64,000 nucleotides of DNA, from positions 124,001-188,000 of the forward strand of contig NZ_CP095397.1 in the NCBI RefSeq assembly GCF_023008545.1. The letters run 5' to 3'. The stretch is from Natribaculum luteum. Lineage in GTDB: Archaea; Halobacteriota; Halobacteria; Halobacteriales; Natrialbaceae. Position numbers and translations under genes: made by a program. The notes under the pieces were generated by a model. That model was not told the origin of the DNA and searched no databases. It saw nothing but the letters and a program-made list of their open reading frames with translations. Below, one piece after another: positions 1 to 64,000 of this stretch (position 1 is the stretch's first letter; the number at the start of each line of letters is the position of its first letter).

Positions 1-340
1 CGTCTGTCTCGGCCTCGAGGCCGCCGTCTACGCCTACGGCGGCAGCGTCGGTCGCGCGCCCGAACCGATCCACGGGAAGGCGTCGTCGGTCGACCACGAC
101 GGGGCGGGCGTCTTCGAGGGACTCGAGCAGGGCTTTCGCGCCGGTCGGTACCACTCGCTGGTGGCGACGGAGGTGCCAGACTGTTTCGAAATTTCGGCGA
201 CGGCCGAACACGGCGAGGGGACGCTCGTGATGGGCGTTCGTCACCGGGAGTACCCACTCGAGTGCGTCCAGTTTCACCCCGAGAGCGTGCTCACGGCGGT
301 CGGTCACGACGTGATCGAGAACTTCCTCTCGACGGCGTGA
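1..340 (+). CDS. trpG: Anthranilate synthase component II-like glutaminase, 3' part
   Basis: The gene begins before the window; 112 codons are read in frame from base 2 to a TGA at 338. This is the C-terminal half of a class I glutamine amidotransferase, which releases ammonia from glutamine for a partner synthase. The nucleophile Cys is in VCLGLE at the very start, and the catalytic His-Glu pair is in QFHPES near the end, with a RYHSLV segment between, as in TrpG/PabA proteins. The usual Gly-His-Gln after the Cys is Gly-Leu-Glu here. TrpG is favoured over PabA, but without the upstream gene the two cannot be separated firmly. Confidence 0.8.
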   Translation, partial: VCLGLEAAVYAYGGSVGRAPEPIHGKASSVDHDGAGVFEGLEQGFRAGRYHSLVATEVPDCFEISATAEHGEGTLVMGVRHREYPLECVQFHPESVLTAVGHDVIENFLSTA

Positions 341-349
341 GCCGAGAGG

Positions 350-523
350 TCACCAGCTGACGACGCCGACGGCGTACAGGGCGGCAAGGACGACCGCGGC
401 AATGAGTCCGATTCGGATCGCCAGTTTAACCGCGATTCGAATCGCCGTCACGACGACGGCAAACGCCGCGAGGGCAGCGAGAACGAGGAGGATCGTCGAC
501 CCGGAAGTGAGTGCGTCGAGCAT
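350..523 (-). CDS. Small two-helix membrane protein
   Basis: A 57-residue protein starting MLDALTSGST. Nearly all of it is hydrophobic: two predicted membrane helices, about residues 10-28 and 32-52, joined by a short basic turn (RIAVKLAIR). A longer frame reaching 625 exists, but its extra N-terminal residues are polar and lack any family look, so the internal Met was chosen. It lies tail to tail with trpG, ten bases apart. No family recognised; small membrane proteins of this kind are common in haloarchaea. Confidence 0.55.
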   Translation of the reverse strand: MLDALTSGSTILLVLAALAAFAVVVTAIRIAVKLAIRIGLIAAVVLAALYAVGVVSW

Positions 524-892
524 ACGAGCGTACGCGTCCCCGGACGACGTAATCTTTCCGGATACAGTGAAAGAAAAGTGATCGTGACTGTCGGCGCTGC
601 ATGCAACGGCAGACTGTTTAACCACGTCGAACCCCTACCTCGGCCCAGTGATCACTGCCACCGGTTCGAGCCCGAGGGCGGCAGCTCGAAGGAGAGATGC
701 GACGGGTGACGTAAGTGGGACGGTAGCCAGTGACTACTTTCAGTTCCCTCTGAAAATCATTAATACCGTCGCCGCCGTAGGTGGTGTCAGGCGCGAACGC
801 GGCCGATTCGGCCGCCACTCTGTGTGGCAGACACAGTAAGAAACAGAGACATCTATACAAACCTATTTGTACTAATTCAAGAAAATCAGTCT
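524..892. other. Intergenic region ahead of the nrdJ leader
   Basis: No convincing gene is seen. An AT-rich patch near 755-765 (ATCATTAATACC) looks like a TATA region. A second one, CTATACAAA at 853-861, sits about 25-30 bases before the structured leader of nrdJ and is the better candidate for its promoter. Short open frames on both strands lack coding character. Confidence 0.5.
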
Positions 893-1016
893 AACACCAC
901 ACGTTTTATGGTGGATGCACGATTACCGAACCTTCGTCACGAATGATGCGACCCAGCACCCGGTCCCACGATAGAATCGCCACGGGGCGGCGGGAAGCCC
1001 ACGAGGTGACCCGCGC
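893..1016 (+). promoter_or_regulatory. Candidate cobalamin (B12) riboswitch in the nrdJ leader
   Basis: The leader directly before the B12-dependent reductase carries, in order, blocks resembling the cobalamin riboswitch core: a hairpin with CACCA/TGGTG arms (895-914), GATTAccGAA (921-930), CGAAT (940-944), CCCAGCAC (952-959), GCCAC (979-983), GGGAAGCCC (992-1000) and GAGGTGACC (1003-1011) in the place of the B12 box. GAGGTGA (1003-1009) is also the likely ribosome binding site, seven bases before the ATG. Ligand-induced folding would therefore hide the start site. The motif order is seen directly; calling it a riboswitch is inference from motif order and gene context. Confidence 0.55.
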
Positions 1017-4000
1017 ATGAGCGAGTCCGAACTCTCCGCGGACGAGATCACGCTGCCCGTCAAGCGCACCGAGGGCGACACGCTCGAGGAGCGCATGACC
1101 GACAACGCCTACCACAACATCCTGCCCGCACGTTACCTCCGGAAGGACGCCGAGGGAGAACTCGTCGAGGAGCAGGAGGATCTGTTCCCCCGCGTCGGCA
1201 AGAACGTCGCCCTCGCGGAGGCCGTCTACGAGGCCGAAAAACGCGACCTCGAGATCACGGTCACACCCGATCAGCTCAAGCCGGACCACCCGCGGCGGGA
1301 CGAACTCGCCGAGGAGGTGTTCGGGAAAGGGACGTCGGTGGACGACGACGCCGAGACGACTCTCACGGAGGAGAACGTCAACAAGTTCGCCTACGACACG
1401 GTCGTTCCCGAACTCCCCGAGGAGATCCGCGACCACGTCGAGGACGTCGCCGAGACGTTCGTCGAGGGGATGGAATCGCTCTCCTTTATGCCGAACTCGC
1501 CGACCCTGATGAACGCCGGCGACGAACTCCAGCAGCTCTCGGCGTGTTTCGTGATGTCCCCGGACGACGACCTCTCCGACATCCACGAGACGGCCAAGAA
1601 GGCAGCCGAGGTCTTCCAGAGTGGCGGCGGCGTCGGCTACGGCTTCTGGCAGCTCCGACCGTACGGCGACTCGGTCGGATCGACCGGCGGCATCGCCTCG
1701 GGCCCGATCACGTTCATGCGGACGTACGACCAGCTCTGTGAGACGATCGCCCAGGGCGGAACCCGTCGTGGAGCCCAGATGGGCATCATGCGCGTCTCCC
1801 ACCCCGACGTCATCGAGTTCATCCACGCGAAGAACAAGGACGTCTCGCTGGCTCACACGCTCCGACTCAACGATCCCGACGACTACACCTACACCACCTT
1901 CGCCGAGGCACTCGAGGAAGCCCGCGAACTCATCGACGAGGAGGGTCGCGTCCCCGAGCATCTGCGCAACGCCGTCGAAGGCCACCTCTCGAACTTCAAC
2001 ATCTCCGTCGGTGTCACCGACGACTTCATGGAGGCAGTGAAAAACGGCGAGGAGTACACCTTCACCAACCCGCGCACGGAAGAGCCCCACGTCGCCACCG
2101 AGGAGACCAAGGAGATGTACAGCCGCTACGGTCTCGGCGAGCACGTCGAGGTCGGCGAAGAGCTCTCGATCCCCGCAGAACTCATCTGGGAGCGGATCGT
2201 CGAGGGTGCCCACGAGAACGGCGAACCGGGCGTCATCTATCTCGAGCGGGTGAACAAAGAACATTCGTTCGACATCGAAGAAAATCCAGACCACAGGATT
2301 CTTGCAACAAATCCCTGTGGCGAACAGCCGCTCGAGGAGTACGAGGCCTGTAACCTCGGGCACATCAACCTCTCGACGCTCGCCGACCTCGAGACGCCGG
2401 ACTGGCGCGTCTGGTCTGCAGAACACGAAGACGAGTACGACTCCCGCGAGGAGGCCGTCGCCGTCTTCCTCGAGGAGGCGATCGACTGGGAGGAGTTCGA
2501 CGAGCGCATCGAGTACGGCACGCGCTTCCTCGAGAACGTCGTCACGATGTCCGACTTCCCGGTCGACGAGATCGAACGGAAGGTCCGGGAGATGCGCAAG
2601 ATCGGACTCGGCGTCATGGGACTGGCCCAGCTGTACATCCAGCTCGGCGTCCGATACGGCAGCGATGAGGGCAACGAGATCGCCCGACAGCTGCTGATCC
2701 ACATCAACCACGAGGCGAAGGCGACGAGTCACGAACTCGCGAAAGAGCGCGGCTCGTTCGACGACTGGGACGACTCGAAGTACGCCGACCCGACCGCTTA
2801 CGACGAGTGGTTCGAGAAGCAGACCGGCGAGGACGCCGACGACTGGGACGAGGGCTTCCCCATCCGCAACCACAACGTGACGACCATCGCACCCACCGGG
2901 ACGACCTCGATGGTCGGCAACACGACGGGTGGCTGTGAGCCAATCTACAACGTCGCCTACTACAAGAACGTCACCGACGACGTCCAGGGCGACGAGATGT
3001 TAGTCGAGTTCGACGACTACTTCCTGCGCGTCCTCGAGGCCAACGACATCGACGTCGAGGCCGCCAAAGCGGAGGCCCAGGAACAGATGGCCAACAACGG
3101 GTTCGACGGCGTCGAAGGGCTCTCGACCGTTCCAGACGCCATCGGCGAACTGTTCGTCATCACCTCTGACCTCTCGGCAAAAGACCACGCCGCAGTCCAG
3201 TGTGCCGCCCAGGAGGGCGTCGACTCGGCCATCTCGAAGACCGTCAACGCGCCCAACGACTCCACGCTCGAGGACGCAAAGGAGGTCTTCGAGTGGGTCT
3301 ACGAACACGGCGGGAAGGGCGTCACCTACTACCGCGACGGTACCCGGAGCAAGCAGGTGCTGACGACGCGTGCGGACAACGCGGAGTTCGCCGACGAAGG
3401 CGAGGCCGCAGAAGCGATCGTCGAGCAGATCCGCGAGGTCTTCGGCAGTCTCGAGGCATTCCTCGAGAACGAGGACGTCCAGAACGTCGCCGAAGAGGAA
3501 CTCGAGACGCTGCTCGGAACGGCCAACCTCCAGCCCGAGTACGCCGAAAAACGCGCCCGTCCGGACGCCCTGCAGGGCGTCAGCCAGCGCATCGACACCG
3601 GCTACGGCAAGGTCTACGTGACGATCAACGAGGACCCCGAGACCGGCCAGCCGTTCGAACTGTTCGCGAACATCGGCCACTCCGGCGGCTTCACCAACTC
3701 CTTCACCGAGGCGCTCGCGAAAGTGATCTCGACGGCGCTCAGGTCGGGCGTCGACCCCCACGAGATCGTCGACGAACTCTGTGGGACCCGGTCGCCGAAA
3801 GTCGCCTGGGACAAAGGCGAGCAGATCCAGTCGATTCCCGACGCCATCGGCACCGCGATGCGCCGGTACCTGGACGACGAGATCGACAAGCCCTACCCCA
3901 AACAGCAAACGCTCGAGGAGTCGGCAGACGCCGAGGACGTCGAGCACGCCGACCACGAGACCGACGGCGGCGCGGCGACTCGAGAGACCGACGACAGCAA

Positions 4001-4124
4001 CGACGCCACCCAGGACCTCATCGACGCCGGCGAGTCACCCGAGTGTCCCTCGTGTGGCTCGCTGTCGCTTTACTACTCCGAAGGCTGCAAGACCTGCGAG
4101 TCCTGTGGCTGGAGCGAGTGCTAA
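1017..4124 (+). CDS. nrdJ: Adenosylcobalamin-dependent (class II) ribonucleotide reductase
   Basis: A 1035-residue cytosolic enzyme that reduces ribonucleotides to deoxyribonucleotides with B12 instead of a diiron radical subunit. The class II barrel is clear: SACFVM near residue 175, a GGGVGYGF motif near 203, NPCGEQPLEEYEACNLG around residue 432 with the active-site Cys and Glu, and APTGTTSM near 625. A TSCPD-type domain (TGYGKVYVTINEDPE, near 865) follows, then a C-terminal zinc-ribbon-like tail, CPSCGSLSLYYSEGCKTC...CGWSEC, that could shuttle electrons. No intein is present. The ATG follows GAGGTGA by seven bases. The leader looks like a B12 riboswitch, which would fit the cofactor. Confidence 0.95.
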   Translation: MSESELSADEITLPVKRTEGDTLEERMTDNAYHNILPARYLRKDAEGELVEEQEDLFPRVGKNVALAEAVYEAEKRDLEITVTPDQLKPDHPRRDELAEEVFGKGTSVDDDAETTLTEENVNKFAYDTVVPELPEEIRDHVEDVAETFVEGMESLSFMPNSPTLMNAGDELQQLSACFVMSPDDDLSDIHETAKKAAEVFQSGGGVGYGFWQLRPYGDSVGSTGGIASGPITFMRTYDQLCETIAQGGTRRGAQMGIMRVSHPDVIEFIHAKNKDVSLAHTLRLNDPDDYTYTTFAEALEEARELIDEEGRVPEHLRNAVEGHLSNFNISVGVTDDFMEAVKNGEEYTFTNPRTEEPHVATEETKEMYSRYGLGEHVEVGEELSIPAELIWERIVEGAHENGEPGVIYLERVNKEHSFDIEENPDHRILATNPCGEQPLEEYEACNLGHINLSTLADLETPDWRVWSAEHEDEYDSREEAVAVFLEEAIDWEEFDERIEYGTRFLENVVTMSDFPVDEIERKVREMRKIGLGVMGLAQLYIQLGVRYGSDEGNEIARQLLIHINHEAKATSHELAKERGSFDDWDDSKYADPTAYDEWFEKQTGEDADDWDEGFPIRNHNVTTIAPTGTTSMVGNTTGGCEPIYNVAYYKNVTDDVQGDEMLVEFDDYFLRVLEANDIDVEAAKAEAQEQMANNGFDGVEGLSTVPDAIGELFVITSDLSAKDHAAVQCAAQEGVDSAISKTVNAPNDSTLEDAKEVFEWVYEHGGKGVTYYRDGTRSKQVLTTRADNAEFADEGEAAEAIVEQIREVFGSLEAFLENEDVQNVAEEELETLLGTANLQPEYAEKRARPDALQGVSQRIDTGYGKVYVTINEDPETGQPFELFANIGHSGGFTNSFTEALAKVISTALRSGVDPHEIVDELCGTRSPKVAWDKGEQIQSIPDAIGTAMRRYLDDEIDKPYPKQQTLEESADAEDVEHADHETDGGAATRETDDSNDATQDLIDAGESPECPSCGSLSLYYSEGCKTCESCGWSEC

Positions 4125-4351
4125 CCGCCCGCAACGCGCGTTAATCGGATCGTAGTCGATTCCTTCTCTCTCGTTTCTCGTCTCCGCCGAGCGGATTCAC
4201 TCGTCGGCGAGCGGCGCTCGTCGGCTGCCGCCGGGCGTCGCTCGAGCCGTCACGTTCATGACGCCGTCGGCCGTTCGTCGAGAAAACGGCCGCCGCGTCG
4301 CAGAACGCGATTCCAGCAACGACACGAGGCCGAACCCTGAGTCGAGAGCCG

Positions 4352-4492
4352 ATGACCGAACGAGACGACCTCCGAGACCGAAAACAGGGACCTCCCTGTC
4401 CGTTTTGCGACGCACCGCTGTACAAGCGCCACTGCAAGTACGTCTGTCCCCAACACGGCGTCGTCATCGACTGTAGCGACCCGTTTCGCTAG
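4352..4492 (+). CDS. Tiny zinc-finger protein (46 aa)
   Basis: A 46-residue frame from ATG 4352 to TAG 4490. After an acidic/basic head (MTERDDLRDRKQG) it has CPFC, then CKYVCPQHG and a last Cys in IDCSD, enough ligands for one zinc site. Very small CPxC zinc-finger proteins are a known and abundant class in haloarchaea. It points away from the VTT gene, ending 19 bases from that gene's stop. Start codon context is plain; the call rests on the Cys pattern. Confidence 0.6.
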   Translation: MTERDDLRDRKQGPPCPFCDAPLYKRHCKYVCPQHGVVIDCSDPFR

Positions 4493-4511
4493 TCGCGATG
4501 CCGACGATCGC

Positions 4512-5198
4512 TCACCCGGCCGACGGGAGTCGGCCTCGAGCCAGCCGGTAGACGGGTCCCGCAAGCAAGAGCGCGGCCGCGAGCGCACACGCGATCGACA
4601 GCGGCGCGCCGAGGTCGCCGACTCCCGCAGTCGTGATCGTCGCCGTGGACGCGCCGACGACGACCGCGGCGACCGTCCACGGAAGTTCGCCGATCGCCGT
4701 CCCGACGACGAGGTGACCCAGCCTGACGTCGCTGACCGCCGCCGCACACGTCGAGACGTCCGACGGGATCGGCGCGAGACGAGAGGCCGTCACGCCCCGG
4801 ATCGGCCCCGTCGCATCGTAGTAGCGCCGAACGACGTCGCCAGCGCGCTCGAGGACGCCCTCTGGGTGGCCACCACTCGAGTCGACCGCCGTCGTGGCGG
4901 TGATCCAGCGAACGCCGAGGAACACCGGGATCACGGTCACGACGACGCCGACGAGCGCGATCGGCACGCCGAGCGTGACGCCGTAGCCGTAGCCGACGAC
5001 GGCAGCGAGTAGCGTCGGCGGCCACGCAAGCAACGGCCGAACGAGATACAGCCCCGCCACGACCAGTCCGAACAGATACGGATCCGCCGAGACCGACTCG
5101 AGGACTGCGACCGACGACGGCGAGAGCAACAGGCTCGCGACGACGACGAGTCCGACCGCTACGCCGCCCGCCAGCGGTCGCATCGACGTCAGCGTCAT
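4512..5198 (-). CDS. TVP38/TMEM64 (VTT/DedA-like) membrane protein
   Basis: A 228-residue integral membrane protein. Hydrophobic segments lie at about residues 7-25, 38-58, 65-100, 160-185 and 195-215. The central stretch LLAAVVGYGYGVTLGVPIA followed by a soluble loop and ASRLAPIPSDV matches the VTT domain, whose members (DedA/TMEM41/VMP1) act in lipid scrambling or membrane homeostasis. The start at MTLTSMRPL was chosen because the longer frame to 5321 adds polar, non-family sequence and would overlap the aIF2-beta gene. Substrate unknown. Confidence 0.75.
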   Translation of the reverse strand: MTLTSMRPLAGGVAVGLVVVASLLLSPSSVAVLESVSADPYLFGLVVAGLYLVRPLLAWPPTLLAAVVGYGYGVTLGVPIALVGVVVTVIPVFLGVRWITATTAVDSSGGHPEGVLERAGDVVRRYYDATGPIRGVTASRLAPIPSDVSTCAAAVSDVRLGHLVVGTAIGELPWTVAAVVVGASTATITTAGVGDLGAPLSIACALAAALLLAGPVYRLARGRLPSAG

Positions 5199-5284
5199 CG
5201 ACTGCGATTCGAACTCGAGCGTTGAAGGTTTTGTGACTCTCAGTCGACAGTGACGGTCGACGAGACGTGCCCTCGGTCTCCGAC

Positions 5285-5698
5285 TCACTCCCGTTCGATC
5301 ACCGCGGTTCGGGCCCCACACGCGTCACACCGGAGGACGACCGACCCCTCCTCGCGCTCGAGGTGCGTATCGGGCGAGCCACACTCCGGACACGTCACGA
5401 ACTCGGCGACGTAGTCGTCGATCAGTTCCCGAACCCGATCGGTACTGAAACTGCCGACGAGGCGAGCGCGTCCCCGTTCGTCGCGGCTGGCTCTCGTCCC
5501 GAGCCGTCGCTTGAGGTATCGGAGCACGTGATCTGGCTCCCTGTCGAGTCGATCGACCGTCTCGTCGAAGTTGTCGTAGACGGTCGTCTCGCCCTCACGA
5601 CGGAGCGCCGGGTCCGGGACGGAAAACCGATCCGTCGGTTCGGCAGGTTCCGTCGTCTCCGAGAGCGCGTCTTCGAGGTGGTCTTCGTAATCAGACAT
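5285..5698 (-). CDS. Translation initiation factor aIF2, beta subunit-like
   Basis: A 137-residue protein with the aIF2-beta/eIF5 fold: the RREGETTVYDNF segment near residue 34, a central domain with LKRRLGTRAS, and a C-terminal zinc ribbon CPECGSPDTHLEREEG...CDACGA from about residue 103. It binds the gamma subunit in the initiator-tRNA carrier complex. It has family-typical length. Haloarchaea often have more than one such gene, so this could be a paralogue. It is upstream of, and points the same way as, the VTT gene. Confidence 0.88.
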   Translation of the reverse strand: MSDYEDHLEDALSETTEPAEPTDRFSVPDPALRREGETTVYDNFDETVDRLDREPDHVLRYLKRRLGTRASRDERGRARLVGSFSTDRVRELIDDYVAEFVTCPECGSPDTHLEREEGSVVLRCDACGARTAVIERE

Positions 5699-5856
5699 GG
5701 TCAGTCGCCCCCGACTCCGATTCCATAGCGAGCCGAAGGTGGTCCAGCGAACTATGCATTTCGCAGGCGATCTCGGTCTCGACCTCGAGCGGCGGCCACG
5801 GTGGCTCGTCGGATTTCGATCGACGCCGACGGGACGCGAACTCGAGACGAGAGTGG

Positions 5857-6864
5857 CTACAGAATTTCCTCGAGCGCGGCGACGACTCGGTCGTTGTCCT
5901 CGGGTCGGGCCGTCGTCACTCGCATGTAGCCGGGACCGAGCCGGTCGTCGTCGAACGGTTTGACCAGAATGTTTCGCTCTCGCAGTTGTGCTGCGACGTC
6001 GGTCGCGTCGTGTGGGCTGAAGTCAGCGAGGAAGAAGTAGGTCTCGGTGGGAAACGTCTCGACTCCCAGCGACTCGAGGTCGGCGGCCAGCCGCGTCGTC
6101 CACGACCGGAGTCGGTCGATTCGGTCCCGGATCTTCGCCTCGTGCTCGAGCGTCGCGATCGCGGCCGCCTGACTCGGTCGCGCGAGCGGATAGGCGTCGT
6201 TGGTCGCGTTCAGATCGTCGGCGATCGGCTCGGGGAGAATCGCGTAGCCGATGCGAAAACCAGCCAGGCTGTGTGCTTTCGACAACGTCTGGGTCACGAG
6301 GAGATTGTCGTACTCGGGGACGAGGTGGGCCACCGACTCGTCGACGAAGTCGACGAACGCCTCGTCGATCAAAAACCGCGTCTCCGGGTTCGCCTCGAGG
6401 AGATCCGGGAGTGGATCCATGTCGAACGAGCCCCCGTTCGGATTGTTCGGATTGACGACGACCACGAGCGTCGTCTCGTCGGGGATCTCGAGATCGCGGA
6501 GATCGAACTGAAAGTCGGCTTCCGGCCGAAGCCGCGTTTCGGTGTACTGGTCGGCGATCTCCGAGAACAGCGGGTACGTCGGCGCGAGGAGGTGGACGTG
6601 CTGGCCGAACCGGTCGAACAACTGGCGGAGGATCAGTTCGGAGCCCGCGTTGACGTGGACGTTCCCGGTTCGAACCTCGAGGCGGTCGGCGAGCAGGTCG
6701 CGCAACGGCTCGGAGTGGGGCTCCGTGTAGTGATTGCTGCGTGGCAGTTCGTCCTCGGCGGCGGCGATCGCCTCGTCGATTGGCGGCAGTGGATTCTCAC
6801 AGAGCAGCAGTGTGACGCCCTCGAATCCGGCCCCGCCCTTTTCTGCCGTCGACGAGTCGCTCAT
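5857..6864 (-). CDS. HisC-like PLP aminotransferase (histidinol-phosphate or CobD type)
   Basis: A 335-residue fold-type I PLP enzyme. Seen are NPNNPNGGSF near residue 136, the Asp-containing LIDEAFVDF strand near 165, the Schiff-base lysine in TQTLSKAHSLAGFRIGY near 193, and a C-terminal Arg in MRVTTARPEDN. These match histidinol-phosphate aminotransferase and its relative threonine-phosphate decarboxylase CobD. No his or cob genes adjoin, so the substrate stays open; a cobalamin-biosynthesis role would fit nearby nrdJ but is speculation. The start MSDSST is the first Met in family register; it is divergent from the TFS-like gene. Confidence 0.8.
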   Translation of the reverse strand: MSDSSTAEKGGAGFEGVTLLLCENPLPPIDEAIAAAEDELPRSNHYTEPHSEPLRDLLADRLEVRTGNVHVNAGSELILRQLFDRFGQHVHLLAPTYPLFSEIADQYTETRLRPEADFQFDLRDLEIPDETTLVVVVNPNNPNGGSFDMDPLPDLLEANPETRFLIDEAFVDFVDESVAHLVPEYDNLLVTQTLSKAHSLAGFRIGYAILPEPIADDLNATNDAYPLARPSQAAAIATLEHEAKIRDRIDRLRSWTTRLAADLESLGVETFPTETYFFLADFSPHDATDVAAQLRERNILVKPFDDDRLGPGYMRVTTARPEDNDRVVAALEEIL

Positions 6865-7062
6865 GCCGGAACCGGACGGCACGTGTCGTAACAAGCTTTT
6901 TTCGGTCTCCGGGATACTGTTCAGCGACGGTGACTCCACGCGAAGACGGTGCGTCACCGCTGTCACACCGCTGTCAGTCGGTTCTACTGTCCCAGCAGTC
7001 GACCAGGAGTACTCACCGAAGCGCACAGAAACTCCTTTGCTCGTGATTCCGTCGCTAGTCGC

Positions 7063-7359
7063 ATGGGAGACGACGCCGAGGAAGAGAGCGACACCCAAGA
7101 AGGGCGTGAGACGCCCGAACTGGACGTGTCGTTCGAGGACGTCACCGGCGAGACCGAACTGACCGAATCCCAGGAGGAGCCGACCGATCGATTTCGTGGA
7201 GAGGACGCCGAGAGCCGTCCGACGACGGAGGTTACCTGTCCGCGCTGCGGGAACGACGAGGCCTACTGGCATCTCGAACAGACGCGTTCGGCTGACGAAT
7301 CCGAAACCCGGTTTTTCGAGTGTACCGAGTGTGGCTACAGGTGGCGCGAGTACGATTGA
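7063..7359 (+). CDS. TFS/RPA12-like zinc-ribbon protein, C-ribbon only
   Basis: A 98-residue protein with an acidic, disordered N-terminal half and a C-terminal TFIIS-type zinc ribbon: CPRCG ... QTRSADE ... CTECGYRW. The Asp-Glu pair in SADE is the catalytic hairpin that, in TFIIS and archaeal TFS, enters the polymerase to stimulate cleavage of backtracked RNA. Normal TFS has two zinc ribbons in about 105 residues; the N-terminal ribbon is missing here and is replaced by acidic sequence. It may be a TFS paralogue that acts as a regulator of elongation. Confidence 0.75.
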
Positions 7360-7367
7360 GACTGGCT

Positions 7368-7480
7368 GATACTACTGGACAACAGTCAGTACACACCTGA
7401 TCGCGACTCACGTCTGTCGCCACCGGCGACAGCGTCTCACGTGCGATCGGTGTGTGATCCGTTTCGTTCAGCAGTATGAT
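7368..7480. mobile_element. MITE-like palindromic element, copy A
   Basis: About 112 bases between the TFS-like gene and dys. The ends are imperfect inverted repeats, GATACTACTGGAC at the left and GTTCAGCAGTATGAT at the right. Nested inverted arms follow inward: ACACACC/GGTGTGT, GATCGC (7399-7404)/GCGATC (7443-7448), and CTGTCGCC (7414-7421)/GGCGACAG (7425-7432) around a three-base loop. A related copy lies at 62999-63192. No open frame. It could be a transposon-derived element or a structured RNA in the dys leader. Confidence 0.55.
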
Positions 7481-7559
7481 AACACGTCGATCGCACGCGA
7501 GGGACACCCGACCGCGTCCGATCCGAGTCGTTCAAACCTGCCGACGAGAAAAAGAGGGT

Positions 7560-8534
7560 ATGGACGAAGACGACTCTCGAGAACACGTCGTTCCCGGAAC
7601 CGACGAAGAGCTCTCCGGGGCCGACGTTCGCGGCTACGACTTCCGTGGCGCGTTCGACTTCGACGACCTGCTGGACTCGTACGCGACGACGGGATTCCAG
7701 GCGACACAGCTCGCCGAAGCGATCGACATCGCCGAGCAGATGCAGGAAGAAGACGCGACGATCTACCTCACGTTTACTTCGAACATCATCTCCTCGGGGC
7801 TCCGCGAGGTCGTCGCCTACCTCGTCCGGGAGGGCTACGTCGACGTCATCATCACGACCTCTGGGTCGCTGACCGAGGACGTCATCAAGACGGCGAAACC
7901 GTTCAAAATGGGCGAGTGGGACGCAGACGAGGCCGCACTCAGAGAGCGCGGCATCAATCGTCTCGGGAACATCTTCGTCCCGTCCGATCGGTACGTCTGG
8001 CTCGAGGAGTACCTCTATGACTTCTTCGACGACTTCTTCGCCGAGAAGAAGGTCCGGACGCCGACGGCGTTCGCACGGGAGCTGGGGAAGACGCTGGACG
8101 ACGAGGACTCGGTGCTCAAACAGGCCGCGGACAACGACGTGCCGGTCTACTGTCCGGCACTGACCGACGCGGAGGTCGGGAACTTCCTCTATTACTACCG
8201 GCAGGGGTACGATTCGGATGTCGGAATCGAAATCTTAGACGACTACGATTCGCTCATCGAGCAGTCGCTGCTGGCCGACACGACCGGCCTGATCGCGGTG
8301 GGCGGCGGCGTGCCCAAACACCACGCGATCATGACGAATCTGTTCCGCGGCGGTGCCGACTACGTCGTCTACATCTCGACCGGCGTCGAGGGAGACGGAT
8401 CGCTGTCGGGTGCTCCGCCGAACGAAGCGGTCTCGTGGGGGAAGATCAAGGAAGCCGAGGACAACTACACGCTCGTCGAGGCGGAAGCGACGCTCGTGTT
8501 CCCGCTTCTGGTCGCTGGCGCGTTCAAACAGTAG
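7560..8534 (+). CDS. dys: Deoxyhypusine synthase
   Basis: A 324-residue enzyme that transfers the aminobutyl group of spermidine (or agmatine-derived substrate) to a lysine of initiation factor aIF5A. Family motifs: TFTSNIISSGLREVV near residue 76, TTSGSLTEDV near 100, VGGGVPKHH near 245, YISTGVEGDGSLSGA near 273, and the catalytic lysine in SWGKIKE near 296. It starts at the ATG at 7560, after a GAGGGT purine run. A MITE-like palindrome occupies the upstream spacer, ending about 80 bases before the start. Confidence 0.95.
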   Translation: MDEDDSREHVVPGTDEELSGADVRGYDFRGAFDFDDLLDSYATTGFQATQLAEAIDIAEQMQEEDATIYLTFTSNIISSGLREVVAYLVREGYVDVIITTSGSLTEDVIKTAKPFKMGEWDADEAALRERGINRLGNIFVPSDRYVWLEEYLYDFFDDFFAEKKVRTPTAFARELGKTLDDEDSVLKQAADNDVPVYCPALTDAEVGNFLYYYRQGYDSDVGIEILDDYDSLIEQSLLADTTGLIAVGGGVPKHHAIMTNLFRGGADYVVYISTGVEGDGSLSGAPPNEAVSWGKIKEAEDNYTLVEAEATLVFPLLVAGAFKQ

Positions 8535-8637
8535 TCTGGGCCGCTCGTTGGCCACGTATCGGCCGAGAACGACGTCTCCGAACTCGAGTCGAGCGACGAC
8601 ACAACGTTTATTCGCGTCCGTGAAACAACACGGAGCG

Positions 8638-8991
8638 ATGGACGACCGCGTCGAACGAGGGCTGGCACTCCTCGAGCGCCTCGAGCACGAACAGCTGCCG
8701 CTTTCGGCAGCCGTCGATCGGATCGAGACCGTGACGACCGACCCGACGGTGACCCGGACGATCCTCGACGAGGCGGAGCTCCGGGGGATCATCGAGCGCG
8801 AAGACGGGATCGTCCGCCCGAAGAGCCGCCAGTACGTCCGATTCGAGCAGGACGTGATCACGAAAGACGGCGAGTTCACCTGCAAGCGCTGTGGCTCGAG
8901 TCTCTCGACTGGCTACTTCATCGACCTCGACGCGGGAGAGATCGGGCCGTTCGGCTCGTCGTGTATTCGAAAGGTGACTGGTCGCGAGTGA
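8638..8991 (+). CDS. Haloarchaeal wHTH/zinc protein (DUF5830-like)
   Basis: A 117-residue protein. The first two thirds look like a winged helix (DPTVTRTILDEAELRGIIEREDG) and the rest holds CKRCGSSLSTGYFID...FGSSCIRK, giving three Cys that may bind a metal. I recall a conserved haloarchaeal family of this shape (DUF5830) but cannot verify it. The start at ATG 8638 follows an AT-rich CGTTTATTC about 30 bases upstream, a plausible TATA for a near-leaderless message. Function unknown; DNA or RNA binding is the natural guess. Confidence 0.7.
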   Translation: MDDRVERGLALLERLEHEQLPLSAAVDRIETVTTDPTVTRTILDEAELRGIIEREDGIVRPKSRQYVRFEQDVITKDGEFTCKRCGSSLSTGYFIDLDAGEIGPFGSSCIRKVTGRE

Positions 8992-9022
8992 CCGGCCCGG
9001 ATACGAGCGCGATCGGATTCCG

Positions 9023-10102
9023 TTATCGTCCCTGTCGCAGCTCCGCGATCAACTGCTCGATCGTCTCCTGGTGGCGTTTCAGGAGCTCGTTCTGCCGTTC
9101 GACCGTCGCCTCGAGTTCGTCGAGTCGTTCGAACACTTCGGGATCGGTACGTGGCTCCGGCGAGTCGAACCCGCTCGCCTCGACGGAAGTCGCCTGGTTC
9201 GTCCTGTCGGTCGAGGAATCCTCGGTTCTGGTCGTCGTTTCGATCGTCGCGGCCGTCTGACCGTCGGCGACCGGCGCAGTCGCCTCGTCGCTGGTCTCGT
9301 CGCCGAGGTCAGCTGCGAGCGGGTCGGACCCAACGGCAGCCGTACCCGACTGCGCCTCGTGATCGTCTTCGGGTTCGGGCGGGTTCGCGTCGAGCGGGTC
9401 GACGCCGTCGCCAAAGGCCGTCGTGGGATCGTCGCGCGGCTCTTCGTCGTCCTCGTCCTCGTCCTCGCCGACGTGCACGTTGAGTTCCGCGAGCGAATCG
9501 ACGTCGTAGTACTCGAACAGCGCGTACTCGAGGCGGTTTCGGACCTCGTCGGCCCGATCGTTCGGTGCCTTGATCCGCTGCTGGCGGCCGTCGACCTCGA
9601 GGACGATCTGGGTCGCTACGCTACCGTCTTCGAACGAGAGGTTCGTCACGTCGTCGAAGTGATACTGCTCGAAGTCGCCGTCCCAGACGGCTTCGCCGAT
9701 GTGTTTGACCAGTCGGTCGCTGGTGATAATCAGCGTGAGTTCGCTGAACCGGTAGGTCTGGACCACCGTCTCGCCGGGATCCGTGATGCTGTTTCCGTTG
9801 AGGACGCCTGCGAGCACGGGGTGGAGCGCCTCTTCGGTTCGACTCGAGGGGATCGCGAAATCGCGGACGTCGTCGAGGGGATACTCGAGGGAGAACCGCG
9901 TCTTTCGCCGTCCCTCCGAGAGGGTGATCCGCTCGGCGTCGTGTGGGAATTCGTCGACCGATTCGTCGCTGAGCAGTCCTTCGGCGCGGTAGATGATCGT
10001 CCTCGTGGGCGTAATGTAGAGTTCGTCGTCGCCGCCGAGTGAGACGCGGGCGGCGATTTCTTCGTCGTCGAGAGTAGACTGTACGATACCGGGAACACTC
10101 AT
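9023..10102 (-). CDS. Haloarchaeal conserved protein with PH-like domain and coiled-coil tail
   Basis: A 359-residue protein in three parts. Residues 1-210 form two beta-rich repeats resembling bacterial PH/YokE-type domains (DELYITPTRTIIYRAEG; ELTLIITSDRLVKHIG). Residues about 215-315 are acidic, low-complexity linker. The end (ERLDELEATVERQNELLKRHQ) is a coiled coil. The start MSVPGIVQST was picked because it opens the conserved domain; the longer frame runs toward the tRNA. No role is known. It is transcribed away from tRNA-Met. Confidence 0.7.
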   Translation of the reverse strand: MSVPGIVQSTLDDEEIAARVSLGGDDELYITPTRTIIYRAEGLLSDESVDEFPHDAERITLSEGRRKTRFSLEYPLDDVRDFAIPSSRTEEALHPVLAGVLNGNSITDPGETVVQTYRFSELTLIITSDRLVKHIGEAVWDGDFEQYHFDDVTNLSFEDGSVATQIVLEVDGRQQRIKAPNDRADEVRNRLEYALFEYYDVDSLAELNVHVGEDEDEDDEEPRDDPTTAFGDGVDPLDANPPEPEDDHEAQSGTAAVGSDPLAADLGDETSDEATAPVADGQTAATIETTTRTEDSSTDRTNQATSVEASGFDSPEPRTDPEVFERLDELEATVERQNELLKRHQETIEQLIAELRQGR

Positions 10103-10204
10103 GCGACGGGGTTCGTCAGGGCCTGTGATAAATCCGTGGGTATACAGCGCACGCCCGCTCCGAATGAGAAGGTTAAAGAAACAGACCGCACTACGGGAAA
10201 GTGA

Positions 10205-10355
10205 GCCCGGGTGGCTTAGCTGGACATAGCGCCGCACTCATAGGGTTCAGAGATTCGGTGCGGTTTCGCCTTGGAAGCCTCCCTGTCCCTCGAGGACTGC
10301 CGAGCCTCGAACCTGGGACATGCGGAGATCGAGGGTTCGGAGCCCTCCCCGGGCA
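10205..10355 (+). tRNA. tRNA-Met (CAT), elongator type, with intron
   Basis: Acceptor arms GCCCGGG (10205-10211) and CCCGGGC (10348-10354) with discriminator A. The anticodon stem CCGCA (10232-10236) pairs with TGCGG (10321-10325) across an intron of about 77 bases, roughly 10243-10319, inserted just after anticodon CAT (10239-10241). The T arm is GAGGGTTCGGAGCCCTC. Elongator tRNA-Met genes of haloarchaea are known to carry an intron of about 75 bases at this site, removed by the splicing endonuclease at a bulge-helix-bulge. The acceptor lacks encoded CCA. Confidence 0.93.
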
Positions 10356-10554
10356 CTGACTTTCTACGCGACGTCACAAAGTAGCGAGACGTGTCTGAAC
10401 GCGAGTGTGCACGTCTGCTCGAGTCTGTCACACTCCACCGCCGGTGACGACGAACGCTCTCGCCAGGCCGTATCCCGACAGAGCGAGTTACGGTGTCAGC
10501 AGCTGCGACGTCAACCCGTTCGCTGGCGGAAGACCGTTCTCAGTCCCGGGGCCC

Positions 10555-10568
10555 CTATATGACTATAG
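10555..10568. promoter_or_regulatory. Inverted repeat in the AOR promoter region
   Basis: CTATA-tgac-TATAG lies about 55 bases before the AOR start, flanked by GGGGCCC. It both looks like a TATA region and is an exact inverted repeat, so it could be a core promoter with an overlapping operator. The 200 bases between the tRNA and this site show no gene. Confidence 0.35.
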
Positions 10569-10620
10569 CCCACACACATCACGTCAAGTGTTAATACGTC
10601 CCAGACACAACTAGAGCGTA

Positions 10621-12420
10621 ATGACGCGTACCGCTCGGATTTTGCGGGTCGACCTCTCCGACGGTTCGATCTCGAGTCGTCCCATCCCCACAGCGTGGCT
10701 CGAGAAGTTCGTCGGGGGGAAGGGGCTGGGAGCCCGGTACCTGTACGAGGAACTCGACCCGGGCACCGATCCGCTCTCCCCGGAGAACGTTCTCCTCTTT
10801 GCGGTGGGGCCGCTGACCGGGTACACGCCCGGCGAGCAGCGATACGCAGCGATCACGAAGTCGCCGCTGACTGGAGCGTTTCTGGACTCGTACAGTGGGG
10901 GATCGTTTCCCGGACGGCTCGCGGGTTCGCTCGGCGACCACCTCCTTCTGGCGGTGACGGGCGAGGCCGAGCGTCCGGTCGTGCTGTCGGTCGCCGACGG
11001 CGAGGCGACGCTCGAGTCGGCCGACGACCTGTGGGGCGCAGACGCCGAGATGACCGCCGAACGGTTCCCCGACGCGGCCGTCGCGTGCGTCGGGCAGGCG
11101 GGCGAGAACGGGGTGCGGTACGCCACGATCGCCTCCGACGGGGGCGAACACCACGCCGGCCGCGGCGGAGCGGGAACGGTGATGGGTGCCAAGAAGCTGA
11201 AAGCGGTCGTCGCCCGCGGGTCGGCACCTGAAGGACTCACGGAGATCCGAGAGCGCTACGGGGAGGCCTTCGCCGAGAGCGACGCGGGCCGGTGGCTCGC
11301 GGCCAGCGACACGTTGGAGACGGTCGACTTCGCCGATCAGGTCGGCGTACTGCCGACTCGCGGGTGGCAGGAGGGACGATTCGAGGGGGCCGAAGAGATC
11401 GGAATCGAGCGGGTTCGGGAGACCGCACACGTTCGAGAGCGCCCGGACGATCCGGTCCCCGGCGGATTCCGCGTCGAAGTCGATGATGACGAGAGCGTCC
11501 CCCGTGGGTCGACGCCGATCGCGCTGGGTGCGGGACTGGGGATCGACGACTTCGACGCGGTGGCGACGCTGGGGGCGATCTGTGATCGACTCGCGATGGA
11601 CGTGATCTCGGCTGGCAACGCGGTGGCGTGGGCAGTGCGGGCGAGCCAGGAGGGTCTGCTCGAGCGCGACCTGGCCTTCGGCGACGAGACGGCCGCCCGG
11701 ACACTCATCGAAGAGATCGCCCACCGGTCGACGCCGCTGGGAGACGCGCTCGCGAAGGGCGTGGAAGGCGCAGCCGAGCAGTACGGAGGCGAGGAGCTGA
11801 TCCCGACGGTCAAGGGGATGGACCTCTCCTCGTACGATCCGCGGGGCGCGGAGACGATGGCGCTCGCGTACGCCACCAGCGACCGGGGAGCGTGTCACCG
11901 CCGCGCCCGTCCGGTGGAGGTAGAGCCGGTCTGCGGCCGGGAGTGGAGTTCCGACGAGCAGGTCACCACGGTGATCGAAGAGCAAAATCGCCGCGCGGTG
12001 CTCTGGAGTTTGATCGCGGACGACTTCCTCGAGGACGTGTTGCGCGCCGATCTCGGTGCCGAGTGGCTGGCTGCCGTCGGGTACGACCACGAGCCGGAAG
12101 ACCTGGCGCTCGCGGGAGAGCGGATCTGGACGCTGGTCCGGCTGTTCAACGTCCGAGATGGGTTTTCCCGGGCGGACGACGAACTGCCGGCGGCGCTGAC
12201 GGTGCCGCTTGAGGGCGGGCCCAGCGAGGGGAACGCCATCGACCCCGCCGAGTTCGAGACGCTGCTCGAGGCGTATTACGCCCGGCGCGGCTGGGACGAA
12301 TCGGGGCGTCCGACCCGACAGCTACTCGAGCGCCTGGACCTGGTTGACGTTCCGGACGAGGAGACGACGGTACCGCAGGTCCCCGGCACCTCCTCAGGCG
12401 AGGTGAGCGGGGATGACTGA
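10621..12420 (+). CDS. Aldehyde:ferredoxin oxidoreductase family protein lacking [4Fe-4S] ligands
   Basis: A 599-residue member of the tungstopterin AOR family, whose enzymes oxidise aldehydes to acids with ferredoxin. The N-terminal pterin domain is clear: ILRVDLSDG, FVGGKGLGARYLY, GPLTGYTPGEQRYAAITKSPLTG and RGGAGTVMGAKKLKAV near residue 185. Domain 2/3 marks are present: LGAICDRLAMDVISAGN near 320 and DPRGAETMALAYATSDRGACH near 407. The canonical CxxCxxxC and the fourth distal Cys are absent; the protein has only four Cys, none clustered. Electron transfer to ferredoxin by the usual route is therefore doubtful. The next gene overlaps by eight bases. Confidence 0.85.
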   Translation: MTRTARILRVDLSDGSISSRPIPTAWLEKFVGGKGLGARYLYEELDPGTDPLSPENVLLFAVGPLTGYTPGEQRYAAITKSPLTGAFLDSYSGGSFPGRLAGSLGDHLLLAVTGEAERPVVLSVADGEATLESADDLWGADAEMTAERFPDAAVACVGQAGENGVRYATIASDGGEHHAGRGGAGTVMGAKKLKAVVARGSAPEGLTEIRERYGEAFAESDAGRWLAASDTLETVDFADQVGVLPTRGWQEGRFEGAEEIGIERVRETAHVRERPDDPVPGGFRVEVDDDESVPRGSTPIALGAGLGIDDFDAVATLGAICDRLAMDVISAGNAVAWAVRASQEGLLERDLAFGDETAARTLIEEIAHRSTPLGDALAKGVEGAAEQYGGEELIPTVKGMDLSSYDPRGAETMALAYATSDRGACHRRARPVEVEPVCGREWSSDEQVTTVIEEQNRRAVLWSLIADDFLEDVLRADLGAEWLAAVGYDHEPEDLALAGERIWTLVRLFNVRDGFSRADDELPAALTVPLEGGPSEGNAIDPAEFETLLEAYYARRGWDESGRPTRQLLERLDLVDVPDEETTVPQVPGTSSGEVSGDD

Positions 12421-13207
12421 CAGCATCGACCTCGACGACCTCGACGTCGAGGACGAGGAGGACGAGGCCAACTACGGCGACTGGATCTGGCGCGGCGAGG
12501 GCGACCCGGCGGACGAACCCGCCTCCCCGTGGGCTGACGACCGACGGTCGACCGACGACGTGGACCCGGCAGGACGGGCCGACCAGGACGACCGCCCGGA
12601 GGCGGGACCGACGGGCGAACGGACCTCGACGCCGGCGGTGGACGATCCAGCAAACGCCGAAGACGCCGAGACGGCGACCGACTCCGCTGGCGGGGCGAAC
12701 GCCGATCGAAAGGCTGCCCCGAGAGTGCCGAGGACGTCCCGGGGCCCCGTCGGAATACCGAAAGACGCCGGCGGCGCTGGCGGTACCGGCGGCGGGTCGA
12801 GGACCCCGTCCAGTGGTGCGAAACCGGACGCGTCCGGCCCCCACGGCGGCGACGCCGACGAGATGACGATGGCACTCACGTACGACGCGATCCGGGGGGT
12901 CGAGGATCCACGGTACGTGATCGCGAGCGCCAGGGAGTGGGCCGACTGGATCGGAATCGTCGGGGAGGTCTCGACGCCGACCATCCAGAAGTTCCAGCGG
13001 GACGTGGGGATCGACGTCGACTTCTTCGGCGGTTCGGCCACCGGGCCGGCCGAACGGCTCGCGGACGTCGACCGACGATCGATGTTCTACGCCGAGCGGA
13101 TGGTCGTAGTCGGACCGGAGGACGACGCGTGGATCGCGAAAGCGGCCGACTGGGAGTTCGTGCCGCTCGAGGAGGCCGCCGAGAAGGCGGGCTGGGAACT
13201 CGAGTGA
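12413..13207 (+). CDS. Acidic linker plus conserved C-terminal domain; AOR partner
   Basis: A 264-residue protein whose start overlaps the end of the AOR gene, so the two are almost certainly cotranscribed. Residues 1-130 are acidic and low in complexity (DDLDVEDEEDEAN and Gly/Ser/Pro-rich stretches). Residues about 143-264 form a compact domain (MTMALTYDAIRGVEDPRYV...WADWIGIVGEVS...FFGGSATGPAERL...MVVVGPEDDAWIAKAADWEF). No Cys. Tight coupling suggests a dedicated partner of this AOR, perhaps a subunit or assembly factor. I do not recognise a characterised family; it may be one of the haloarchaeal DUFs. Confidence 0.6.
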   Translation: MTDSIDLDDLDVEDEEDEANYGDWIWRGEGDPADEPASPWADDRRSTDDVDPAGRADQDDRPEAGPTGERTSTPAVDDPANAEDAETATDSAGGANADRKAAPRVPRTSRGPVGIPKDAGGAGGTGGGSRTPSSGAKPDASGPHGGDADEMTMALTYDAIRGVEDPRYVIASAREWADWIGIVGEVSTPTIQKFQRDVGIDVDFFGGSATGPAERLADVDRRSMFYAERMVVVGPEDDAWIAKAADWEFVPLEEAAEKAGWELE

Positions 13208-13252
13208 GACGAGATCTGGACGGCGTCTCGAGTCGGACGGTCTGGCCGTTTG

Positions 13253-13287
13253 ACGGTATACTTTTAATATCGTTGGGACAATACCGT
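13253..13287. promoter_or_regulatory. Inverted repeat flanking a TATA box
   Basis: ACGGTAT (13253-13259) and ATACCGT (13281-13287) are exact inverted arms 21 bases apart. They bracket CTTTTAATAT, a good TATA box. The first gene of the small-protein run starts at 13310. The arrangement suggests a separate promoter for 13310 onward with an operator around the core. Confidence 0.4.
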
Positions 13288-13309
13288 TTTTCGTGGGTGA
13301 CGATAGCAT

Positions 13310-13576
13310 ATGACTATACGGACCGCACTCCGAACCTCGCGACTGGCCACGTACGCGATCCTGTTCGTTCTGGTGTGGTTACTGCTGACGACCTACCGGG
13401 TCGCCACGAGCTTCGACTGGTCGACGATCACGTCGCCGAGTTTCACCGGTCCAAACGCCGTTGGGGGGATCGTCGGCGTCGTAGTGCTGATCGCTCTGGT
13501 AATGTTGCTGATCGCGCTGTACGGCGAACTGAGCGAGACGGAACCGGCACCCGAACCCTGGCCACCCTCGGAGTAA
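13310..13576 (+). CDS. Small two-helix membrane protein
   Basis: An 88-residue protein with two membrane helices, about residues 13-30 (TYAILFVLVWLLLTTY) and 48-70 (AVGGIVGVVVLIALVMLLIALY), and a short acidic tail. A basic start (MTIRTALRTSR) suggests the N-terminus stays inside. It heads a tightly packed run with the genes at 13578 and 13721. Family not recognised. Confidence 0.65.
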   Translation: MTIRTALRTSRLATYAILFVLVWLLLTTYRVATSFDWSTITSPSFTGPNAVGGIVGVVVLIALVMLLIALYGELSETEPAPEPWPPSE

Positions 13577-13577
13577 C

Positions 13578-13724
13578 ATGCCGTACTTTAGCTGCGAAGG
13601 CTGTGACCACACGATCGACCTCGCGGTGTTCGATCGGGACACGCAGCGAGGCTACTGCCCCGTCTGTGAGGAGACCACGCTGTGGACGATCGAGTTCGAG
13701 GGTGGAGGAGAGGTGTCGCTGTGA
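13578..13724 (+). CDS. 48-aa zinc-ribbon protein
   Basis: A 48-residue frame beginning MPYFSCEGCDHT, one base after the previous stop. Two CxxC pairs, CEGC near residue 6 and CPVC near residue 28, form a rubredoxin/zinc-ribbon knuckle arrangement. The TGA overlaps the GTG of the next gene (GTGA), so translation is likely coupled. It might be a metal-binding or electron-transfer peptide of the AOR group; that is inference from position. Confidence 0.6.
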   Translation: MPYFSCEGCDHTIDLAVFDRDTQRGYCPVCEETTLWTIEFEGGGEVSL

Positions 13725-14080
13725 CCCTCCGCTTCGAAGTCAGTGATCGGTTCGTCGAGGCAGCCGATCAGTGGGCCGAGCGGCGGACGATCGATCGAGA
13801 GGAGGCCCTCGCCACGAAGGCAGAACAGTCCCTGCTGGAGATCGAACACCTCGTCTCCGGGTCCCACGACGTCGAATTCGAGGTCGACGGCCGCGAGATC
13901 CACTACGAACCGACCGAGGACCTGTCGGCGTTTCTCGACCGGTGGTCGTCGAAGACGGGCCTCGAGGAGAGTGCGGTGCTCGCGATGCACGTCGATCTCT
14001 TCGCCAGCGCGTTCCTCGACGAGGTGACCGACGGTGAGCGACAGCCGAACGTGCCGCCCGGGGACGCTGACAAGATTTAA
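13721..14080 (+). CDS. Conserved haloarchaeal protein of unknown function
   Basis: A 119-residue protein with a GTG start inside GTGA, overlapping the stop of the zinc-ribbon gene. An ATG at 13682 in the same frame is less likely because it would overlap that gene by 40 bases. The sequence is helical and acidic (RFVEAADQWAERRTIDREEA; EDLSAFLDRWSSKTGLEESA), without Cys or membrane segments. No family recognised. It is placed with the AOR-associated small genes. Confidence 0.55.
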   Translation: MTLRFEVSDRFVEAADQWAERRTIDREEALATKAEQSLLEIEHLVSGSHDVEFEVDGREIHYEPTEDLSAFLDRWSSKTGLEESAVLAMHVDLFASAFLDEVTDGERQPNVPPGDADKI

Positions 14081-14110
14081 GCGGCCCCCAGAATAATGTG
14101 TTGATATACC

Positions 14111-14257
14111 ATGTCACACCAGGATAGCGGGTGGCGGCCAAAGGGTGCCACGGAGATCTACAACGGGTACGAAGTGTGGGATCACGGCGTTCACGCACAC
14201 GAGGTAAACTGCGGCGACACGGAGGCCTGCCACGACGACGAGCACGACCACGAGTAG
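14111..14257 (+). CDS. 48-aa His-rich peptide
   Basis: A 48-residue frame starting MSHQDSGWRPKGATEIYNGY and ending in a metal-loving tail: HGVHAHEVNC, then CHDDEHDHE. With eight His and two Cys it is likely to bind a transition metal. A TATA-like TTGATATACC lies just before the ATG, so it may be read from a leaderless message. It meets the DyP-like gene tail to tail with no gap. Family unknown. Confidence 0.5.
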   Translation: MSHQDSGWRPKGATEIYNGYEVWDHGVHAHEVNCGDTEACHDDEHDHE

Positions 14258-15484
14258 TCACGGAAACGCACGCTCTGCTCGCGGCGGCACGTAGAAGTTC
14301 GCTCTCGACAGCACCTCGACGAAGTCCAGAATGCCGTTGTTCTCCCGGTCGTTCACGGTCCCGGGCGACTCGTGTTCCTCGCGCAGCCACCAGCCGTTCA
14401 TGGCGTCGCGCGTCGTCACGAAGTCCTCGAGGTCTTTCTGGAGCGAGAGGAAGTGAACGCCGGCGTGCCCGCTGTCGACGGTATTAAAATCACGCCGGAG
14501 GAGAAGCGGTTCCCCGTCCTCGCGGACGCGAGCGACTTTCTCCCAGTGGCCGACGACGCCCTCGTCACGAGCGTGGTCGGTGACGTTATCGGTGAACGGG
14601 AGGTCTGTCTCCAGTGCGTCGACGTCCGCCGGCGTAAACTCCGGTGAGAACATCCGCTCGGTGCGCTCGGATTCGTCCATCCCCCACCACGCGTCGAGCG
14701 ACTGCCGGAGGTGTGAGAGGTGCATCGTGGTCCCGCCCTCGTACGGCCCGTCCTCGATGGTGACCCTGTCCTCGCTCGCCTGGGCACCTCTCACGTTCGA
14801 GAAGACACCCATAAAGTTCGGTACGTCCGAGGGAATCTCCGAGGGAACGCCATCGGTGTCGGCGTGGTCGGCCGGCAACCCGTCACCAGTGAACCCGGTT
14901 CGGCGCGTCCGGATCGACAGCACGTCTCCAAGCCGCTCCTCGACCGTCTCACCGGCGAGTTCCGAGTCCGAGTCGAACATCGCGCTCTCGACCGCGTTCA
15001 GGTGAGAGGGATCGTCGCTGGCGAGCACGAGCGCGGCGTCGAACGAGAGCAGGTCAGGGTCGTCGGTGCGGGACAGCACCTGCGGGTGGCGCACCGGCGA
15101 GGCCTCGAGCCGATCCAGTCGCTCGAAGTAGTCGCTGCCCCACCCGAGCATGTGTAACAGTCCTTCGGGCCCGTAGTCGAAGGCGGCCTCGAGCGTTCGT
15201 ATCGCGCGCTCGACGGTGGCGGCATCTTCTTCCGTCGGCTCACCGTCGAGGGTGAGAAGGAGGATCCGGAAGTGGCGAGGAAGGAGCCGGTTGCCGTCCT
15301 CCCTGGCCGCGAGGCGCTCGTTCCACGCGTGCTGGCGCCGCGGGAGTTCGTCCCCTCGAGGGTTCGGCGGCAGGTCGGCCGACGGTCCCACGGTTCCCTG
15401 CTCCGAGCGCCCGAAGCACCCCGCCAGTCCGACGGCACCCGCCAATCCGGTGAGGCGCCGCAGCAGATTGCGACGTAGTGTCAT
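14258..15484 (-). CDS. Secreted DyP-peroxidase-like lipoprotein
   Basis: A 408-residue protein with an N-terminal twin-arginine-like signal (MTLRRNLLRRLTG) and lipobox LAGC near residue 22, so it is probably lipid-anchored outside. The body resembles DyP-type peroxidases/deferrochelatases: PNFMGVFSNVRGAQASE, GGTTMHLSHLRQSLDAWW, then GHWEKVARV and LLLRRDFNTV...VHFLSLQKDLEDF near the end, where the haem-ligand His and the RRDFN/FLSLQKD strands of DyPs lie. The usual GxxDG distal-Asp motif reads GVFSN, so peroxidase activity is doubtful. Identification is by pattern, moderately sure. Confidence 0.6.
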   Translation of the reverse strand: MTLRRNLLRRLTGLAGAVGLAGCFGRSEQGTVGPSADLPPNPRGDELPRRQHAWNERLAAREDGNRLLPRHFRILLLTLDGEPTEEDAATVERAIRTLEAAFDYGPEGLLHMLGWGSDYFERLDRLEASPVRHPQVLSRTDDPDLLSFDAALVLASDDPSHLNAVESAMFDSDSELAGETVEERLGDVLSIRTRRTGFTGDGLPADHADTDGVPSEIPSDVPNFMGVFSNVRGAQASEDRVTIEDGPYEGGTTMHLSHLRQSLDAWWGMDESERTERMFSPEFTPADVDALETDLPFTDNVTDHARDEGVVGHWEKVARVREDGEPLLLRRDFNTVDSGHAGVHFLSLQKDLEDFVTTRDAMNGWWLREEHESPGTVNDRENNGILDFVEVLSRANFYVPPRAERAFP

Positions 15485-15594
15485 ACCACGGTATCGGGAC
15501 GACGACCTGTGCGAACATAAGGCTTGTTCGGACCGCTCGGCCGGGTTCTCGTCGAAGGGGTAAGACCTTTGAGCGTCGTTCGAGTTGTAATGGC

Positions 15595-15735
15595 ATGGGC
15601 AAACATATCATGCATCTCGATCCCAGTTTGCCACTCCCGCCCGAACTCGGCGCCGCCATCATCGCCATCGGGGTGCTCGTCCTCCTCGTAATCGGGTACG
15701 ACGCCTACCGGTACGCGCAGAAGACTGACGGATGA
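15595..15735 (+). CDS. 46-aa single-helix membrane peptide
   Basis: Starts MGKHIMHLDPSLPLPPELG and has one membrane helix, about residues 19-36 (AAIIAIGVLVLLVIGYDAY), then a short basic tail. Its stop overlaps the start of the next gene (ATGA), marking an operon. Its size and form recall accessory one-helix subunits of membrane redox complexes, but no family is recognised. Confidence 0.55.
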   Translation: MGKHIMHLDPSLPLPPELGAAIIAIGVLVLLVIGYDAYRYAQKTDG

Positions 15736-16007
15736 CGATGGAGCGATCAGGTCGGGGTGGCGACATTCGCACGGCTCTCGGATACCTCCGGATCGTCGTG
15801 TACGCCTGCGCGGCGGTACTGGCGATTACGCTCCTCGTCGTCGGCACCGTCGGACTCATCGCGGAACTGAAAGGGACCTGGCACTGGCAGATCCACCTCC
15901 ACACCACGGTTAGCTACCTGGGACTGTTCGTCGGCTATCTCCTGGCGCTGCTCGTCCCCCTGTTTATGGTCCTCGTGGTCGGCCGACGGATGATCGACGA
16001 TGCGTAA
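15732..16007 (+). CDS. Small two-helix membrane protein
   Basis: A 91-residue protein; helices at about residues 18-42 (LRIVVYACAAVLAITLLVV) and 60-83 (SYLGLFVGYLLALLVPLFMV), with a His-containing loop between (WHWQIHLHT). It overlaps genes on both sides by four and eight bases, so all three small membrane proteins form one operon. The loop His residues could face a metal or haem. Function unknown. Confidence 0.6.
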   Translation: MTMERSGRGGDIRTALGYLRIVVYACAAVLAITLLVVGTVGLIAELKGTWHWQIHLHTTVSYLGLFVGYLLALLVPLFMVLVVGRRMIDDA

Positions 16008-16239
16008 GATTACACACCCGTTCGGGCTGCTCGCCGTCGCTTCCCTGGGGGCGCTTTTCCTGCTGGTCGCCGGCGCGGGTGCGATCGCGGTCTGGGCCAG
16101 TCTGAACGATACCTGGAGACACTTCTTCCTCATGGAACAGACCTTCGCTACGCTCACACCGATCGTGCTCGGGGTCGCGGCAGTCGCGGTGATCACGAGT
16201 CTCGCGGCCATACTCCGAAGCGGTTCTCGTAACGACTGA
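16000..16239 (+). CDS. Small two-helix membrane protein
   Basis: A 79-residue protein, last in the three-gene membrane set. Helices at about residues 9-32 (LLAVASLGALFLLVAGAGAI) and 52-72 (LTPIVLGVAAVAVITSLAAI), joined by WASLNDTWRHFFLMEQ. That loop resembles the one in the gene before it (ELKGTWHWQ), hinting that the two are related or pair with each other. It converges on the TorD-like gene, 115 bases away. Confidence 0.6.
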   Translation: MRKITHPFGLLAVASLGALFLLVAGAGAIAVWASLNDTWRHFFLMEQTFATLTPIVLGVAAVAVITSLAAILRSGSRND

Positions 16240-16354
16240 ACCGAGTGACACGCTCCTCACACCGACGCGAGGAACGTCAGTGACGTCCAGCGGCTACGAT
16301 CGGTCTCTGTCACCAGGAGAGCGAGATGGACGTGACACTGGTCGTAATTCCAGC

Positions 16355-16981
16355 TCACGCCAGTTGAACGACGATCTCCTCCTCGAACTCGACCAGCCCC
16401 TGGACGACCAGGGCGGCGGCGAGGTACAGCCCCGGTTCGGCCTCCTGGCGCAACTCCTCGACGAAGACGTCGATCCACTGCGTGAGGTGGTCCTCGATGA
16501 ACACGCGCTCGAATCCGACGGTCTCCTCCTGGCCCGCACGCTGGCGCTCGATCAGGTTCCGCAGGAAGGCCAGTTCGACCGCGATGAAGTCGCTCTCCTC
16601 GGGGTACTCCTCGGGGGGCAGCCAGCCGGCGGCCCGGTAGCTCTCCTCGACTCTGGCCAGCCCGTCGCCGAGGTACTGGGTGTCCTCGCGATAGTACGAC
16701 TCGTGGGGTAACACCGGCGGTCGCGGTCCGACGAAGAGTTCGGTGTACTCCCGGGAGAGTTCGTCGCACACTACCTCGACCGGGCGACCGCGATTCTGCT
16801 CGAGCCAGCCTCGCAACACGTCGAATCCTTCGTCGAGCGGATCGTTGATCGACTCCGCGGGGAGTACTGGCTCGTCGTCGAGCAGACGCACGACGAACTC
16901 CTCGGAGGGCGTATCCCAGAAAACCTCGATCGCGAAGTCGACGAGTTCGAGTCGGGCGTCGTAGACGGCCTCCTCGTTCAT
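16355..16981 (-). CDS. TorD/DmsD-type molybdoenzyme chaperone
   Basis: A 208-residue all-helical protein of the TorD family, cytosolic chaperones that hold the Tat-exported molybdopterin subunit until its cofactor is inserted. Family marks: YTELFVGP near residue 85 followed by PPVLPHESYYREDTQYLG, and a late DHLTQWIDVFVEEL (EDHLxxW...F). Its ATG overlaps the stop of the HdrA-like gene (ATGA), so the two are one operon. The obvious client is the formate-dehydrogenase-like subunit encoded divergently upstream. Confidence 0.85.
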   Translation of the reverse strand: MNEEAVYDARLELVDFAIEVFWDTPSEEFVVRLLDDEPVLPAESINDPLDEGFDVLRGWLEQNRGRPVEVVCDELSREYTELFVGPRPPVLPHESYYREDTQYLGDGLARVEESYRAAGWLPPEEYPEESDFIAVELAFLRNLIERQRAGQEETVGFERVFIEDHLTQWIDVFVEELRQEAEPGLYLAAALVVQGLVEFEEEIVVQLA

Positions 16982-19104
16982 GCGTTCCCACCCCCTTCGA
17001 AGAGGAGGCTACTCCGACAGTCGTCGCAGTACTCGAAGACGCTGTGGTCGGCGTCGGGCGCGATTCCCTCGACCAGATTACCGACCTCGGACTGGACTTT
17101 CTCCGCCGAGGCCACGCTGGTAAACGGCTTCCCACAGCGGACACACTCGAGCATCTCGTCCTCGCGGACGGTCGTCCACGCGTCGCCGTCCCGGTTCTCG
17201 GGGAGCAAGGAGAGGTCGAGTCCAGCTTCCATCGTGATCGCCGTCTCCGGGCAGCCCTCCTCGCACAGCCCACAGTTGACACAGCGGGAGTGGTTGAACT
17301 GGAGTTTCCCATCCGTGGTGCGCCGGATGGCGTCGGTCGGACAGAGGTTTGTACACGTCGGCGTGAGCGTGCACGCGTCGTTCACGGCCATCACCCCGAA
17401 GTCTTTCAGCCCCTCGATCTCCTCGCGCTCGGGATCGACGTCTTCCAGGAGTGCCCGGACGCTCTCGAGGGTCCATCCGTGGCTGTCGAACGGTGGGTTC
17501 GGTCGCTCGTCGTCGATCTCCCCCGTCGCCTCGTGTTCGCCGGCGGGAACCGGCGAGTCCTCGAGTGTTAGCTCGACGAACGTCGACACCTCCTCGGCGA
17601 AGGCCTCGGCACCGTCCGGTTCCGGTGCGAAGAAGCCGACTCGCTCGCCGAGACCGAGGTCGCGCGTGGCGCGGTTGAGTCGATCGACGAGTGCCGCCTT
17701 CGGGTCCGGCCCGGAGTGCAGACAGGACCCGCCACAGCCGACGATCGCGACGCCGTCGGCACCCGCCGCGAGCGCGTGCAGCACGTGCGCCTCGCCCACG
17801 GCGTCCGTACATGGCACGTTCACCGGGAGGATCGGCGGATACTCGAGGTCGTCCTCGCGGGCGGCTTTGCGTCCGTACGCGCGGAGCCGTTCGCTCGCAC
17901 GCTCCGAGCAGACGAAGGCGATCACCTGCTGGTCGATTCCGTCGTCCCCTCTCCAGGGGAGCCAGCCGCCCTCCTCGCCCTCGCTCTCGAGGAGCGCCTC
18001 GACCTCGCGGGCGATGCGCTCGTTAGAGGGGTCCCGGAGCGTGGTCGCCCCGGTCGGACAGGAACTGGTACACGCACCGCAGTTCTGGCAGGCGACCTCG
18101 TCGAACGCAACCTCGTCGATCGCAGAGCGTCGAACCGCGTCGTGGGGACAGGCCTCGACGCACTCGTTGCACCCCTGCTGGCTCGACTCACCGGCCGCGC
18201 ACACGTCCATCTCCAGGTCGAGGAACTTCGGCTTCTCCGTGCCACCGAGCAGTGACTCGACTGCGGCGATCGTCTCCTCGTCGACGGGACCGGTGTAGTA
18301 GCCCACGACGCCGCTACGGGCGCGCGGTCGTCCGTCCGGGTAGACGACCTGGTCGACCTCGAGGATCCGCCGGACGCCCTCGGGGTCGATCGCGTCGGTC
18401 GGGCAGACGTCCATCCACTCGCCCGCCGGCGCGTCTGGGGCGACGTCGACGGGGACCTCCGTGACCGCTCCCTCGGGACCCTCCCGGACGCAGTCCATGC
18501 AGGTGATGCACTCCGCCGTGACCCTCGCCTCGAGGGTGAGTTCGAAGTCGCCGTACGACCCCGAGACGTCGACGACCCGCCCCCGCTCGACGGCGACGTC
18601 GGCGAGTCCCTCCTCCCCGGCGAACTCCTCGCCGTCGGCGACGAGCGTCACGTCGGCGGTGTCGGCGAGGGCGGCAGCGACGTCGGCGTCGCCGACCACC
18701 GCCACGCTGTCGCTGGCTTCCCTCGAGACCGACCGCGAGACCGGTTCGGACTGGAGCCCGGCCTGGGTCGCGTTGATGAGCCGTGCGGTCTTGTCCGTCG
18801 CGGCGGCCTCGTCGTGGACCCACCCGCAGGTCTCGCGGTGGTCGACGAAGACCGTCGCGTCCGGGTGGAGGCCGTGATCGTCTGTGACGGCACGGATACG
18901 CCGCTGACAGCCAGGGTCCGGAGTCGTCGCGATCACCTGATCGAGGTCGTACTCGTCGATCACCGTCGACATCGCTTCACGCCCGTCCTGACAGAGCATC
19001 GCCGAACTGGCGACGACGTCCACCTCTCGGACGCCGTCTCGGACGGCCTCGAGGTCGACGTCGACTGCCCCACCACACGAGCACACGAACGCTCCGACGT
19101 TCAT
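16978..19104 (-). CDS. HdrA/MvhD-like multi-[4Fe-4S] electron-transfer protein
   Basis: A 708-residue cytosolic iron-sulfur protein. It opens like HdrA (MNVGAFVCSCGG...SAMLCQDG...TPDPGCQRR...ETCGWVHD), then has a ferredoxin segment near residue 205 (CITCMDC), a pair near 310-365 (CNECVEACP; CQNCGACTSSCP), an MvhD-type domain near 425-510 (IAFVCSERASERL...VPCTDAV...VGCGGSCLHS), further clusters (CTNLCP; CVNCGLCEEGCP), and a CxxC pair at the end. No GxGxxG flavin motif is visible, unlike true HdrA. It likely passes electrons between the formate dehydrogenase and soluble carriers. A Met 12 bases farther upstream (19116) is an alternative start. Confidence 0.82.
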   Translation of the reverse strand: MNVGAFVCSCGGAVDVDLEAVRDGVREVDVVASSAMLCQDGREAMSTVIDEYDLDQVIATTPDPGCQRRIRAVTDDHGLHPDATVFVDHRETCGWVHDEAAATDKTARLINATQAGLQSEPVSRSVSREASDSVAVVGDADVAAALADTADVTLVADGEEFAGEEGLADVAVERGRVVDVSGSYGDFELTLEARVTAECITCMDCVREGPEGAVTEVPVDVAPDAPAGEWMDVCPTDAIDPEGVRRILEVDQVVYPDGRPRARSGVVGYYTGPVDEETIAAVESLLGGTEKPKFLDLEMDVCAAGESSQQGCNECVEACPHDAVRRSAIDEVAFDEVACQNCGACTSSCPTGATTLRDPSNERIAREVEALLESEGEEGGWLPWRGDDGIDQQVIAFVCSERASERLRAYGRKAAREDDLEYPPILPVNVPCTDAVGEAHVLHALAAGADGVAIVGCGGSCLHSGPDPKAALVDRLNRATRDLGLGERVGFFAPEPDGAEAFAEEVSTFVELTLEDSPVPAGEHEATGEIDDERPNPPFDSHGWTLESVRALLEDVDPEREEIEGLKDFGVMAVNDACTLTPTCTNLCPTDAIRRTTDGKLQFNHSRCVNCGLCEEGCPETAITMEAGLDLSLLPENRDGDAWTTVREDEMLECVRCGKPFTSVASAEKVQSEVGNLVEGIAPDADHSVFEYCDDCRSSLLFEGGGNA

Positions 19105-19206
19105 TGGCAATGCCATGTGGTGGCATGGCAATAACCCTTCTGGGTATCGTGGTCCGTTCGGGTACGCCCGCCGCTCGAGTGGATCGGGCCATCGGCAATC
19201 TCCTGT

Positions 19207-19238
19207 ATTGACCTGGGTTTTCGTCAATATTTATAAAT
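19207..19238. promoter_or_regulatory. Bidirectional promoter with inverted repeat
   Basis: ATTGAC (19207-19212) and GTCAAT (19223-19228) are exact inverted arms ten bases apart. Directly beside them is ATTTATAAAT (19229-19238), a perfectly palindromic TATA box able to serve both directions. It lies 125 bases from the HdrA-like start and 151 bases from the fdhA start. Another ATTGAC occurs near 19282. This is a likely shared control region for the two divergent operons. Confidence 0.5.
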
Positions 19239-19388
19239 GGTTAAAAAATAAGTAGTTTCAATAGGGAGAACTCGGTAGTAATTGACTAGCGTGGCAAATA
19301 GTAACACAAACGTGGGTGGGTTATTCGTCACGGGAAGACTGACCGCAGCGGGTTGCCCGCCACGAAGAGTCAAAGCGGCAGACAAAAC

Positions 19389-22300
19389 ATGAGTACGAAT
19401 ACAGAGCCAGTGTCACTCGACCTCGACCGACGCTCATTCATGAAAGCGAGCGCGTTGGCAGGTATCGCCGGCCTGGGTGTAGGCGGCGTCGGTCGATCGC
19501 TATCGCAGGGCTCCGACGAGGACGCTACGAGTCCCGATGCAGAACTGACCAAGACGATTTGTAACTACTGTTCAGTTGGGTGTGGGTTCCGTGGTGTACG
19601 CGACGGAAACGCCTTCGTCGGGATGGAATCGTGGAACGAACACCCGGTCAACGCCGGGAGCCTCTGCTCGAAGGGCGCCGGGATTCTCGAGACCGAGCAC
19701 TCCGAGAAGCGACTCAAACACCCGATGGTCCAGGAGAACGGCGAGTGGCGTCGACTCTCCTGGGGTGAGGCCTACGACCGGCTGGCGACCGACATCCGCG
19801 CCCTCTGGCCCGACTCCGACGTCGACCCCTCCGAGGCCGTCGACGTCGACGAGGAGGCCAGTCGAGAGAGCGTGATGATCCTCGGGAGCGCCCACCACTC
19901 CAACGAGGAGGCCTACGCCATCCGAAAGCTGGCGGCGTTCATGGGGACGAACAACATCGACCACCAGGCGCGCATCTGTCACTCCACGACCGTCGCCGGC
20001 CTGGCGAACACGTGGGGGTACGGCGCGATGACCCAGCCGATCAACGACTACCGGAACTTCGATCTGAACATCATCATCGGGCAAAACCCCGCCGAAGCCC
20101 ACCCGGTAGCGATGCAACACATCCTCGAGGGGCAGCGTCGCGGCGGAACGATCGTCAACGTGGACCCACGGTACACGAAGACCTCGGCTCACGCGGACTA
20201 CTTCTACCGGATGCGCCCCGGGACGGACGTGGCCCTCATCATGGGGCTGTTGCGGTATCTCAGAGACGAAGGCGAACTCGCGCTCGATCCGGACGGCGAC
20301 GACACCGGCGGGAACATGCTCACAGACCGTGTCATGGGCTGGCCGGACGTCGAGGCGGAACTCGACCAGTACGACCTCGATACCGTCGCGGAGATCACCT
20401 GGATCGACCGCGAGGACATCGAGGAACTGGGCGACCTCATCATCGAGAACTCGCCACACGTGCAGATCGAGTGGGCGATGGGCGCCACCCAGCACAACAA
20501 CGGCACCCAGAACATCCGCTCGTACGCCCTGCTGAGCCTCGCGTCGGGGAGTTCGGCCCGCAGCGGCGGTGGCCTGCAGGTCATGCGCGGCCACGCGAAC
20601 GTACAGGGTGCGACCGACCTCGCCGTCGCGAGCCACATCTTACCCGGCTACTACGGGCTCGACCCCGGCGGCTGGTCGTGGTGGGCCGACGTCTGGGACA
20701 AGAACCCCTACACCAGCGGGAGCACCTCCTTCGAGGAGCTCTACGAGAAGTTCGAGCTCATGCCGGAGGACAGGTACGTCGAGCAGAGCCCGACCCTCGA
20801 GAGCGCAGACGAAATCGACACCTCGACGCCGGCGGAGAACTCGATGATGTTCCAGAACGGGCTGACCGTGGCCCGCTGGTTCGAGGCTGCCCTCGACCAG
20901 GACGACCGACTCCAGGAGACGCCGATCTACCAGCCCGACCAGGTGAAGATCGCGATCTTCTGGGGTCACTCGGCGAACTCGATCAGCGAGATGCGCCAGA
21001 TGAAAGCCGGGATGGAGAACCTCGACCTGCTCGTCGTGATCGACGTCTTCCCCGGCGTCGCGACGGTCCTTCCGGACTACGACGAGGGACCGCCGATACT
21101 CGTGTTGCCGGCCTCGAGCCAGTACGAGCACTACCGCTCGCTGACGAACTCTCACCGCGCGGTCCAGTGGTCCGAACCGGTCGCCGACCCCGCGCACAAC
21201 TCCCGACCCGACCTGCGGATCATGCAGGAACTGGCCGATCACCTCGGATTCGGCGAGCACTTCGACTGGGGCTCCGGGACCAGGATGCACAACGGGAAAT
21301 CCACCTACGAGGACGTCATCCGCGAGTTCAACCTCGGGACGAACACGATCGGCTATCGCCAGTCCCCCGAGCGGCTCCAGCAGCACCTGGAGTACGAGGA
21401 GTACTTCGATCAGGACACCCTGCGGGCCCCGAAGGACGCAGACATTCCGGTGGCAGGTGACTACTGGATGCTGCCCTGGCCCTGCTGGGGAGAGGGACAT
21501 CCGGGAACGCCCATCATCTGGAACGACGACCTCGATCCTCGAGAGGGTGGTCAGGACTTCCGGACCAGGTGGGGCGTCCAGGCGCCCACGGAATCGGAGT
21601 GGGCAGAGATGCCCGACGACGACGACTACCCGCTGGCCGAGACGGTCGACCAGCAGGGAGAGGAGGGACTCAGCCTCGTCCGCGACCCCTACGAGCCAGA
21701 CTGGCTGGACGCCGTCAACGAACGATTGCCGGCGGAGGACCAGATCGATCAGATCTACGGCGTTCCCGAGTATCCCGGCTGGAAGACGACGTTCCCGGAC
21801 AGTCTGCTCGATCCGAACCGCACGACCCAGTCCGACGAACTCACGATTCCACAGCAGTACGCGCTGGATCCGACGGAGTCCGTGTACACCGCCGCACAAG
21901 CACTCGACGAGTCGACCGTCGGCGACCGCGACAAGGACATCGACGTGGGGTTCTACGAGCAGTACGACTACGCCCAGCCCGACGCGCCGACCGGGCGCGG
22001 CCGGGCGCGGGCGGTGGTGTGGAACTTCCTCGACAAGGTACCGGTCCACCGCGAACCGCTCGAGAGCCCGAGCATGGACCTCGTCGAGGAGTGGCCGGCA
22101 AACGGCCAGCAGAAGAACTTCTATCGGCTCGACCAGAACAACGCGGCCGAACAGGAGCAGGCGACCCAGGCCGCCGTCGACCAGGACATGAACGTGATCA
22201 TGACCACTGGCCGGCAGGTCGAACACCAGGGCGGCGGTGCCGAGACGCGCAGCAACATCTACACGGCCGACCTGCAGCCCCACATGTACGCCGAGATGAC

Positions 22301-22715
22301 GCCCAACATGGCCGACGAACTCGGCGTCGACGGGGGCGACCTGGTCGTCGTCTCGACGACTGATCGTGGCTCGGTGCTCGTGAAGGCGCGCGTGACCGAC
22401 CGTCCGAACGATCGGGAGGTCTTCTTGCCGTACCACTGGGGCGGCATCTTCCAGGGCGAGAGCCTGGAGGACAAGTACCCCGACGGCACCGTTCCGTACG
22501 CGATCGGCGACTCGGTCAACAGCATCACGTCACGGGGCTACGACGTCGAGACGCAGATGCAGGAGACCAAGGTAGCGATGGTCCAGGTCCAGCGGGCGAC
22601 GCGGGAACTGCTCGACGAACTCAACATGGACCCGGACATCGAGTTCCCCCAGGACCGCGACGACGTCGGCACGCAGAAGAGCTTCGACGTCCGTCTGAAC
22701 ACGACAACACAATGA
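19389..22715 (+). CDS. fdhA: Formate-dehydrogenase-type molybdopterin catalytic subunit, Tat-exported
   Basis: A 1108-residue DMSO-reductase-superfamily protein closest in pattern to respiratory formate dehydrogenase alpha (FdnG). A twin-arginine signal, DLDRRSFMKASALAG, starts at residue 12. A [4Fe-4S] site follows: CNYCSVGCGF ... CSKGAG. The active-site segment is RICHSTTVAGLANTWGYGA, with Cys in the position of selenocysteine next to His. Then GQNPAEAHPV and DPRYTKTSAHADYFYRMRPG. The C-terminal guanine-dinucleotide-binding domain ends with LPYHWGGIF. It heads an operon with fdhB, a small membrane gene and cytochrome b. The start MSTNTEP was chosen to place the Tat motif near the N-terminus. 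Confidence 0.88.
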   Translation: MSTNTEPVSLDLDRRSFMKASALAGIAGLGVGGVGRSLSQGSDEDATSPDAELTKTICNYCSVGCGFRGVRDGNAFVGMESWNEHPVNAGSLCSKGAGILETEHSEKRLKHPMVQENGEWRRLSWGEAYDRLATDIRALWPDSDVDPSEAVDVDEEASRESVMILGSAHHSNEEAYAIRKLAAFMGTNNIDHQARICHSTTVAGLANTWGYGAMTQPINDYRNFDLNIIIGQNPAEAHPVAMQHILEGQRRGGTIVNVDPRYTKTSAHADYFYRMRPGTDVALIMGLLRYLRDEGELALDPDGDDTGGNMLTDRVMGWPDVEAELDQYDLDTVAEITWIDREDIEELGDLIIENSPHVQIEWAMGATQHNNGTQNIRSYALLSLASGSSARSGGGLQVMRGHANVQGATDLAVASHILPGYYGLDPGGWSWWADVWDKNPYTSGSTSFEELYEKFELMPEDRYVEQSPTLESADEIDTSTPAENSMMFQNGLTVARWFEAALDQDDRLQETPIYQPDQVKIAIFWGHSANSISEMRQMKAGMENLDLLVVIDVFPGVATVLPDYDEGPPILVLPASSQYEHYRSLTNSHRAVQWSEPVADPAHNSRPDLRIMQELADHLGFGEHFDWGSGTRMHNGKSTYEDVIREFNLGTNTIGYRQSPERLQQHLEYEEYFDQDTLRAPKDADIPVAGDYWMLPWPCWGEGHPGTPIIWNDDLDPREGGQDFRTRWGVQAPTESEWAEMPDDDDYPLAETVDQQGEEGLSLVRDPYEPDWLDAVNERLPAEDQIDQIYGVPEYPGWKTTFPDSLLDPNRTTQSDELTIPQQYALDPTESVYTAAQALDESTVGDRDKDIDVGFYEQYDYAQPDAPTGRGRARAVVWNFLDKVPVHREPLESPSMDLVEEWPANGQQKNFYRLDQNNAAEQEQATQAAVDQDMNVIMTTGRQVEHQGGGAETRSNIYTADLQPHMYAEMTPNMADELGVDGGDLVVVSTTDRGSVLVKARVTDRPNDREVFLPYHWGGIFQGESLEDKYPDGTVPYAIGDSVNSITSRGYDVETQMQETKVAMVQVQRATRELLDELNMDPDIEFPQDRDDVGTQKSFDVRLNTTTQ

Positions 22716-22726
22716 GGCGATAGCAT

Positions 22727-23386
22727 ATGCAACAATCCACCGAAGTAATGCGAGACGGGGTAATGAGCGTCGGAGAGGGGACCCGAATCTTCCCCGACGT
22801 AGAAGCCTGCATCGACTGTGGTGGCTGCGTCGTCGCCTGCAAGCGCACGTGGGACGTGCCCCGCAACGAACAGCGAATCAGCATCGCGACGATGCTCGAG
22901 GGTCAGGAGGCCGCCGCTGGTCTCGGCAACTCGGAGGCCATCCAGCAGGGTGAGTCGCCGGGTGAGACCTCGGTCCCGATGCAGTGTTATCACTGCGAGA
23001 ACGCGCCGTGCGTGTCGGTCTGTCCGACCGACTCGCTGATCAAGACCGACGGGGACTTCGTGAACGTCCGAGACGACCTCTGTATCGGCTGCCAGTACTG
23101 TCTCTCGGCGTGTCCCTTCGGCGCCCCCCAGTTCCCGGAGGCGGGCGATGGCGTCGCTTCCGCCGCACTCGGGACGGGCGGTACGATGGACAAGTGTACG
23201 ATGTGCGAAGAGCGCCAGGAGATCGGCAAGGGTCCCGCGTGTGCCGAAGAGTGTGCGACGGACGCGATTCTGGTCGGGACGCCCGGCGAGATCAGCGACG
23301 AGCTAGAGCGGCGCGGCAGCGGGTCGTTTTTCAACGAGCAAGCACTGCAGGTCGTCTTCGGCGAGGAGTCGAGTGATATCGCATGA
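22727..23386 (+). CDS. fdhB: [4Fe-4S] ferredoxin subunit of the formate dehydrogenase
   Basis: A 219-residue four-cluster ferredoxin of the FdnH/NrfC/DmsB type. Cys groups: CIDCGGCVVACKR near residue 26, CYHCENAPCVSVCP near 87, CIGCQYCLSACPFG near 119, and CTMCEERQEIGKGPACAEEC near 158. It should wire the molybdopterin subunit to the membrane cytochrome. It has no signal peptide, so it presumably rides out with the Tat-bearing partner. It starts 11 bases after fdhA stops, and its stop overlaps the next start (ATGA). Confidence 0.9.
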   Translation: MQQSTEVMRDGVMSVGEGTRIFPDVEACIDCGGCVVACKRTWDVPRNEQRISIATMLEGQEAAAGLGNSEAIQQGESPGETSVPMQCYHCENAPCVSVCPTDSLIKTDGDFVNVRDDLCIGCQYCLSACPFGAPQFPEAGDGVASAALGTGGTMDKCTMCEERQEIGKGPACAEECATDAILVGTPGEISDELERRGSGSFFNEQALQVVFGEESSDIA

Positions 23387-23799
23387 GCGACACGGCTGAT
23401 CTCCCAGAGGTCACGGGGTACAAGCGGTGGCAGGTGTACCTGAGCGCCGTGGTCGCCCTGGTCGTTTCGCTGGGTATCGTGTGGTGGGTGTCCGGACGAA
23501 TCCTCGGCGTCGAGGAGATCTTCCGGGTATCCCCGACGGTCGAGGGTGGCGGGATCGGGACGGACTGGCTGGCTGGAAACACCGTCACCGAACTGGATCT
23601 GCTCATCGCCCTGGTACACGCGGCAGACGTCATCATGGGCGTGTTCATTCTGGTCATGGTATTCGTTCACTGGACCGCATTCCGGCGGCTTGCGGGCCGG
23701 ATGCGCCAGCCGACTCGCGAGGAGTCCGACGCCGTCGCGGCCGACGGAGGCAGACCACGCAACGATGGCGGCGAGTCACAGGGAGGTGACGAAAGATGA
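23383..23799 (+). CDS. Membrane protein of the fdh operon
   Basis: A 138-residue protein with two membrane helices, about residues 17-40 (YLSAVVALVVSLGIVWWV) and 71-98 (LLIALVHAADVIMGVFILVM), and a polar, Gly/Asp-rich tail. Both ends overlap neighbours by four bases, so it is part of the fdh complex operon. His residues near the second helix (LVHAAD, FVHWTA) could bind haem. It may be a split or extra membrane anchor. Family not recognised. Confidence 0.65.
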   Translation: MSDTADLPEVTGYKRWQVYLSAVVALVVSLGIVWWVSGRILGVEEIFRVSPTVEGGGIGTDWLAGNTVTELDLLIALVHAADVIMGVFILVMVFVHWTAFRRLAGRMRQPTREESDAVAADGGRPRNDGGESQGGDER

Positions 23800-24812
23800 G
23801 CACGCTCGACCACGGGAAGTTCACTCGCGTGACGACGACGTTCCACTCGCTGCTGGCGCTCGACGTGTTCTTGCTGTTCTTTACGGGCTACGCGATCATG
23901 TTCAACGACCAGTTGTGGTGGCTCATCACGGTGCTTGGAGGTGCGACTGGCGTGACTGCACTTCATCGGATCGCCGGATTCGGTCTCATCGTGCTGGTCA
24001 TCTTCTGGTTCCTGTTACAGGTGCTCTCGCCGACGGGTCGATCGAACTTCAGCGCGGTCCTCCCGAGAAGAGGCGACATGGAGGCGTTCGTTCAGGACGT
24101 CCAGTTCGTGCTCGGCCGAGCCGACGAACGCCACCCCAACGCGCGGCAGTTCGCCGGCTACGAGTCCGACGAAGTGCCGCTGCTGTCCTACGTCGGCAAG
24201 GGCGTCGTGTGGATCTTCTCCATCGAGTTGCTCCTGTTGACGATCTCCGGGCTGCTCATCTGGAACAAGACCGGGCTGATGGCAGTCTACAACACGAGGC
24301 CTGCGGCGATGGCCTTCGTCACGTTCCACGGCCTCCTGGGCGTCATCATGCTGATGGGGGTGATGTTCCACATCTTCGAGCACGGTATGCATCCAGCCTT
24401 CTACCCCGTCGAGACGAAGGCGTTTATCCCCAAGAGCATGATCCCGGAGTACCACGCCGAAGAGGAAGACCACGACGGCACCGGTATCGAGCACCTGTCG
24501 CTGGCGCCCTCCTGGGGAACGGTTTCGACAGTTATGGGCGTGCTCACCGTCGTCGGGATCGTGTCGGTGTTAGTCGCGAGCCTCGTCGAAGAAGGGTATC
24601 CGATTCCGCGGGAACTGCACGTCACCCAGGCGGATCCGTTCGGAATCCTGTTGACCATCGGCGTCAACGTGGGCATCCTCGTGCTCGGAGTCGGTATCGT
24701 GCTGTCGACCTACGGTAACCTGCTGCGAATCCGGTGGGAACGCCAGCTCGAACGAGAGCGAGCCGCTGCGACCGATGGCGGCACGGTGTCCCGAACCGAG
24801 GAAAACGACTAG
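23796..24812 (+). CDS. fdhC: Cytochrome b membrane subunit (FdnI/formate dehydrogenase gamma type)
   Basis: A 338-residue di-haem cytochrome b-like protein. Membrane helices lie at about residues 12-32 (FHSLLALDVFLLFFTGYAIM), 50-75, 140-160 (VWIFSIELLLLTISGLLIW), 175-200 (FHGLLGVIMLMGVMFHIFEH), 240-262 and 285-310. His at the start of helix 1, in TALHRIAG, and in the FHGLLG/MFHIFEHG helix fit haem ligands. It would take electrons from fdhB into the quinone pool. Longer than bacterial FdnI, with extra C-terminal helices. Its end overlaps by four bases the convergent gene at 24809. Confidence 0.82.
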   Translation: MSTLDHGKFTRVTTTFHSLLALDVFLLFFTGYAIMFNDQLWWLITVLGGATGVTALHRIAGFGLIVLVIFWFLLQVLSPTGRSNFSAVLPRRGDMEAFVQDVQFVLGRADERHPNARQFAGYESDEVPLLSYVGKGVVWIFSIELLLLTISGLLIWNKTGLMAVYNTRPAAMAFVTFHGLLGVIMLMGVMFHIFEHGMHPAFYPVETKAFIPKSMIPEYHAEEEDHDGTGIEHLSLAPSWGTVSTVMGVLTVVGIVSVLVASLVEEGYPIPRELHVTQADPFGILLTIGVNVGILVLGVGIVLSTYGNLLRIRWERQLERERAAATDGGTVSRTEEND

Positions 24813-25207
24813 CCGACCAGCTCCGCCCCTTCGGGCGAGAGTTCGACCGTCACGTCCTGGCGCGTCTGTTCCTGTATCTGGTCGAGGTTCCGGGTTAGCA
24901 CCTCGAGGATGTCCTCCGGATTGGGATAGACCAGCATGTTCCCGTCCCCGTCTTCCATCACCAGCTGGGTGTCACTCAAGTTCACCTGGTTGCCTTCGAT
25001 GCTGGCGACGATCGCCGGCAACGCCTCGGCCCCGCCCGGATCGCCCTCCTCGACCATCGTGATGTAGATGGCGTCGACGCCGATGAGGTCTTTGTACTCG
25101 CGGACGCGCTCGGCGCACGCGACCATATCCCGGGTGATCGCCGTCTTCCCGTCGTTGCCGTGGTTCCCTTCGTAACAGTGCTTGCAGACCCGTAATTCCA
25201 TCCGCAT
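24809..25207 (-). CDS. Conserved small protein with N-terminal CxxC
   Basis: A 132-residue protein starting MRMELRVCKHCYEGNHGNDG. The CKHC motif with a nearby His suggests a redox or metal site. The rest is mixed alpha/beta (VDAIYITMVEEGDPGGAEALPA...MLVYPNPEDILEVLTRNL...VELSPEGAELVG). It converges on the cytochrome b gene and starts about 215 bases from the divergent HTH-10 gene. Position suggests a link to the fdh island. Family not recognised; a longer frame to 25249 adds an implausible hydrophobic start. Confidence 0.55.
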   Translation of the reverse strand: MRMELRVCKHCYEGNHGNDGKTAITRDMVACAERVREYKDLIGVDAIYITMVEEGDPGGAEALPAIVASIEGNQVNLSDTQLVMEDGDGNMLVYPNPEDILEVLTRNLDQIQEQTRQDVTVELSPEGAELVG

Positions 25208-25422
25208 CGTTGGTTCTAATAGCCAGAGAAGTATGACAATTTCGACCAAGAGACACGGTATCGTTCTGCGAACAGTCCGGGCGGTGGCATGCGACCGGCC
25301 GATCGTCGAGAAACGTTCGCCAACCGAACGGTCACTCGTCGTGAACTGTCACGGCGAGATGGTGGCGGGAAAGGCTACCGCAAACCAAAACCGTCTATAC
25401 GTGTTTGTGGTGGATTCCGGTG

Positions 25423-26082
25423 ATGACCACCGTCGTCGAACTCGAGATCCCGGCCGACGCCTTCGGGATCTCTCGAACGTTCGAACAGGTGCCAACGTTC
25501 GAGTTTCAGGTCGGCGGTATGATCGGCGACGCTCCGCCGCTCGTCTGGGTGTCGGGCCCGGACAGAGCGACCGTCGAAGAGGCGCTCGAGGCAGATCCGA
25601 GCGTCGAAGTGCTCACGAATCTGACCGACGGAACCGACGATCGATGGCTGTACAGACTCGAGTTCGGACGCCAGGTGAAGCTGTTTCAGCAACTCGTCGC
25701 CGAGAACTCCGGTGCGGTCCTCGAGGCGTCGGGTCGGGACGGAACGTGGACGCTCAGGCTGCTCTTCGACGACCGCGACGCACTCTCTAACGCCCACGCG
25801 CTGTTCGAACAGTACAGTTTTCGGACGGTAGTGACGCGAGTGACGTCGATGGACGGCGCCAGCGGCGAGGGCTCACCGCTCACGAAGACGCAGTACGAGA
25901 CGGTGATCAAGGCCTACGAACTCGGCTACTTCGACGTCCCGCGGAAGGTGACGCTACAGGAACTCGCGGCGGAACTCGACGTCTCTCACCAGGCACTCTC
26001 GGAACGGCTCCGCCGGAGCCACGCTGCGCTCGTCAGCGCGGAGTTGTCGAACCGGATGGCACCGACGGGCGTCGATCCCTGA
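25423..26082 (+). CDS. HTH-10 (Bat/DmsR-type) transcription regulator
   Basis: A 219-residue regulator with an N-terminal sensor-like alpha/beta domain (residues 1-140) and a C-terminal bacterio-opsin-activator HTH: LTKTQYETVIKAYELGYFD near residue 154 and LQELAAELDVSHQALSERLR near 183. Proteins of this type activate the DMSO reductase and other anaerobic respiration operons in haloarchaea, so control of the adjacent fdh island is a reasonable inference. The start MTTVVELEIP was chosen over a Met six codons upstream because it opens the family domain. Confidence 0.82.
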   Translation: MTTVVELEIPADAFGISRTFEQVPTFEFQVGGMIGDAPPLVWVSGPDRATVEEALEADPSVEVLTNLTDGTDDRWLYRLEFGRQVKLFQQLVAENSGAVLEASGRDGTWTLRLLFDDRDALSNAHALFEQYSFRTVVTRVTSMDGASGEGSPLTKTQYETVIKAYELGYFDVPRKVTLQELAAELDVSHQALSERLRRSHAALVSAELSNRMAPTGVDP

Positions 26083-26500
26083 GCGGACCGGACTCGAGGG
26101 AGTTGTCTTGTATCGCCAGACAAATCTCTCGCCTGCCGGCACGGGAATATAACCCATATGTAAACATATATCACCAATACACGTTGAATAGGAACTTTTA
26201 TTCGGCTCTTATTCCGATATTGCGCTAACAAGTAGACTTATTATTGGACAGTCCATTAATACATTTGTCGGCGACGTGCCGACTGACGTATCGCAAGCGA
26301 ACCAGATCCCTGTGAGTGCCGGTGGATCACTCATGCTCAATCAGCGTTTCGCGACCACTCGTGGCTGTGTGGTCGCTCGTTACCCGCCCGCGACAGGTCG
26401 TCTCCTGCTATCCCCGTGACGATCCCGCGGTACCTTTTCCTGCGACATCGCTCGAGTGCGACGCCTCTCGGCGACAGAGAGACGGTCGGACGGCAAAGAA
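26083..26500. other. Intergenic region with promoter-like site and two hairpins; possible small RNA
   Basis: No protein gene is convincing. An AT-rich stretch (26150-26260) contains TGGAC-A-GTCCA (26245-26255) and ATTAATAC. It is followed by two exact hairpins: GTCGGC/GCCGAC (26267-26283) and GCGACCAC/GTGGTCGC (26351-26376). The order promoter-like, hairpin, hairpin could mark an unannotated RNA on the plus strand; there is no direct proof of transcription. Confidence 0.3.
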
Positions 26501-27172
26501 TCAGTAGATCAGTTCGTCGTCGTTCTCGACCATGTACAGCGTTCGGGCCGCGATGTTGACCGCGTGGTCGCCGACGCGTTCGAGGTCACGAATCGTCAAC
26601 AGGAGCCGTGAGACGTCCTGCAGGAGGACTTCGACTTCGTCGGGGGACTCGAGTTCACGCTCGATCAGGTCCCGGACGACGATCTCGCTGGCCCGTTCGG
26701 CGAAGTGATCGAGGTCGTCGTCGCGAACGGCGAGTTCGCGGCAGGCGTCGGTATCCTCGATGTCGTAGGCCTGCGTCGCGTCGTCGACCATCTCGAGCGT
26801 GAGTTCGCCCATCGCCTGGACGTCGACGTCGGGAAAGAGGTCGCGCTCGGCGTCGATCGTGTACTCTCCGAGGTTCACCGCGAGGTCGCCGATTCGCTCC
26901 AGGTCGGTGATGATCTTGAACGTCGACGCGATGAATCGCAGGTCGCTCGCGACAGGCTGTTGCAGTGCAAGCAGGTCGATACAGTCCTGCTCGAGGTCGA
27001 GGTACATCCGGTTGACCTCGCCGTCTCCCTCGATGACCTCTCGAGCGAGGTCTTCGTCTTTCTGTTCCAGGGCGTCGAGGCCCATCCGGAGTCGCTCCAT
27101 GACGACTTCGCTCATGTAACAGACGTCTTCACGAAGCTCCTCGAGTTGTTCCTGGTACGATTTTCTGGCCAT
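26501..27172 (-). CDS. phoU: PhoU phosphate-signalling protein
   Basis: A 223-residue PhoU of standard length with two three-helix bundles. Metal-binding ExxxD-type motifs: YLDLEQDCIDLLALQQPVAS...LERIGDLAVNLGEY in the first and RDLERVGDHAVNIAAR near the end. PhoU curbs phosphate uptake through the Pst transporter and relays phosphate status. This copy is far from the pst operons at 46-58 kb. The start MARKSYQEQL matches other PhoU proteins; a frame to 27214 is less likely. Confidence 0.9.
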   Translation of the reverse strand: MARKSYQEQLEELREDVCYMSEVVMERLRMGLDALEQKDEDLAREVIEGDGEVNRMYLDLEQDCIDLLALQQPVASDLRFIASTFKIITDLERIGDLAVNLGEYTIDAERDLFPDVDVQAMGELTLEMVDDATQAYDIEDTDACRELAVRDDDLDHFAERASEIVVRDLIERELESPDEVEVLLQDVSRLLLTIRDLERVGDHAVNIAARTLYMVENDDELIY

Positions 27173-27254
27173 GAATGGAACACCTCGTTCGGCGTTGATG
27201 TAGCTTGCGCTCACTTATCGATCATCATCACACCGATGGGTGTGATTTGGGAAC

Positions 27255-27614
27255 CTACCGGTCGAGGACCGGATCTTTCAGGGCGACGACTTCGGACATG
27301 ATCGCCTCGACGTTCTCCTCGTCGACGCCGTTACTCCGGAGCGCGTCCTCGAGGTGAGCACCGACCGCGTCGAAGTCCTCTTCGTCGATGTCGAGGTGGG
27401 CGTGCGCCTCGCGCATTCCGTCGCCCGTGTACTCGACGGGGCCACCAGCGACGGCGCTGATGAACTGGATCTGGTGTGCGCGCAGTTCGTCCATGTCCAT
27501 GCCCTCGAAGAACGGGACGAGCTGTTCGTCCGCCAGGACGCGATCGTAAAAGTCCGTAACGACTGCCTCTACGGCTACCCGTCCGCCAATATCACTGTAT
27601 ACTGATTGTGCCAT
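27255..27614 (-). CDS. glbN: Truncated haemoglobin, group I
   Basis: A 119-residue 2-on-2 globin of usual length. Helix B Tyr is in VTDFYDRVLAD near residue 24, followed by FFEGMDMDELRAHQIQFI, the YTGDGMREAHAH stretch with the proximal His near residue 70, and LDIDEEDFDAVGAHL. Such globins bind O2 or NO and often detoxify NO. It stands 82 bases upstream of phoU on the same strand, and the Cys-rich HTH-10 gene follows upstream; a shared response to oxygen or NO is possible. Confidence 0.9.
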   Translation of the reverse strand: MAQSVYSDIGGRVAVEAVVTDFYDRVLADEQLVPFFEGMDMDELRAHQIQFISAVAGGPVEYTGDGMREAHAHLDIDEEDFDAVGAHLEDALRSNGVDEENVEAIMSEVVALKDPVLDR

Positions 27615-27772
27615 TTCGTCGACTCGAGATTGTTCTGGACTCCGGATACGTCCTGTCGCGAATATACTCGGGTTTATTTAACTCACACGAGAAGTGATAG
27701 CATTGGTCAGAGTAAAGAATCACACGATCGTCCCGTCGAGATCGGATCGGTGGTCGCCACCCGACCTCGTGT

Positions 27773-28411
27773 TCACGCCTCGAGTACCTGATCGAGGAGT
27801 TTCGTCTGGGCGACGGAGAGGTGCTCGACGAACGTCGACGCCGAGATTCCCAGTTCGTCGGCGACGTCCTCGGCTGTCGCTCGCTTCGGCGACTCGAAGT
27901 ACCCCATCCGGTGGGCGGTCTCGAGTACTTCGTACTGGCGGTCGGTGAACTCGTTGCGGTCGACGAACAGCAGCGACTGGTCGCCGTCGTCGAGTCCGGA
28001 TCGGGTGAGGCGACAGATCGTGACGCCCGCAGCGCGCGATCGCAGGTCCGTGATCACCGTCTGGAGCGTGTCGATGTCGGGCGTGATGAACGACAGGACG
28101 AGTCGACCCTGCTTCGCGTGGAGGTCACGGACGGGACAGCCGTGTTCCGGGACGCGCACACACGGACAGTCGCCGTTGTCGTGTGTGTACCGGTAGATCG
28201 ACCGCGACTCGTCGGTGAAAACCTCGTCTGCGAGCGGCGATTCGACTGCGACGTCGGCGTTTGCGACCGTGAGTTCGCCGACGACTTCCTCCTCGGACGG
28301 GGTTCGTTGACCGAACGTGAGCGACTCGATCTCGAAATCCTCGCTGATCGAGGAGACGGGACAGGTACTCGCGCCGCGCACCTCGAGTTGCACGTGGATC
28401 CCGGAGGCCAT
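27773..28411 (-). CDS. HTH-10 regulator with Cys-rich sensor loop
   Basis: A 212-residue regulator. The N-terminal part carries ASTCPVSSI near residue 16 and, near 84-102, NGDCPCVRVPEHGCPVRD. These give four or more clustered Cys plus His, able to hold zinc or an Fe-S cluster. The C-terminal HTH is FTDRQYEVLETAHRMGYFE and ATAEDVADELGISASTFVE. The start MASGIHVQLEV is in family register. Next to a truncated haemoglobin, a redox, oxygen or NO sensor is a sensible hypothesis. Confidence 0.8.
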   Translation of the reverse strand: MASGIHVQLEVRGASTCPVSSISEDFEIESLTFGQRTPSEEEVVGELTVANADVAVESPLADEVFTDESRSIYRYTHDNGDCPCVRVPEHGCPVRDLHAKQGRLVLSFITPDIDTLQTVITDLRSRAAGVTICRLTRSGLDDGDQSLLFVDRNEFTDRQYEVLETAHRMGYFESPKRATAEDVADELGISASTFVEHLSVAQTKLLDQVLEA

Positions 28412-28513
28412 ACGTCGACAACTCGATCGTCGAATATAAGCGGGTTCCTTTCGCTTCCTCCCCACACCGTTCTCGGACGCGCCGTCGGATCACGTGGCCC
28501 GGTTCGATCCCGG

Positions 28514-29278
28514 TCAGATCTCCTCGAGCGCGAGTTGCGACTCGGGAAGGGTCTGGCCGCCGTCGACGACCAGCGTCGTTCCGGTGATGTACCCCGCTTT
28601 CTCCGACGCGAGAAACGCCACCGCGTGTCCGACGTCCTCGGGGTCGCCGAGTTCGCCTTTCGGGATGGACTGGCGCATTCGCTCGAGGTACTCCTCCCCG
28701 AGATCGTCGAGCCCACCCGTCCGAATATTACCGGGAAGCACCGCGTTGATCGTGATGTCGGTGTCTGCGACCTCCATCGCGGCGGTGCGCATGAACCCGA
28801 GCATGGCCGCCTTGCTCGCAGCGTAGTGCGTCCAGCCGGGATAGCCGACCATCGGGCCGGTGATCGACGAGGTGAGCACGATCCGCCCGTAATCCTGTGA
28901 CTTCATCTGCGGCAGACACGCCTGCACGGAGAGGAACGCACCCTTCGCGTTGACGTCGTTGACCTCGTCCCACTCCTCGACGGTCACCTCCTCGAGCGAC
29001 GCCGACGGATAGATGCCGGCGTTCGCACACAGCACGTCGATCCGACCGTACTCGTCGACGACGGTCTCGGCGAGCGACGCCGTCGACTCGCGGTCTGCCA
29101 CGTCGACGCCCACGGCCATCGCCTCGCCGGGCAGGTCGGCGGCCGTCTCTCCGGCTGTCTCCTCGTCGACGTCGGCGACGACCACCGTCGCACCCTCGCT
29201 CGAGAGCACCTCGGCGATTCCCGCTCCGATCCCGCTCGCTGCGCCCGTGACGATAGATACAGTGTCTGTTGATACCAT
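28514..29278 (-). CDS. Short-chain dehydrogenase/reductase (FabG-like)
   Basis: A 254-residue classical SDR using NAD(P)H. Motifs: TGAASGIGAG near residue 11, CANAGIYP near 89, SSITG near 138, YAASKAA near 152 (catalytic Tyr-x3-Lys), and C-terminal VTGTTLVVDGG. An acidic residue after the second strand (VVVADVDEE) favours NAD over NADP. A decayed second SDR lies 0.5 kb upstream. Likely a step of the catabolic cluster; the substrate alcohol or ketone cannot be told. Confidence 0.88.
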   Translation of the reverse strand: MVSTDTVSIVTGAASGIGAGIAEVLSSEGATVVVADVDEETAGETAADLPGEAMAVGVDVADRESTASLAETVVDEYGRIDVLCANAGIYPSASLEEVTVEEWDEVNDVNAKGAFLSVQACLPQMKSQDYGRIVLTSSITGPMVGYPGWTHYAASKAAMLGFMRTAAMEVADTDITINAVLPGNIRTGGLDDLGEEYLERMRQSIPKGELGDPEDVGHAVAFLASEKAGYITGTTLVVDGGQTLPESQLALEEI

Positions 29279-29809
29279 GGGCGATCGTCTGACGCTACCA
29301 CGGGTGGCAGCATATACCTGGAGTGTGACTCGTCCACTCGAGCGTCAGCAACGAGTCGTCGATTCACGTTGGTCGAGACGTGTCTATTACAACTCTTTCA
29401 CATTTAGTAAATTTATTATTGGGTATTTACTATTCACCAGATCAATATGAAATCCGATAGTATATCCAGTTCGATACCCAACTCGCTACGCCGTGACGAC
29501 AGCAAAACGACAAACCGCCGAATATCGTCGTCTAAAGGCAGTATCGCGAGTTATGAGGTCGATATGACGACCTCGGGAGTCGTCGATCGGGATCGTATCC
29601 GTCAGTCTCTGCTCACCACCAGAATAGCACGTTATAGCGACGTGTATCCGGTTATAACCAAAATATCGCCAACTATCGAAGCACGTTCCTAGAAGTGTGT
29701 CGTCCCCTTCCCGAAATATTAAATAATATTTAATATAATTACTGCAATCTGTTATAAACTCGCAGTCAAGCAAAACAAACAGACTAATAATTTATATCGC
29801 GGCCGCGAT
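29279..29809. other. AT-rich intergenic region
   Basis: Markedly lower GC than the neighbourhood from about 29385 to 29800, including a run of TAAATAATATTTAATATAAT near 29720. No open frame on either strand shows coding character. It precedes an SDR remnant and looks like decayed or laterally acquired DNA. Confidence 0.4.
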
Positions 29810-30127
29810 TGTCTCGAGTTGGACCGACAGATCGCTGGAAACGCGACACTGGTAACGGCCGCGAGGAGAGGTGACTCGAGGAAGCGAACACAGAGATCGA
29901 GACCGTCGCGACCGACGACGTCGTCGCCCTGCCGGGAGATTTCACACAGTACGACACGCGACTACGAGGAGGAGCTCGCAGACTGGAGTTCGGGCGTGGC
30001 CATAGAGCGGATTGGCGACCCGATGGAACGCATGGATCCAGTGGCATTTCTCTCGTCACCGTTCTCGGACGACAGTAACGGTGCGACCATCCCAATCGAC
30101 GGCGGATCGAGCGCGTCGAATCTGTAA
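29810..30127 (+). pseudogene. Remnant of a short-chain dehydrogenase
   Basis: The last 35 codons end in a clear SDR C-terminus: IERIGDPMERMDPVAFLSS then NGATIPIDGGSSASNL to the TAA/TGA region at 30125. Upstream, in another frame, EIETVATDDVVALPGDF matches the SDR strand-3 region. The Rossmann start, Asn and Tyr-Lys catalytic parts are missing, so the gene has lost its middle and its N-terminus. It probably derives from a paralogue of the intact SDR at 28514. Confidence 0.65.
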
Positions 30128-30309
30128 CGGCCGTCGAAGTCGACAGCTCGAGAGCTTGAGGCGACGTATCGACGCCACCCGGTTCGCTCCGCCGAGAGCA
30201 GTTTTGGCAAGGCAGCCGAAACTACGGTAACATTTTACATCACCATTATTCATTCACTGAATATCTTCCGTTACATATTTATGAGTCTATTATGTGGTCC
30301 CAACTGTTG

Positions 30310-31272
30310 ATGTATAACGGAAATCACACCAGCAGGAGGCACGTTCTGAAGAGTGCTGCGGCGATCGGCTCTGTCAGTGTCGTCGCGGGCTGTCTCGGGA
30401 GCAGTGACAAGGAGTTCGTCACGATCGGGACTGGCGGGACCGGTGGCGTTTACTACCCGCTCGGTGGAGGGATCGCTGACGTTCTGAATCAGGAACTGGA
30501 CAACATCGAGGCGACGGCTGAAGCGACCGGAGCAAGTGCCGAAAACTCGCGGCTGGTCGGCAACGAAGAGGCGACGATGGCGCTGGCTCTCGGAAACACG
30601 GTCCGACTTGCCGCCAACGGAGAGGGTGACTTCGACGAGTCGCTCCCGCTCCGAGCGGCGTTCGGTGCGTACACCAACCACACGCAGGTCGTCGTACCGA
30701 CGGATTCCGACGTCGAGACGCTCGCCGACCTCGAGGATATGAACGTAAGCGTCGGCGCACCCGGAAGTGGGACCGAGGTGATCGCCGGGGAACTGCTCGA
30801 GTGGTACGGACTGACCTACGACGACATCAACGAGGAACGTCTATCGTTCTCGGAAACATCAAGCGCGTTGCAAGACGGAAACGTCGACGCGGGCTTCTGG
30901 AGCGTCGCCTATCCGGCGTCGTCGATCGAAGAACTCGCCTCACAGCGGGACGTCCGGTTGCTTGACTTCCCGGAGGACGACCTCGAGGCGATCAACGAAG
31001 AGATGCCGTACTACTCGGCTTCGGAGATCCCCGCCGGCACGTATCCTGGGCAAGACGAAGCCGTCACCAATCCGGGCGTGACCAACACGATGATCGTCCA
31101 CGAGGACATGGACGCGGACTTCCTCTACGACATCGTCGAAGCGATCTTCACGAACCTCGACGACCTAGAGGAGATCCACCACGTCGCCGGCCAGTTCGAG
31201 GAGGCCGCGCGCGATGGCCCGATCGAACTCCACCCTGGCGCTGCAGACTACCTGGACGAGGCCGGCCTGTAA
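30310..31272 (+). CDS. TAXI-family TRAP transporter solute receptor
   Basis: A 320-residue lipoprotein that binds a substrate outside the cell. The N-terminus has a twin-arginine motif (SRRHVLKSAAAIG) and lipobox VAGC near residue 29. The TAXI body follows: VTIGTGGTGGVYYPLGGGIA, ASAENSRLVGNEEA and VSVGAPGSGTEV. A TATA box, CATATTTATG, ends near 30275, which predicts a start of transcription near 30296-30300 and supports the Met at 30310 over 30292. It is first in a three-gene TRAP operon. TAXI systems often carry dicarboxylates or glutamate-like acids. Confidence 0.92.
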   Translation: MYNGNHTSRRHVLKSAAAIGSVSVVAGCLGSSDKEFVTIGTGGTGGVYYPLGGGIADVLNQELDNIEATAEATGASAENSRLVGNEEATMALALGNTVRLAANGEGDFDESLPLRAAFGAYTNHTQVVVPTDSDVETLADLEDMNVSVGAPGSGTEVIAGELLEWYGLTYDDINEERLSFSETSSALQDGNVDAGFWSVAYPASSIEELASQRDVRLLDFPEDDLEAINEEMPYYSASEIPAGTYPGQDEAVTNPGVTNTMIVHEDMDADFLYDIVEAIFTNLDDLEEIHHVAGQFEEAARDGPIELHPGAADYLDEAGL

Positions 31273-31278
31273 CGTCGA

Positions 31279-31782
31279 ATGTCGTACGCTCGCGTTACGG
31301 CCAAACTGGCGCTCGTCGTCGCGGTCGTTGCCTGTACCGTGCTCGCAACGACGTCTGCCGGCACGGTAGTACACGTCGAACACGAACAGTCCGGTGAGAC
31401 GCTCGCCGTCTATTCGATCGACGAAGACGAGGAGTTCTCGATCTACTACGTCCACTCCTCGGAAAAGACGCCAATCCGAGAAGTGTACGTCGTCGACGAC
31501 ACGTCGATCGTCCAGCAACGCGAGGAGTACGGCTACTACGCGGCAGGGTTGGAGTTCGGCCGCGAAACGCAGCGCGTCGACGGCTGGACGGTGGCCGAAG
31601 TCGATCGCGAGGTCGACGAATTCGCCGTCCGAACCGCGGCGACGACCGAGCAACGACTGGTAATCGGAGACGAGAATCGATCGCTACAGACGTACACCGA
31701 TCCCTGGGAGACGATTACGATCTCTGCAGAGGACGTCACGTACCTCGAGTACGTCGTGTACAAAATAGCATCACTGGTTTAA
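31279..31782 (+). CDS. DUF1850 protein of the TRAP operon
   Basis: A 167-residue secreted or membrane-anchored protein: an N-terminal hydrophobic segment (LALVVAVVACTVLATTSAG), then a beta-rich domain with FSIYYVHSSEKTPIREVY and ETQRVDGWTV. DUF1850 genes commonly sit between the TAXI receptor and the fused permease. It starts six bases after the receptor stops. Its exact job is unknown; a TRAP accessory role is inferred from constant linkage. Confidence 0.85.
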   Translation: MSYARVTAKLALVVAVVACTVLATTSAGTVVHVEHEQSGETLAVYSIDEDEEFSIYYVHSSEKTPIREVYVVDDTSIVQQREEYGYYAAGLEFGRETQRVDGWTVAEVDREVDEFAVRTAATTEQRLVIGDENRSLQTYTDPWETITISAEDVTYLEYVVYKIASLV

Positions 31783-31789
31783 ATTAGGT

Positions 31790-33832
31790 ATGACTACGAC
31801 ACAAGATGGGAGAGGGGACGCGAACGACGGACTGAACGCCACGTCCGACGCGCCGACCAAAGAGCAGGGAAGTTATCTCAGTGGAACAGCTAAACGGCCG
31901 CTGAGCGGACGCATCGAGTTACTCGCCGTCGCGATTGCAGTCTCGCTCGGCCTCTATCACACGCTTACCGCTGGCTTCGGTGTTCCGGGGGCGTTTATCA
32001 ACCGACCGATCCACCTTGCGTTCGCGGCATCGCTCGTATTTATCTGGTACGAAGCCCACACGGGCGAACCATCGGATCGCGTTCCGTGGTACGACTGGAT
32101 ACTCGTTGCGATCACGCTTCCCAGCGTGCTGTATCTCAGCTACGCGATCAAATACGGCAGTCTCGCCGAGCGTGCAGGCCAGCCGCTGACCCTGGACCTC
32201 GTGTTCGGCATGCTAGCGATCCTGGTCGTACTCGAGATGACCAGACGGACGACGGGTATTATCCTTCCGACGATCGGCATAGCCTTCGTCGTCTACGCCC
32301 TGTTCGGGCCGATGATGCCCGGCATGTTCGCCCACCGGGGATACGGGTACGAACGAATCATCACCCACCTCTATCTCACCACGGAGGGCATTTTCGGAAT
32401 TCCTCTCGGTGTGAGCGCGACGTTCGTCGTGCTGTTTATCATCTTCGGGGCGTTCCTCGAGGTGAGCGGCGTCGGTGACTGGTTCATCGACGTCGCATAC
32501 GGCTACACCGGCCGGCTGTCGGGCGGCCCGGCGAAGACCTCGGTACTCGCAAGCGGGTTCATGGCCAGCCTCAACGGCAGCGCAGTCGCGAACACCGCCA
32601 CGACCGGGGCGTTTACGATCCCGCTGATGAAGCGAACCGGATTCGACGATCACTACGCAGCAGCGGTGGAGTCCTCGGCGAGCAGTGGCGGCCAGATCAT
32701 GCCGCCGGTGATGGGTGCCGGCGCGTTCATCATGGCCGTCTGGACCGGCATCTCGTACGTCCAGATCATCACTGCAGCCGCCATCCCCGCCATGTTGTAC
32801 TTCCTGTCTGTCGGTGCCGCAGTCCACTTCCGTGCAAAAAAGCGGGGCCACGAAGGGCTGCCAGCCGACCAGTTGCCCAACTCGAGCAAGCTGCTTCGGG
32901 AGGGAATTCACTTCACCATCCCGATTATCACGATCGTCTACCTCCTCGCAGCGGGGTACACAGCGATGTACGCCGGATTCGTCGCGATCGTCGTTACCGT
33001 GATCGTTGCGACGCCCATTTCGGGTGTCAAAAGCTTCCTCCTGGCAGTGAAGAACGGAAACTGGTCGACCGCGACCTCGCTCGTTGCCGCGTATGGCAAC
33101 GCTGCAGTCGACGCGTTCAATCGGGGTATTCAGATGGCACTGATCGTCGCAGCGGCGTGTGCGACGGCGGGTGTCGTCGTCGGCGTCGTCACGCTCACCG
33201 GTCTGGGTCTCAAGTTCAGTTCGATCGTCGCGAGCGTCTCCGGTGGCGTCCTTATCATCGGGCTATTGTTGACGATGATCACCGCGATCATTCTCGGGAT
33301 GGGGCTGCCGACGACGGCGGCGTACGTCGTCGTGGCGGCGCTCGGTGCACCCGCCCTGACCGAACTCGGCGTCGAACTGCTCGCAGCCCACCTGTTTATC
33401 TTCTACTTCGCGATTATCAGTGCGATCACGCCTCCGATCATGCTGGCGGTCTTCACGGCGTCCAGTATCGCCGACTCCGACCCGTGGAAGACGGGTCTGG
33501 CCGCGATCGGCATCGCACTCGTCGGCTTTCTCATTCCGTTTATGTTCGTCTACGGACCGGAACTCATCCTCATCGGTAGTTCGATCGACATCGTGCTCGC
33601 GGTGACGACCGCCGTCCTCGGTGTGCTCGCCGTCTCGGCGTCCACGCAAGCGTACCTCGTCACCGACACCTCACTCGTCGAGCGCGTCGCGCTGTTTGCT
33701 GCCGCACTCGGCCTGTTACTGCCCGGTCTCGTCACCGACGTTCCCGCACTCGCCGTGTTTCTCGGGGCGTTCGTCCGGCAGTACGTGGCCGTCAACGGCA
33801 GTCTCCCCTTCGCTTCCGCGGTGAGTCGATAA
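31790..33832 (+). CDS. TRAP transporter fused DctQM permease
   Basis: A 680-residue permease combining the small four-helix and large twelve-helix TRAP subunits. The polar N-terminus is followed by at least sixteen hydrophobic segments. The DctM signature is seen in GDWFIDVAYGYTGRLSGGPAKTSV...MASLNGSAVANTATTG near residues 225-270, SSASSGGQIMPPVMGAGAFIMA near 295, and LGMGLPTTAAYVV near 500. It uses an ion gradient, likely Na+, to import the substrate bound by the TAXI receptor. A short upstream gap of seven bases fits one operon. Confidence 0.93.
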   Translation: MTTTQDGRGDANDGLNATSDAPTKEQGSYLSGTAKRPLSGRIELLAVAIAVSLGLYHTLTAGFGVPGAFINRPIHLAFAASLVFIWYEAHTGEPSDRVPWYDWILVAITLPSVLYLSYAIKYGSLAERAGQPLTLDLVFGMLAILVVLEMTRRTTGIILPTIGIAFVVYALFGPMMPGMFAHRGYGYERIITHLYLTTEGIFGIPLGVSATFVVLFIIFGAFLEVSGVGDWFIDVAYGYTGRLSGGPAKTSVLASGFMASLNGSAVANTATTGAFTIPLMKRTGFDDHYAAAVESSASSGGQIMPPVMGAGAFIMAVWTGISYVQIITAAAIPAMLYFLSVGAAVHFRAKKRGHEGLPADQLPNSSKLLREGIHFTIPIITIVYLLAAGYTAMYAGFVAIVVTVIVATPISGVKSFLLAVKNGNWSTATSLVAAYGNAAVDAFNRGIQMALIVAAACATAGVVVGVVTLTGLGLKFSSIVASVSGGVLIIGLLLTMITAIILGMGLPTTAAYVVVAALGAPALTELGVELLAAHLFIFYFAIISAITPPIMLAVFTASSIADSDPWKTGLAAIGIALVGFLIPFMFVYGPELILIGSSIDIVLAVTTAVLGVLAVSASTQAYLVTDTSLVERVALFAAALGLLLPGLVTDVPALAVFLGAFVRQYVAVNGSLPFASAVSR

Positions 33833-34069
33833 CCGACCACGGGCACCCGGCCCGTAAAACTCGCACTCCTTTCGACAGTTTCGCGTGCAACGTGACACCT
33901 CGAGACTCGGCTCTCCCGTCTCCCGCCGACTCGTCGTGGCGATCTACCGCCGTCGCAAGAACTCGAGTGGCGAACACGCGGTCGCTGACATATACTGCCA
34001 GACAAACGGTGCAGCTATCGATCGCACGCAAGACGCGATCGAATGTGTACTGACGGTCGTCCAGTAGTG

Positions 34070-34489
34070 TTACACCACTACCGTCGGCCGGTCGAGCGAC
34101 AGAATCACCGACTGGGCGACGCTCCCGAAAAGCGCCTTTCCCGCGGGCGATCGCTGGCGAGCGCCGAGCACGACGTACCGGGCGTCCCGTTCTCGGGCGT
34201 AGTCGACGATCGAGTCGGCGGGTTCGCCGTCGAGACCAGCGATCTCGATCCGTTCGTCGAGGTCTCCGACAAGTTCTCGAAGGCGCTGCTCGGCGAGTTG
34301 CCGCCGGCGTAACACACCCTCTTCATCGGACGTCCCCGAGACGTGCTCACGTTGTAACTCGGCGAATTCCGGGGAATCGACGGCGTGGACGACGTGCAGC
34401 GGCTCGTCTAACGCTTCAGCGAGCGCGAGTCCCTCGTCGATTATCTGCTGTGCATCCGCTGACTGGTCGACTGCGGCGACCACAACCAT
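34070..34489 (-). CDS. Universal stress protein (UspA family)
   Basis: A 139-residue single-domain UspA. It starts with the strand MVVVAAVDQSADAQQII, and ends with the ATP-binding loop GARQRSPAGKALFGSVAQSV, a Gly-x2-Gly-x9-Gly-Ser-like pattern, then LDRPTVVV. It is convergent with the TRAP permease, 237 bases away. The role is a generic stress response or metabolite sensing; TRAP clusters often include such a gene. Confidence 0.88.
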   Translation of the reverse strand: MVVVAAVDQSADAQQIIDEGLALAEALDEPLHVVHAVDSPEFAELQREHVSGTSDEEGVLRRRQLAEQRLRELVGDLDERIEIAGLDGEPADSIVDYARERDARYVVLGARQRSPAGKALFGSVAQSVILSLDRPTVVV

Positions 34490-34541
34490 ATCTGTCCACT
34501 GGTATCACGGCAGTTAACTGTTGTGTCGGGAGAATACGAAT

Positions 34542-34652
34542 TCGCGCCGTCTCTCGAGCCGACCTCGTCACTCGAAGGCCGCGATACCGGCCAACTCACC
34601 GGATCGCGCCGTCTCTCGAGCCGACCTCGTCACTCGAAGGCCGCGATACCGG
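34542..34652. repeat. Tandem duplication of the gcdH 3' end
   Basis: A 49-base segment at 34542-34590 is repeated exactly at 34604-34652, with 13 bases between. The right copy contains the last codons and stop of the glutaryl-CoA dehydrogenase gene. The left copy lies outside it, beyond the stop. The identity points to a recent slip or recombination event. Confidence 0.85.
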
Positions 34653-35796
34653 TGAGATCCTGACCCAGAATCAACGTATGGATGTCGTGGGTCCCCTCGT
34701 AGGTGTAGACGGTCTCAATGTTCGCGAGATGGCGCATCGGCGAGTAATCCGTAGTGATGCCGTTGCCGCCGAGCATCTCGCGGGCGACGCGGGCCTGCTC
34801 GCGAGCCATCTGCACGTTGTTGCGTTTCGCCAGCGAGACGTGCTGTGGACGGAGGTCGCCGCGCTCTTTCAGATCCGCCAGCCGGTGGACCAGGAGCTGG
34901 CCGAGCGTGATCTGAGACGCCATCTCCGCGAGTTTCTCCTGTTGCAACTGGAAGCGCGCGATCGGGCCGCCGAACTGCTCGCGATCCGTCGCGTACTGTC
35001 GCGCCTCCTCGAAGCAGTCTCGAGCGGCTCCCACGGCACCCCAGGCGATGCCGTAGCGGGCCTGTGTGAGACACGACAGCGGCCCCTTCATGCCCTCGAC
35101 GTTCGGCAGGACGTTCTCCTCGGGAACGCGCACGTCGTTTAAGCCGATCTCGCCCGTGATCGACGCGCGCAAGGAGAGTTTCTCGTCGATCTTGTTGGTC
35201 GTCACGCCGTCGCGGTCGGTCTCGACCAGGAAACCCCGCACCGGAGACCCCTCGCTCGAGTGGTCTTTCGCCCAGACGACGGCGACGTCGGCGATCGGCG
35301 AGTTCGTGATCCACGTCTTCGAGCCGTTGAGCACGTAGCCGTCGGAATCGCGTTCGGCCCGCGTCTCCATCGCCGACGGGTTCGAGCCGTGCTCGGGTTC
35401 GGTCAGCCCGAAACAGCCCACCGCCTCGCCCGCACCCAGTTTCGGCAGCCACTCTTCTTTCTGGTCCTCGCTGCCGAAGGCGTGAATCGGATACATCACC
35501 AGTGCGCCCTGCACCGACGCCATCGAACGCAGCCCCGAGTCACACGCCTCGAGTTCCTGCATCAACAGCCCGTAGGCCGTCTCCGACACGTTCGGCGAGC
35601 CATACCCCTCGAGATTCGGCGCGTAAAACCCCATCTCGCCCATCTCCGGGATCAGCTCGGTTGGGAACGTTCCGTCGACGTAGTGCTGGTCGATCTCCGG
35701 ACGAACCTCCTCGTCGACGAACTCGCGAGCGCTATCACGGATCAGTCGTTCCTCCGAACTCAGATCCGACTCCAGACCGAGGTAATCGAGTGTCAC
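34630..35796 (-). CDS. gcdH: Glutaryl-CoA dehydrogenase
   Basis: A 388-residue acyl-CoA dehydrogenase that oxidises and decarboxylates glutaryl-CoA to crotonyl-CoA, with FAD. The glutaryl-type residues are visible: LRSMASVQGALVMYPI near residue 92 (substrate-carboxylate Arg), GCFGLTEPEHGSNPS near 128, LNGSKTWITNSPIADVAVVWA near 157, NVLPNVEGMKGPLSCLTQAR near 230, and the catalytic base Glu in TYEGTHDIHTLILG near 368. The match is much better than to short-chain enzymes. It implies catabolism through glutaryl-CoA (lysine, aromatic or dicarboxylate route). Confidence 0.9.
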   Translation of the reverse strand: MTLDYLGLESDLSSEERLIRDSAREFVDEEVRPEIDQHYVDGTFPTELIPEMGEMGFYAPNLEGYGSPNVSETAYGLLMQELEACDSGLRSMASVQGALVMYPIHAFGSEDQKEEWLPKLGAGEAVGCFGLTEPEHGSNPSAMETRAERDSDGYVLNGSKTWITNSPIADVAVVWAKDHSSEGSPVRGFLVETDRDGVTTNKIDEKLSLRASITGEIGLNDVRVPEENVLPNVEGMKGPLSCLTQARYGIAWGAVGAARDCFEEARQYATDREQFGGPIARFQLQQEKLAEMASQITLGQLLVHRLADLKERGDLRPQHVSLAKRNNVQMAREQARVAREMLGGNGITTDYSPMRHLANIETVYTYEGTHDIHTLILGQDLTGIAAFE

Positions 35797-35925
35797 ACTA
35801 TACCGTATTAACAGCTGTATTATAAGCTTTCGTGTTACCTACGACGGCCGTTGAAGCCGGTAGACAGAGGCAAACGCCGGTGACAGTGGCGTCGAACACC
35901 GGCCTCCGTCTGGCTCCTCGTGACG

Positions 35926-38784
35926 TCAGAGCTGTTCCGCGAGCAACTCGAGTGGATGTCGGGTCTCGACGTCCCGGTCCTCGAGTTGCTGGCTACAGGA
36001 GGCGCCGGTCGTGACGACGACGTCCGCCTCGGTGGCGTCGATTTTCGACTCGAGGTCGTCGCCGATCGCCATCGAGAGGTCGTAGTGTTCGACCTCGTAG
36101 CCGAACGCGCCGGCCATCCCACAGCAGGTCGCGTCCAGGGGATGGACGTCGTAGCCGGCCTCGCGAAGCAACTCGACGGGCGTGTTGCTCCAGCCTTTCG
36201 CCTTCGAGTGGCAGTGTCCGTGGAAGGCGACCGTGGCGTCTCCATCACCTGGTAGCTCGATCTCGCCGCTACGGACACGCTCGGAGAGGAACTCGGTGAC
36301 CGTCGTCGAGACCTCGGGGACGCCCGCAGTGTCCTCGAGCAAGTCGTCGTACTCACAGATCGCGCTCACGCAGGACGGTTCGACGCCGACGATCGGAACG
36401 CCTCGTTCGGCGTAGTCGGAAAGGACGTCGACGTTCTGGCGAGCCTGGCCGCGGGCTTTCTCGACGAGGCCCTGCGAGAGCGGCGCTCTACCACAGCAGG
36501 CCACGTCGGGTACTTCGACCGCGTAGCCGAGCGACTCGAGGACGCGGACGGAGGCCTTGCCGACCGCGGGATGGTTGTACCCCATGTAGCAGTCCGCAAA
36601 GAGGGCGACGGTTCCCTGCTCGCCGGCGTTGGGATGTGGGTCGTGGTCGGCGAACCACGCCGGGAACGGTTCGGCCGCGAAATCGGGGAGCGTCCGACGG
36701 CGGTCGATACCCAGTACCGTCTCGGCGACGAGACGACCCGGACCGAACTCCTTCAGGCGGTTCGCGATGGGCGACAACGTGCTGCCGAGGCGGTTGAGCG
36801 TGCGGACGTTTCCGAACAGTCGGGCGCGAAGCGGGACGCCGTCTTTCTCGTACTTCTGATGTTTCGCCTCCATCTTCAGCTTGGCCATGTCGACGCCAGT
36901 CGGACACTCGGTTTCGCAGGCCTTGCAGGAGATGCACAGGTCGAGAACCTCCTCCTGGAACCGATCGCTCGTGAGCGTCTCCTCGTCTACGTCGCCGTTT
37001 ATCGCGGCTCTGAGCATGTTCGCTCGTCCTCGCGTGCTCGCGATCTCGTCGCCGGTTCCACGGTAGGTCGGACACATGACGCCGCCCTCGGTCGTGCGAC
37101 ACTTCGAACAGCCGTTGCACTGCTCGACGAGCGACCCGAATCCCTCTTCGTCGCTGAAGTCGAGTGCCGTCTCGAGGGTCTCCGGGTCGTATCCCTCGTA
37201 CCGCAGGTTCTCGTCGACTTTCGCGAGGTCGCCGTCCGACGACGGGACGACCTTCGCCGGGTTGAACACGTCGTGTGGGTCGAAAGCACGTTTGACCTCG
37301 CGGAACGCCTCGTACAGTTCGTCACCGTACATCTTCGGAATGTGTTCGGAACGAAGTCGTCCGTCGCCGTGTTCCCCCGAGACGGAGCCGCCGACGTCCA
37401 GGACGATCTCGTGGACGGCCTCCGAGACCGAACGAAGCCGCTCGCGGTCACGGTCCGTCTTCAGGTTCAGGAACGGCTTGATGTGGAGGACGCCCTGTCC
37501 CGCGTGGCCGAAGACGCTCGCCTGGAGGTCATGCTCGCGGAGGACCTCGCCGACGCGCTCGAGATACGTCGGGAGCCGAGCGGGCGGAACCGCCGCGTCC
37601 TCGATGAACGACAGCGCCTGTGCGTCACCTGGCCGCCGGTTCAAAAGCGGGTTCGAGGCCTTGCGGATCTTCCAGAGCGTCGCCATCTCCTGGTCGTCGA
37701 ACGCCCGTTCGACCGCGATCGTCCCGTCCGCCCGAGCGGCCGTCACCACGTCCTCGAGATCGTCCTCCTGGTCGTCGTAGGTGGTCTCGACTTCGATCAG
37801 CAGCGCGGCTTCGGCATCTTCGGGCACGAGATCGAACCCCCAGGCGTCCCGAGCGTACCCGAGGACCGCGTCGTCGATGAGTTCGACCGCGCTCGGGTCC
37901 GCCTCGAGGACGTCGGTCACGGCACCGGCGGCAGCGATCAGGTCGTCGTAGAACACGAGAGAGACGGCGCGCGTTTCGGGACGCTCGGTGAGCTGCAGCG
38001 TCGCTTCGGTGATGACCGCGAGCGTCCCCTCACTCCCGGAGACGAGTCGCGAGAGATCGACCCACGACCCGCCCGGATCGGCGCTGGTCTCGAGGTCGTA
38101 CCCGCTGGAGTTGCGGTCGACGTCCGGATAGCGCGTGGCGATCTCGTCGGCGTGTTCGCTGGCGATCGTCCGAACCGTCCGGTGGACCTCCCCGACCTGG
38201 TCGTCTCGCTCGCAGACTGCCTCGAGGTCCTCGCCCTCCCGCCGGGTGAACTCGGCGACCGAGCCGTCGGCGAGAACACACTCGAGTCGGCGGACGTGGT
38301 CGCGGGTCGTCCCGTGTTTGACCGAGTGGGGCCCGGCGGCGTTGTTCGCGATCATCCCACCGACGGTGCACGTACTCGAGGTCGACGGATCGGGGGCGAC
38401 GTAGAGTCCGTACTGCTCCAGGAAGTCGTTTAGCTCGTCGAGGACGACGCCCGGCTGGACGGTCACGGTCTTCCCGTCGGGGTCGACGTCGACGACGTCG
38501 TCCATGTGTCGCGAACAGTCGAGGACGATGCCGTCGCCGACGGCGTTGCCCGTGAGACTCGAGCCCGCACCGCGGGCCGTGACGCTCGTGTCGCGATCAC
38601 GGGCGAATTCGACGACCCGGCGAACGTCCTCGCGGGTTCTGGGAAAGACGACCCCTGCGGGCCGTTGCTGGTAGATACTCGCGTCCGTCGAGTAAAGCGT
38701 GCGGGCAGTCTCCCCGAAGTCTGCCTCGCCGTCGAGTCGTCCGGCGAGCGGGGAGGGTGCTGCCTCCGGCTTGTCGACACTCAT
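35926..38784 (-). CDS. FAD-linked oxidase fused to Fe-S/CCG domain (GlcD-GlcF or D-lactate dehydrogenase type)
   Basis: A 952-residue fusion. Residues about 45-200 are an FAD_binding_4 domain (PRTREDVRRVVEFA, GSSLTGNAVGDGIVLD, NNAAGPHSVKHG). Residues about 240-510 are the FAD-oxidase C domain, ending in SGEHGDGRLRSEH. Then come ferredoxin motifs CNGCSKCRTTEGGVMCPTYRG and CISCKACETECPTGV, and two CCG repeats (ACCGRAPLSQG; TCCGMAGAFGYE). It should oxidise a 2-hydroxy acid such as glycolate, D-lactate or D-2-hydroxyglutarate. The last would fit next to glutaryl-CoA dehydrogenase, but this is inference. Start MSVDKPEA chosen in family register. Confidence 0.9.
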   Translation of the reverse strand: MSVDKPEAAPSPLAGRLDGEADFGETARTLYSTDASIYQQRPAGVVFPRTREDVRRVVEFARDRDTSVTARGAGSSLTGNAVGDGIVLDCSRHMDDVVDVDPDGKTVTVQPGVVLDELNDFLEQYGLYVAPDPSTSSTCTVGGMIANNAAGPHSVKHGTTRDHVRRLECVLADGSVAEFTRREGEDLEAVCERDDQVGEVHRTVRTIASEHADEIATRYPDVDRNSSGYDLETSADPGGSWVDLSRLVSGSEGTLAVITEATLQLTERPETRAVSLVFYDDLIAAAGAVTDVLEADPSAVELIDDAVLGYARDAWGFDLVPEDAEAALLIEVETTYDDQEDDLEDVVTAARADGTIAVERAFDDQEMATLWKIRKASNPLLNRRPGDAQALSFIEDAAVPPARLPTYLERVGEVLREHDLQASVFGHAGQGVLHIKPFLNLKTDRDRERLRSVSEAVHEIVLDVGGSVSGEHGDGRLRSEHIPKMYGDELYEAFREVKRAFDPHDVFNPAKVVPSSDGDLAKVDENLRYEGYDPETLETALDFSDEEGFGSLVEQCNGCSKCRTTEGGVMCPTYRGTGDEIASTRGRANMLRAAINGDVDEETLTSDRFQEEVLDLCISCKACETECPTGVDMAKLKMEAKHQKYEKDGVPLRARLFGNVRTLNRLGSTLSPIANRLKEFGPGRLVAETVLGIDRRRTLPDFAAEPFPAWFADHDPHPNAGEQGTVALFADCYMGYNHPAVGKASVRVLESLGYAVEVPDVACCGRAPLSQGLVEKARGQARQNVDVLSDYAERGVPIVGVEPSCVSAICEYDDLLEDTAGVPEVSTTVTEFLSERVRSGEIELPGDGDATVAFHGHCHSKAKGWSNTPVELLREAGYDVHPLDATCCGMAGAFGYEVEHYDLSMAIGDDLESKIDATEADVVVTTGASCSQQLEDRDVETRHPLELLAEQL

Positions 38785-38899
38785 TATCGGAGAAGAGGGG
38801 ATCGAGGTGATTAATCTTCCGCACTCCGTCGTGCGATTCGGAGGCGACACGATCGGCTACTCGCGGTCGCCGAACGCGATCGACCGGACCGAGTCGCGC

Positions 38900-39316
38900 T
38901 CACTCGGTCTCGTCTTCCAGTTCGGCGAAGTGGTCGCGAACCGCTCGTTCGAAGGTGTCGCTCGTCACCCGGTACCGGGTGTATCCGGCCGGCTCGCGTT
39001 CGCGGTCGACGGTCAGTATCCGCTCGCCGTCGACGTAGACGCCCCAGGCATCGCGGTACTCGACGCCGACACCCATGAACTTGATTTCGGCGTCGTACTC
39101 CGACTGTAACCGCTCGACGACCGGCGGTGTGATGACGTCGTCGGCAAACCGCGGCGGCCGGTAGGGCGGGAGGTCGTGCTCGCGAAACTCCTCGATGGCT
39201 TCCGACCACCAGCCAGGGAGTTCGTCGACGTCGACTGCCTCGTAGGGCGTCTCCGAGTCCCGTTCCGGAGGTCGTCCGCCGGGGAGCGCGTCCGTTCGGT
39301 CGCTCGATCGTGTCAT
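38900..39316 (-). CDS. Conserved haloarchaeal protein, unknown function
   Basis: A 138-residue acidic protein starting MTRSSDRTDALPGG. A disordered head is followed by an alpha/beta domain: LPGWWSEAIEEFREHDLPPYRPPRFADD, EIKFMGVGVEYRDAWGVYVDGE and YRVTSDTFERAV. No Cys motifs or membrane segments. It may be a small accessory factor of conserved haloarchaeal type. Family not recognised. It is upstream of the FAD oxidase, on the same strand. Confidence 0.6.
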   Translation of the reverse strand: MTRSSDRTDALPGGRPPERDSETPYEAVDVDELPGWWSEAIEEFREHDLPPYRPPRFADDVITPPVVERLQSEYDAEIKFMGVGVEYRDAWGVYVDGERILTVDREREPAGYTRYRVTSDTFERAVRDHFAELEDETE

Positions 39317-39452
39317 AGAGTCGTCGTGGCTCTCGAGGGTGTGCTGATACAATCGTCGGGTGTGTATGACGACGGTACCCGACGTAGCGATGCAACTCCT
39401 GGTGGCCACGTCCGTCGCCGGTCGAGGTCGCTACCGGCGGGGACGGTGACCA

Positions 39453-39842
39453 TCAGAACTCGACGTAGAGTTCACCGTCGATGACTCGCACGTCGTACGT
39501 CGGGAGACGGTACTTGTCACTCGCGAGGTGTTCGCCAGTCGTGATGTCGAACTCCCAGCCGTGCCACGGACAGGAGACGATCTCGTCGTCGCACGCCCAG
39601 ACCAGCTCGTCGTCCTCGTCGACGTCGATCGTCCCGGTCAGGAGGCCCTCGCAGGCCGGCCCGCCCTGGTGCGTACAGTAGTTCGAGAGCGCGTGGAACT
39701 CGCCGTTCGAGTGGAAGAGGGCGATCTCCCGTCCCTCGACGTCGACGACGACTCGCTCACCGTCGTCGACGTCGTCGACCGACGTGACGTGATGGAGGTT
39801 ATCAGCGGTACCGGTAGACTGTGATTCGTCGTTGGCTGCCAT
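39453..39842 (-). CDS. Rieske-type [2Fe-2S] ferredoxin
   Basis: A 129-residue soluble Rieske protein. Cluster ligands are CTHQGG near residue 57 and CPWHGWEFD near 92, each giving one Cys and one His. An insertion between them (DVDEDDELVWACDDE) is typical of halophile acidity. It resembles the electron carriers of ring-hydroxylating oxygenases or NirD-like proteins. It begins four bases after the amidohydrolase gene ends, so they form an operon; no oxygenase lies in view. Confidence 0.88.
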   Translation of the reverse strand: MAANDESQSTGTADNLHHVTSVDDVDDGERVVVDVEGREIALFHSNGEFHALSNYCTHQGGPACEGLLTGTIDVDEDDELVWACDDEIVSCPWHGWEFDITTGEHLASDKYRLPTYDVRVIDGELYVEF

Positions 39843-39846
39843 CGTA

Positions 39847-40965
39847 CTAGAACCTGTAAACGTCTTCTGCAGTTTCGCCGTAGATGTTCTTGATCTCGTC
39901 GCCGTCGAACTCCGAGCGCAGGATCTTCATCAGCGCGTCGGTGTAGTCGAAGTCGAAATGCGGGTAGTCCGAGGAGAACATCAGGCTGTTTTCCCCTTCG
40001 AAGAGACGGACGATCGAGTTGAGGTACTCGGGATCGTCTGCACCCTCGACGGGCTGGCTGGTCACGTAGAACTGGTCCCGGAGGTACTCGCTTGGCTCTT
40101 TCTCGAGCATCGGCGCGTCGAACTTCGCTCCCATGTAGTCGTGGTCGAACCGGCGCATGAAGTAGGGGTACCAGCCCAGGCCGGCTTCCTGAATGACGAA
40201 GTCGAGGTCGGGGAAGCGGACGGGCACGCCCTGGGTCAGCATGTCCGCCAGGTTCACCTGGTGCATCATGTTGTGGGAGGTGACGTGAACCGGCAGCGCA
40301 CGATTGAGCGACTGCCACTGCGTCGGGAACCGGGTCATCATCGTCCCGGCCGCGTTGTGCATCTTGATCGGCAGTCCGGCGCGCTCACACGCCTCGTAGA
40401 GCGGGTAGTAGTCTTCGTTACCGAGCGGGGGGTGGACCGATCCACTCGGAATCATCACTGCTGCGATGCCCGACTCGTCGGCGAAGTCGTCGACCAGTTC
40501 GGCTGCCTTGATCGGTTTCTGTGGCGCGACGACGAGCGCACCGTAGACGCCCTCGTCCGTGTCGACGATGTTGTCGAGGAGCCACTTGTTGTAGGCTCTC
40601 GCGAGTGCGGCTGCGAGATCGTCGTGATGGACGGCAGCGAGGTAGAGGTTCTGCGTCGGAGTGGCGATAGCCTTGTCCCACTCGATAAGGTCTTTCCCCT
40701 TCTGGACGTCTTCCGAGGTCCGGACAGTGGGCGAATCTGCTTTCCCAACCGTCACCGAGTAAACCATGCCGTGTGCGGGGTAGACGCGGCCCAGGTAGCC
40801 GTAGTCGTCTCCCTCACCCTGGCTGTTCAACAGGCTGTAAAACGGGTCCTCGAGGTAAGGGAAGATGTCCGCTTGCCGTTCCGTGAGGTGGAAGTCGGTG
40901 TCGACGATGACGTCCAAATCGTCTAGCGAGCGAACCGTATCCGGCTCTGCTGCTTGAGAACTCAT
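39847..40965 (-). CDS. Amidohydrolase-2 family hydrolase/decarboxylase
   Basis: A 372-residue metal-dependent TIM-barrel enzyme of the ACMSD/amidohydrolase-2 class. Putative metal-site residues: DTDFHL near residue 22 (Asp-x-Asp-x-His form), LPIKMHNAAG near 197, TSHNMMHQVN near 226, and the Asp of FSSDYPHFDFDYT near 335. Relatives decarboxylate or hydrolyse ring-cleavage intermediates. With the Rieske protein it suggests degradation of an aromatic or keto acid. The upstream region is AT-rich with a TATA (AATAAAT) near 40990. Confidence 0.8.
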   Translation of the reverse strand: MSSQAAEPDTVRSLDDLDVIVDTDFHLTERQADIFPYLEDPFYSLLNSQGEGDDYGYLGRVYPAHGMVYSVTVGKADSPTVRTSEDVQKGKDLIEWDKAIATPTQNLYLAAVHHDDLAAALARAYNKWLLDNIVDTDEGVYGALVVAPQKPIKAAELVDDFADESGIAAVMIPSGSVHPPLGNEDYYPLYEACERAGLPIKMHNAAGTMMTRFPTQWQSLNRALPVHVTSHNMMHQVNLADMLTQGVPVRFPDLDFVIQEAGLGWYPYFMRRFDHDYMGAKFDAPMLEKEPSEYLRDQFYVTSQPVEGADDPEYLNSIVRLFEGENSLMFSSDYPHFDFDYTDALMKILRSEFDGDEIKNIYGETAEDVYRF

Positions 40966-41647
40966 CGGTGGGGAGTTGTCGCAATACTAAATAAATCTTC
41001 CTATTATCGGACCATATCCAAGAAATACACTATTAGTAGATTTTTGTTCAGATCTATATGGCTGTTTCAAAACGAAGCGATGGCGATGGGAGCGTCCCCT
41101 CGAGTGAGAGGCCACCGTCGCTTGCGATCGGAGAGACCAATCGCCAGCGTGAATCTCGCAGTCGTGCATCGATTCTTCTAAATAATAAATGATACGATCG
41201 ACGGCGGGCAGCCAGCGGTTGCACCGACGGCCAGGCTCTCGAGAATGCCCACGCCCTTTTCGACGCGTGAGAGAGATATTTCGATAATACCGAAATTAGG
41301 ACGGGGACGGATACGTTCAGGTGACACAATAGATTACAGATATAGCTCTGTAATTACAGCCCGAGCGGAGGAATTGGTGGACTGCTAACACCCTCGGTTG
41401 CTGGAATCGTGTACAGTTTGCACCGCCGAATGCCGAGCACGAGCGGCGTTCCCACCGGGAGTCGGTTATCACGGTGCTGTCGATCGATCGTTTCACCCCT
41501 GCTTTCGCCATCGTCGAAGAGGTGCGGCGGCAGGTGAGACGGAACTCGTCGGATTCAGTACCAGATCCAGGAGTTTCCACTGTATTCGATCGAGACTTCT
41601 CGAGATAGAAAGCGATATATGACGAATGACGCTGTTCTCTCATAGAG
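40966..41647. other. Intergenic region between amidohydrolase and IclR genes
   Basis: About 680 bases without a convincing gene. AT-rich blocks occur at 40985-41050 and 41270-41360. An exact inverted repeat, ATTACAGA-tatagc-TCTGTAAT, lies at 41333-41354 and could be an operator for the divergent amidohydrolase promoter or the IclR gene. A TATA-like CGATATATGAC precedes the IclR start by about 35 bases (41612-41622). Confidence 0.45.
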
Positions 41648-42418
41648 ATGCCCACTGATCGAGAAGGCGGAGGGGGAATCAAGTCGGTGGAGACCGCGTT
41701 CGCCATCATCGAAACACTTCACGACCGACGGCGGGCCCGATTGACGGAACTCGCAGCGGAGATCGACATCGCGAACAGCACCGCCCACGAACACCTTTCG
41801 ACGCTGCAGGAACACGGGTACGTCATCGAGGAAGACGACGGCTACCGGCTCGGGCTGAAGTTTCTCGATCACGGGACGCAGGCGAAACAGCACTACCAGG
41901 ACTTCACGCAGGTCGCTCGTCCGGTGTTAGAACAACTCGTCGACGAAACAGACGAGGCCGTAAATCTCGTCGTCGAAGAGCACGGTCGAGCGGTGTACGT
42001 CGACCGGCTCACCGGCGATCGCGGCGTACCGACGAACTCCTGGGCGGGACGACGAAAACCGCTTCACGCGCTCGCTTCCGGGAAGGCGATCCTCGCACAC
42101 CTGTCCGACGATCGGCTAGACGAGATCGTCGACGACCGCGGCCTCCCTGCAGTCACCGACCAGACGCTGACGTCTCGCGAGCAGTTGCAGGCGGAGCTCG
42201 AGCGGATCCGGGACCAGGAGATCGCGTTCAACGACCGGGAGTCCCACGAGAGCATCCGCGCGGTCAGCGCGCCTGTCGTGCTCGACGACCGCGTCTACGG
42301 AGCGGTCTCCGTCGCCGGCCCTGCCAAGCGTTTGACTGGGTCGTACTTCGAAAACGAGATCCCCGACCTGCTGTTGGGCGCCGTAAACGAGATCGAACTG
42401 AAACTCACCTACCAGTGA
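41648..42418 (+). CDS. IclR-family transcription regulator
   Basis: A 256-residue regulator: N-terminal winged HTH (SVETAFAIIETLHDRRRARL; LAAEIDIANSTAHEHLSTLQ, residues 14-62) and a C-terminal GAF-like effector domain (DEAVNLVVEEHGRAVYVDRL; RKPLHALASGKAILAHL; SAPVVLDDRVYGAVSVAGP). IclR proteins usually control catabolic operons and respond to their substrate. It is divergent from the amidohydrolase-Rieske genes and likely controls this cluster. Confidence 0.92.
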   Translation: MPTDREGGGGIKSVETAFAIIETLHDRRRARLTELAAEIDIANSTAHEHLSTLQEHGYVIEEDDGYRLGLKFLDHGTQAKQHYQDFTQVARPVLEQLVDETDEAVNLVVEEHGRAVYVDRLTGDRGVPTNSWAGRRKPLHALASGKAILAHLSDDRLDEIVDDRGLPAVTDQTLTSREQLQAELERIRDQEIAFNDRESHESIRAVSAPVVLDDRVYGAVSVAGPAKRLTGSYFENEIPDLLLGAVNEIELKLTYQ

Positions 42419-43102
42419 GGGCTCCCGACGGCTGAGAGCCACTCGAATCTATTTTTCACCACCGAATAAAACTCTATGTGTATTTCTCTATATGTTCCGA
42501 GAGATTGGTTTGCATACAGATATATGTTCATAATCACCGGGTAGATTTTACTTTCAATCAACGAGAACAGACATCGTGTCCGAGAGGACCCGTTTCCAGG
42601 ACGACGAGGCTGTCCGTCCCGTAGCTGGACCAAAAAACCGCTACACAGCGGCTCGAGAGGGATTCGTTCTCGGAATTCGACGGAGAACGAAGGCGGGAAT
42701 TCTCGTCGGTCGATGGCGACGGCACGGTCGCCTCGTTACCTGCTCGAGGTCGACACATCGTATCGGCTATAGAGATAGTATCGTAATAAATTAGCTAATA
42801 CCGAAAGACACAATCTCGAGGTTATAAATTTTTACTAAGTTTGTTTTAGCCACTGAGATTCGATACGCGCGTGAACGTTCTCACCCTCGAGAGTAGTTGC
42901 TGACCGCTCGACGCGGCGACCGCGAGCAACGAGTCTCGCGATCGGTCCCGCCACGGCGTCGAATTCGCGCACCCGGGCTCTTTTATTTGACTTCGAGGAG
43001 TAGTCTGACTGTGACAGACGTGATCACAGCTACGTACAGCAGCGACATCGGTGGAATCGAGAGCGAACCGGCCAGCGGAGGGAACGAACTGGAGCGTACC
43101 CC
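42419..43102. other. AT-rich intergenic region
   Basis: About 680 bases with no supported gene. AT-rich runs occur at 42440-42570 and 42770-42850 (for example AATCTCGAGGTTATAAATTT). A TATA-like TTTTATTTGAC at 42981-42991 may drive the gene at 43103. The region lies next to an insertion sequence and may be worn mobile DNA. Confidence 0.4.
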
Positions 43103-43591
43103 ATGGCGCTAGACGTACCCGTTCCGGACCCGCCAGACCTCTCGAATCGGGGAGCCCCGAGCGAGTTCAGGGAAGTCGAGGAGATGGGCAGCGAGGCCGA
43201 CTTCCGCCGGGAGGAACTCGAGGACGTCTTCCACGATGGTGCCTGGCAGGAAGCGTTCAACGAGTGGGCCGAGTACACCGACCTGTCGGAATCGGAGTTC
43301 GACCTCGTCACAGACCTCGGGCTCGTCTATCGGTTCGACTTCTTCTGGGATTCGGCCGACGAACGGCTGCGGTTCGACGCACCGCGCATTCCGGACGACG
43401 TCGACGAGGACGAACTCCCCGATGCCGTCGACGCCGACACGGTGACGACGGTCAACCTGGCTCTCGAGGACCTCGGGCAGACGGTGATCGAGACGGTCGT
43501 CGATGGCTACCTCGAGTGGGGCGAGGAGGAGCCGTCGGATTACGTGTGGGACGAGGAGACGTTCGGCGAGGGAATCGACCGCGAGGATTGA
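43103..43591 (+). CDS. Acidic protein of unknown function
   Basis: A 162-residue, very acidic protein starting MALDVPVPDPPDL. Predicted mostly helical: FREVEEMGSEADFRREELE, WQEAFNEWAEYTDLSESEF and VNLALEDLGQTVIETVVD. No Cys, no signal peptide. Its composition suits a soluble haloarchaeal protein. The neighbour on the far side of the insertion sequence (45034) has similar style and size, so the two may have been adjacent before the insertion. Family not recognised. Confidence 0.6.
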   Translation: MALDVPVPDPPDLSNRGAPSEFREVEEMGSEADFRREELEDVFHDGAWQEAFNEWAEYTDLSESEFDLVTDLGLVYRFDFFWDSADERLRFDAPRIPDDVDEDELPDAVDADTVTTVNLALEDLGQTVIETVVDGYLEWGEEEPSDYVWDEETFGEGIDRED

Positions 43592-43708
43592 CTGCCGACG
43601 TGTCCCCTCGTGGTGTCGCTTGGGTACTAGTGTTTCGTCAAGCCTGAATCGCTGTGCGGAACCGATCGCTGCCGTCCGGTTCCGCGCATCGATCGACGGT
43701 TGACGGAA

Positions 43709-44920
43709 TACTAGTACCGTCCCAATCGTGGACAGCTAGGTTATCTCCTCTGGGCGCGTACCTACAGGAATGAGCCGGAAGAAGTACATCGTCGATCTCT
43801 CAGACGAAGAACGCACTGAACTCGAAGAGTTCGTTACGAAGGGCACACACCGGGCAGAAGCAATCAACCGCGCAAGGATCCTCCTGAAGGCTGATGACGG
43901 GCTCACAGATGAGGCCATCTGTGAGCACGTCGGGTGTTCGGTTGGGACACCCCATCGGACCCGCAAAGCGTACTCCGAGCGAGGGATTGCGGCGATTCAT
44001 CGCCGCAAACCCGACAGAGACTACACGCCGAAGCTTGACGGTCGTGCTGAAGCACATCTCGTTGCTCTCGCCTGTTCAGACCCACCAGAAGGCCGAACGC
44101 GCTGGACGTATGCGCTTCTCGCAGACCGCCTTGTCACGCTTGAGGAGATCGAGTTCGACTCGATCTCCGAGGAAACCGTCCGACAGCGGCTAAAAAAACG
44201 ACCTGAAGCCACACCGCTCTGAGTACTGGCTTATTCCGCCCAAAGAGAACGCAGAGTTCGTCTATCGGATGGAAACGATCCTTTCGCTCTACGAAGAACC
44301 GTACGACGAGGCCCGTCCAGTCATCTGTTTCGACGAGTCCAGCAAAGCACTTCGAAAACACGTCCGCGACCCGCTCCCCGTCACCGGGAGCGGTCGCTCG
44401 CCAGATCACCACTACGAACGTAATGGGAAACGAATGCTTCACCTGGCGACTGAACCGTTGACTGGCTGGTGCCGCTTCCATGTGACTGAACGACGGCGGA
44501 CCTGTGAATGGATCGACTGTATGCAGGCGATTGCCGACGACTACCCGGATGCAGACCGCATCCGGGTAGTCTTGGACAATCACACACAATCCGGCCGCCT
44601 TCTATCGGTTCTTCCCGCCCGTGAAAGCACGCGAGTATCTCGATCGGTTCGAGTTCTACTACACGCCCACGCACGGAAGTTGGCTGAATATGGCCGAACT
44701 CGTCTGGAGCACGCTCCAGACCCAGTGCCTCAACCGCCGAATTCCGGACGCAGCGACGCTCCAGTCGGAGGTCGCTGCGTGGGAAGCTGAGCGCAATGAG
44801 TTGGATGTCACGGTCAACTGGCAATTCACAAACGAGGACGCTCGAACGAAACTACACCGCCTCTATCCGACTGTCGAGGAGGCTGAGGACTAGTCACTTG
44901 ACGCTTGGGAAGGTACTAGT
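43709..44920 (+). mobile_element. IS630-family insertion sequence, decayed
   Basis: About 1.21 kb. The left end reads ACTAGTACCGTCCCAATCGT (from 43710) and the right end, on the opposite strand, ACTAGTACCTTCCCAAGCGT (ending 44920): 20-base inverted repeats with two mismatches. IS630 elements target TA; TA flanks the left end and TG the right, which suggests one mutated target base. The transposase inside is broken. Two more GGTACTAG words lie just outside (near 43623 and 44995) and may be older ends. Confidence 0.8.
43770..44893 (+). pseudogene. IS630-type transposase, frameshifted twice
   Basis: Three reading-frame pieces make one DDE transposase. 43770-44222 gives the HTH part (LTDEAICEHVGCSVGTPHR, then RWTYALLADRL). 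The frame changes at an A7 run (44192-44198) to a piece with ARPVICFDESSKALRKH (first Asp) and IRVVLDN (second Asp). Near 44585 it changes again to a piece ending at 44893 with YYTPTHGSWLNMAELVWS (catalytic Glu). The A7 site might be programmed slippage, as some IS630 elements use. The second shift looks like plain decay, so the copy is probably inactive. Confidence 0.82.
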
Positions 44921-44937
44921 GGCGTCCCAGGTCTGCA

Positions 44938-44981
44938 CTGCAGGGTCGAATCCGGCGGTGCGGGTCGATTCGACCGTGCAG
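44938..44981. repeat. Strong hairpin beside the IS right end
   Basis: CTGCAGGGTCGAATC (44938-44952) and GATTCGACCGTGCAG (44967-44981) are 15-base inverted arms with one mismatch and a 14-base loop. It could be a terminator-like RNA structure or a leftover of the site where mobile DNA entered. Confidence 0.6.
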
Positions 44982-45033
44982 TCGACGCTCGAGAGGGTAC
45001 TAGATTGATTAGCCGCCTCGGCGACGGACACGT

Positions 45034-45474
45034 ATGGCGACGTTCGCAAACGAGCGCGAGCTGCTGGCAGAAGTCAGGGATCGACTCGACGGCTGGCTCT
45101 ACCGTTCCAGAGCGGATGCGTTCTCGGAACTCTTCGACGGTCCCGACGCGAAACTCTCCGACGAAGAAGTGCAGTTGCTCGATCGCCTCGACTCGCGGTG
45201 GAGCCGAGAACACGGGCAGGGGCTGTGGGACGCAGACGAATACGCCATCGTCCCGGTCGGGACGATGGACGAGGAGAGCGCGCCACAGGTCGTCTGTACG
45301 ACACACCCTCGCCTCCCGGAGGAGGGATATCCCGGAGTGGAGACGCTCGACGCGGAAACTCGCGAGAAGCTAAACGACGCGCTGTGGGAGTACGCCGAAC
45401 GGGTCGTCGACCTCACACAGCAGGAACTCGAGGAGTTCGTCTGGTCTGCGGACGGCGAGACGTGGAGCGAGTGA
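45034..45474 (+). CDS. Conserved haloarchaeal protein, unknown function
   Basis: A 146-residue acidic protein starting MATFANERELLAEVRDRL. Helical N-terminal part (DAFSELFDGPDAKLSDEEVQLLDRLDSR), a central AIVPVGTMDEESAPQVV strand region and a helical end (LNDALWEYAERVVDLTQQEL). No metal or membrane motif. It follows the insertion sequence by about 110 bases. Family not recognised. Confidence 0.6.
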   Translation: MATFANERELLAEVRDRLDGWLYRSRADAFSELFDGPDAKLSDEEVQLLDRLDSRWSREHGQGLWDADEYAIVPVGTMDEESAPQVVCTTHPRLPEEGYPGVETLDAETREKLNDALWEYAERVVDLTQQELEEFVWSADGETWSE

Positions 45475-45556
45475 CCGGCCACTGCGACGGGGTGTTATTT
45501 GGTGATCGGTGCCGTCACCTCGAGGTAGGACGCAGACCGTCTCGTCCACCGTACCC

Positions 45557-45706
45557 ATGACGTACACACTCGAAATCAGCGACGAACTCAAAGAACGGCT
45601 CGACGATCACACGGAGGAGGACGAATCGTACGAGGAGTTCATCTCGGAACTGGTCTCGATATACGAGACCGAAGGTGCATTCCTCCAGGAAGGATACTCG
45701 GAGTGA
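45557..45706 (+). CDS. 49-aa antitoxin-like small protein
   Basis: A 49-residue protein starting MTYTLEISDELKERLDDHTE and ending EGYSE. A beta strand followed by two helices (SYEEFISELVSIYETEG) resembles ribbon-helix-helix or VapB-like proteins, common as small orphan genes in haloarchaea. No toxin gene is seen beside it, so a toxin-antitoxin role is unproven. An upstream in-frame Met at 45509 is less likely. Confidence 0.6.
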   Translation: MTYTLEISDELKERLDDHTEEDESYEEFISELVSIYETEGAFLQEGYSE

Positions 45707-45720
45707 CCGCCGCAACGAGT

Positions 45721-46728
45721 CTAGGCAGCCTGCACGCGGTCCTCGACCTCGAGGAGCTCCTGGTAGCGGTTTCGGATGGTGACCTCGCTTATGTCGGTCA
45801 CCTCGCTGACGTCTGACTGGGTGACATTCTCGTCGGTACCGAGCGTCGCGGCGTAGACGGCCGCCGCGGCGAGGCCGACGGGACTCTTGCCGACGTGGAC
45901 GTTCTCCGACTTGCCAGTCCGGAGGAGGTCACGGGCACGCCGCTCGATCTCCTCCGAAAGGTCGATATCAGAGACGAACCGGCCGACGTAGCTCTCGGGG
46001 TCGGCGGGCTCGAGCTCGAGGCCGAGTTCGCGGACGATGTAGCGGTAGGTCCGCTTGAACTCCATCTCGTCGACCAGGCTAACCGCGACGACCTCGTCGA
46101 TGCTACGGGGCGTTCCGGCCTGGCGGGCGGCAGCGTACGTCGCGGCCGAGGCGACGCCCTCGATCGAGCGCCCGGGCAGGAGGTCCTCCTCGAGGGCACG
46201 GCGGTAGATCACCGACGCGGTCTCGCGGACCGACTCGCTCAGGCCGAGTGCACTACCCATGCGCTCGATCTCGCCGAGCGCCTGCTTTAAGTTGCGCTCT
46301 TTGCTGTCGCGGGTGCGGAAGCGCTCGTTCCAGGTGCGAAGCCGCTGCATCCGCTGGCGCTGGCGGTTCGAGAGCGTCTTGCCGTAGGCGTCTTTGTTCT
46401 CCCAGCCGATGTTCGTCGACAGTCCCTCGTCGTGCATCAGTTTCGTCGTGGGAGCGCCGACGCGGCTCTTCTGGTCTTTCTCGGCGGCATCGAACGCGCG
46501 CCACTCGGGGCCGCGGTCGATCTCGTCTTCCTCGACGACCAGGCCACACTCCTCACAGATCGTCTCGCCGTGTTCGTCGTCGGTGACGAGCCGGCCGCCA
46601 CACTCCGGACAGCTGTATTCGGCGTCGCTCTCTCGTTCGTCCGTTCGTTCTGGGGTCGATGCTCGAGTCGTTCCTGCGTTCGATGCGTGCGTTCGCTCGT
46701 CGTAGGTTCGGATACGTGCGTCTGCCAT
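45721..46728 (-). CDS. tfb: Transcription initiation factor TFB
   Basis: A 335-residue archaeal TFIIB homologue of full length. A zinc ribbon near residue 40 (CPECGGRLVTDDEHGETICEECG), the B-finger/linker (RGPEWRAFDAAEKDQKSRVGAPTT), and two cyclin repeats (ALGEIERMGSALGLSESVRETA; LELEPADPESYVGRFVSDIDLS) with a recognition helix TQSDVSEVTDISEVTIRNRYQEL. It brings RNA polymerase to TATA/TBP. Haloarchaea keep many TFBs with different targets. Start MADARIRTY; upstream are a TATA (46839-46845) and palindrome CTAACGTTAG. Confidence 0.95.
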   Translation of the reverse strand: MADARIRTYDERTHASNAGTTRASTPERTDERESDAEYSCPECGGRLVTDDEHGETICEECGLVVEEDEIDRGPEWRAFDAAEKDQKSRVGAPTTKLMHDEGLSTNIGWENKDAYGKTLSNRQRQRMQRLRTWNERFRTRDSKERNLKQALGEIERMGSALGLSESVRETASVIYRRALEEDLLPGRSIEGVASAATYAAARQAGTPRSIDEVVAVSLVDEMEFKRTYRYIVRELGLELEPADPESYVGRFVSDIDLSEEIERRARDLLRTGKSENVHVGKSPVGLAAAAVYAATLGTDENVTQSDVSEVTDISEVTIRNRYQELLEVEDRVQAA

Positions 46729-46814
46729 GTTCTGTATCACCTGCGGGTGGAGGGCAGGTAGAGAGCGAGGACTACCGGACGGAGAATCCCGAAGAATCCC
46801 GGAAGCCGCTCTTG

Positions 46815-46845
46815 CTAACGTTAGGTTAGGGCGAAAGGTATTTAA
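46815..46845 (-). promoter_or_regulatory. tfb promoter with palindrome
   Basis: On the minus strand, TTAAATACC (46837-46845) is a good TATA box. About 14-24 bases downstream lies the perfect palindrome CTAACGTTAG (46815-46824), near the expected start of transcription, which leaves a leader of about 85-90 bases before tfb. The palindrome could be a repressor site. Confidence 0.45.
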
Positions 46846-46887
46846 CTGTTTCGACGGAGGGACGAGTGCAGCTCTGCTCGAGTGCCA

Positions 46888-47163
46888 CTAGTAATCGACG
46901 TACTGGGAGGTCCACTCGCGCCGTTCGCGAAGACACTCCTCACCCTCGTCGGTGATCGCGTAGTAATTCGTCCGTCTGTCGAGTTGACCCTTCTCGACGA
47001 GGGCCTTGTTCACGAGCGTGTCGAGATTTGGATAGAGCCGCCCGTGATTGATCTCGGAGTCGTAGTACGTCTCGGCTTCGCCTTTGATCTCCTGGCCAGA
47101 GGGCTGGTCGGAGCCCGCGATGACGTACAGCAAGTCGCGCTGAAAACCGGTCAGGTCGTCCAC
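46888..47163 (-). CDS. PadR-family transcription regulator
   Basis: A 91-residue winged-helix regulator: LTGFQRDLLYVIAGSDQPSG, then GRLYPNLDTLVNKALVEKG and RRTNYYAITDEGEECL. This is PadR in its short, single-domain form. It follows the second pst operon, 193 bases downstream on the same strand. It may help regulate pst expression; this is inference from position. Confidence 0.88.
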   Translation of the reverse strand: MDDLTGFQRDLLYVIAGSDQPSGQEIKGEAETYYDSEINHGRLYPNLDTLVNKALVEKGQLDRRTNYYAITDEGEECLRERREWTSQYVDY

Positions 47164-47356
47164 GTTTCAATCACACAGACACAACAGTCGGATGATTATT
47201 TGTTATTTGACTCGTACAACGAGTTCACTCGGTATAACGATGCGAAACGGTACTGTCACAGACCGTTCGAGGACGAGAACGCAGTAGGACGAGATTACGG
47301 TTCCACAGACGGGCGTCCTCCTGCGACGAACGCCGACGCGACCGACGCAGCGGGTG

Positions 47357-48235
47357 TCACCCGAACTTGCCGGTGATGTAGTCTTCGACGCGCTGGCTCT
47401 CGGGGTTCTCGAAGATCCTGGCGGTGTCGCCGAATTCGGCGAGTTCGCCGCCAGTGAGGAACACCGCGGTCTTGTCGGAGATCCGCGCGGCCTGTTGCAT
47501 GTTGTGCGTGACGATTACGACCGTGTAATCTTCGGCTAACTCCTCGATCAGGTCCTCGATCTGTGAGGTCGCGACGGGGTCGAGCGCCGAGGCCGGTTCG
47601 TCCATTAGCAGGACCTCCGGGTCGGGAGCGATCGCTCGCGCGATGCAGAGTCGCTGCTGTTGACCTCCCGACAGTTCGAGGCCCGACTCGTCGAGTCGAC
47701 CCTCGACCTCGTCGAGCAGGGCCGCACGCTCGAGTGCACGGTGGACTTTCTCGTCGACGTTGTCGGTCTTGCCCTGGACCTCGAGGCCGTAGGCGACGTT
47801 GTCGTAGATCGACTTCGGGAACGGGTTCGGCGACTGGAACACCATCCCGATCTTTCGGCGCAGGGCAACCGGGTCGACGTCGTCGTCGTAGACGTTCTTG
47901 CCGTCGAACAGCAACTCGCCTTCGACGCGGGCTGCGTCGACGAGATCGTTCATCCGGTTGATACACCGGAGGAACGTCGACTTCCCACAGCCCGACGGGC
48001 CGATGACGGCGGTGACGCGCTTTTCGGGAATCTCGATGTCGACGCTCTGGAGCGCCTGTTCGTCGCCGTAGTAGACGTCGAGGTCTCGCGCCTCGAGGAT
48101 CGCCCGGTCGTCGGTCGGCTGCTCGCCGCTCCAGTCGTCGGTTCTGTCGGTGAGTCCGTCGGTGCCCGGCGTCGGCGTCGCGTTCTGGTCGTCGGTCTGT
48201 TCTGTCTCCGAGGAGGTCATAGGCTCTTGTGTCAT
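47357..48235 (-). CDS. pstB: Phosphate ABC transporter ATPase PstB (second operon)
   Basis: A 292-residue ABC ATPase. An acidic head of about 50 residues precedes the domain. Walker [10 protein letters not shown] near residue 94, signature LSGGQQQRL near 204, Walker [11 protein letters not shown] near 224 and the H-loop VTHNMQQ near 256. It powers phosphate import with PstA/PstC. Much of its DNA is identical to the other pstB at 52197. Four bases overlap pstA. No phoU follows in this operon. Confidence 0.95.
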
Positions 48236-49134
48236 TGTTCAGTCCGCTGCTGATATCTGTTCCGGATGAGAATCGCGATCGAGTTGATCGCCAGGAAGAC
48301 CACGAGGAGCGTCACGGCGGCGGCAGCGACGACGCCGTACTGGAACTCCGTTTCAGGGTACTGTGCCCAGGTGTAGATCTGCATGGGCATGGCGCTGATT
48401 TTGCTGAACAGGCTGTTGGGAACGCCGAAGACGGTCGTCGGCGCACCGATCATGATCAGGGGGGCGGTCTCGCCGATCGCCCGTCCGAGCGCGAGGATCG
48501 TTCCGGTCAGGATCCCCGGCATCGCCCGCGGGAGCACGACGTTCCGGATCGTCTGCCACTTCGTCGCGCCCATCCCGTAGCTCGCCTGCCGCTGGGAGTC
48601 TGGAACTGCCCTGATCGCCTCCTGTGAGGTGATGATCACGATCGGCAGGATGAGCAACGAGATGGTAAAGCCCGCCACGAGGAGTGTCCCGAACCCGAGG
48701 TTCAGGAGGCCCACGAACAGCCCCAGTCCGAGCAAGCCGTAGACGACCGAGGGGACGCCCGCGAGGTTCGCGATGTTGATCTGGATGAATCGCGTGAGGA
48801 GTCCGTCGCTCGCGTACTCTTCTAAGTAGATCGCTGCGCCGACACCAAGCGGGAACGTGATCAGCGCGATCAGGAGCATGAGCGCGATCGACCCGACGAG
48901 CGCCGGGAAGATGCCGGCCTCGAAGGGGTTCGGGTGGGGCGGGCTGGTGAGGAACTGCCAGTCGAGCCAGCCGACGGCGTCGGCGGCCACGTTCGCAAGC
49001 AACAGGGCCAGCGAAACGATCCCGACGAGCGTCGCGACGAGGGCCACGTACCGAAACGCCACGTCCTTGGTTCGGCTGACTGTGCCGAAGGCCGATTCGC
49101 CGTCCGGCTCGTCGCGTCCGGTTTCGACCGACAT
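48232..49134 (-). CDS. pstA: Phosphate ABC transporter permease PstA (second operon)
   Basis: A 300-residue permease with about six membrane helices. Family marks: [23 protein letters not shown] near residue 65, YLEEYASD near 117, [15 protein letters not shown] near 136, and the cytoplasmic EAA-like loop [20 protein letters not shown] near 200, which docks the ATPase. Normal length. The start [10 protein letters not shown] overlaps the pstC stop by one base (TGATG), so translation is coupled. Confidence 0.93.
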
Positions 49135-50057
49135 CAGCGATACACCTCCCTGTACCGCGAGGCAACCCACTCACTCACGAGGTTCATCGCGAACGTGATC
49201 ACGAACAGCGTCAGTCCGACCGCGAAGAGACCCTTGTAGGCGGTGGACTGGCCGACGACGTCGCTCGCGCCGATCTGAACCATCGCGGCGGTCATCGTCT
49301 GGATGGAGTCCAGAAACAGACCGGCCGGATCGGTCAGATCGACCATCCGGGGCGTCTGCCCGGCCGCGATGGCGACGATCATCGTCTCACCGATCGCTCG
49401 CGAGAGTGCGAGGATGAACGACGAGAAGATGCCCGACAGCGCCGCCGGCACGACCACGGACGTCGAGACGGTAAACTTCGTCGCGCCCAGTCCGTAACTC
49501 GCCTGTCGAAGCGAGTCCGGCACCGCGCTCATCGCGTCCTCGCTGATCGACGAGACCATCGGGATGATCATGATCCCGACCATGATCGACGCCGACAGCG
49601 CGTTGAACGTCGACAGCGGCAGGAACGTATCGAGCACCGGCGTGACGTACACCAGCGCGAAGTAGCCGTAGATCACTGTCGGCACGCTGGCGAGCACCTC
49701 GAGTGCGGGTTTGAGGTACGCCCGTCGTCGGTCGGAGGCGTATTCGCTGAGGTAGATTGCCGTCAGCAGGCCGATCGGAAGCGCAATCGCCGCGGAGCCG
49801 AACGTGACGATCAACGTGCCGGAGATCAGCGGTAATACGCCGAACGCGACGGGTTCGTTCGTCGGACTCCACTTGGTTCCGGTGAGAAACTCGAGCGGGG
49901 AGACGGCAGCGAAGAAGTCGACCGCGTCGAGCAACAGCGTCAGGACGATCGCAACAGTCGTGAGAATCGACAGGAACGCACACAGCGCGAACAGGATTCG
50001 CATGGCAGTTCCGCGGGCTGATCGAACCCCGTCGCGAGAGAGGTCGGTCGTGCTCAT
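49134..50057 (-). CDS. pstC: Phosphate ABC transporter permease PstC (second operon)
   Basis: A 307-residue permease. Hydrophobic helices begin near residue 20 ([20 protein letters not shown]). PstC marks: [34 protein letters not shown] near 100, [16 protein letters not shown] near 125, and the ATPase-docking loop [22 protein letters not shown] near 185. The start [10 protein letters not shown] was taken over an upstream Met five codons away. It lies 61 bases downstream of pstS. Confidence 0.93.
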
Positions 50058-50118
50058 CGTCGGACAGTACACCTCCGGTCGTCGGTGGAACGCGATCGTG
50101 GTCGTGGTAGGTCCGTGA

Positions 50119-51096
50119 TCATGACGTTACCTCGTCGATTTCGGCCTCGAGTCGTTCGATGTTCTCGTCTCGCTTGTCTTCCGTGATCGGGACGTAGCCG
50201 ACCTCGGAGACCAGATCCGTCGCCGCCTGCTCCATGTAGAACCGGACGAAGTCCTGAACTTCGGGTTCCGGCAGCGCCTGGTCGGAGACGTAGACGAAAA
50301 GCGGGCGCGACAGCGGCGTGTACTCGCCTTCCATCGCGGTCTCGATCGACGGCTCGACGGGACCGCCGCCGTCGTCGATCGCGACGGCCTTGATCTGATC
50401 TGGATTCTCGCTGTAGTAGGCGAAGCCGAAGTACCCGATCGCGTACTGCGAGCCCTGGACGCCCTGAACGATCGTCCGGTCGCGCTCGGTGGCGTGGTAG
50501 TCGTTGGTGTGGTTCGCCTCCTCGCCGATGATCGCCTCGTTGAAGTAGTCGAACGTCCCCGACGTCGTGGCCGCGCCGTAGAGTTCGAACTCCTCGTCCG
50601 GCCAGTCGTCGTCGATGTCGCTCCAGCGTTCGGCACCGTCGACGCGCCAAATCTCCCGGAGCTGTTCGACAGTCAACGAATCGATCCAGTCGGCCTCGGG
50701 GTTGACGACGACCGTGAGCGCGTCGGTCGCGACCGTAAACTCGATGGGCGTGATTCCGTTTTCGCCGCAGTTCTCGAGTTCAACGTCGGCGACCTCTCGG
50801 CTGGCGTTGTTGATGTCGGTCATTCCCGGACAGAAGAAGTTCGAGAACCCCCCGCCGGTGCCCGTCTGGCTGACGGAGACGGTCACGTCATCTCGACGCT
50901 GCGTGAACGCCGACGCGACTGCTTCGGTTACGGGAAAGACCGTACTACTCCCTGCAATGTTCACCTCTCTGCCCTCCTGGGCGACCGTTCCGACGCACCC
51001 GGATAACCCAGCAGCGGCCGCGATGCCCGTCGCGGCCAGAAAATCCCGCCGATTGAGCCCTGACGGCGGGGGACCAGTGGAGTCTTTCGACATCAT
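50119..51096 (-). CDS. pstS: Phosphate-binding lipoprotein PstS (second operon)
   Basis: A 325-residue receptor for phosphate. The start (two Met codons, 51096 or 51093) precedes a Tat motif, [11 protein letters not shown], and lipobox LSGC. Phosphate-site motifs: [14 protein letters not shown] near residue 47, [13 protein letters not shown] near 82, [18 protein letters not shown] near 172 and [17 protein letters not shown] near 210. It is tethered outside the membrane. The promoter upstream resembles that of the other pstS. Confidence 0.93.
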
Positions 51097-51525
51097 GGGA
51101 AGATGGCCAGAGACGAGATAAGTACCCTACTATGATAGCTATATAGTGGTATGTAGCCACACTTCCCGGGTTGCATACGGGTGAATGAAAACCGAAAATT
51201 CGGTTTTCGGAGCCCAAAACCCGAATCTCGAGGGTACATACCGCTCTAGATACCAACAGAGTAGAGCAGGTAGCGACGTTCAGAACCCAATCTTTTCGGG
51301 CAGTATATAGAAACCGTTTCGATACCGTCTGGCGACGACGGCGCTGTCCGCGTCGGTCACGACGAACGATCCACGGACGGAAGCGAACGCTATGCATCTC
51401 GTCGCTGTTCCGAGCATCGGCGGTAACGAGGGCGACACACCGAACTCGCAACGGCGGCTATAACGAGTTCTCGAACGATGACGAGGTGATCGCAGCCGTT
51501 CCGAAAATAGTGTACTGCCGAGGTA
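51097..51525. other. Spacer between the two pst operons
   Basis: About 430 bases with no supported gene. It holds the second pst promoter (see below) in its left third. The right part, 51240-51525, shows no strong signal apart from TATA-like CAGTATATAG at 51301-51310, whose product, if any, is unclear. Confidence 0.5.
51130..51208 (-). promoter_or_regulatory. pstS promoter (second operon) with upstream palindrome
   Basis: TATATA (51140-51145) is 44 bases before the pstS start. Around it, CTATGA-N4-TATATA-N3-GTA-N2-TAG matches the promoter of the first pst operon. About 42 bases farther upstream is an exact inverted repeat with ten-base arms, GAAAACCGAA (51187-51196) and TTCGGTTTTC (51199-51208), two bases apart. 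This is a strong candidate operator for a phosphate-responsive activator or repressor. Confidence 0.55.
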
Positions 51526-52197
51526 TCACTCGAGGAGCGTCTCGTCTCCCTCGAGGGCGTACAGCGTTCGCGCCGCGACGTTAACCGCGTGGTCGCCGAT
51601 GCGTTCTATGTCCCGGACGACCAGCAGCGGCCGCGAGACGTCCGCGACGGCGTCGTCGGACGCCGAGTCGCAGTCGTCGACGCGCTCGAGCAGTCGACAG
51701 ACGATCCGCTCGTGGACCGCGTGACACCGTTCGTCGAGTTCGTCGTCGCGGCGGGCGAGCACGAAAGGAGCGTCGGCGTCGTCGGTGACGAACGCCTCGA
51801 CGGCGTCCTCGAGCAGTTCGAGAGCGAGGGCGCCGAGCCGTTCGAGGTCGAGATCGGCCATCTCGTCGGAGCGCGATCGAAGCGCGTACGCGGCGAGGTT
51901 GGCAGCGAGGTCGCCCACCCGCTCGAGGTCGGTGACGATCTTGAACGCGGCGACGACGAACCGCAGGTCGCTCGCGACCGGCTGGTAGAGCGCGATCAAC
52001 TCGAGACACTCCCGCTCGAGTTCGAGGTACCGGCGGTTGACCTCGTCGTCGCGGTCGACGACGGCCCGGGCGTGGCTCGAATCGTCGGAAAACAGTGTCG
52101 AAAGGGCTGTCTCGAGTTGCGTGACGACGAGATCACCCATGGCGACGACGGCGTCGCGAAGCCGCTTGAGACGCTTCTGGTACGCCGGTCGGCTCAT
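51526..52197 (-). CDS. phoU: PhoU, first pst operon
   Basis: A 223-residue PhoU with two bundles: REVDR-like segment YLELERECLELIALYQPVAS...LERVGDLAANLAAY and, near the end, VVRDIERIGDHAVNVAAR. It is last in the pstSCAB-phoU operon. The ATG at 52197 overlaps the pstB stop by one base (TGATG). A GTG one codon upstream is possible but less likely. It resembles the PhoU at 26501 but is diverged. Confidence 0.92.
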   Translation of the reverse strand: MSRPAYQKRLKRLRDAVVAMGDLVVTQLETALSTLFSDDSSHARAVVDRDDEVNRRYLELERECLELIALYQPVASDLRFVVAAFKIVTDLERVGDLAANLAAYALRSRSDEMADLDLERLGALALELLEDAVEAFVTDDADAPFVLARRDDELDERCHAVHERIVCRLLERVDDCDSASDDAVADVSRPLLVVRDIERIGDHAVNVAARTLYALEGDETLLE

Positions 52198-53108
52198 CAC
52201 CCGAACTTGCCGGTGATGTAGTCTTCGACGCGCTGGCTCTCGGGGTTCTCGAAGATTTTTGTGGTGTCGTCGAACTCGACGAGCTCGCCGCCGGTGAGGA
52301 ACACCGCGGTCTTGTCGGAGATCCGCGCGGCCTGTTGCATGTTGTGCGTGACGATTACGACCGTGTAATCTTCGGCCAGTTCCTCGATCAGGTCCTCGAC
52401 TTTCGACGTCGCGACGGGGTCGAGCGCCGAGGCCGGTTCGTCCATTAGCAGGACCTCCGGGTCGGGAGCGATCGCTCGCGCGATGCAGAGTCGCTGCTGT
52501 TGACCTCCCGACAGTTCGAGGCCCGACTCGTCGAGTCGACCCTCGACCTCGTCGAGCAGGGCCGCACGCTCGAGTGCGCGGTGGACCTTCTCGTCGACGT
52601 CGTCGGTCTTGCCCTGGACCTCGAGGCCGTAGGCGACGTTGTCGTAGATCGACTTCGGGAACGGGTTCGGCGACTGGAACACCATCCCGATCTTCCGGCG
52701 CAAGGCGACCGGGTCGACGTCGTCGTCGTAGACGTTCTTGCCGTCGAACAGCAACTCGCCTTCGACGCGCGCCGCGTCGATGAGGTCGTTCATCCGGTTG
52801 ATCGAACGGAGGAACGTCGACTTTCCACAGCCCGACGGGCCGATCATCGCCGTCACGCGTTTTTCGGGAATCGCGACGTCGACGCTCTGGAGCGCCTGCT
52901 CGTCGCCGTAGTAGACGTCGATGTCGCGAGCCTCGACGATGGCGTCGGTGTCTTCAGACGCGTGCGATCGATCCTCGACGTCGAACGACGAGTCGAGCAG
53001 TGATTCGTCCGAACTGTCCGTCTGTGCCGCCGAATCGGCGACGGCGGTTCCGCTGCCGTCGGCTCGCGGATCGTTGCCGTCCGTCTCGAGTGGGGTATCT
53101 CGTGTCAT
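52197..53108 (-). CDS. pstB: Phosphate ABC transporter ATPase PstB (first operon)
   Basis: A 303-residue ABC ATPase with an acidic head of about 60 residues, then Walker [10 protein letters not shown], signature LSGGQQQRL, Walker [11 protein letters not shown] and H-loop VTHNMQQ. Over the ABC domain it is almost the same as the other PstB, and long DNA stretches are identical, while the heads differ. It starts at [10 protein letters not shown], one base after the pstA stop, and is followed by phoU. Confidence 0.95.
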
Positions 53109-53109
53109 G

Positions 53110-54822
53110 TTAGTTCTGTCGCTGGTACTTGTTGCGAACGAGGATCGCACTCGCGTTCATCATCAGCATGACGATCAGCAGCGTCACGACGCCGGCCGCG
53201 AGCACGCCGTACCGGAACTCGGTCTCGATCTCTTTCGACCAGGCGAAGATCTGCCGGGGCATCGCGCTGAACAGGCTGAAGAACGTGTCCGGTGGTATGC
53301 GGACGACCGCTGCGGCACCGATCATCAGAAGCGGTGCCGTCTCGCCGATCGCACGGCCGAACGCGAGGATCGTTCCGGTCATGATTCCCGGCAGCGCCCG
53401 CGGAAGCACGACGTTTCGGACCGTCTGCCACTTCGTCGCACCCATTCCGTAGCTGGCCTGCCGGAGCGAGTCCGGGACGCCACGGATCGCCTCCTGGGCG
53501 GAGACGATGACGATCGGGAGGATGAGCAGCCCGATCGTGAGACCGCCGACCATGACGATCCCGGCCTGCATCCCGGCGGTCCGGACGAACAGCGTGAGAC
53601 CGAGAACGCCGTAGACGACCGAGGGGACGCCCGCGAGATTCGCGATGTTGATCTCGATGAGGTCGACGATCGAGCCGAGCAGTTCGTCGTTCGGTGCGTA
53701 CTCCTCCAGGTAGACCGCGGCCCCGACGCCGACGGGGAACGCCGCGACGGCGACGACGACGAGCATCATCACCGATCCGACGAGCGCGGGGTAGATACCG
53801 GCGTCCCTGGGCGTCGTACTGGCGGGACTCGTCAGGAAGCCCCAGTCGAGCCAGAGGTCCGGCCCGGCGAAGCCGAGCGCATCGACGAGGAACGCACCGA
53901 GGAGTGCGCCGGCCGCGACCACGACGGGAAACGCCAGTCCGGAGACGCCCACGTCGCGTCTGACGACCGACTCCACGTACAGTCCGACGGGAAGGGCGAC
54001 GACCGTCGCGAGGACGACCCACGTCGTCGCCGAGAGGTCGACGAGCGGTGCGGCGACGAGTCCGAGTCCGGCGGCGACGATCGTCGCGCCACCGGCGATC
54101 GCCCCATCGCGGTCGCTCTCTCGCACGCGCCGGACGTGCCAGGCGGCCGCCGCCGAGATCGGCAGCGTAAACGTCAGCAGAAGCGAGAGCGACGCCGTCG
54201 GCAGGACCGGTAGTGCGAGGATCACCTCCCGGAGACTCGGAACGAGTTCCGGGATCGCAAACGACAGCCGGAACAGTTCCTGTCCGAGAAGCGGCGTCTC
54301 GACCGGGAAGTCGACGGCGATCCCGGGAACGCCGACGAGCGCGAGCAGGGGGACGAGAACCACGACCGCGAGTCGCTCGAGTGCGCCGGCAGTTCGCGTT
54401 CGTGCGTGGAGTTCGACCAGCCCGAACGCGACGGTAGCCGAGAGCGCGAGTGCGAACCACGCGTGCGGCGAGACGATGTGTTCGAAGGTGATCACGACGC
54501 CGCCGGCGAGCAGGGTCGTCGCGACCGGAAGGCCAAGCGCCGTGTACGCGACCTCACCCGCTCGAGTGTCACGCGTGTAGTAGTAGCTGCCGACGGCGAC
54601 GGCGGGCAAGACGAGCGTCACGACGAACGTGAGGAGCCAGCCCGTATCGGCCGTCAGCGGCTGGACCGCGTCGTTGAAGACGTACAGCAGGAACACGAGC
54701 ACGAGTCCGAGCGCGAGCAGCGTCGCACCGAGGCAGCTGAGTTTGAACAACAGTCCGCGAACCTGGCTGACCTGTCCATCTGCGCCGAACCAGCTTCCGG
54801 TCGATTCGTCGGTCGTCGCCAT
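53110..54822 (-). CDS. pstA: Extended phosphate permease PstA (first operon)
   Basis: A 570-residue protein, nearly twice the usual PstA. It begins with a PstA-like first helix ([20 protein letters not shown]), then an extra region of about residues 60-320 with six or more membrane helices and no family recognised. The standard PstA body resumes at [20 protein letters not shown] near 327, with [23 protein letters not shown] and [20 protein letters not shown]. The extra domain sits where ordinary PstA has its first outside loop. A role in sensing or complex assembly is possible. Confidence 0.92.
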
Positions 54823-54862
54823 CAGCGGATCACCTCTGGACGCGTCGTATACGAGTTGACAC

Positions 54863-55798
54863 TCATTGGTACTCCTCCCGGTAGCGTGCCGCGATGCGAT
54901 TGCTGAGCAGGTTCATCGAGAACGTGACGAAAAACAGCGTCAACCCGATCGCGAACATCGAGTAGAACTCCGGCGTGCCGCCGGTCGCGTCGCTCGTGAC
55001 GGCGTGGACCATCGCGGCGGTCATCGTCTGCCCGGAGTTGAACAGGTTCGCGAACGGGTTCGTGAGATCGAGCATCCGTGCTTGCATCCCACCCGCCATC
55101 ACGACGATCATCGTCTCGCCGATCGCTCGGGAGAGCGCCAGGATGTACGACGAGAAGATGCCGGAGACGGCAGCAGGGATGACGACGCCCGTCGAGACCT
55201 CGAACTTCGTCGCACCGAGGCCGTAGCCGGCCTCCCGAAGCGAGTCCGGGACCGCGCTCATCGCGTCCTCGCTGATCGAGGAGACCATCGGGATGATCAT
55301 GATCCCGACCATGATCGACGCGGAAAGCAGGTTGAACATGCTCAGATCGAGCCCTCCCTTTCGGAGCCACGGTGTGAGATAGACCAGTGCGAGGTAGCCG
55401 TACACGACCGTGGGGATGCCAGCGAGGATCTCGAGGGCCGGTTTCAGGACCGACCGCATCCGGTCGCTCGCGTACTCGCTCAGGTAGACCGCAGCCGCGG
55501 TTCCGATGGGAATCGCGACGATCGCCGAGACGGCTGTGACGACGAGCGTCGCGGTCACCAGCGGCAGGACGCCGAAGGTGCCCCGACTCGACTCCCACTC
55601 CGTGCCGGTGAAAAACGAGAGCGCGTCGACCTGTCTAAAGAACGCGACCGCGTCTACTGCCAGGGTGACGACGATGCTGACCGTGACGAACACGGTCAGC
55701 GCCGCACAGAAAAACAGCAGCCAGTGATACAGCCGCTCTTTCGCAATTTGCCCGTGTGCCGACCGTGTGAGATCGGCGTCGAATGATTCGTTACCCAT
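54863..55798 (-). CDS. pstC: Phosphate ABC transporter permease PstC (first operon)
   Basis: A 311-residue permease with helices from about residue 25 (LLFFCAALTVFVTVSIVVTL). Marks: [57 protein letters not shown] and the docking loop [20 protein letters not shown]. Normal length. It starts 49 bases after the pstS stop and ends 40 bases before pstA begins. Confidence 0.93.
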   Translation of the reverse strand: MGNESFDADLTRSAHGQIAKERLYHWLLFFCAALTVFVTVSIVVTLAVDAVAFFRQVDALSFFTGTEWESSRGTFGVLPLVTATLVVTAVSAIVAIPIGTAAAVYLSEYASDRMRSVLKPALEILAGIPTVVYGYLALVYLTPWLRKGGLDLSMFNLLSASIMVGIMIIPMVSSISEDAMSAVPDSLREAGYGLGATKFEVSTGVVIPAAVSGIFSSYILALSRAIGETMIVVMAGGMQARMLDLTNPFANLFNSGQTMTAAMVHAVTSDATGGTPEFYSMFAIGLTLFFVTFSMNLLSNRIAARYREEYQ

Positions 55799-55847
55799 AT
55801 CCGTGCTAATTTCTATTCAAATGTGAAATGAAAAGTACCCACTGTGC

Positions 55848-56834
55848 TTAGTTGCCCGCCGCTTCGTCGAGTTTGCTCATGTTCTCGTCGACCTGGTCCT
55901 GGCTCGACGGGACGTAACCGACCTCGTCGGCGATCCAGTCGGCACTGGAGTTCTCGAGGTAGAACTTCACAAATTCGTAGACTTCCTCGCGCTGGACGGA
56001 CTCCTCGGACGGGTAGATGTACAGCGGTCGGGCCATCGGGTAGGTTCCCTCCTTGGCAGCCTGTAGGCCCGGCTCGCCACACTCGCTGCTGTCGTCTTCT
56101 TTGACCGAGAGCGCCTTCACGCGGTCCTCGTTCTCGGCGTAGTAGGCGTAGCCGAAGTAGCCGATGGCGTACGGGTCGTTCTCGAGGCCCTCGATGATGA
56201 TGTTGTCGTCCTCGGTGGGTTCGTAGTCGGTGCGGTGGTTGCCGGCCTCGCCGATGACGTTCTCGGTGAACCAGTCGAACGTCCCCGAGGTCGTGTCGGG
56301 GCCGTAAAGGACGAATTCCTCGTCGGGCCAGTCGGAGTTGACGTCCGACCACGTCTCGGCACCGCCTTCCTGCCAGATCTGGGCCAGTTCGTCGAAGGAC
56401 ATGCAGTCGACCCAGTCGTTGTCGGGACTGACCGCCACAGTGAGCGCGTCGCCCGCGACGTTCATCTCGATCGGCGTGACGTCGTTTTCGGCACAGAGGT
56501 CTTGCTCTTCGGACTTGATCGGACGGGACGCGCCGTTGATGTCCGAATCACCGGGACAGAAGTGGTTCTGGAAGCCGCCACCGCTGCCGGTCGAGTCGAC
56601 GGTGACGTTCACGTTCGGGTGTTGCTCCATGAACCGCTCTTGCATCTGGACGGAGATCGGGTAGACCGTACTGCTCCCCTTGACGACGACCTCGCCCGAG
56701 AGTCCGTCGTCGCCGTCGCTTGCCTCGTTCTCGGCACAGCCGGCGATCGCCACCGCTCCCACGGATCCGGCCGCAGCGAGGAATTTCCGTCGCGATACTG
56801 CGTCGACCGTCCGGCCGAACTGGTTGTCGGGCAT
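55848..56834 (-). CDS. pstS: Phosphate-binding lipoprotein PstS (first operon)
   Basis: A 328-residue phosphate receptor. A Tat motif, SRRKFLAAAG near residue 14, and lipobox IAGC predict a lipid-anchored exported protein. Phosphate-site motifs: VKGSSTVYPISVQMQ near 50, GSGGGFQNHFCPG near 83, GPDTTSGTFDWFTENVIG near 173 and YAIGYFGYAYYAEN near 217. First gene of pstSCAB-phoU. Diverged from the second PstS, unlike the PstB pair. Confidence 0.94.
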   Translation of the reverse strand: MPDNQFGRTVDAVSRRKFLAAAGSVGAVAIAGCAENEASDGDDGLSGEVVVKGSSTVYPISVQMQERFMEQHPNVNVTVDSTGSGGGFQNHFCPGDSDINGASRPIKSEEQDLCAENDVTPIEMNVAGDALTVAVSPDNDWVDCMSFDELAQIWQEGGAETWSDVNSDWPDEEFVLYGPDTTSGTFDWFTENVIGEAGNHRTDYEPTEDDNIIIEGLENDPYAIGYFGYAYYAENEDRVKALSVKEDDSSECGEPGLQAAKEGTYPMARPLYIYPSEESVQREEVYEFVKFYLENSSADWIADEVGYVPSSQDQVDENMSKLDEAAGN

Positions 56835-56870
56835 CAGGCAAACGAATCCATCGGTCGTAAAAATACGATG

Positions 56871-56930
56871 CTATGACTAGTATATATTCGTACATAGAGC
56901 CATATTCGGCTACTGTTCGGGCAGTAGCCG
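56871..56930 (-). promoter_or_regulatory. pstS promoter (first operon) with upstream palindrome
   Basis: TATATA (56881-56886) lies 47 bases before the pstS start, inside CTATGA-N4-TATATA-N3-GTA-N2-TAG (from 56871), the same core as the second pst promoter. Just upstream is an exact inverted repeat, CGGCTACTG (56907-56915) and CAGTAGCCG (56922-56930), six bases apart. Its sequence differs from the palindrome at the second promoter. Confidence 0.55.
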
Positions 56931-57238
56931 CGAAGCGTCTCGGATCGACGCCGTTCGAGTATAGCGACGTCACTCTCGACCGACCGCCGTCGAACGGCGT
57001 CGATCGGCGGGAGTCGGGACGAACGTTCTCGACCGGTCGTACGCGAGGGGATCTGGTTCGTCGCGTGGTCCGTGATCCGCCAGAGCGAGCCCACATACAT
57101 ATATACACATTTTTCTATATATCTATACGTTCGTTATCTATTGACGAAGGTAGATATACGGTCTGGAACGTTCCGATAATAGATCTAAATCGACGAATGC
57201 GACCCGAGTAACCGGCCAGAACGGATTGCTCTATAGAT

Positions 57239-57263
57239 ACTGGTAGATTTATAGTCTACCGGT
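57239..57263 (+). promoter_or_regulatory. Operator-like palindrome over the AbrB-PhoU TATA box
   Basis: GGTAGA (57242-57247) and TCTACC (57255-57260) are inverted arms, extended outward to ACTGGTAGA/TCTACCGGT with one mismatch. The seven-base centre, TTTATAG, is a TATA box 24 bases before the ATG at 57278, so the message should be almost leaderless and any protein on the palindrome would block TBP. The rest of the spacer (56931-57238) is AT-rich near 57090-57150 with no gene seen. Confidence 0.5.
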
Positions 57264-57277
57264 CTAGAGCGAACCAC

Positions 57278-58273
57278 ATGGAGACGCGCAAGGTCCAGGT
57301 AACTGGAGGATCGACGTACACCGTCTCGCTCCCCAAGTCCTGGGCGACCGACAACGACGTCAGCGCAGGAACCACGGTCGAGTTCTACCCCGAAGACGAC
57401 TCGTTGCTCCTGACTCCCCAGAGTGAGACGCACCGACAGAAGGGGACCCTCGACGTGTCGAACCTCGAGGGCGATCGGCTCACTCGTGCGGTCATGACGA
57501 TGTACGTCAGCGGCTTCGACGTCATCGCACTCGAGGCGAGCCGGATCACGACCGATCAGCGGCGGGCGATCCGCAGCGCCACGCAGAGTCTCGTCGGCGT
57601 CGAAGTTCTGGAGGAGACGACCGACAGCGTCGTCATCCAGGACCTGCTCGACTCCTCCGAACTCTCGATCGTCAACGCCGTCACGCGCATGCGCCTGATC
57701 GCCCAGTCGATGCTCGAGGACGCCGTCACGGCGCTCATCGAGAACGACGACGACATCGCACACGACGTCATCGAGCGCGACGACGACGTCGACCGCCTCT
57801 GGCTCGTCGTCTCGCGGATCTTCCGGGCGACCCTGCGGTCGCCCCGAGCCGCCGAGGAACTCGGCGTTCCGCGGGAGGACTGTTTCGACTACCACTCCAG
57901 CGCTCGCCAGCTCGAGCGCGTCGCCGACCACGCCGTCAAGATCAGCAAGCTCGCGCTCAAACTCGAGGAGATCCCCGAGGAGGTCGCAGACGCCCTCGAG
58001 GTGCTTCACCAGGACGCCTTCGACATCCTCGAGAAGTCCATGGACGCGCTGTTCGCCGAGGAGAGCGAGGAGGCAAACCGGCTCGGGCACGCCGCCCGCG
58101 AGTCGGTCCTCGAGATCGACCAGCACACGCGAACGATCGACGACATGCTTCGCGACCTAGATCCCATCCAGGCGCAGTCGCTCGGCCTGATCGTCGACTC
58201 GCTGTCCCGCAGTGCAGACTACGGGGGCAACATCGCCGAGACGGCGCTGCAGAAGGCCGCTCCGCGTCCCTGA
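57278..58273 (+). CDS. AbrB-PhoU fusion, phosphate-uptake regulator
   Basis: A 331-residue protein: residues 1-50 are an AbrB/SpoVT-like swapped-hairpin DNA-binding domain (RKVQVTGGSTYTVSLPKSWA), then two PhoU-type bundles (LIAQSMLEDAVTALIENDDDIAHDVIERDDDVDR region near 145; RQLERVADHAVKISKLAL near 210; LDPIQAQSLGLIVDSLSRSADYGGNIAE near the end). It is divergent from the first pst operon and is a natural candidate for its DNA-binding regulator, or for its own, through the palindrome at its TATA box. Confidence 0.88.
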   Translation: METRKVQVTGGSTYTVSLPKSWATDNDVSAGTTVEFYPEDDSLLLTPQSETHRQKGTLDVSNLEGDRLTRAVMTMYVSGFDVIALEASRITTDQRRAIRSATQSLVGVEVLEETTDSVVIQDLLDSSELSIVNAVTRMRLIAQSMLEDAVTALIENDDDIAHDVIERDDDVDRLWLVVSRIFRATLRSPRAAEELGVPREDCFDYHSSARQLERVADHAVKISKLALKLEEIPEEVADALEVLHQDAFDILEKSMDALFAEESEEANRLGHAARESVLEIDQHTRTIDDMLRDLDPIQAQSLGLIVDSLSRSADYGGNIAETALQKAAPRP

Positions 58274-58340
58274 TCGGGGGAAGGAGACGGGTATCGCAGT
58301 CGCTTGCGGTTCGGAGAAGCGTCGAGAGAACGGGGGCTAC

Positions 58341-58712
58341 TTACTCGAGCAGGACCGCGTTGACCTGTCCGGTCTGACCGGGACGGGAGGTGACGCGGGC
58401 ACGACCCTCGTCGGTGTCGATGACGGCACCTTTCGTGATGATGTTCCGGCGGACGTAGTTGGGGTTAGCGTCGTTCTCGACGACGTCGTTTATCGTCGTC
58501 GTCACGGTCTCGCTGCCGACGTTGACGTTCGCCTCGTTCGTCGCGAGCGCGCGCGTTTTCTCACCGTTTCCGCGAACGTCGACGGTCCGGAAGCGGGGTT
58601 CGCCGACCTGCGTCTCGGTCGGGAGCCGTCCGAGTTCGGACTTCTTGCGGTTCCGGGAGTGCTTGAGTCGGCCACCGGTTCGCTTTCGCGTAGAGCGTCC
58701 CTGGTCTTGCAT
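58341..58712 (-). CDS. rps8e: Ribosomal protein S8e
   Basis: A 123-residue archaeal/eukaryal small-subunit protein of typical archaeal length. The basic head MQDQGRSTRKRTGGRLKHSR and SELGRLPTETQVG, NVNVGSETVTTTINDVVEN, and NYVRRNIITKGAVIDTDEGRARVTSRPGQ are characteristic. The longer frame upstream to 58802 is rejected because S8e begins at this Met. It is convergent with the AbrB-PhoU gene. Confidence 0.96.
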   Translation of the reverse strand: MQDQGRSTRKRTGGRLKHSRNRKKSELGRLPTETQVGEPRFRTVDVRGNGEKTRALATNEANVNVGSETVTTTINDVVENDANPNYVRRNIITKGAVIDTDEGRARVTSRPGQTGQVNAVLLE

Positions 58713-58837
58713 ACTCGGGAGAAGTCCCGGCGCATACTTGAATGCACTCTTTCCGGCCGACTCGTCGCTCGTCAGCCACCGGACGTGGCCGGACGCTTCC
58801 ACGAGGGGCGCGCTGGTGGCGCTGGAGGTGCTGGTGG

Positions 58838-61093
<2,256 letters not shown>

Positions 61094-61291
61094 GCGTAGA
61101 GCCACTGTGGGGGAGTACAAAAACGATGTGAAAGCAACAGTAGACAATCGTCGAAACCACAGTCGTTACCACGGTACCTGGTGTCGTGGTGGTGCAGGCC
61201 AGGAGCCAGAACAGCTGGGTTCTGGCGTGTCGTCTCCCAGTCACGTTCCTGATTCGACTCTTTTATACGCACCGCGACAGTGTGGTGACGT

Positions 61292-61783
61292 ATGGACGTC
61301 GCGCTCGGTGGGACGTTCGACCCCGTTCACGACGGTCACAGGCGGTTGTTCGAACGGGCGTTCGAACTCGGAGACGTAACCGTCGGCCTGACGAGCGACG
61401 AGCTCGCGCCGAAGACTCGTCACGTCGACCGGTACGTCAGATCGTACGACGAACGAAAGCGTGACCTCGAGTCGGAACTCGAACAGTACGCGGCCGAACA
61501 CGACCAGGAGTTCGAGGTCCGAACGCTCTCGGAACCGACTGGAATCGCGACCGAACCGCAGTTCGACTACCTGATCGTCTCACCCGAGACAGTCGACGGC
61601 GGCAAGCGAATCAACGAACTCCGGCGCGAACGGGGACACGATCCGCTCGAGATCGTCGTCGTTCCGCACGTCCTCGCCGAAGACGGCGACATCATCTCGA
61701 GTACGCGCATCGTTCAGGGAGAGATCGACGAGCACGGTGCCCTCACGCCGGATCGCGACGGTCGCGAGAAGACGCGCACCTGA
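61292..61783 (+). CDS. coaD: Phosphopantetheine adenylyltransferase, archaeal type
   Basis: A 163-residue nucleotidyltransferase of coenzyme A synthesis. Motifs: MDVALGGTFDPVHDGHRRLF with the HxGH site, VTVGLTSDELAPKTR near residue 30, and IISSTRIVQGEID near 130 (ISSTRI motif). It adenylates 4'-phosphopantetheine to dephospho-CoA. A TATA box, CTTTTATACG (61259-61268), lies just before it, so the message may be nearly leaderless. It is divergent from maeB. Confidence 0.93.
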   Translation: MDVALGGTFDPVHDGHRRLFERAFELGDVTVGLTSDELAPKTRHVDRYVRSYDERKRDLESELEQYAAEHDQEFEVRTLSEPTGIATEPQFDYLIVSPETVDGGKRINELRRERGHDPLEIVVVPHVLAEDGDIISSTRIVQGEIDEHGALTPDRDGREKTRT

Positions 61784-61926
61784 GCGCGTGACTGTCACGG
61801 AAATCGACCGTCACAGACCGCCTATACGCGTGTAACGGTACGTCTTCGTCGACTTCAGACGATTTTACTGGATTTCGATGTCGTAGTAACGTCTTACGTC
61901 GACCGTCACCGCCGACGAGGCCGCAG

Positions 61927-62235
61927 TCACCACTGCGGTGGCTCGAGCCCGGCGATCTCGAGGAGATCTTTCCACCGCTGCTGGATCGACAGTCGGGAGA
62001 CGTCCGCGGCGTCGGCGACCTCGCCTTGCGTCCGACCGTCGCCAGCGACGAGCGCCCCGGCGTAGACGCTGGCCGCGAGCGCAGCCCGTTTCGATCGGTC
62101 GGCGTCCGGCACGTCGGCGAGGAAGAGATCGACCGCACACGATCGCGCCTCGGACGACAGCTCGAGTCTGTCGGCAACCTGTTCGAGTTCCGTCAGCCAG
62201 TCGTCGTATTTGACGCGCTCTCGAGCGCTGTACAT
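61927..62235 (-). CDS. One-domain TFB-like protein
   Basis: A 102-residue protein resembling a single cyclin repeat of TFB: DDWLTELEQVADRLELSSEARSC, AALAASVYAGALVAGDGRTQ, GEVADAADVSRLSIQQRWKDLLE. The recognition-helix end matches full TFBs, but zinc ribbon, B-finger and the first repeat are absent. It therefore cannot recruit polymerase as TFB does. It may bind DNA near BRE sites or compete with TFBs. The ORF is complete and short, not a broken tfb by any visible stop. Confidence 0.72.
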   Translation of the reverse strand: MYSARERVKYDDWLTELEQVADRLELSSEARSCAVDLFLADVPDADRSKRAALAASVYAGALVAGDGRTQGEVADAADVSRLSIQQRWKDLLEIAGLEPPQW

Positions 62236-62463
62236 ACCGTCGAGTACCCGCTCATCCGGTTTAAAGGCACGGCCGGAGAGTGGACGACTGCGGGGGTCGA
62301 AAACAGTTCGGACAACAGTACGCTACGTGATCCAACATTCAACTACGAACGATCGGGAATACGGTCGTCTTCCAGCGATTCTACTAGGTCGCGATTACTA
62401 ATTGAGGAGGAACGCGACGTGTAGCTAGACTCCGGCCGCCCGACGGTTCGGCGTCAGTTGTCA

Positions 62464-62637
62464 ATGAGCGAACCAACCTGCAAACTCGTCTGTACCGGGT
62501 GTGGCCTCGAGATGCCGTACCGGGATCGCGCACTGGCCGAGCAGGCGGCGGAGCTCCACCAGTCGCGTGGTGACGAACACGTGACCTTCATCGTCCCACT
62601 GGACTGGTCGCCGGAAGAGCCGGTGACCCACGAGTGA
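62464..62637 (+). CDS. 57-aa zinc-finger protein
   Basis: Starts MSEPTCKLVCTGCGLEMPYR. Cys at residues 6, 10 and 13 followed by a helix (RALAEQAAELHQSRGDEH) with a His form a C3H-like zinc site reminiscent of short haloarchaeal DUF7565-type proteins. It ends 47 bases before tRNA-Leu. Function unknown. Confidence 0.6.
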   Translation: MSEPTCKLVCTGCGLEMPYRDRALAEQAAELHQSRGDEHVTFIVPLDWSPEEPVTHE

Positions 62638-62684
62638 TCGGGACCGACAGGTACTTACTGGACTCGCGGGAATCGGAAACTGCG

Positions 62685-62768
62685 CGCGGGTAGCCAAGCC
62701 AGGCCAACGGCGCAGCGCTTAGGACGCTGTCCCGTAGGGGTCCGCCGGTTCGAATCCGGTCCCGCGCA
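62685..62768 (+). tRNA. tRNA-Leu (TAG)
   Basis: Acceptor arms GCGCGGG (62685-62691) and CCCGCGC (62761-62767) plus A. The anticodon stem CAGCG/CGCTG holds loop CTTAGGA with TAG. A long variable arm (TCCCGTAGGGGTCC region) is typical of class II tRNA-Leu, and the T loop is GGTTCGAATCC. No intron. The 3' end is duplicated downstream. Confidence 0.95.
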
Positions 62769-62931
62769 TTCTCCGCGAACAATTCCGTGAGCGGAGAATT
62801 CGGTCAGCGGATTCGAACCCTGCAAGTCACAGCCCGCGCAGGGCCGTAGCCCGAGCAGGAATGTCTCGCTTCGGTTCGAATCCGGTCCCGCGCATTCTCC
62901 GCGAACAACTCCGTGAGCGGAGAATTCGGTC
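62746..62931. repeat. att-like direct repeat of the tRNA-Leu 3' end
   Basis: Sixty bases at 62746-62805, covering the T arm, acceptor end and a following hairpin, recur at 62872-62931 with one mismatch (59/60). Each copy has an exact hairpin, ATTCTCCGC/GCGGAGAAT, just after the tRNA end. The 66 bases between hold a second tRNA-like T-arm word on the other strand (CAGGGTTCGAATCCGCT). This is the arrangement left by an element that integrated at the tRNA and later was lost. Confidence 0.75.
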
Positions 62932-62998
62932 TCAGCAACATCCGCTTTTACCGGACCAAAGCGCTCGATCAACGACGTTCCAATCTCCCCGGTTGCTC

Positions 62999-63192
62999 AT
63001 ACTACTGGACACCAGTCAGTGACTACTCGATCGCGTCTCGACGGCTGTCGTCGCTGACGACTGCGTCTCGAGTGCGATCGATGTCTGATAACGCCTGCTG
63101 TAAGTCATCACCGGAGCAACCGCGAGCAGTCTGGCGGTTGCTCCGGAAAACAGTTACAGCAGTCATTATGAACCGTGTTGTCCAGCAGTATC
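62999..63192. mobile_element. MITE-like palindromic element, copy B, with nested hairpin
   Basis: Starts with TACTACTGGACACCAGTCAG and ends with TTGTCCAGCAGTAT, as inverted ends. The first 90 bases match copy A at 7368 closely, with CGATCGC/GCGATCG arms and a central GTCGTC/GACGAC hairpin. Between about 63093 and 63165 it holds an insertion absent from copy A: CTGCTGTAA ... TTACAGCAG around the exact hairpin CCGGAGCAACCGC/GCGGTTGCTCCGG. No gene is supported from here to 63337. Confidence 0.55.
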
Positions 63193-63337
63193 ACTCACAC
63201 GGCGATCCCTCGAGGACGGCCACCACCCGTGCTGCCGGACGACGGTCAGTAGACACTCCATCGGGCAGTGTTCGAAGAGTCGCGGGGAGAGAGGACGAGT
63301 CGAGCCGACCGGTGGCCAGGGCCGACACGCGAGCCAG

Positions 63338-64000
63338 TCAGCGCGCGAGGGAGAGTGCCGCGTCGATCTCGCCACGCCACGGATTTCCGTGGCCGGGCAG
63401 GAGCGTCACCGAACCCAGCCCCTCGAGTCGGGTGAGCGACGCCCTGGCTTCGTCGTGGTCCTCGTCGGCGGAACCGAGTAGCTGCGGATCTCCCTCCCGG
63501 CCGGTGAAGATGTTCCGCGTCGCGAGCACGTCGCCACAGAACAGGACGTCGCGGTTCTCGACGTACAGCGCGCACGACCCGCGGGTGTGACCGGGGGCAA
63601 AGATCACGCGCGGTTCGCCGGGCACGGGGAGGACGTCCCCGTCGGCGAGTGGCTCGGCGTCGGCGAGCGGTTCGACGGCCGTGACGCCGTCGCGGATCAT
63701 CTCGACGGCGTACACGAAGAACCCGGGCCGCCAGAGGTTTCGGTAGAACCATCCGGGGGCGCCCTGTGGCTGGCCGCGAAGGAGAGGCAGGTCGTCCGGA
63801 TGGCAGTAGACGGGCACGTTCCGGTCGACCAGATCGCTGGCGAAGCCGACGTGGTCGGCGTCCGCGTGAGTCAACACGAGGGCGGCGACGTCGTCGAACT
63901 CGTAGCCGTTTTCGGCGAGCCAGTCGCCGAGCTGCGGCCAGTGCGCCGGGAGGCCCGCGTCGACGACGGTCAACCCGTCGTCCGCCTCGAGGACGTACCA
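63338..64000 (-). CDS. Metallo-beta-lactamase-fold hydrolase, 3' part
   Basis: The gene enters from beyond the window; 220 codons are visible, opening WYVLEADDGLTVVDAGLPAH. Metal-site motifs: LTHADADHVG (HxDxDH form), APGHTRGSCALY with the third His, FCGDVLATR with the bridging Asp, and LLPGHGNPW with the last His. This is a glyoxalase II-like MBL fold hydrolase of unknown substrate, common in haloarchaea. The usual second His of HxHxDH is Asp here, which is frequent in this subgroup. Confidence 0.85.
   Translation of the reverse strand, partial: WYVLEADDGLTVVDAGLPAHWPQLGDWLAENGYEFDDVAALVLTHADADHVGFASDLVDRNVPVYCHPDDLPLLRGQPQGAPGWFYRNLWRPGFFVYAVEMIRDGVTAVEPLADAEPLADGDVLPVPGEPRVIFAPGHTRGSCALYVENRDVLFCGDVLATRNIFTGREGDPQLLGSADEDHDEARASLTRLEGLGSVTLLPGHGNPWRGEIDAALSLAR

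Follow-up and report, generated by a model that had tools for sequence, protein, structure and literature searches.

Formate respiration has been published for haloarchaea (PMC5437934), and a haloarchaeal exported formate dehydrogenase (FDH) with Fe-S and membrane subunits feeds menaquinone (PMC5437934, PMC6176080). The FDHs of Halodesulfurarchaeum (HTSR_1573-1576) and AArc1 (AArc1_1462-5) are exported and membrane-bound, as is predicted for the locus described here; unlike this locus, they are presented in the available portions of the published accounts as FDH subunits only, without an AOR homologue, a DUF7405 protein or a cassette of small proteins, and the word 'aldehyde' is absent from the available text of PMC5437934. 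Searches of the open-access literature returned nothing relevant on a haloarchaeal FDH gene cluster with HdrA, and no Haloarcula FDH with a small membrane protein.

The window analysed here (64,000 nucleotides of Natribaculum luteum contig NZ_CP095397.1) harbours, at positions 10621-25207, one haloarchaeal cassette with the following gene order: AOR, DUF7124, TM2, zinc ribbon, HEL, HIS, D7405, H-I-J, TorD, HdrM, FDH and p24809. The same order was found, with minor exceptions, in all of the 32 related loci fetched, which span 11 genera; one record, from Haladaptatus salinisoli, places the cassette on a plasmid. Every open reading frame of the tight island described in the original prediction was present at its coordinates, packed with a gap of 1 bp (TM2/zinc ribbon) or with overlaps of 4 bp (zinc ribbon/HEL, H/I, TorD/HdrM) and 8 bp (I/J, AOR/DUF7124). 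The conserved order also bears out the proposed continuation of the island into the TorD, HdrA-like and fdh genes; the unit does exist and exceeds what was claimed: it extends to about 25.2 kb and includes a core plus an optional layer (D7405 and H-I-J) that had been missed. An Rfam search of positions 9900-27000 of the window gave no match.

The FDH part of the cassette begins on the minus strand with a TorD/NarJ-type chaperone (16355..16981; PF02613, E 3e-26) and HdrM (16978..19227, 749 aa), which resembles HdrA/FlpD (MvhD) of methanogens in its HdrA-like N-terminus, several 4Fe-4S sites and FlpD/MvhD domain; HdrM differs from HdrA in its length and in matching HdrA partially, all HdrA models being below cut-off. 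The catalytic subunit FdhA (19389..22715, plus strand) has Mo-bisMGD domains and the catalytic Cys motif RxCHxxxVxG (here RICHSTTVAG); it scores below the NCBIfam equivalog cut-offs, yet its two best hits are TIGR01591 (392/666 bits) and TIGR01553 (327/814 bits). Its sequence contains a putative RR signal (RRSFMK), which scores 16.6 bits with Pfam TAT_signal against a cut-off of 22.7. FdhA is accompanied, on the same strand, by the 4Fe-4S subunit FdhB (22727..23386), the two-helix membrane protein FdhX (23383..23799; HAAD...HW) and FdhC, a cytochrome b561/Ni_hydr_CYTB-type protein (23796..24812; PF01292, E 1e-19). The cassette ends with p24809 (24809..25207, minus strand), a strongly conserved protein (pN/pS 0.06) that also adjoins the type 3 FDH. 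All pN/pS values were obtained by NG86; HdrM was not used, and one FdhA pair is suspect.

The first gene of the cassette encodes an AOR-family protein (10621..12420, plus strand, 599 aa) with both Pfam domains (AFOR_N, E 1e-64; AFOR_C, E 2e-97) and full-length homology to 1AOR, 9mqx and WOR83 of Haloferax volcanii (9q1t), with E values of 1e-91 to 1e-68. In contrast to 1AOR, all four [4Fe-4S] cysteines are replaced (CYACPIGC by DDPVPGGF, DSAGLC by WSLIAD), a loss overlooked when the protein was read as a plain AOR homologue. Of E313 and H448 of 1AOR, the active-site Glu and His, the former is lost and the latter kept; the first pterin motif is kept and the second changed (D489 to W). Every subfamily member checked has replaced the four cysteines, E313 and the second motif, with residues that are themselves conserved, and has kept the His; canonical AOR paralogues retaining all those residues are encoded in the same genome. 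The partner gene encodes a DUF7124 protein (D7124; 12413..13207, plus strand, 264 aa; PF23439, E 4e-37), which adjoins AOR in a divergent FDH type too.

AOR is unlinked in 7/32 type 1 loci; outright absence of the gene was discarded as an explanation, the orthologue being located elsewhere in 7/7 genomes. FDH was present in all 148 genomes scored as carriers of the Cys-less AOR (at least 540 bits, plus G017 and G251; seven ambiguous genomes excluded), a lower bound because G008 and G009, scored as non-carriers, hold a split close match; all 148 lie within a listing of 263 genomes used for this count. The Cys-less AOR was found in 0/77 FDH-less genomes (Fisher's p 5e-32, a value that ignores phylogeny). 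The search itself places 211 genomes above the TIGR01591 cut-off and the hand-entered list 208, and about 60 FDH genomes have no clear Cys-less AOR (an overcount, as at least two, G008 and G009, carry the split copy), indicating that AOR is not universally required. FDHs of three kinds lie within 10 kb of AOR in 14 of 20 other carrier loci, chosen by hand down the ranked match list. FdhD, the usual cofactor chaperone of FDH and dedicated to it according to PMC13197769, was not found in this genome; the cassette AOR possibly plays a like role, with no homology claimed.

Among 292 Halobacteria genomes, HEL and the cassette-type FdhA occur in the same 64, and the cassette-type D7405 (at least 426 bits; next best match, 312 bits) and I in the same 33, all of them within the HEL set; these overlaps, like the counts of AOR carriers with and without FDH, were computed from genome lists entered by hand from the search results. 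Scattering of the genes, the observation that would count against a unit, is not what these distributions display. D7405, H, I and J were all absent from the 32 loci of the other 31 HEL genomes, and their presence changes at least 4-5 times on the FdhA tree. The junction is nearly exact between two sister loci: positions 8356-10327 of L055, which contain D7405-H-I-J, face 61 bp in L140. As judged from these comparisons, D7405-H-I-J is an optional four-gene block, gained or lost whole and repeatedly, and the cassette has two layers, a core and this block. By the same comparative reading, the cassette is a real conserved unit around the FDH, probably exchanged horizontally; that unrelated genes adjoin by chance is practically inconceivable, nothing in its favour having been found, and this explanation was rejected on the order kept in the 32 loci, the matched gene occurrence across the genomes (HEL with FdhA, D7405 with I) and the block-wise changes on the FdhA tree.

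The optional block includes D7405 (14258..15484, minus strand, 408 aa), a predicted Tat-type lipoprotein of the DUF7405 family (PF24152, E 2e-112; 376 bits, curated cut-off 27.1), a family for which no paper was found in the open-access literature. It had been described as a DyP-like exported lipoprotein, and the fold search confirmed the DyP likeness (Z 23.6 to 5jxu_A), with EfeB structures among the matches (6jbn_A, Z 22.7; 2y4e_A, Z 22.6). In sequence, the similarity is weak: Dyp_perox_C matches with E 0.011, DyP-type proteins reach E 0.06-0.9 at most (including 5de0, deposited as a deferrochelatase), and a direct PDB sequence search gave nothing useful. D7405 shares with DyP-type peroxidases and EfeB the fold, the proximal His and the distal Arg (invariant H313 and R330, whose counterparts in a weak match to 9f1o_A are H197 and R214); it differs from them in forming its own family and in having Ser at the catalytic Asp of GxxDG, which makes its peroxidase activity uncertain. 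According to PMC6153280, some DyPs are crippled when this Asp is lost, whereas R. jostii DypB is little affected. The canonical paralogue within DUF7405 shows these residues too, in the absence of this FDH.

The other genes of the block encode H (15595..15735, 46 aa), a one-helix membrane peptide; I (15732..16007, 91 aa), a two-helix membrane protein with an invariant WHWxIHL loop; and J (16000..16239, 79 aa), a two-helix paralogue of I, all on the plus strand. The similar loop noticed earlier in the last two proteins reflects homology (hhalign probability 94.9, E 4e-8, 42 columns); J has an invariant W and E in its loop and lacks the histidines of I. Lysine and arginine counts are even in I and J and favour neither orientation in the membrane.

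Four further small genes belong to the core, all on the plus strand: TM2 (13310..13576, 88 aa), with two transmembrane segments in 30 of 32 relatives; a zinc ribbon (13578..13724, 48 aa; CxxC...CPxC), to which TM2 is fused in loci L101/L052 and L093; HEL (13721..14080, 119 aa, GTG start); and HIS (14111..14257, 48 aa). Both CxxC pairs of the zinc ribbon, as originally described, are conserved in relatives, and a weak FmdB-like match falls below cut-off. The HEL model (AF2 pLDDT 86) has two strand-helix-helix repeats, which make a tandem ribbon-helix-helix protein possible; its weak matches were VirC2, DndE, F relaxosome chains and single-chain Arc. Assignment of HEL to a known fold was rejected: Foldseek found no match at E <= 0.001, and the best VIA score (Z 6.8, reached by VirC2 and equally by others) is suggestive at most. 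The histidine richness ascribed to HIS is confined to the window copy, and its relatives conserve a W-x-P-K-G ... EVWDHG core instead; a His-rich metal-binding peptide was consequently rejected, and of the small proteins only the zinc ribbon shows a metal-site pattern that is conserved. Of the respiratory or metal-handling complex initially suggested, the respiratory half is supported by a predicted Tat-exported FDH with cytochrome b and by the published formate respiration of haloarchaea; a separate metal-handling complex is not supported, the His-rich tail being unconserved. TM2, the zinc ribbon, HEL, HIS, H, I and J fell below every Pfam and NCBIfam cut-off, in agreement with their having been called unrecognised. 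Tblastn detected H in 20/32 loci, and the zinc ribbon and HIS in 31/32 each. The seven genes show the mark of purifying selection (pN/pS of 0.07-0.31 when pooled; one of six HIS pairs gave about 1) and recur in order over the 32 loci, by which evidence the small reading frames are real genes.

The island may well serve as accessory machinery to a respiratory FDH that is itself exchanged horizontally, with a non-redox AOR partner and an optional membrane/DyP branch. FdhA and FdhB would oxidise formate outside the membrane, and the electrons would pass through FdhX/FdhC to menaquinone. Rather than acting in redox catalysis, the Cys-less AOR with DUF7124 would be a partner dedicated to FDH, in all likelihood one that holds or hands over the Mo/W-pterin cofactor in FDH maturation, together with TorD. 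It is unlikely, on the other hand, that AOR works as a tungsten enzyme converting formaldehyde or another aldehyde into formate for FDH, with D7124 or HdrM as acceptor and the linkage reflecting a pathway: the intact AFOR domains, the retained His and first pterin motif, the FDH in every scored carrier and the many Fe-S sites of HdrM would fit such an enzyme, which is opposed by the loss of the cluster ligands, of E313 and of the second pterin motif in all members checked and by the fully equipped paralogues in the same genome.

As accessory machinery, HEL would be a regulator, TM2 and the zinc ribbon a membrane-anchored accessory, and D7405 with H-I-J an optional membrane-bound haem branch, in which H-I-J would link the outer-face lipoprotein to the FDH/quinone system and D7405 would reduce peroxide or a related small oxidant, thereby protecting or unloading FDH. 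The block might instead serve EfeB-like haem or iron acquisition, or deliver haem b to FdhC/FdhX, as the EfeB structures and 5de0 among the matches, the missing catalytic Asp and the small membrane partners could suggest; this is rather doubtful, as no protein is permease-like (two helices each in I and J, one in H), the cassette-type D7405 is seen only beside this FDH, and 31 genomes have the FDH without the block. A further reading makes I/J an extra quinone/haem module of FDH, a split cytochrome-b-like pair, and D7405 a merely co-transcribed protective peroxidase; in keeping with the invariant WHWxIHL of I and the paralogy of I and J, it is nonetheless improbable given that J has no histidines, that I is always accompanied by D7405 in the 33 genomes and that D7405 is transcribed divergently. 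More speculatively, and with small probability, the cassette would contain two new kinds of part: the Cys-less AOR as a dedicated FDH cofactor chaperone replacing FdhD in haloarchaea, and a four-gene 'formate peroxidase' branch in which I/J (WHWxIHL) wire the extracellular FDH to D7405, coupling formate oxidation to reduction of peroxide or a small oxidant.

The accessory-machinery reading offers a testable function for seven families below the Pfam/NCBIfam cut-offs, plus DUF7124 and DUF7405, in formate-respiring salt archaea, and singles out an AOR subfamily without iron-sulfur cluster ligands, seen only in FDH-bearing genomes. Repeated gain or loss of the block as a whole would offer a natural experiment that shows how a respiratory enzyme benefits from a DyP-fold protein and small membrane proteins, and FDH maturation without a detectable FdhD would become directly testable.

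The ten genes that the original prediction had listed at 10621-16239 were all found at their coordinates. Those assigned to known families were: the aldehyde ferredoxin oxidoreductase (AOR) homologue (10621-12420), with both AFOR domains; its partner, a DUF7124 protein (D7124); and the lipoprotein, a DUF7405 protein (D7405). The two-helix membrane protein TM2, the zinc ribbon, the helical protein HEL, the 48-aa peptide HIS, the one-helix membrane protein H and the two-helix membrane proteins I and J gave nothing above the Pfam or NCBIfam cut-off. Neighbouring island genes almost abut or share 4 or 8 bp, and beyond J the island continues with TorD, the HdrA/FlpD-like HdrM, the formate dehydrogenase (FDH) genes FdhA, FdhB, FdhX and FdhC, and p24809. 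HdrM (16978-19227) is an unusual soluble Fe-S protein adjoining an exported FDH, with an HdrA-like N-terminus, a FlpD domain and a seemingly reduced HdrA flavin region. FdhX (23383-23799) is a two-helix FDH membrane protein whose conserved HAAD and HW, both in one helix, are possible haem ligands. The protein p24809 (24809-25207) has a CKxC close to its N-terminus and no Pfam family above cut-off, shows the strongest constraint among the cassette genes (pN/pS 0.06), and also adjoins the divergent type 3 FDH. An intron-containing tRNA-Met (CAT) just upstream of AOR (10206-10358) was seen by eye and is absent from the ARAGORN and Rfam results.

In the regions taken from all 32 relatives (20 kb each, one only 16.9 kb), the genes between AOR and the FDH subunits, in most also p24809, stood in the same order. 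The small exceptions were: HIS after J (L049), or a HIS match between HdrM and FdhA (L056, L058); AOR missing from the locus in 7 of the 32, and D7124 in two. A close AOR orthologue was present elsewhere in all seven genomes lacking a linked AOR. Detection reached 20/32 for H and 31/32 for both the zinc ribbon and HIS. Pooled pN/pS was 0.06-0.31 across the cassette genes, the HdrM value being unreliable. A scan of genome contigs gave 28 loci. Their record titles are all haloarchaeal, and among them are seven Haloarcula species, Natronomonas gomsonensis, Halorussus aquaticus, Halostella pelagica, Halobaculum gomorrense and one Haladaptatus salinisoli plasmid. Among the 292 Halobacteria genomes compared, HEL was present in 64, and a close FdhA in the identical set. 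The predicted joining of the small proteins to the fdh genes is borne out by this shared order and co-occurrence, and AOR to p24809 is, judged from gene order, one cassette. A third FDH type (L152-L155, L157; FdhA about 42% identical) has AOR and DUF7124 adjoining, with HdrM and p24809 also near in four of the five loci; TM2, HEL, HIS and H-I-J are absent there.

Protein I was present in 33/292 genomes (11/77 genera), a subset of the 64, and cassette-type D7405 (426 bits or more; next DUF7405 protein 312) in the same 33. None of D7405, H, I and J was found in the other 31 HEL genomes (32 loci, L119-L150), where TorD-HdrM-FdhA directly follow HEL/HIS. Exceptions were L143, with an unlinked FDH, and a few loci in which the same gene set is differently ordered. 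A quick FdhA tree was built from 57 rows, the 67 of 850 aa or longer minus ten near-identical ones; on it the block changed state at least five times, at least four forced by starred branches. In one close pair, D7405-H-I-J (L055, 8356-10327, reverse complement) stands against 61 bp in L140. Absence as a whole, repeated changes on the tree and this junction indicate, at the sequence level, that D7405-H-I-J is gained or lost as a single piece. As to transfer, the window FdhA clusters on this tree with 13 rows from families other than its own (support 100); the 12 rows belonging to its family sit in a different clade (support 100). In the same-genus genome G137, a 96% identical AOR is followed by 119 bp and then by a BAT-type regulator stretch; 12.9 kb, D7124 to p24809, occupies the place of the 119 bp in the window, which fits insertion or loss of that block. 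The BAT/HTH_10 regulator (25423-26082) lies outside the cassette and next to AOR in G137.

Aligned to 1AOR, the cassette AOR has DDPVPGGF for CYACPIGC (three cysteines), WSLIAD for DSAGLC and Ser for E313; H448 is kept. RERxDDxVPGGFRV, W[SC]LxxDDF, VPRG[AST] and DRG[AG]CHRRA occur, with variation, in every aligned subfamily member, and canonical paralogues, five of them in the same genome, retain the cysteines. Conservation of the replacement residues marks this, by sequence, as a distinct AOR subfamily and not as a product of decay. At least 148/292 genomes are carriers, and every one of the 148 has an FDH (either above the TIGR01591 cut-off or of an exported type); of the 77 FDH-less genomes none is a carrier. 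These counts are uncorrected for phylogeny. Of 20 AOR neighbourhoods from HEL-less genomes, 14 had, within 10 kb, an FDH-type enzyme bearing the R-x-CH motif, and these enzymes were of three kinds; of five scanned, four were above the TIGR01591 cut-off and the type 3 enzyme (L161) below. G126, whose cassette lacks AOR, has it beside a cytosolic FDH. Outside the class, none of 187 genomes of the phylum reached 540 bits (best 435 bits, 42%). The genome studied here yielded no FdhD. The role that would fit best is a non-redox one dedicated to FDH, cofactor handling being its simplest form. The orthologues in G017, G008 and G009 align as two pieces within one open frame, which suggests a mid-protein insertion.

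The lipoprotein had been called DyP-like, and its fold agrees: for the AF2 model (22 sequences, pLDDT 73, pTM 0.77), the 50 Foldseek PDB matches listed were, save a few otherwise titled, DyP-type peroxidases (top E 1e-15), and VIA with 5jxu_A gave Z 23.6 (289 aligned, rmsd 3.6). Weak profile matches place a Ser at the GxxDG Asp position and align the invariant H313 and R330 with the proximal His (H197) and the distal Arg (R214) of 9f1o_A. This genome encodes a second DUF7405 protein (L031, G000:C1:261406-262434), with the same three residues; some DUF7405 protein occurs in 261/292 genomes. As reported in PMC6153280, the distal Asp of DyPs deprotonates H2O2, and its loss has a small effect in R. 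jostii and a large one in other DyPs. Given the fold, the retained H313 and R330, the Asp-to-Ser change and these data, D7405 likely binds haem and is a putative peroxidase whose activity is uncertain.

As for the small proteins, I carries an invariant W-H-W-x-I-H-L motif between its helices, and its paralogue J lacks the histidines; their relation is in agreement with the similar loops originally noticed. TM2 and the zinc ribbon form a single fused ORF in Halostella pelagica and MAG QS_9_68_17, which argues that they probably act together. HEL consists of two strand-helix-helix units, and weakly resembles VirC2, DndE, F relaxosome chains and single-chain Arc, several of which are RHH proteins. 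The mechanisms proposed for AOR and for D7405-H-I-J are ones that we infer, and the unit is best described as the accessory portion of a respiratory FDH cassette that is mobile.
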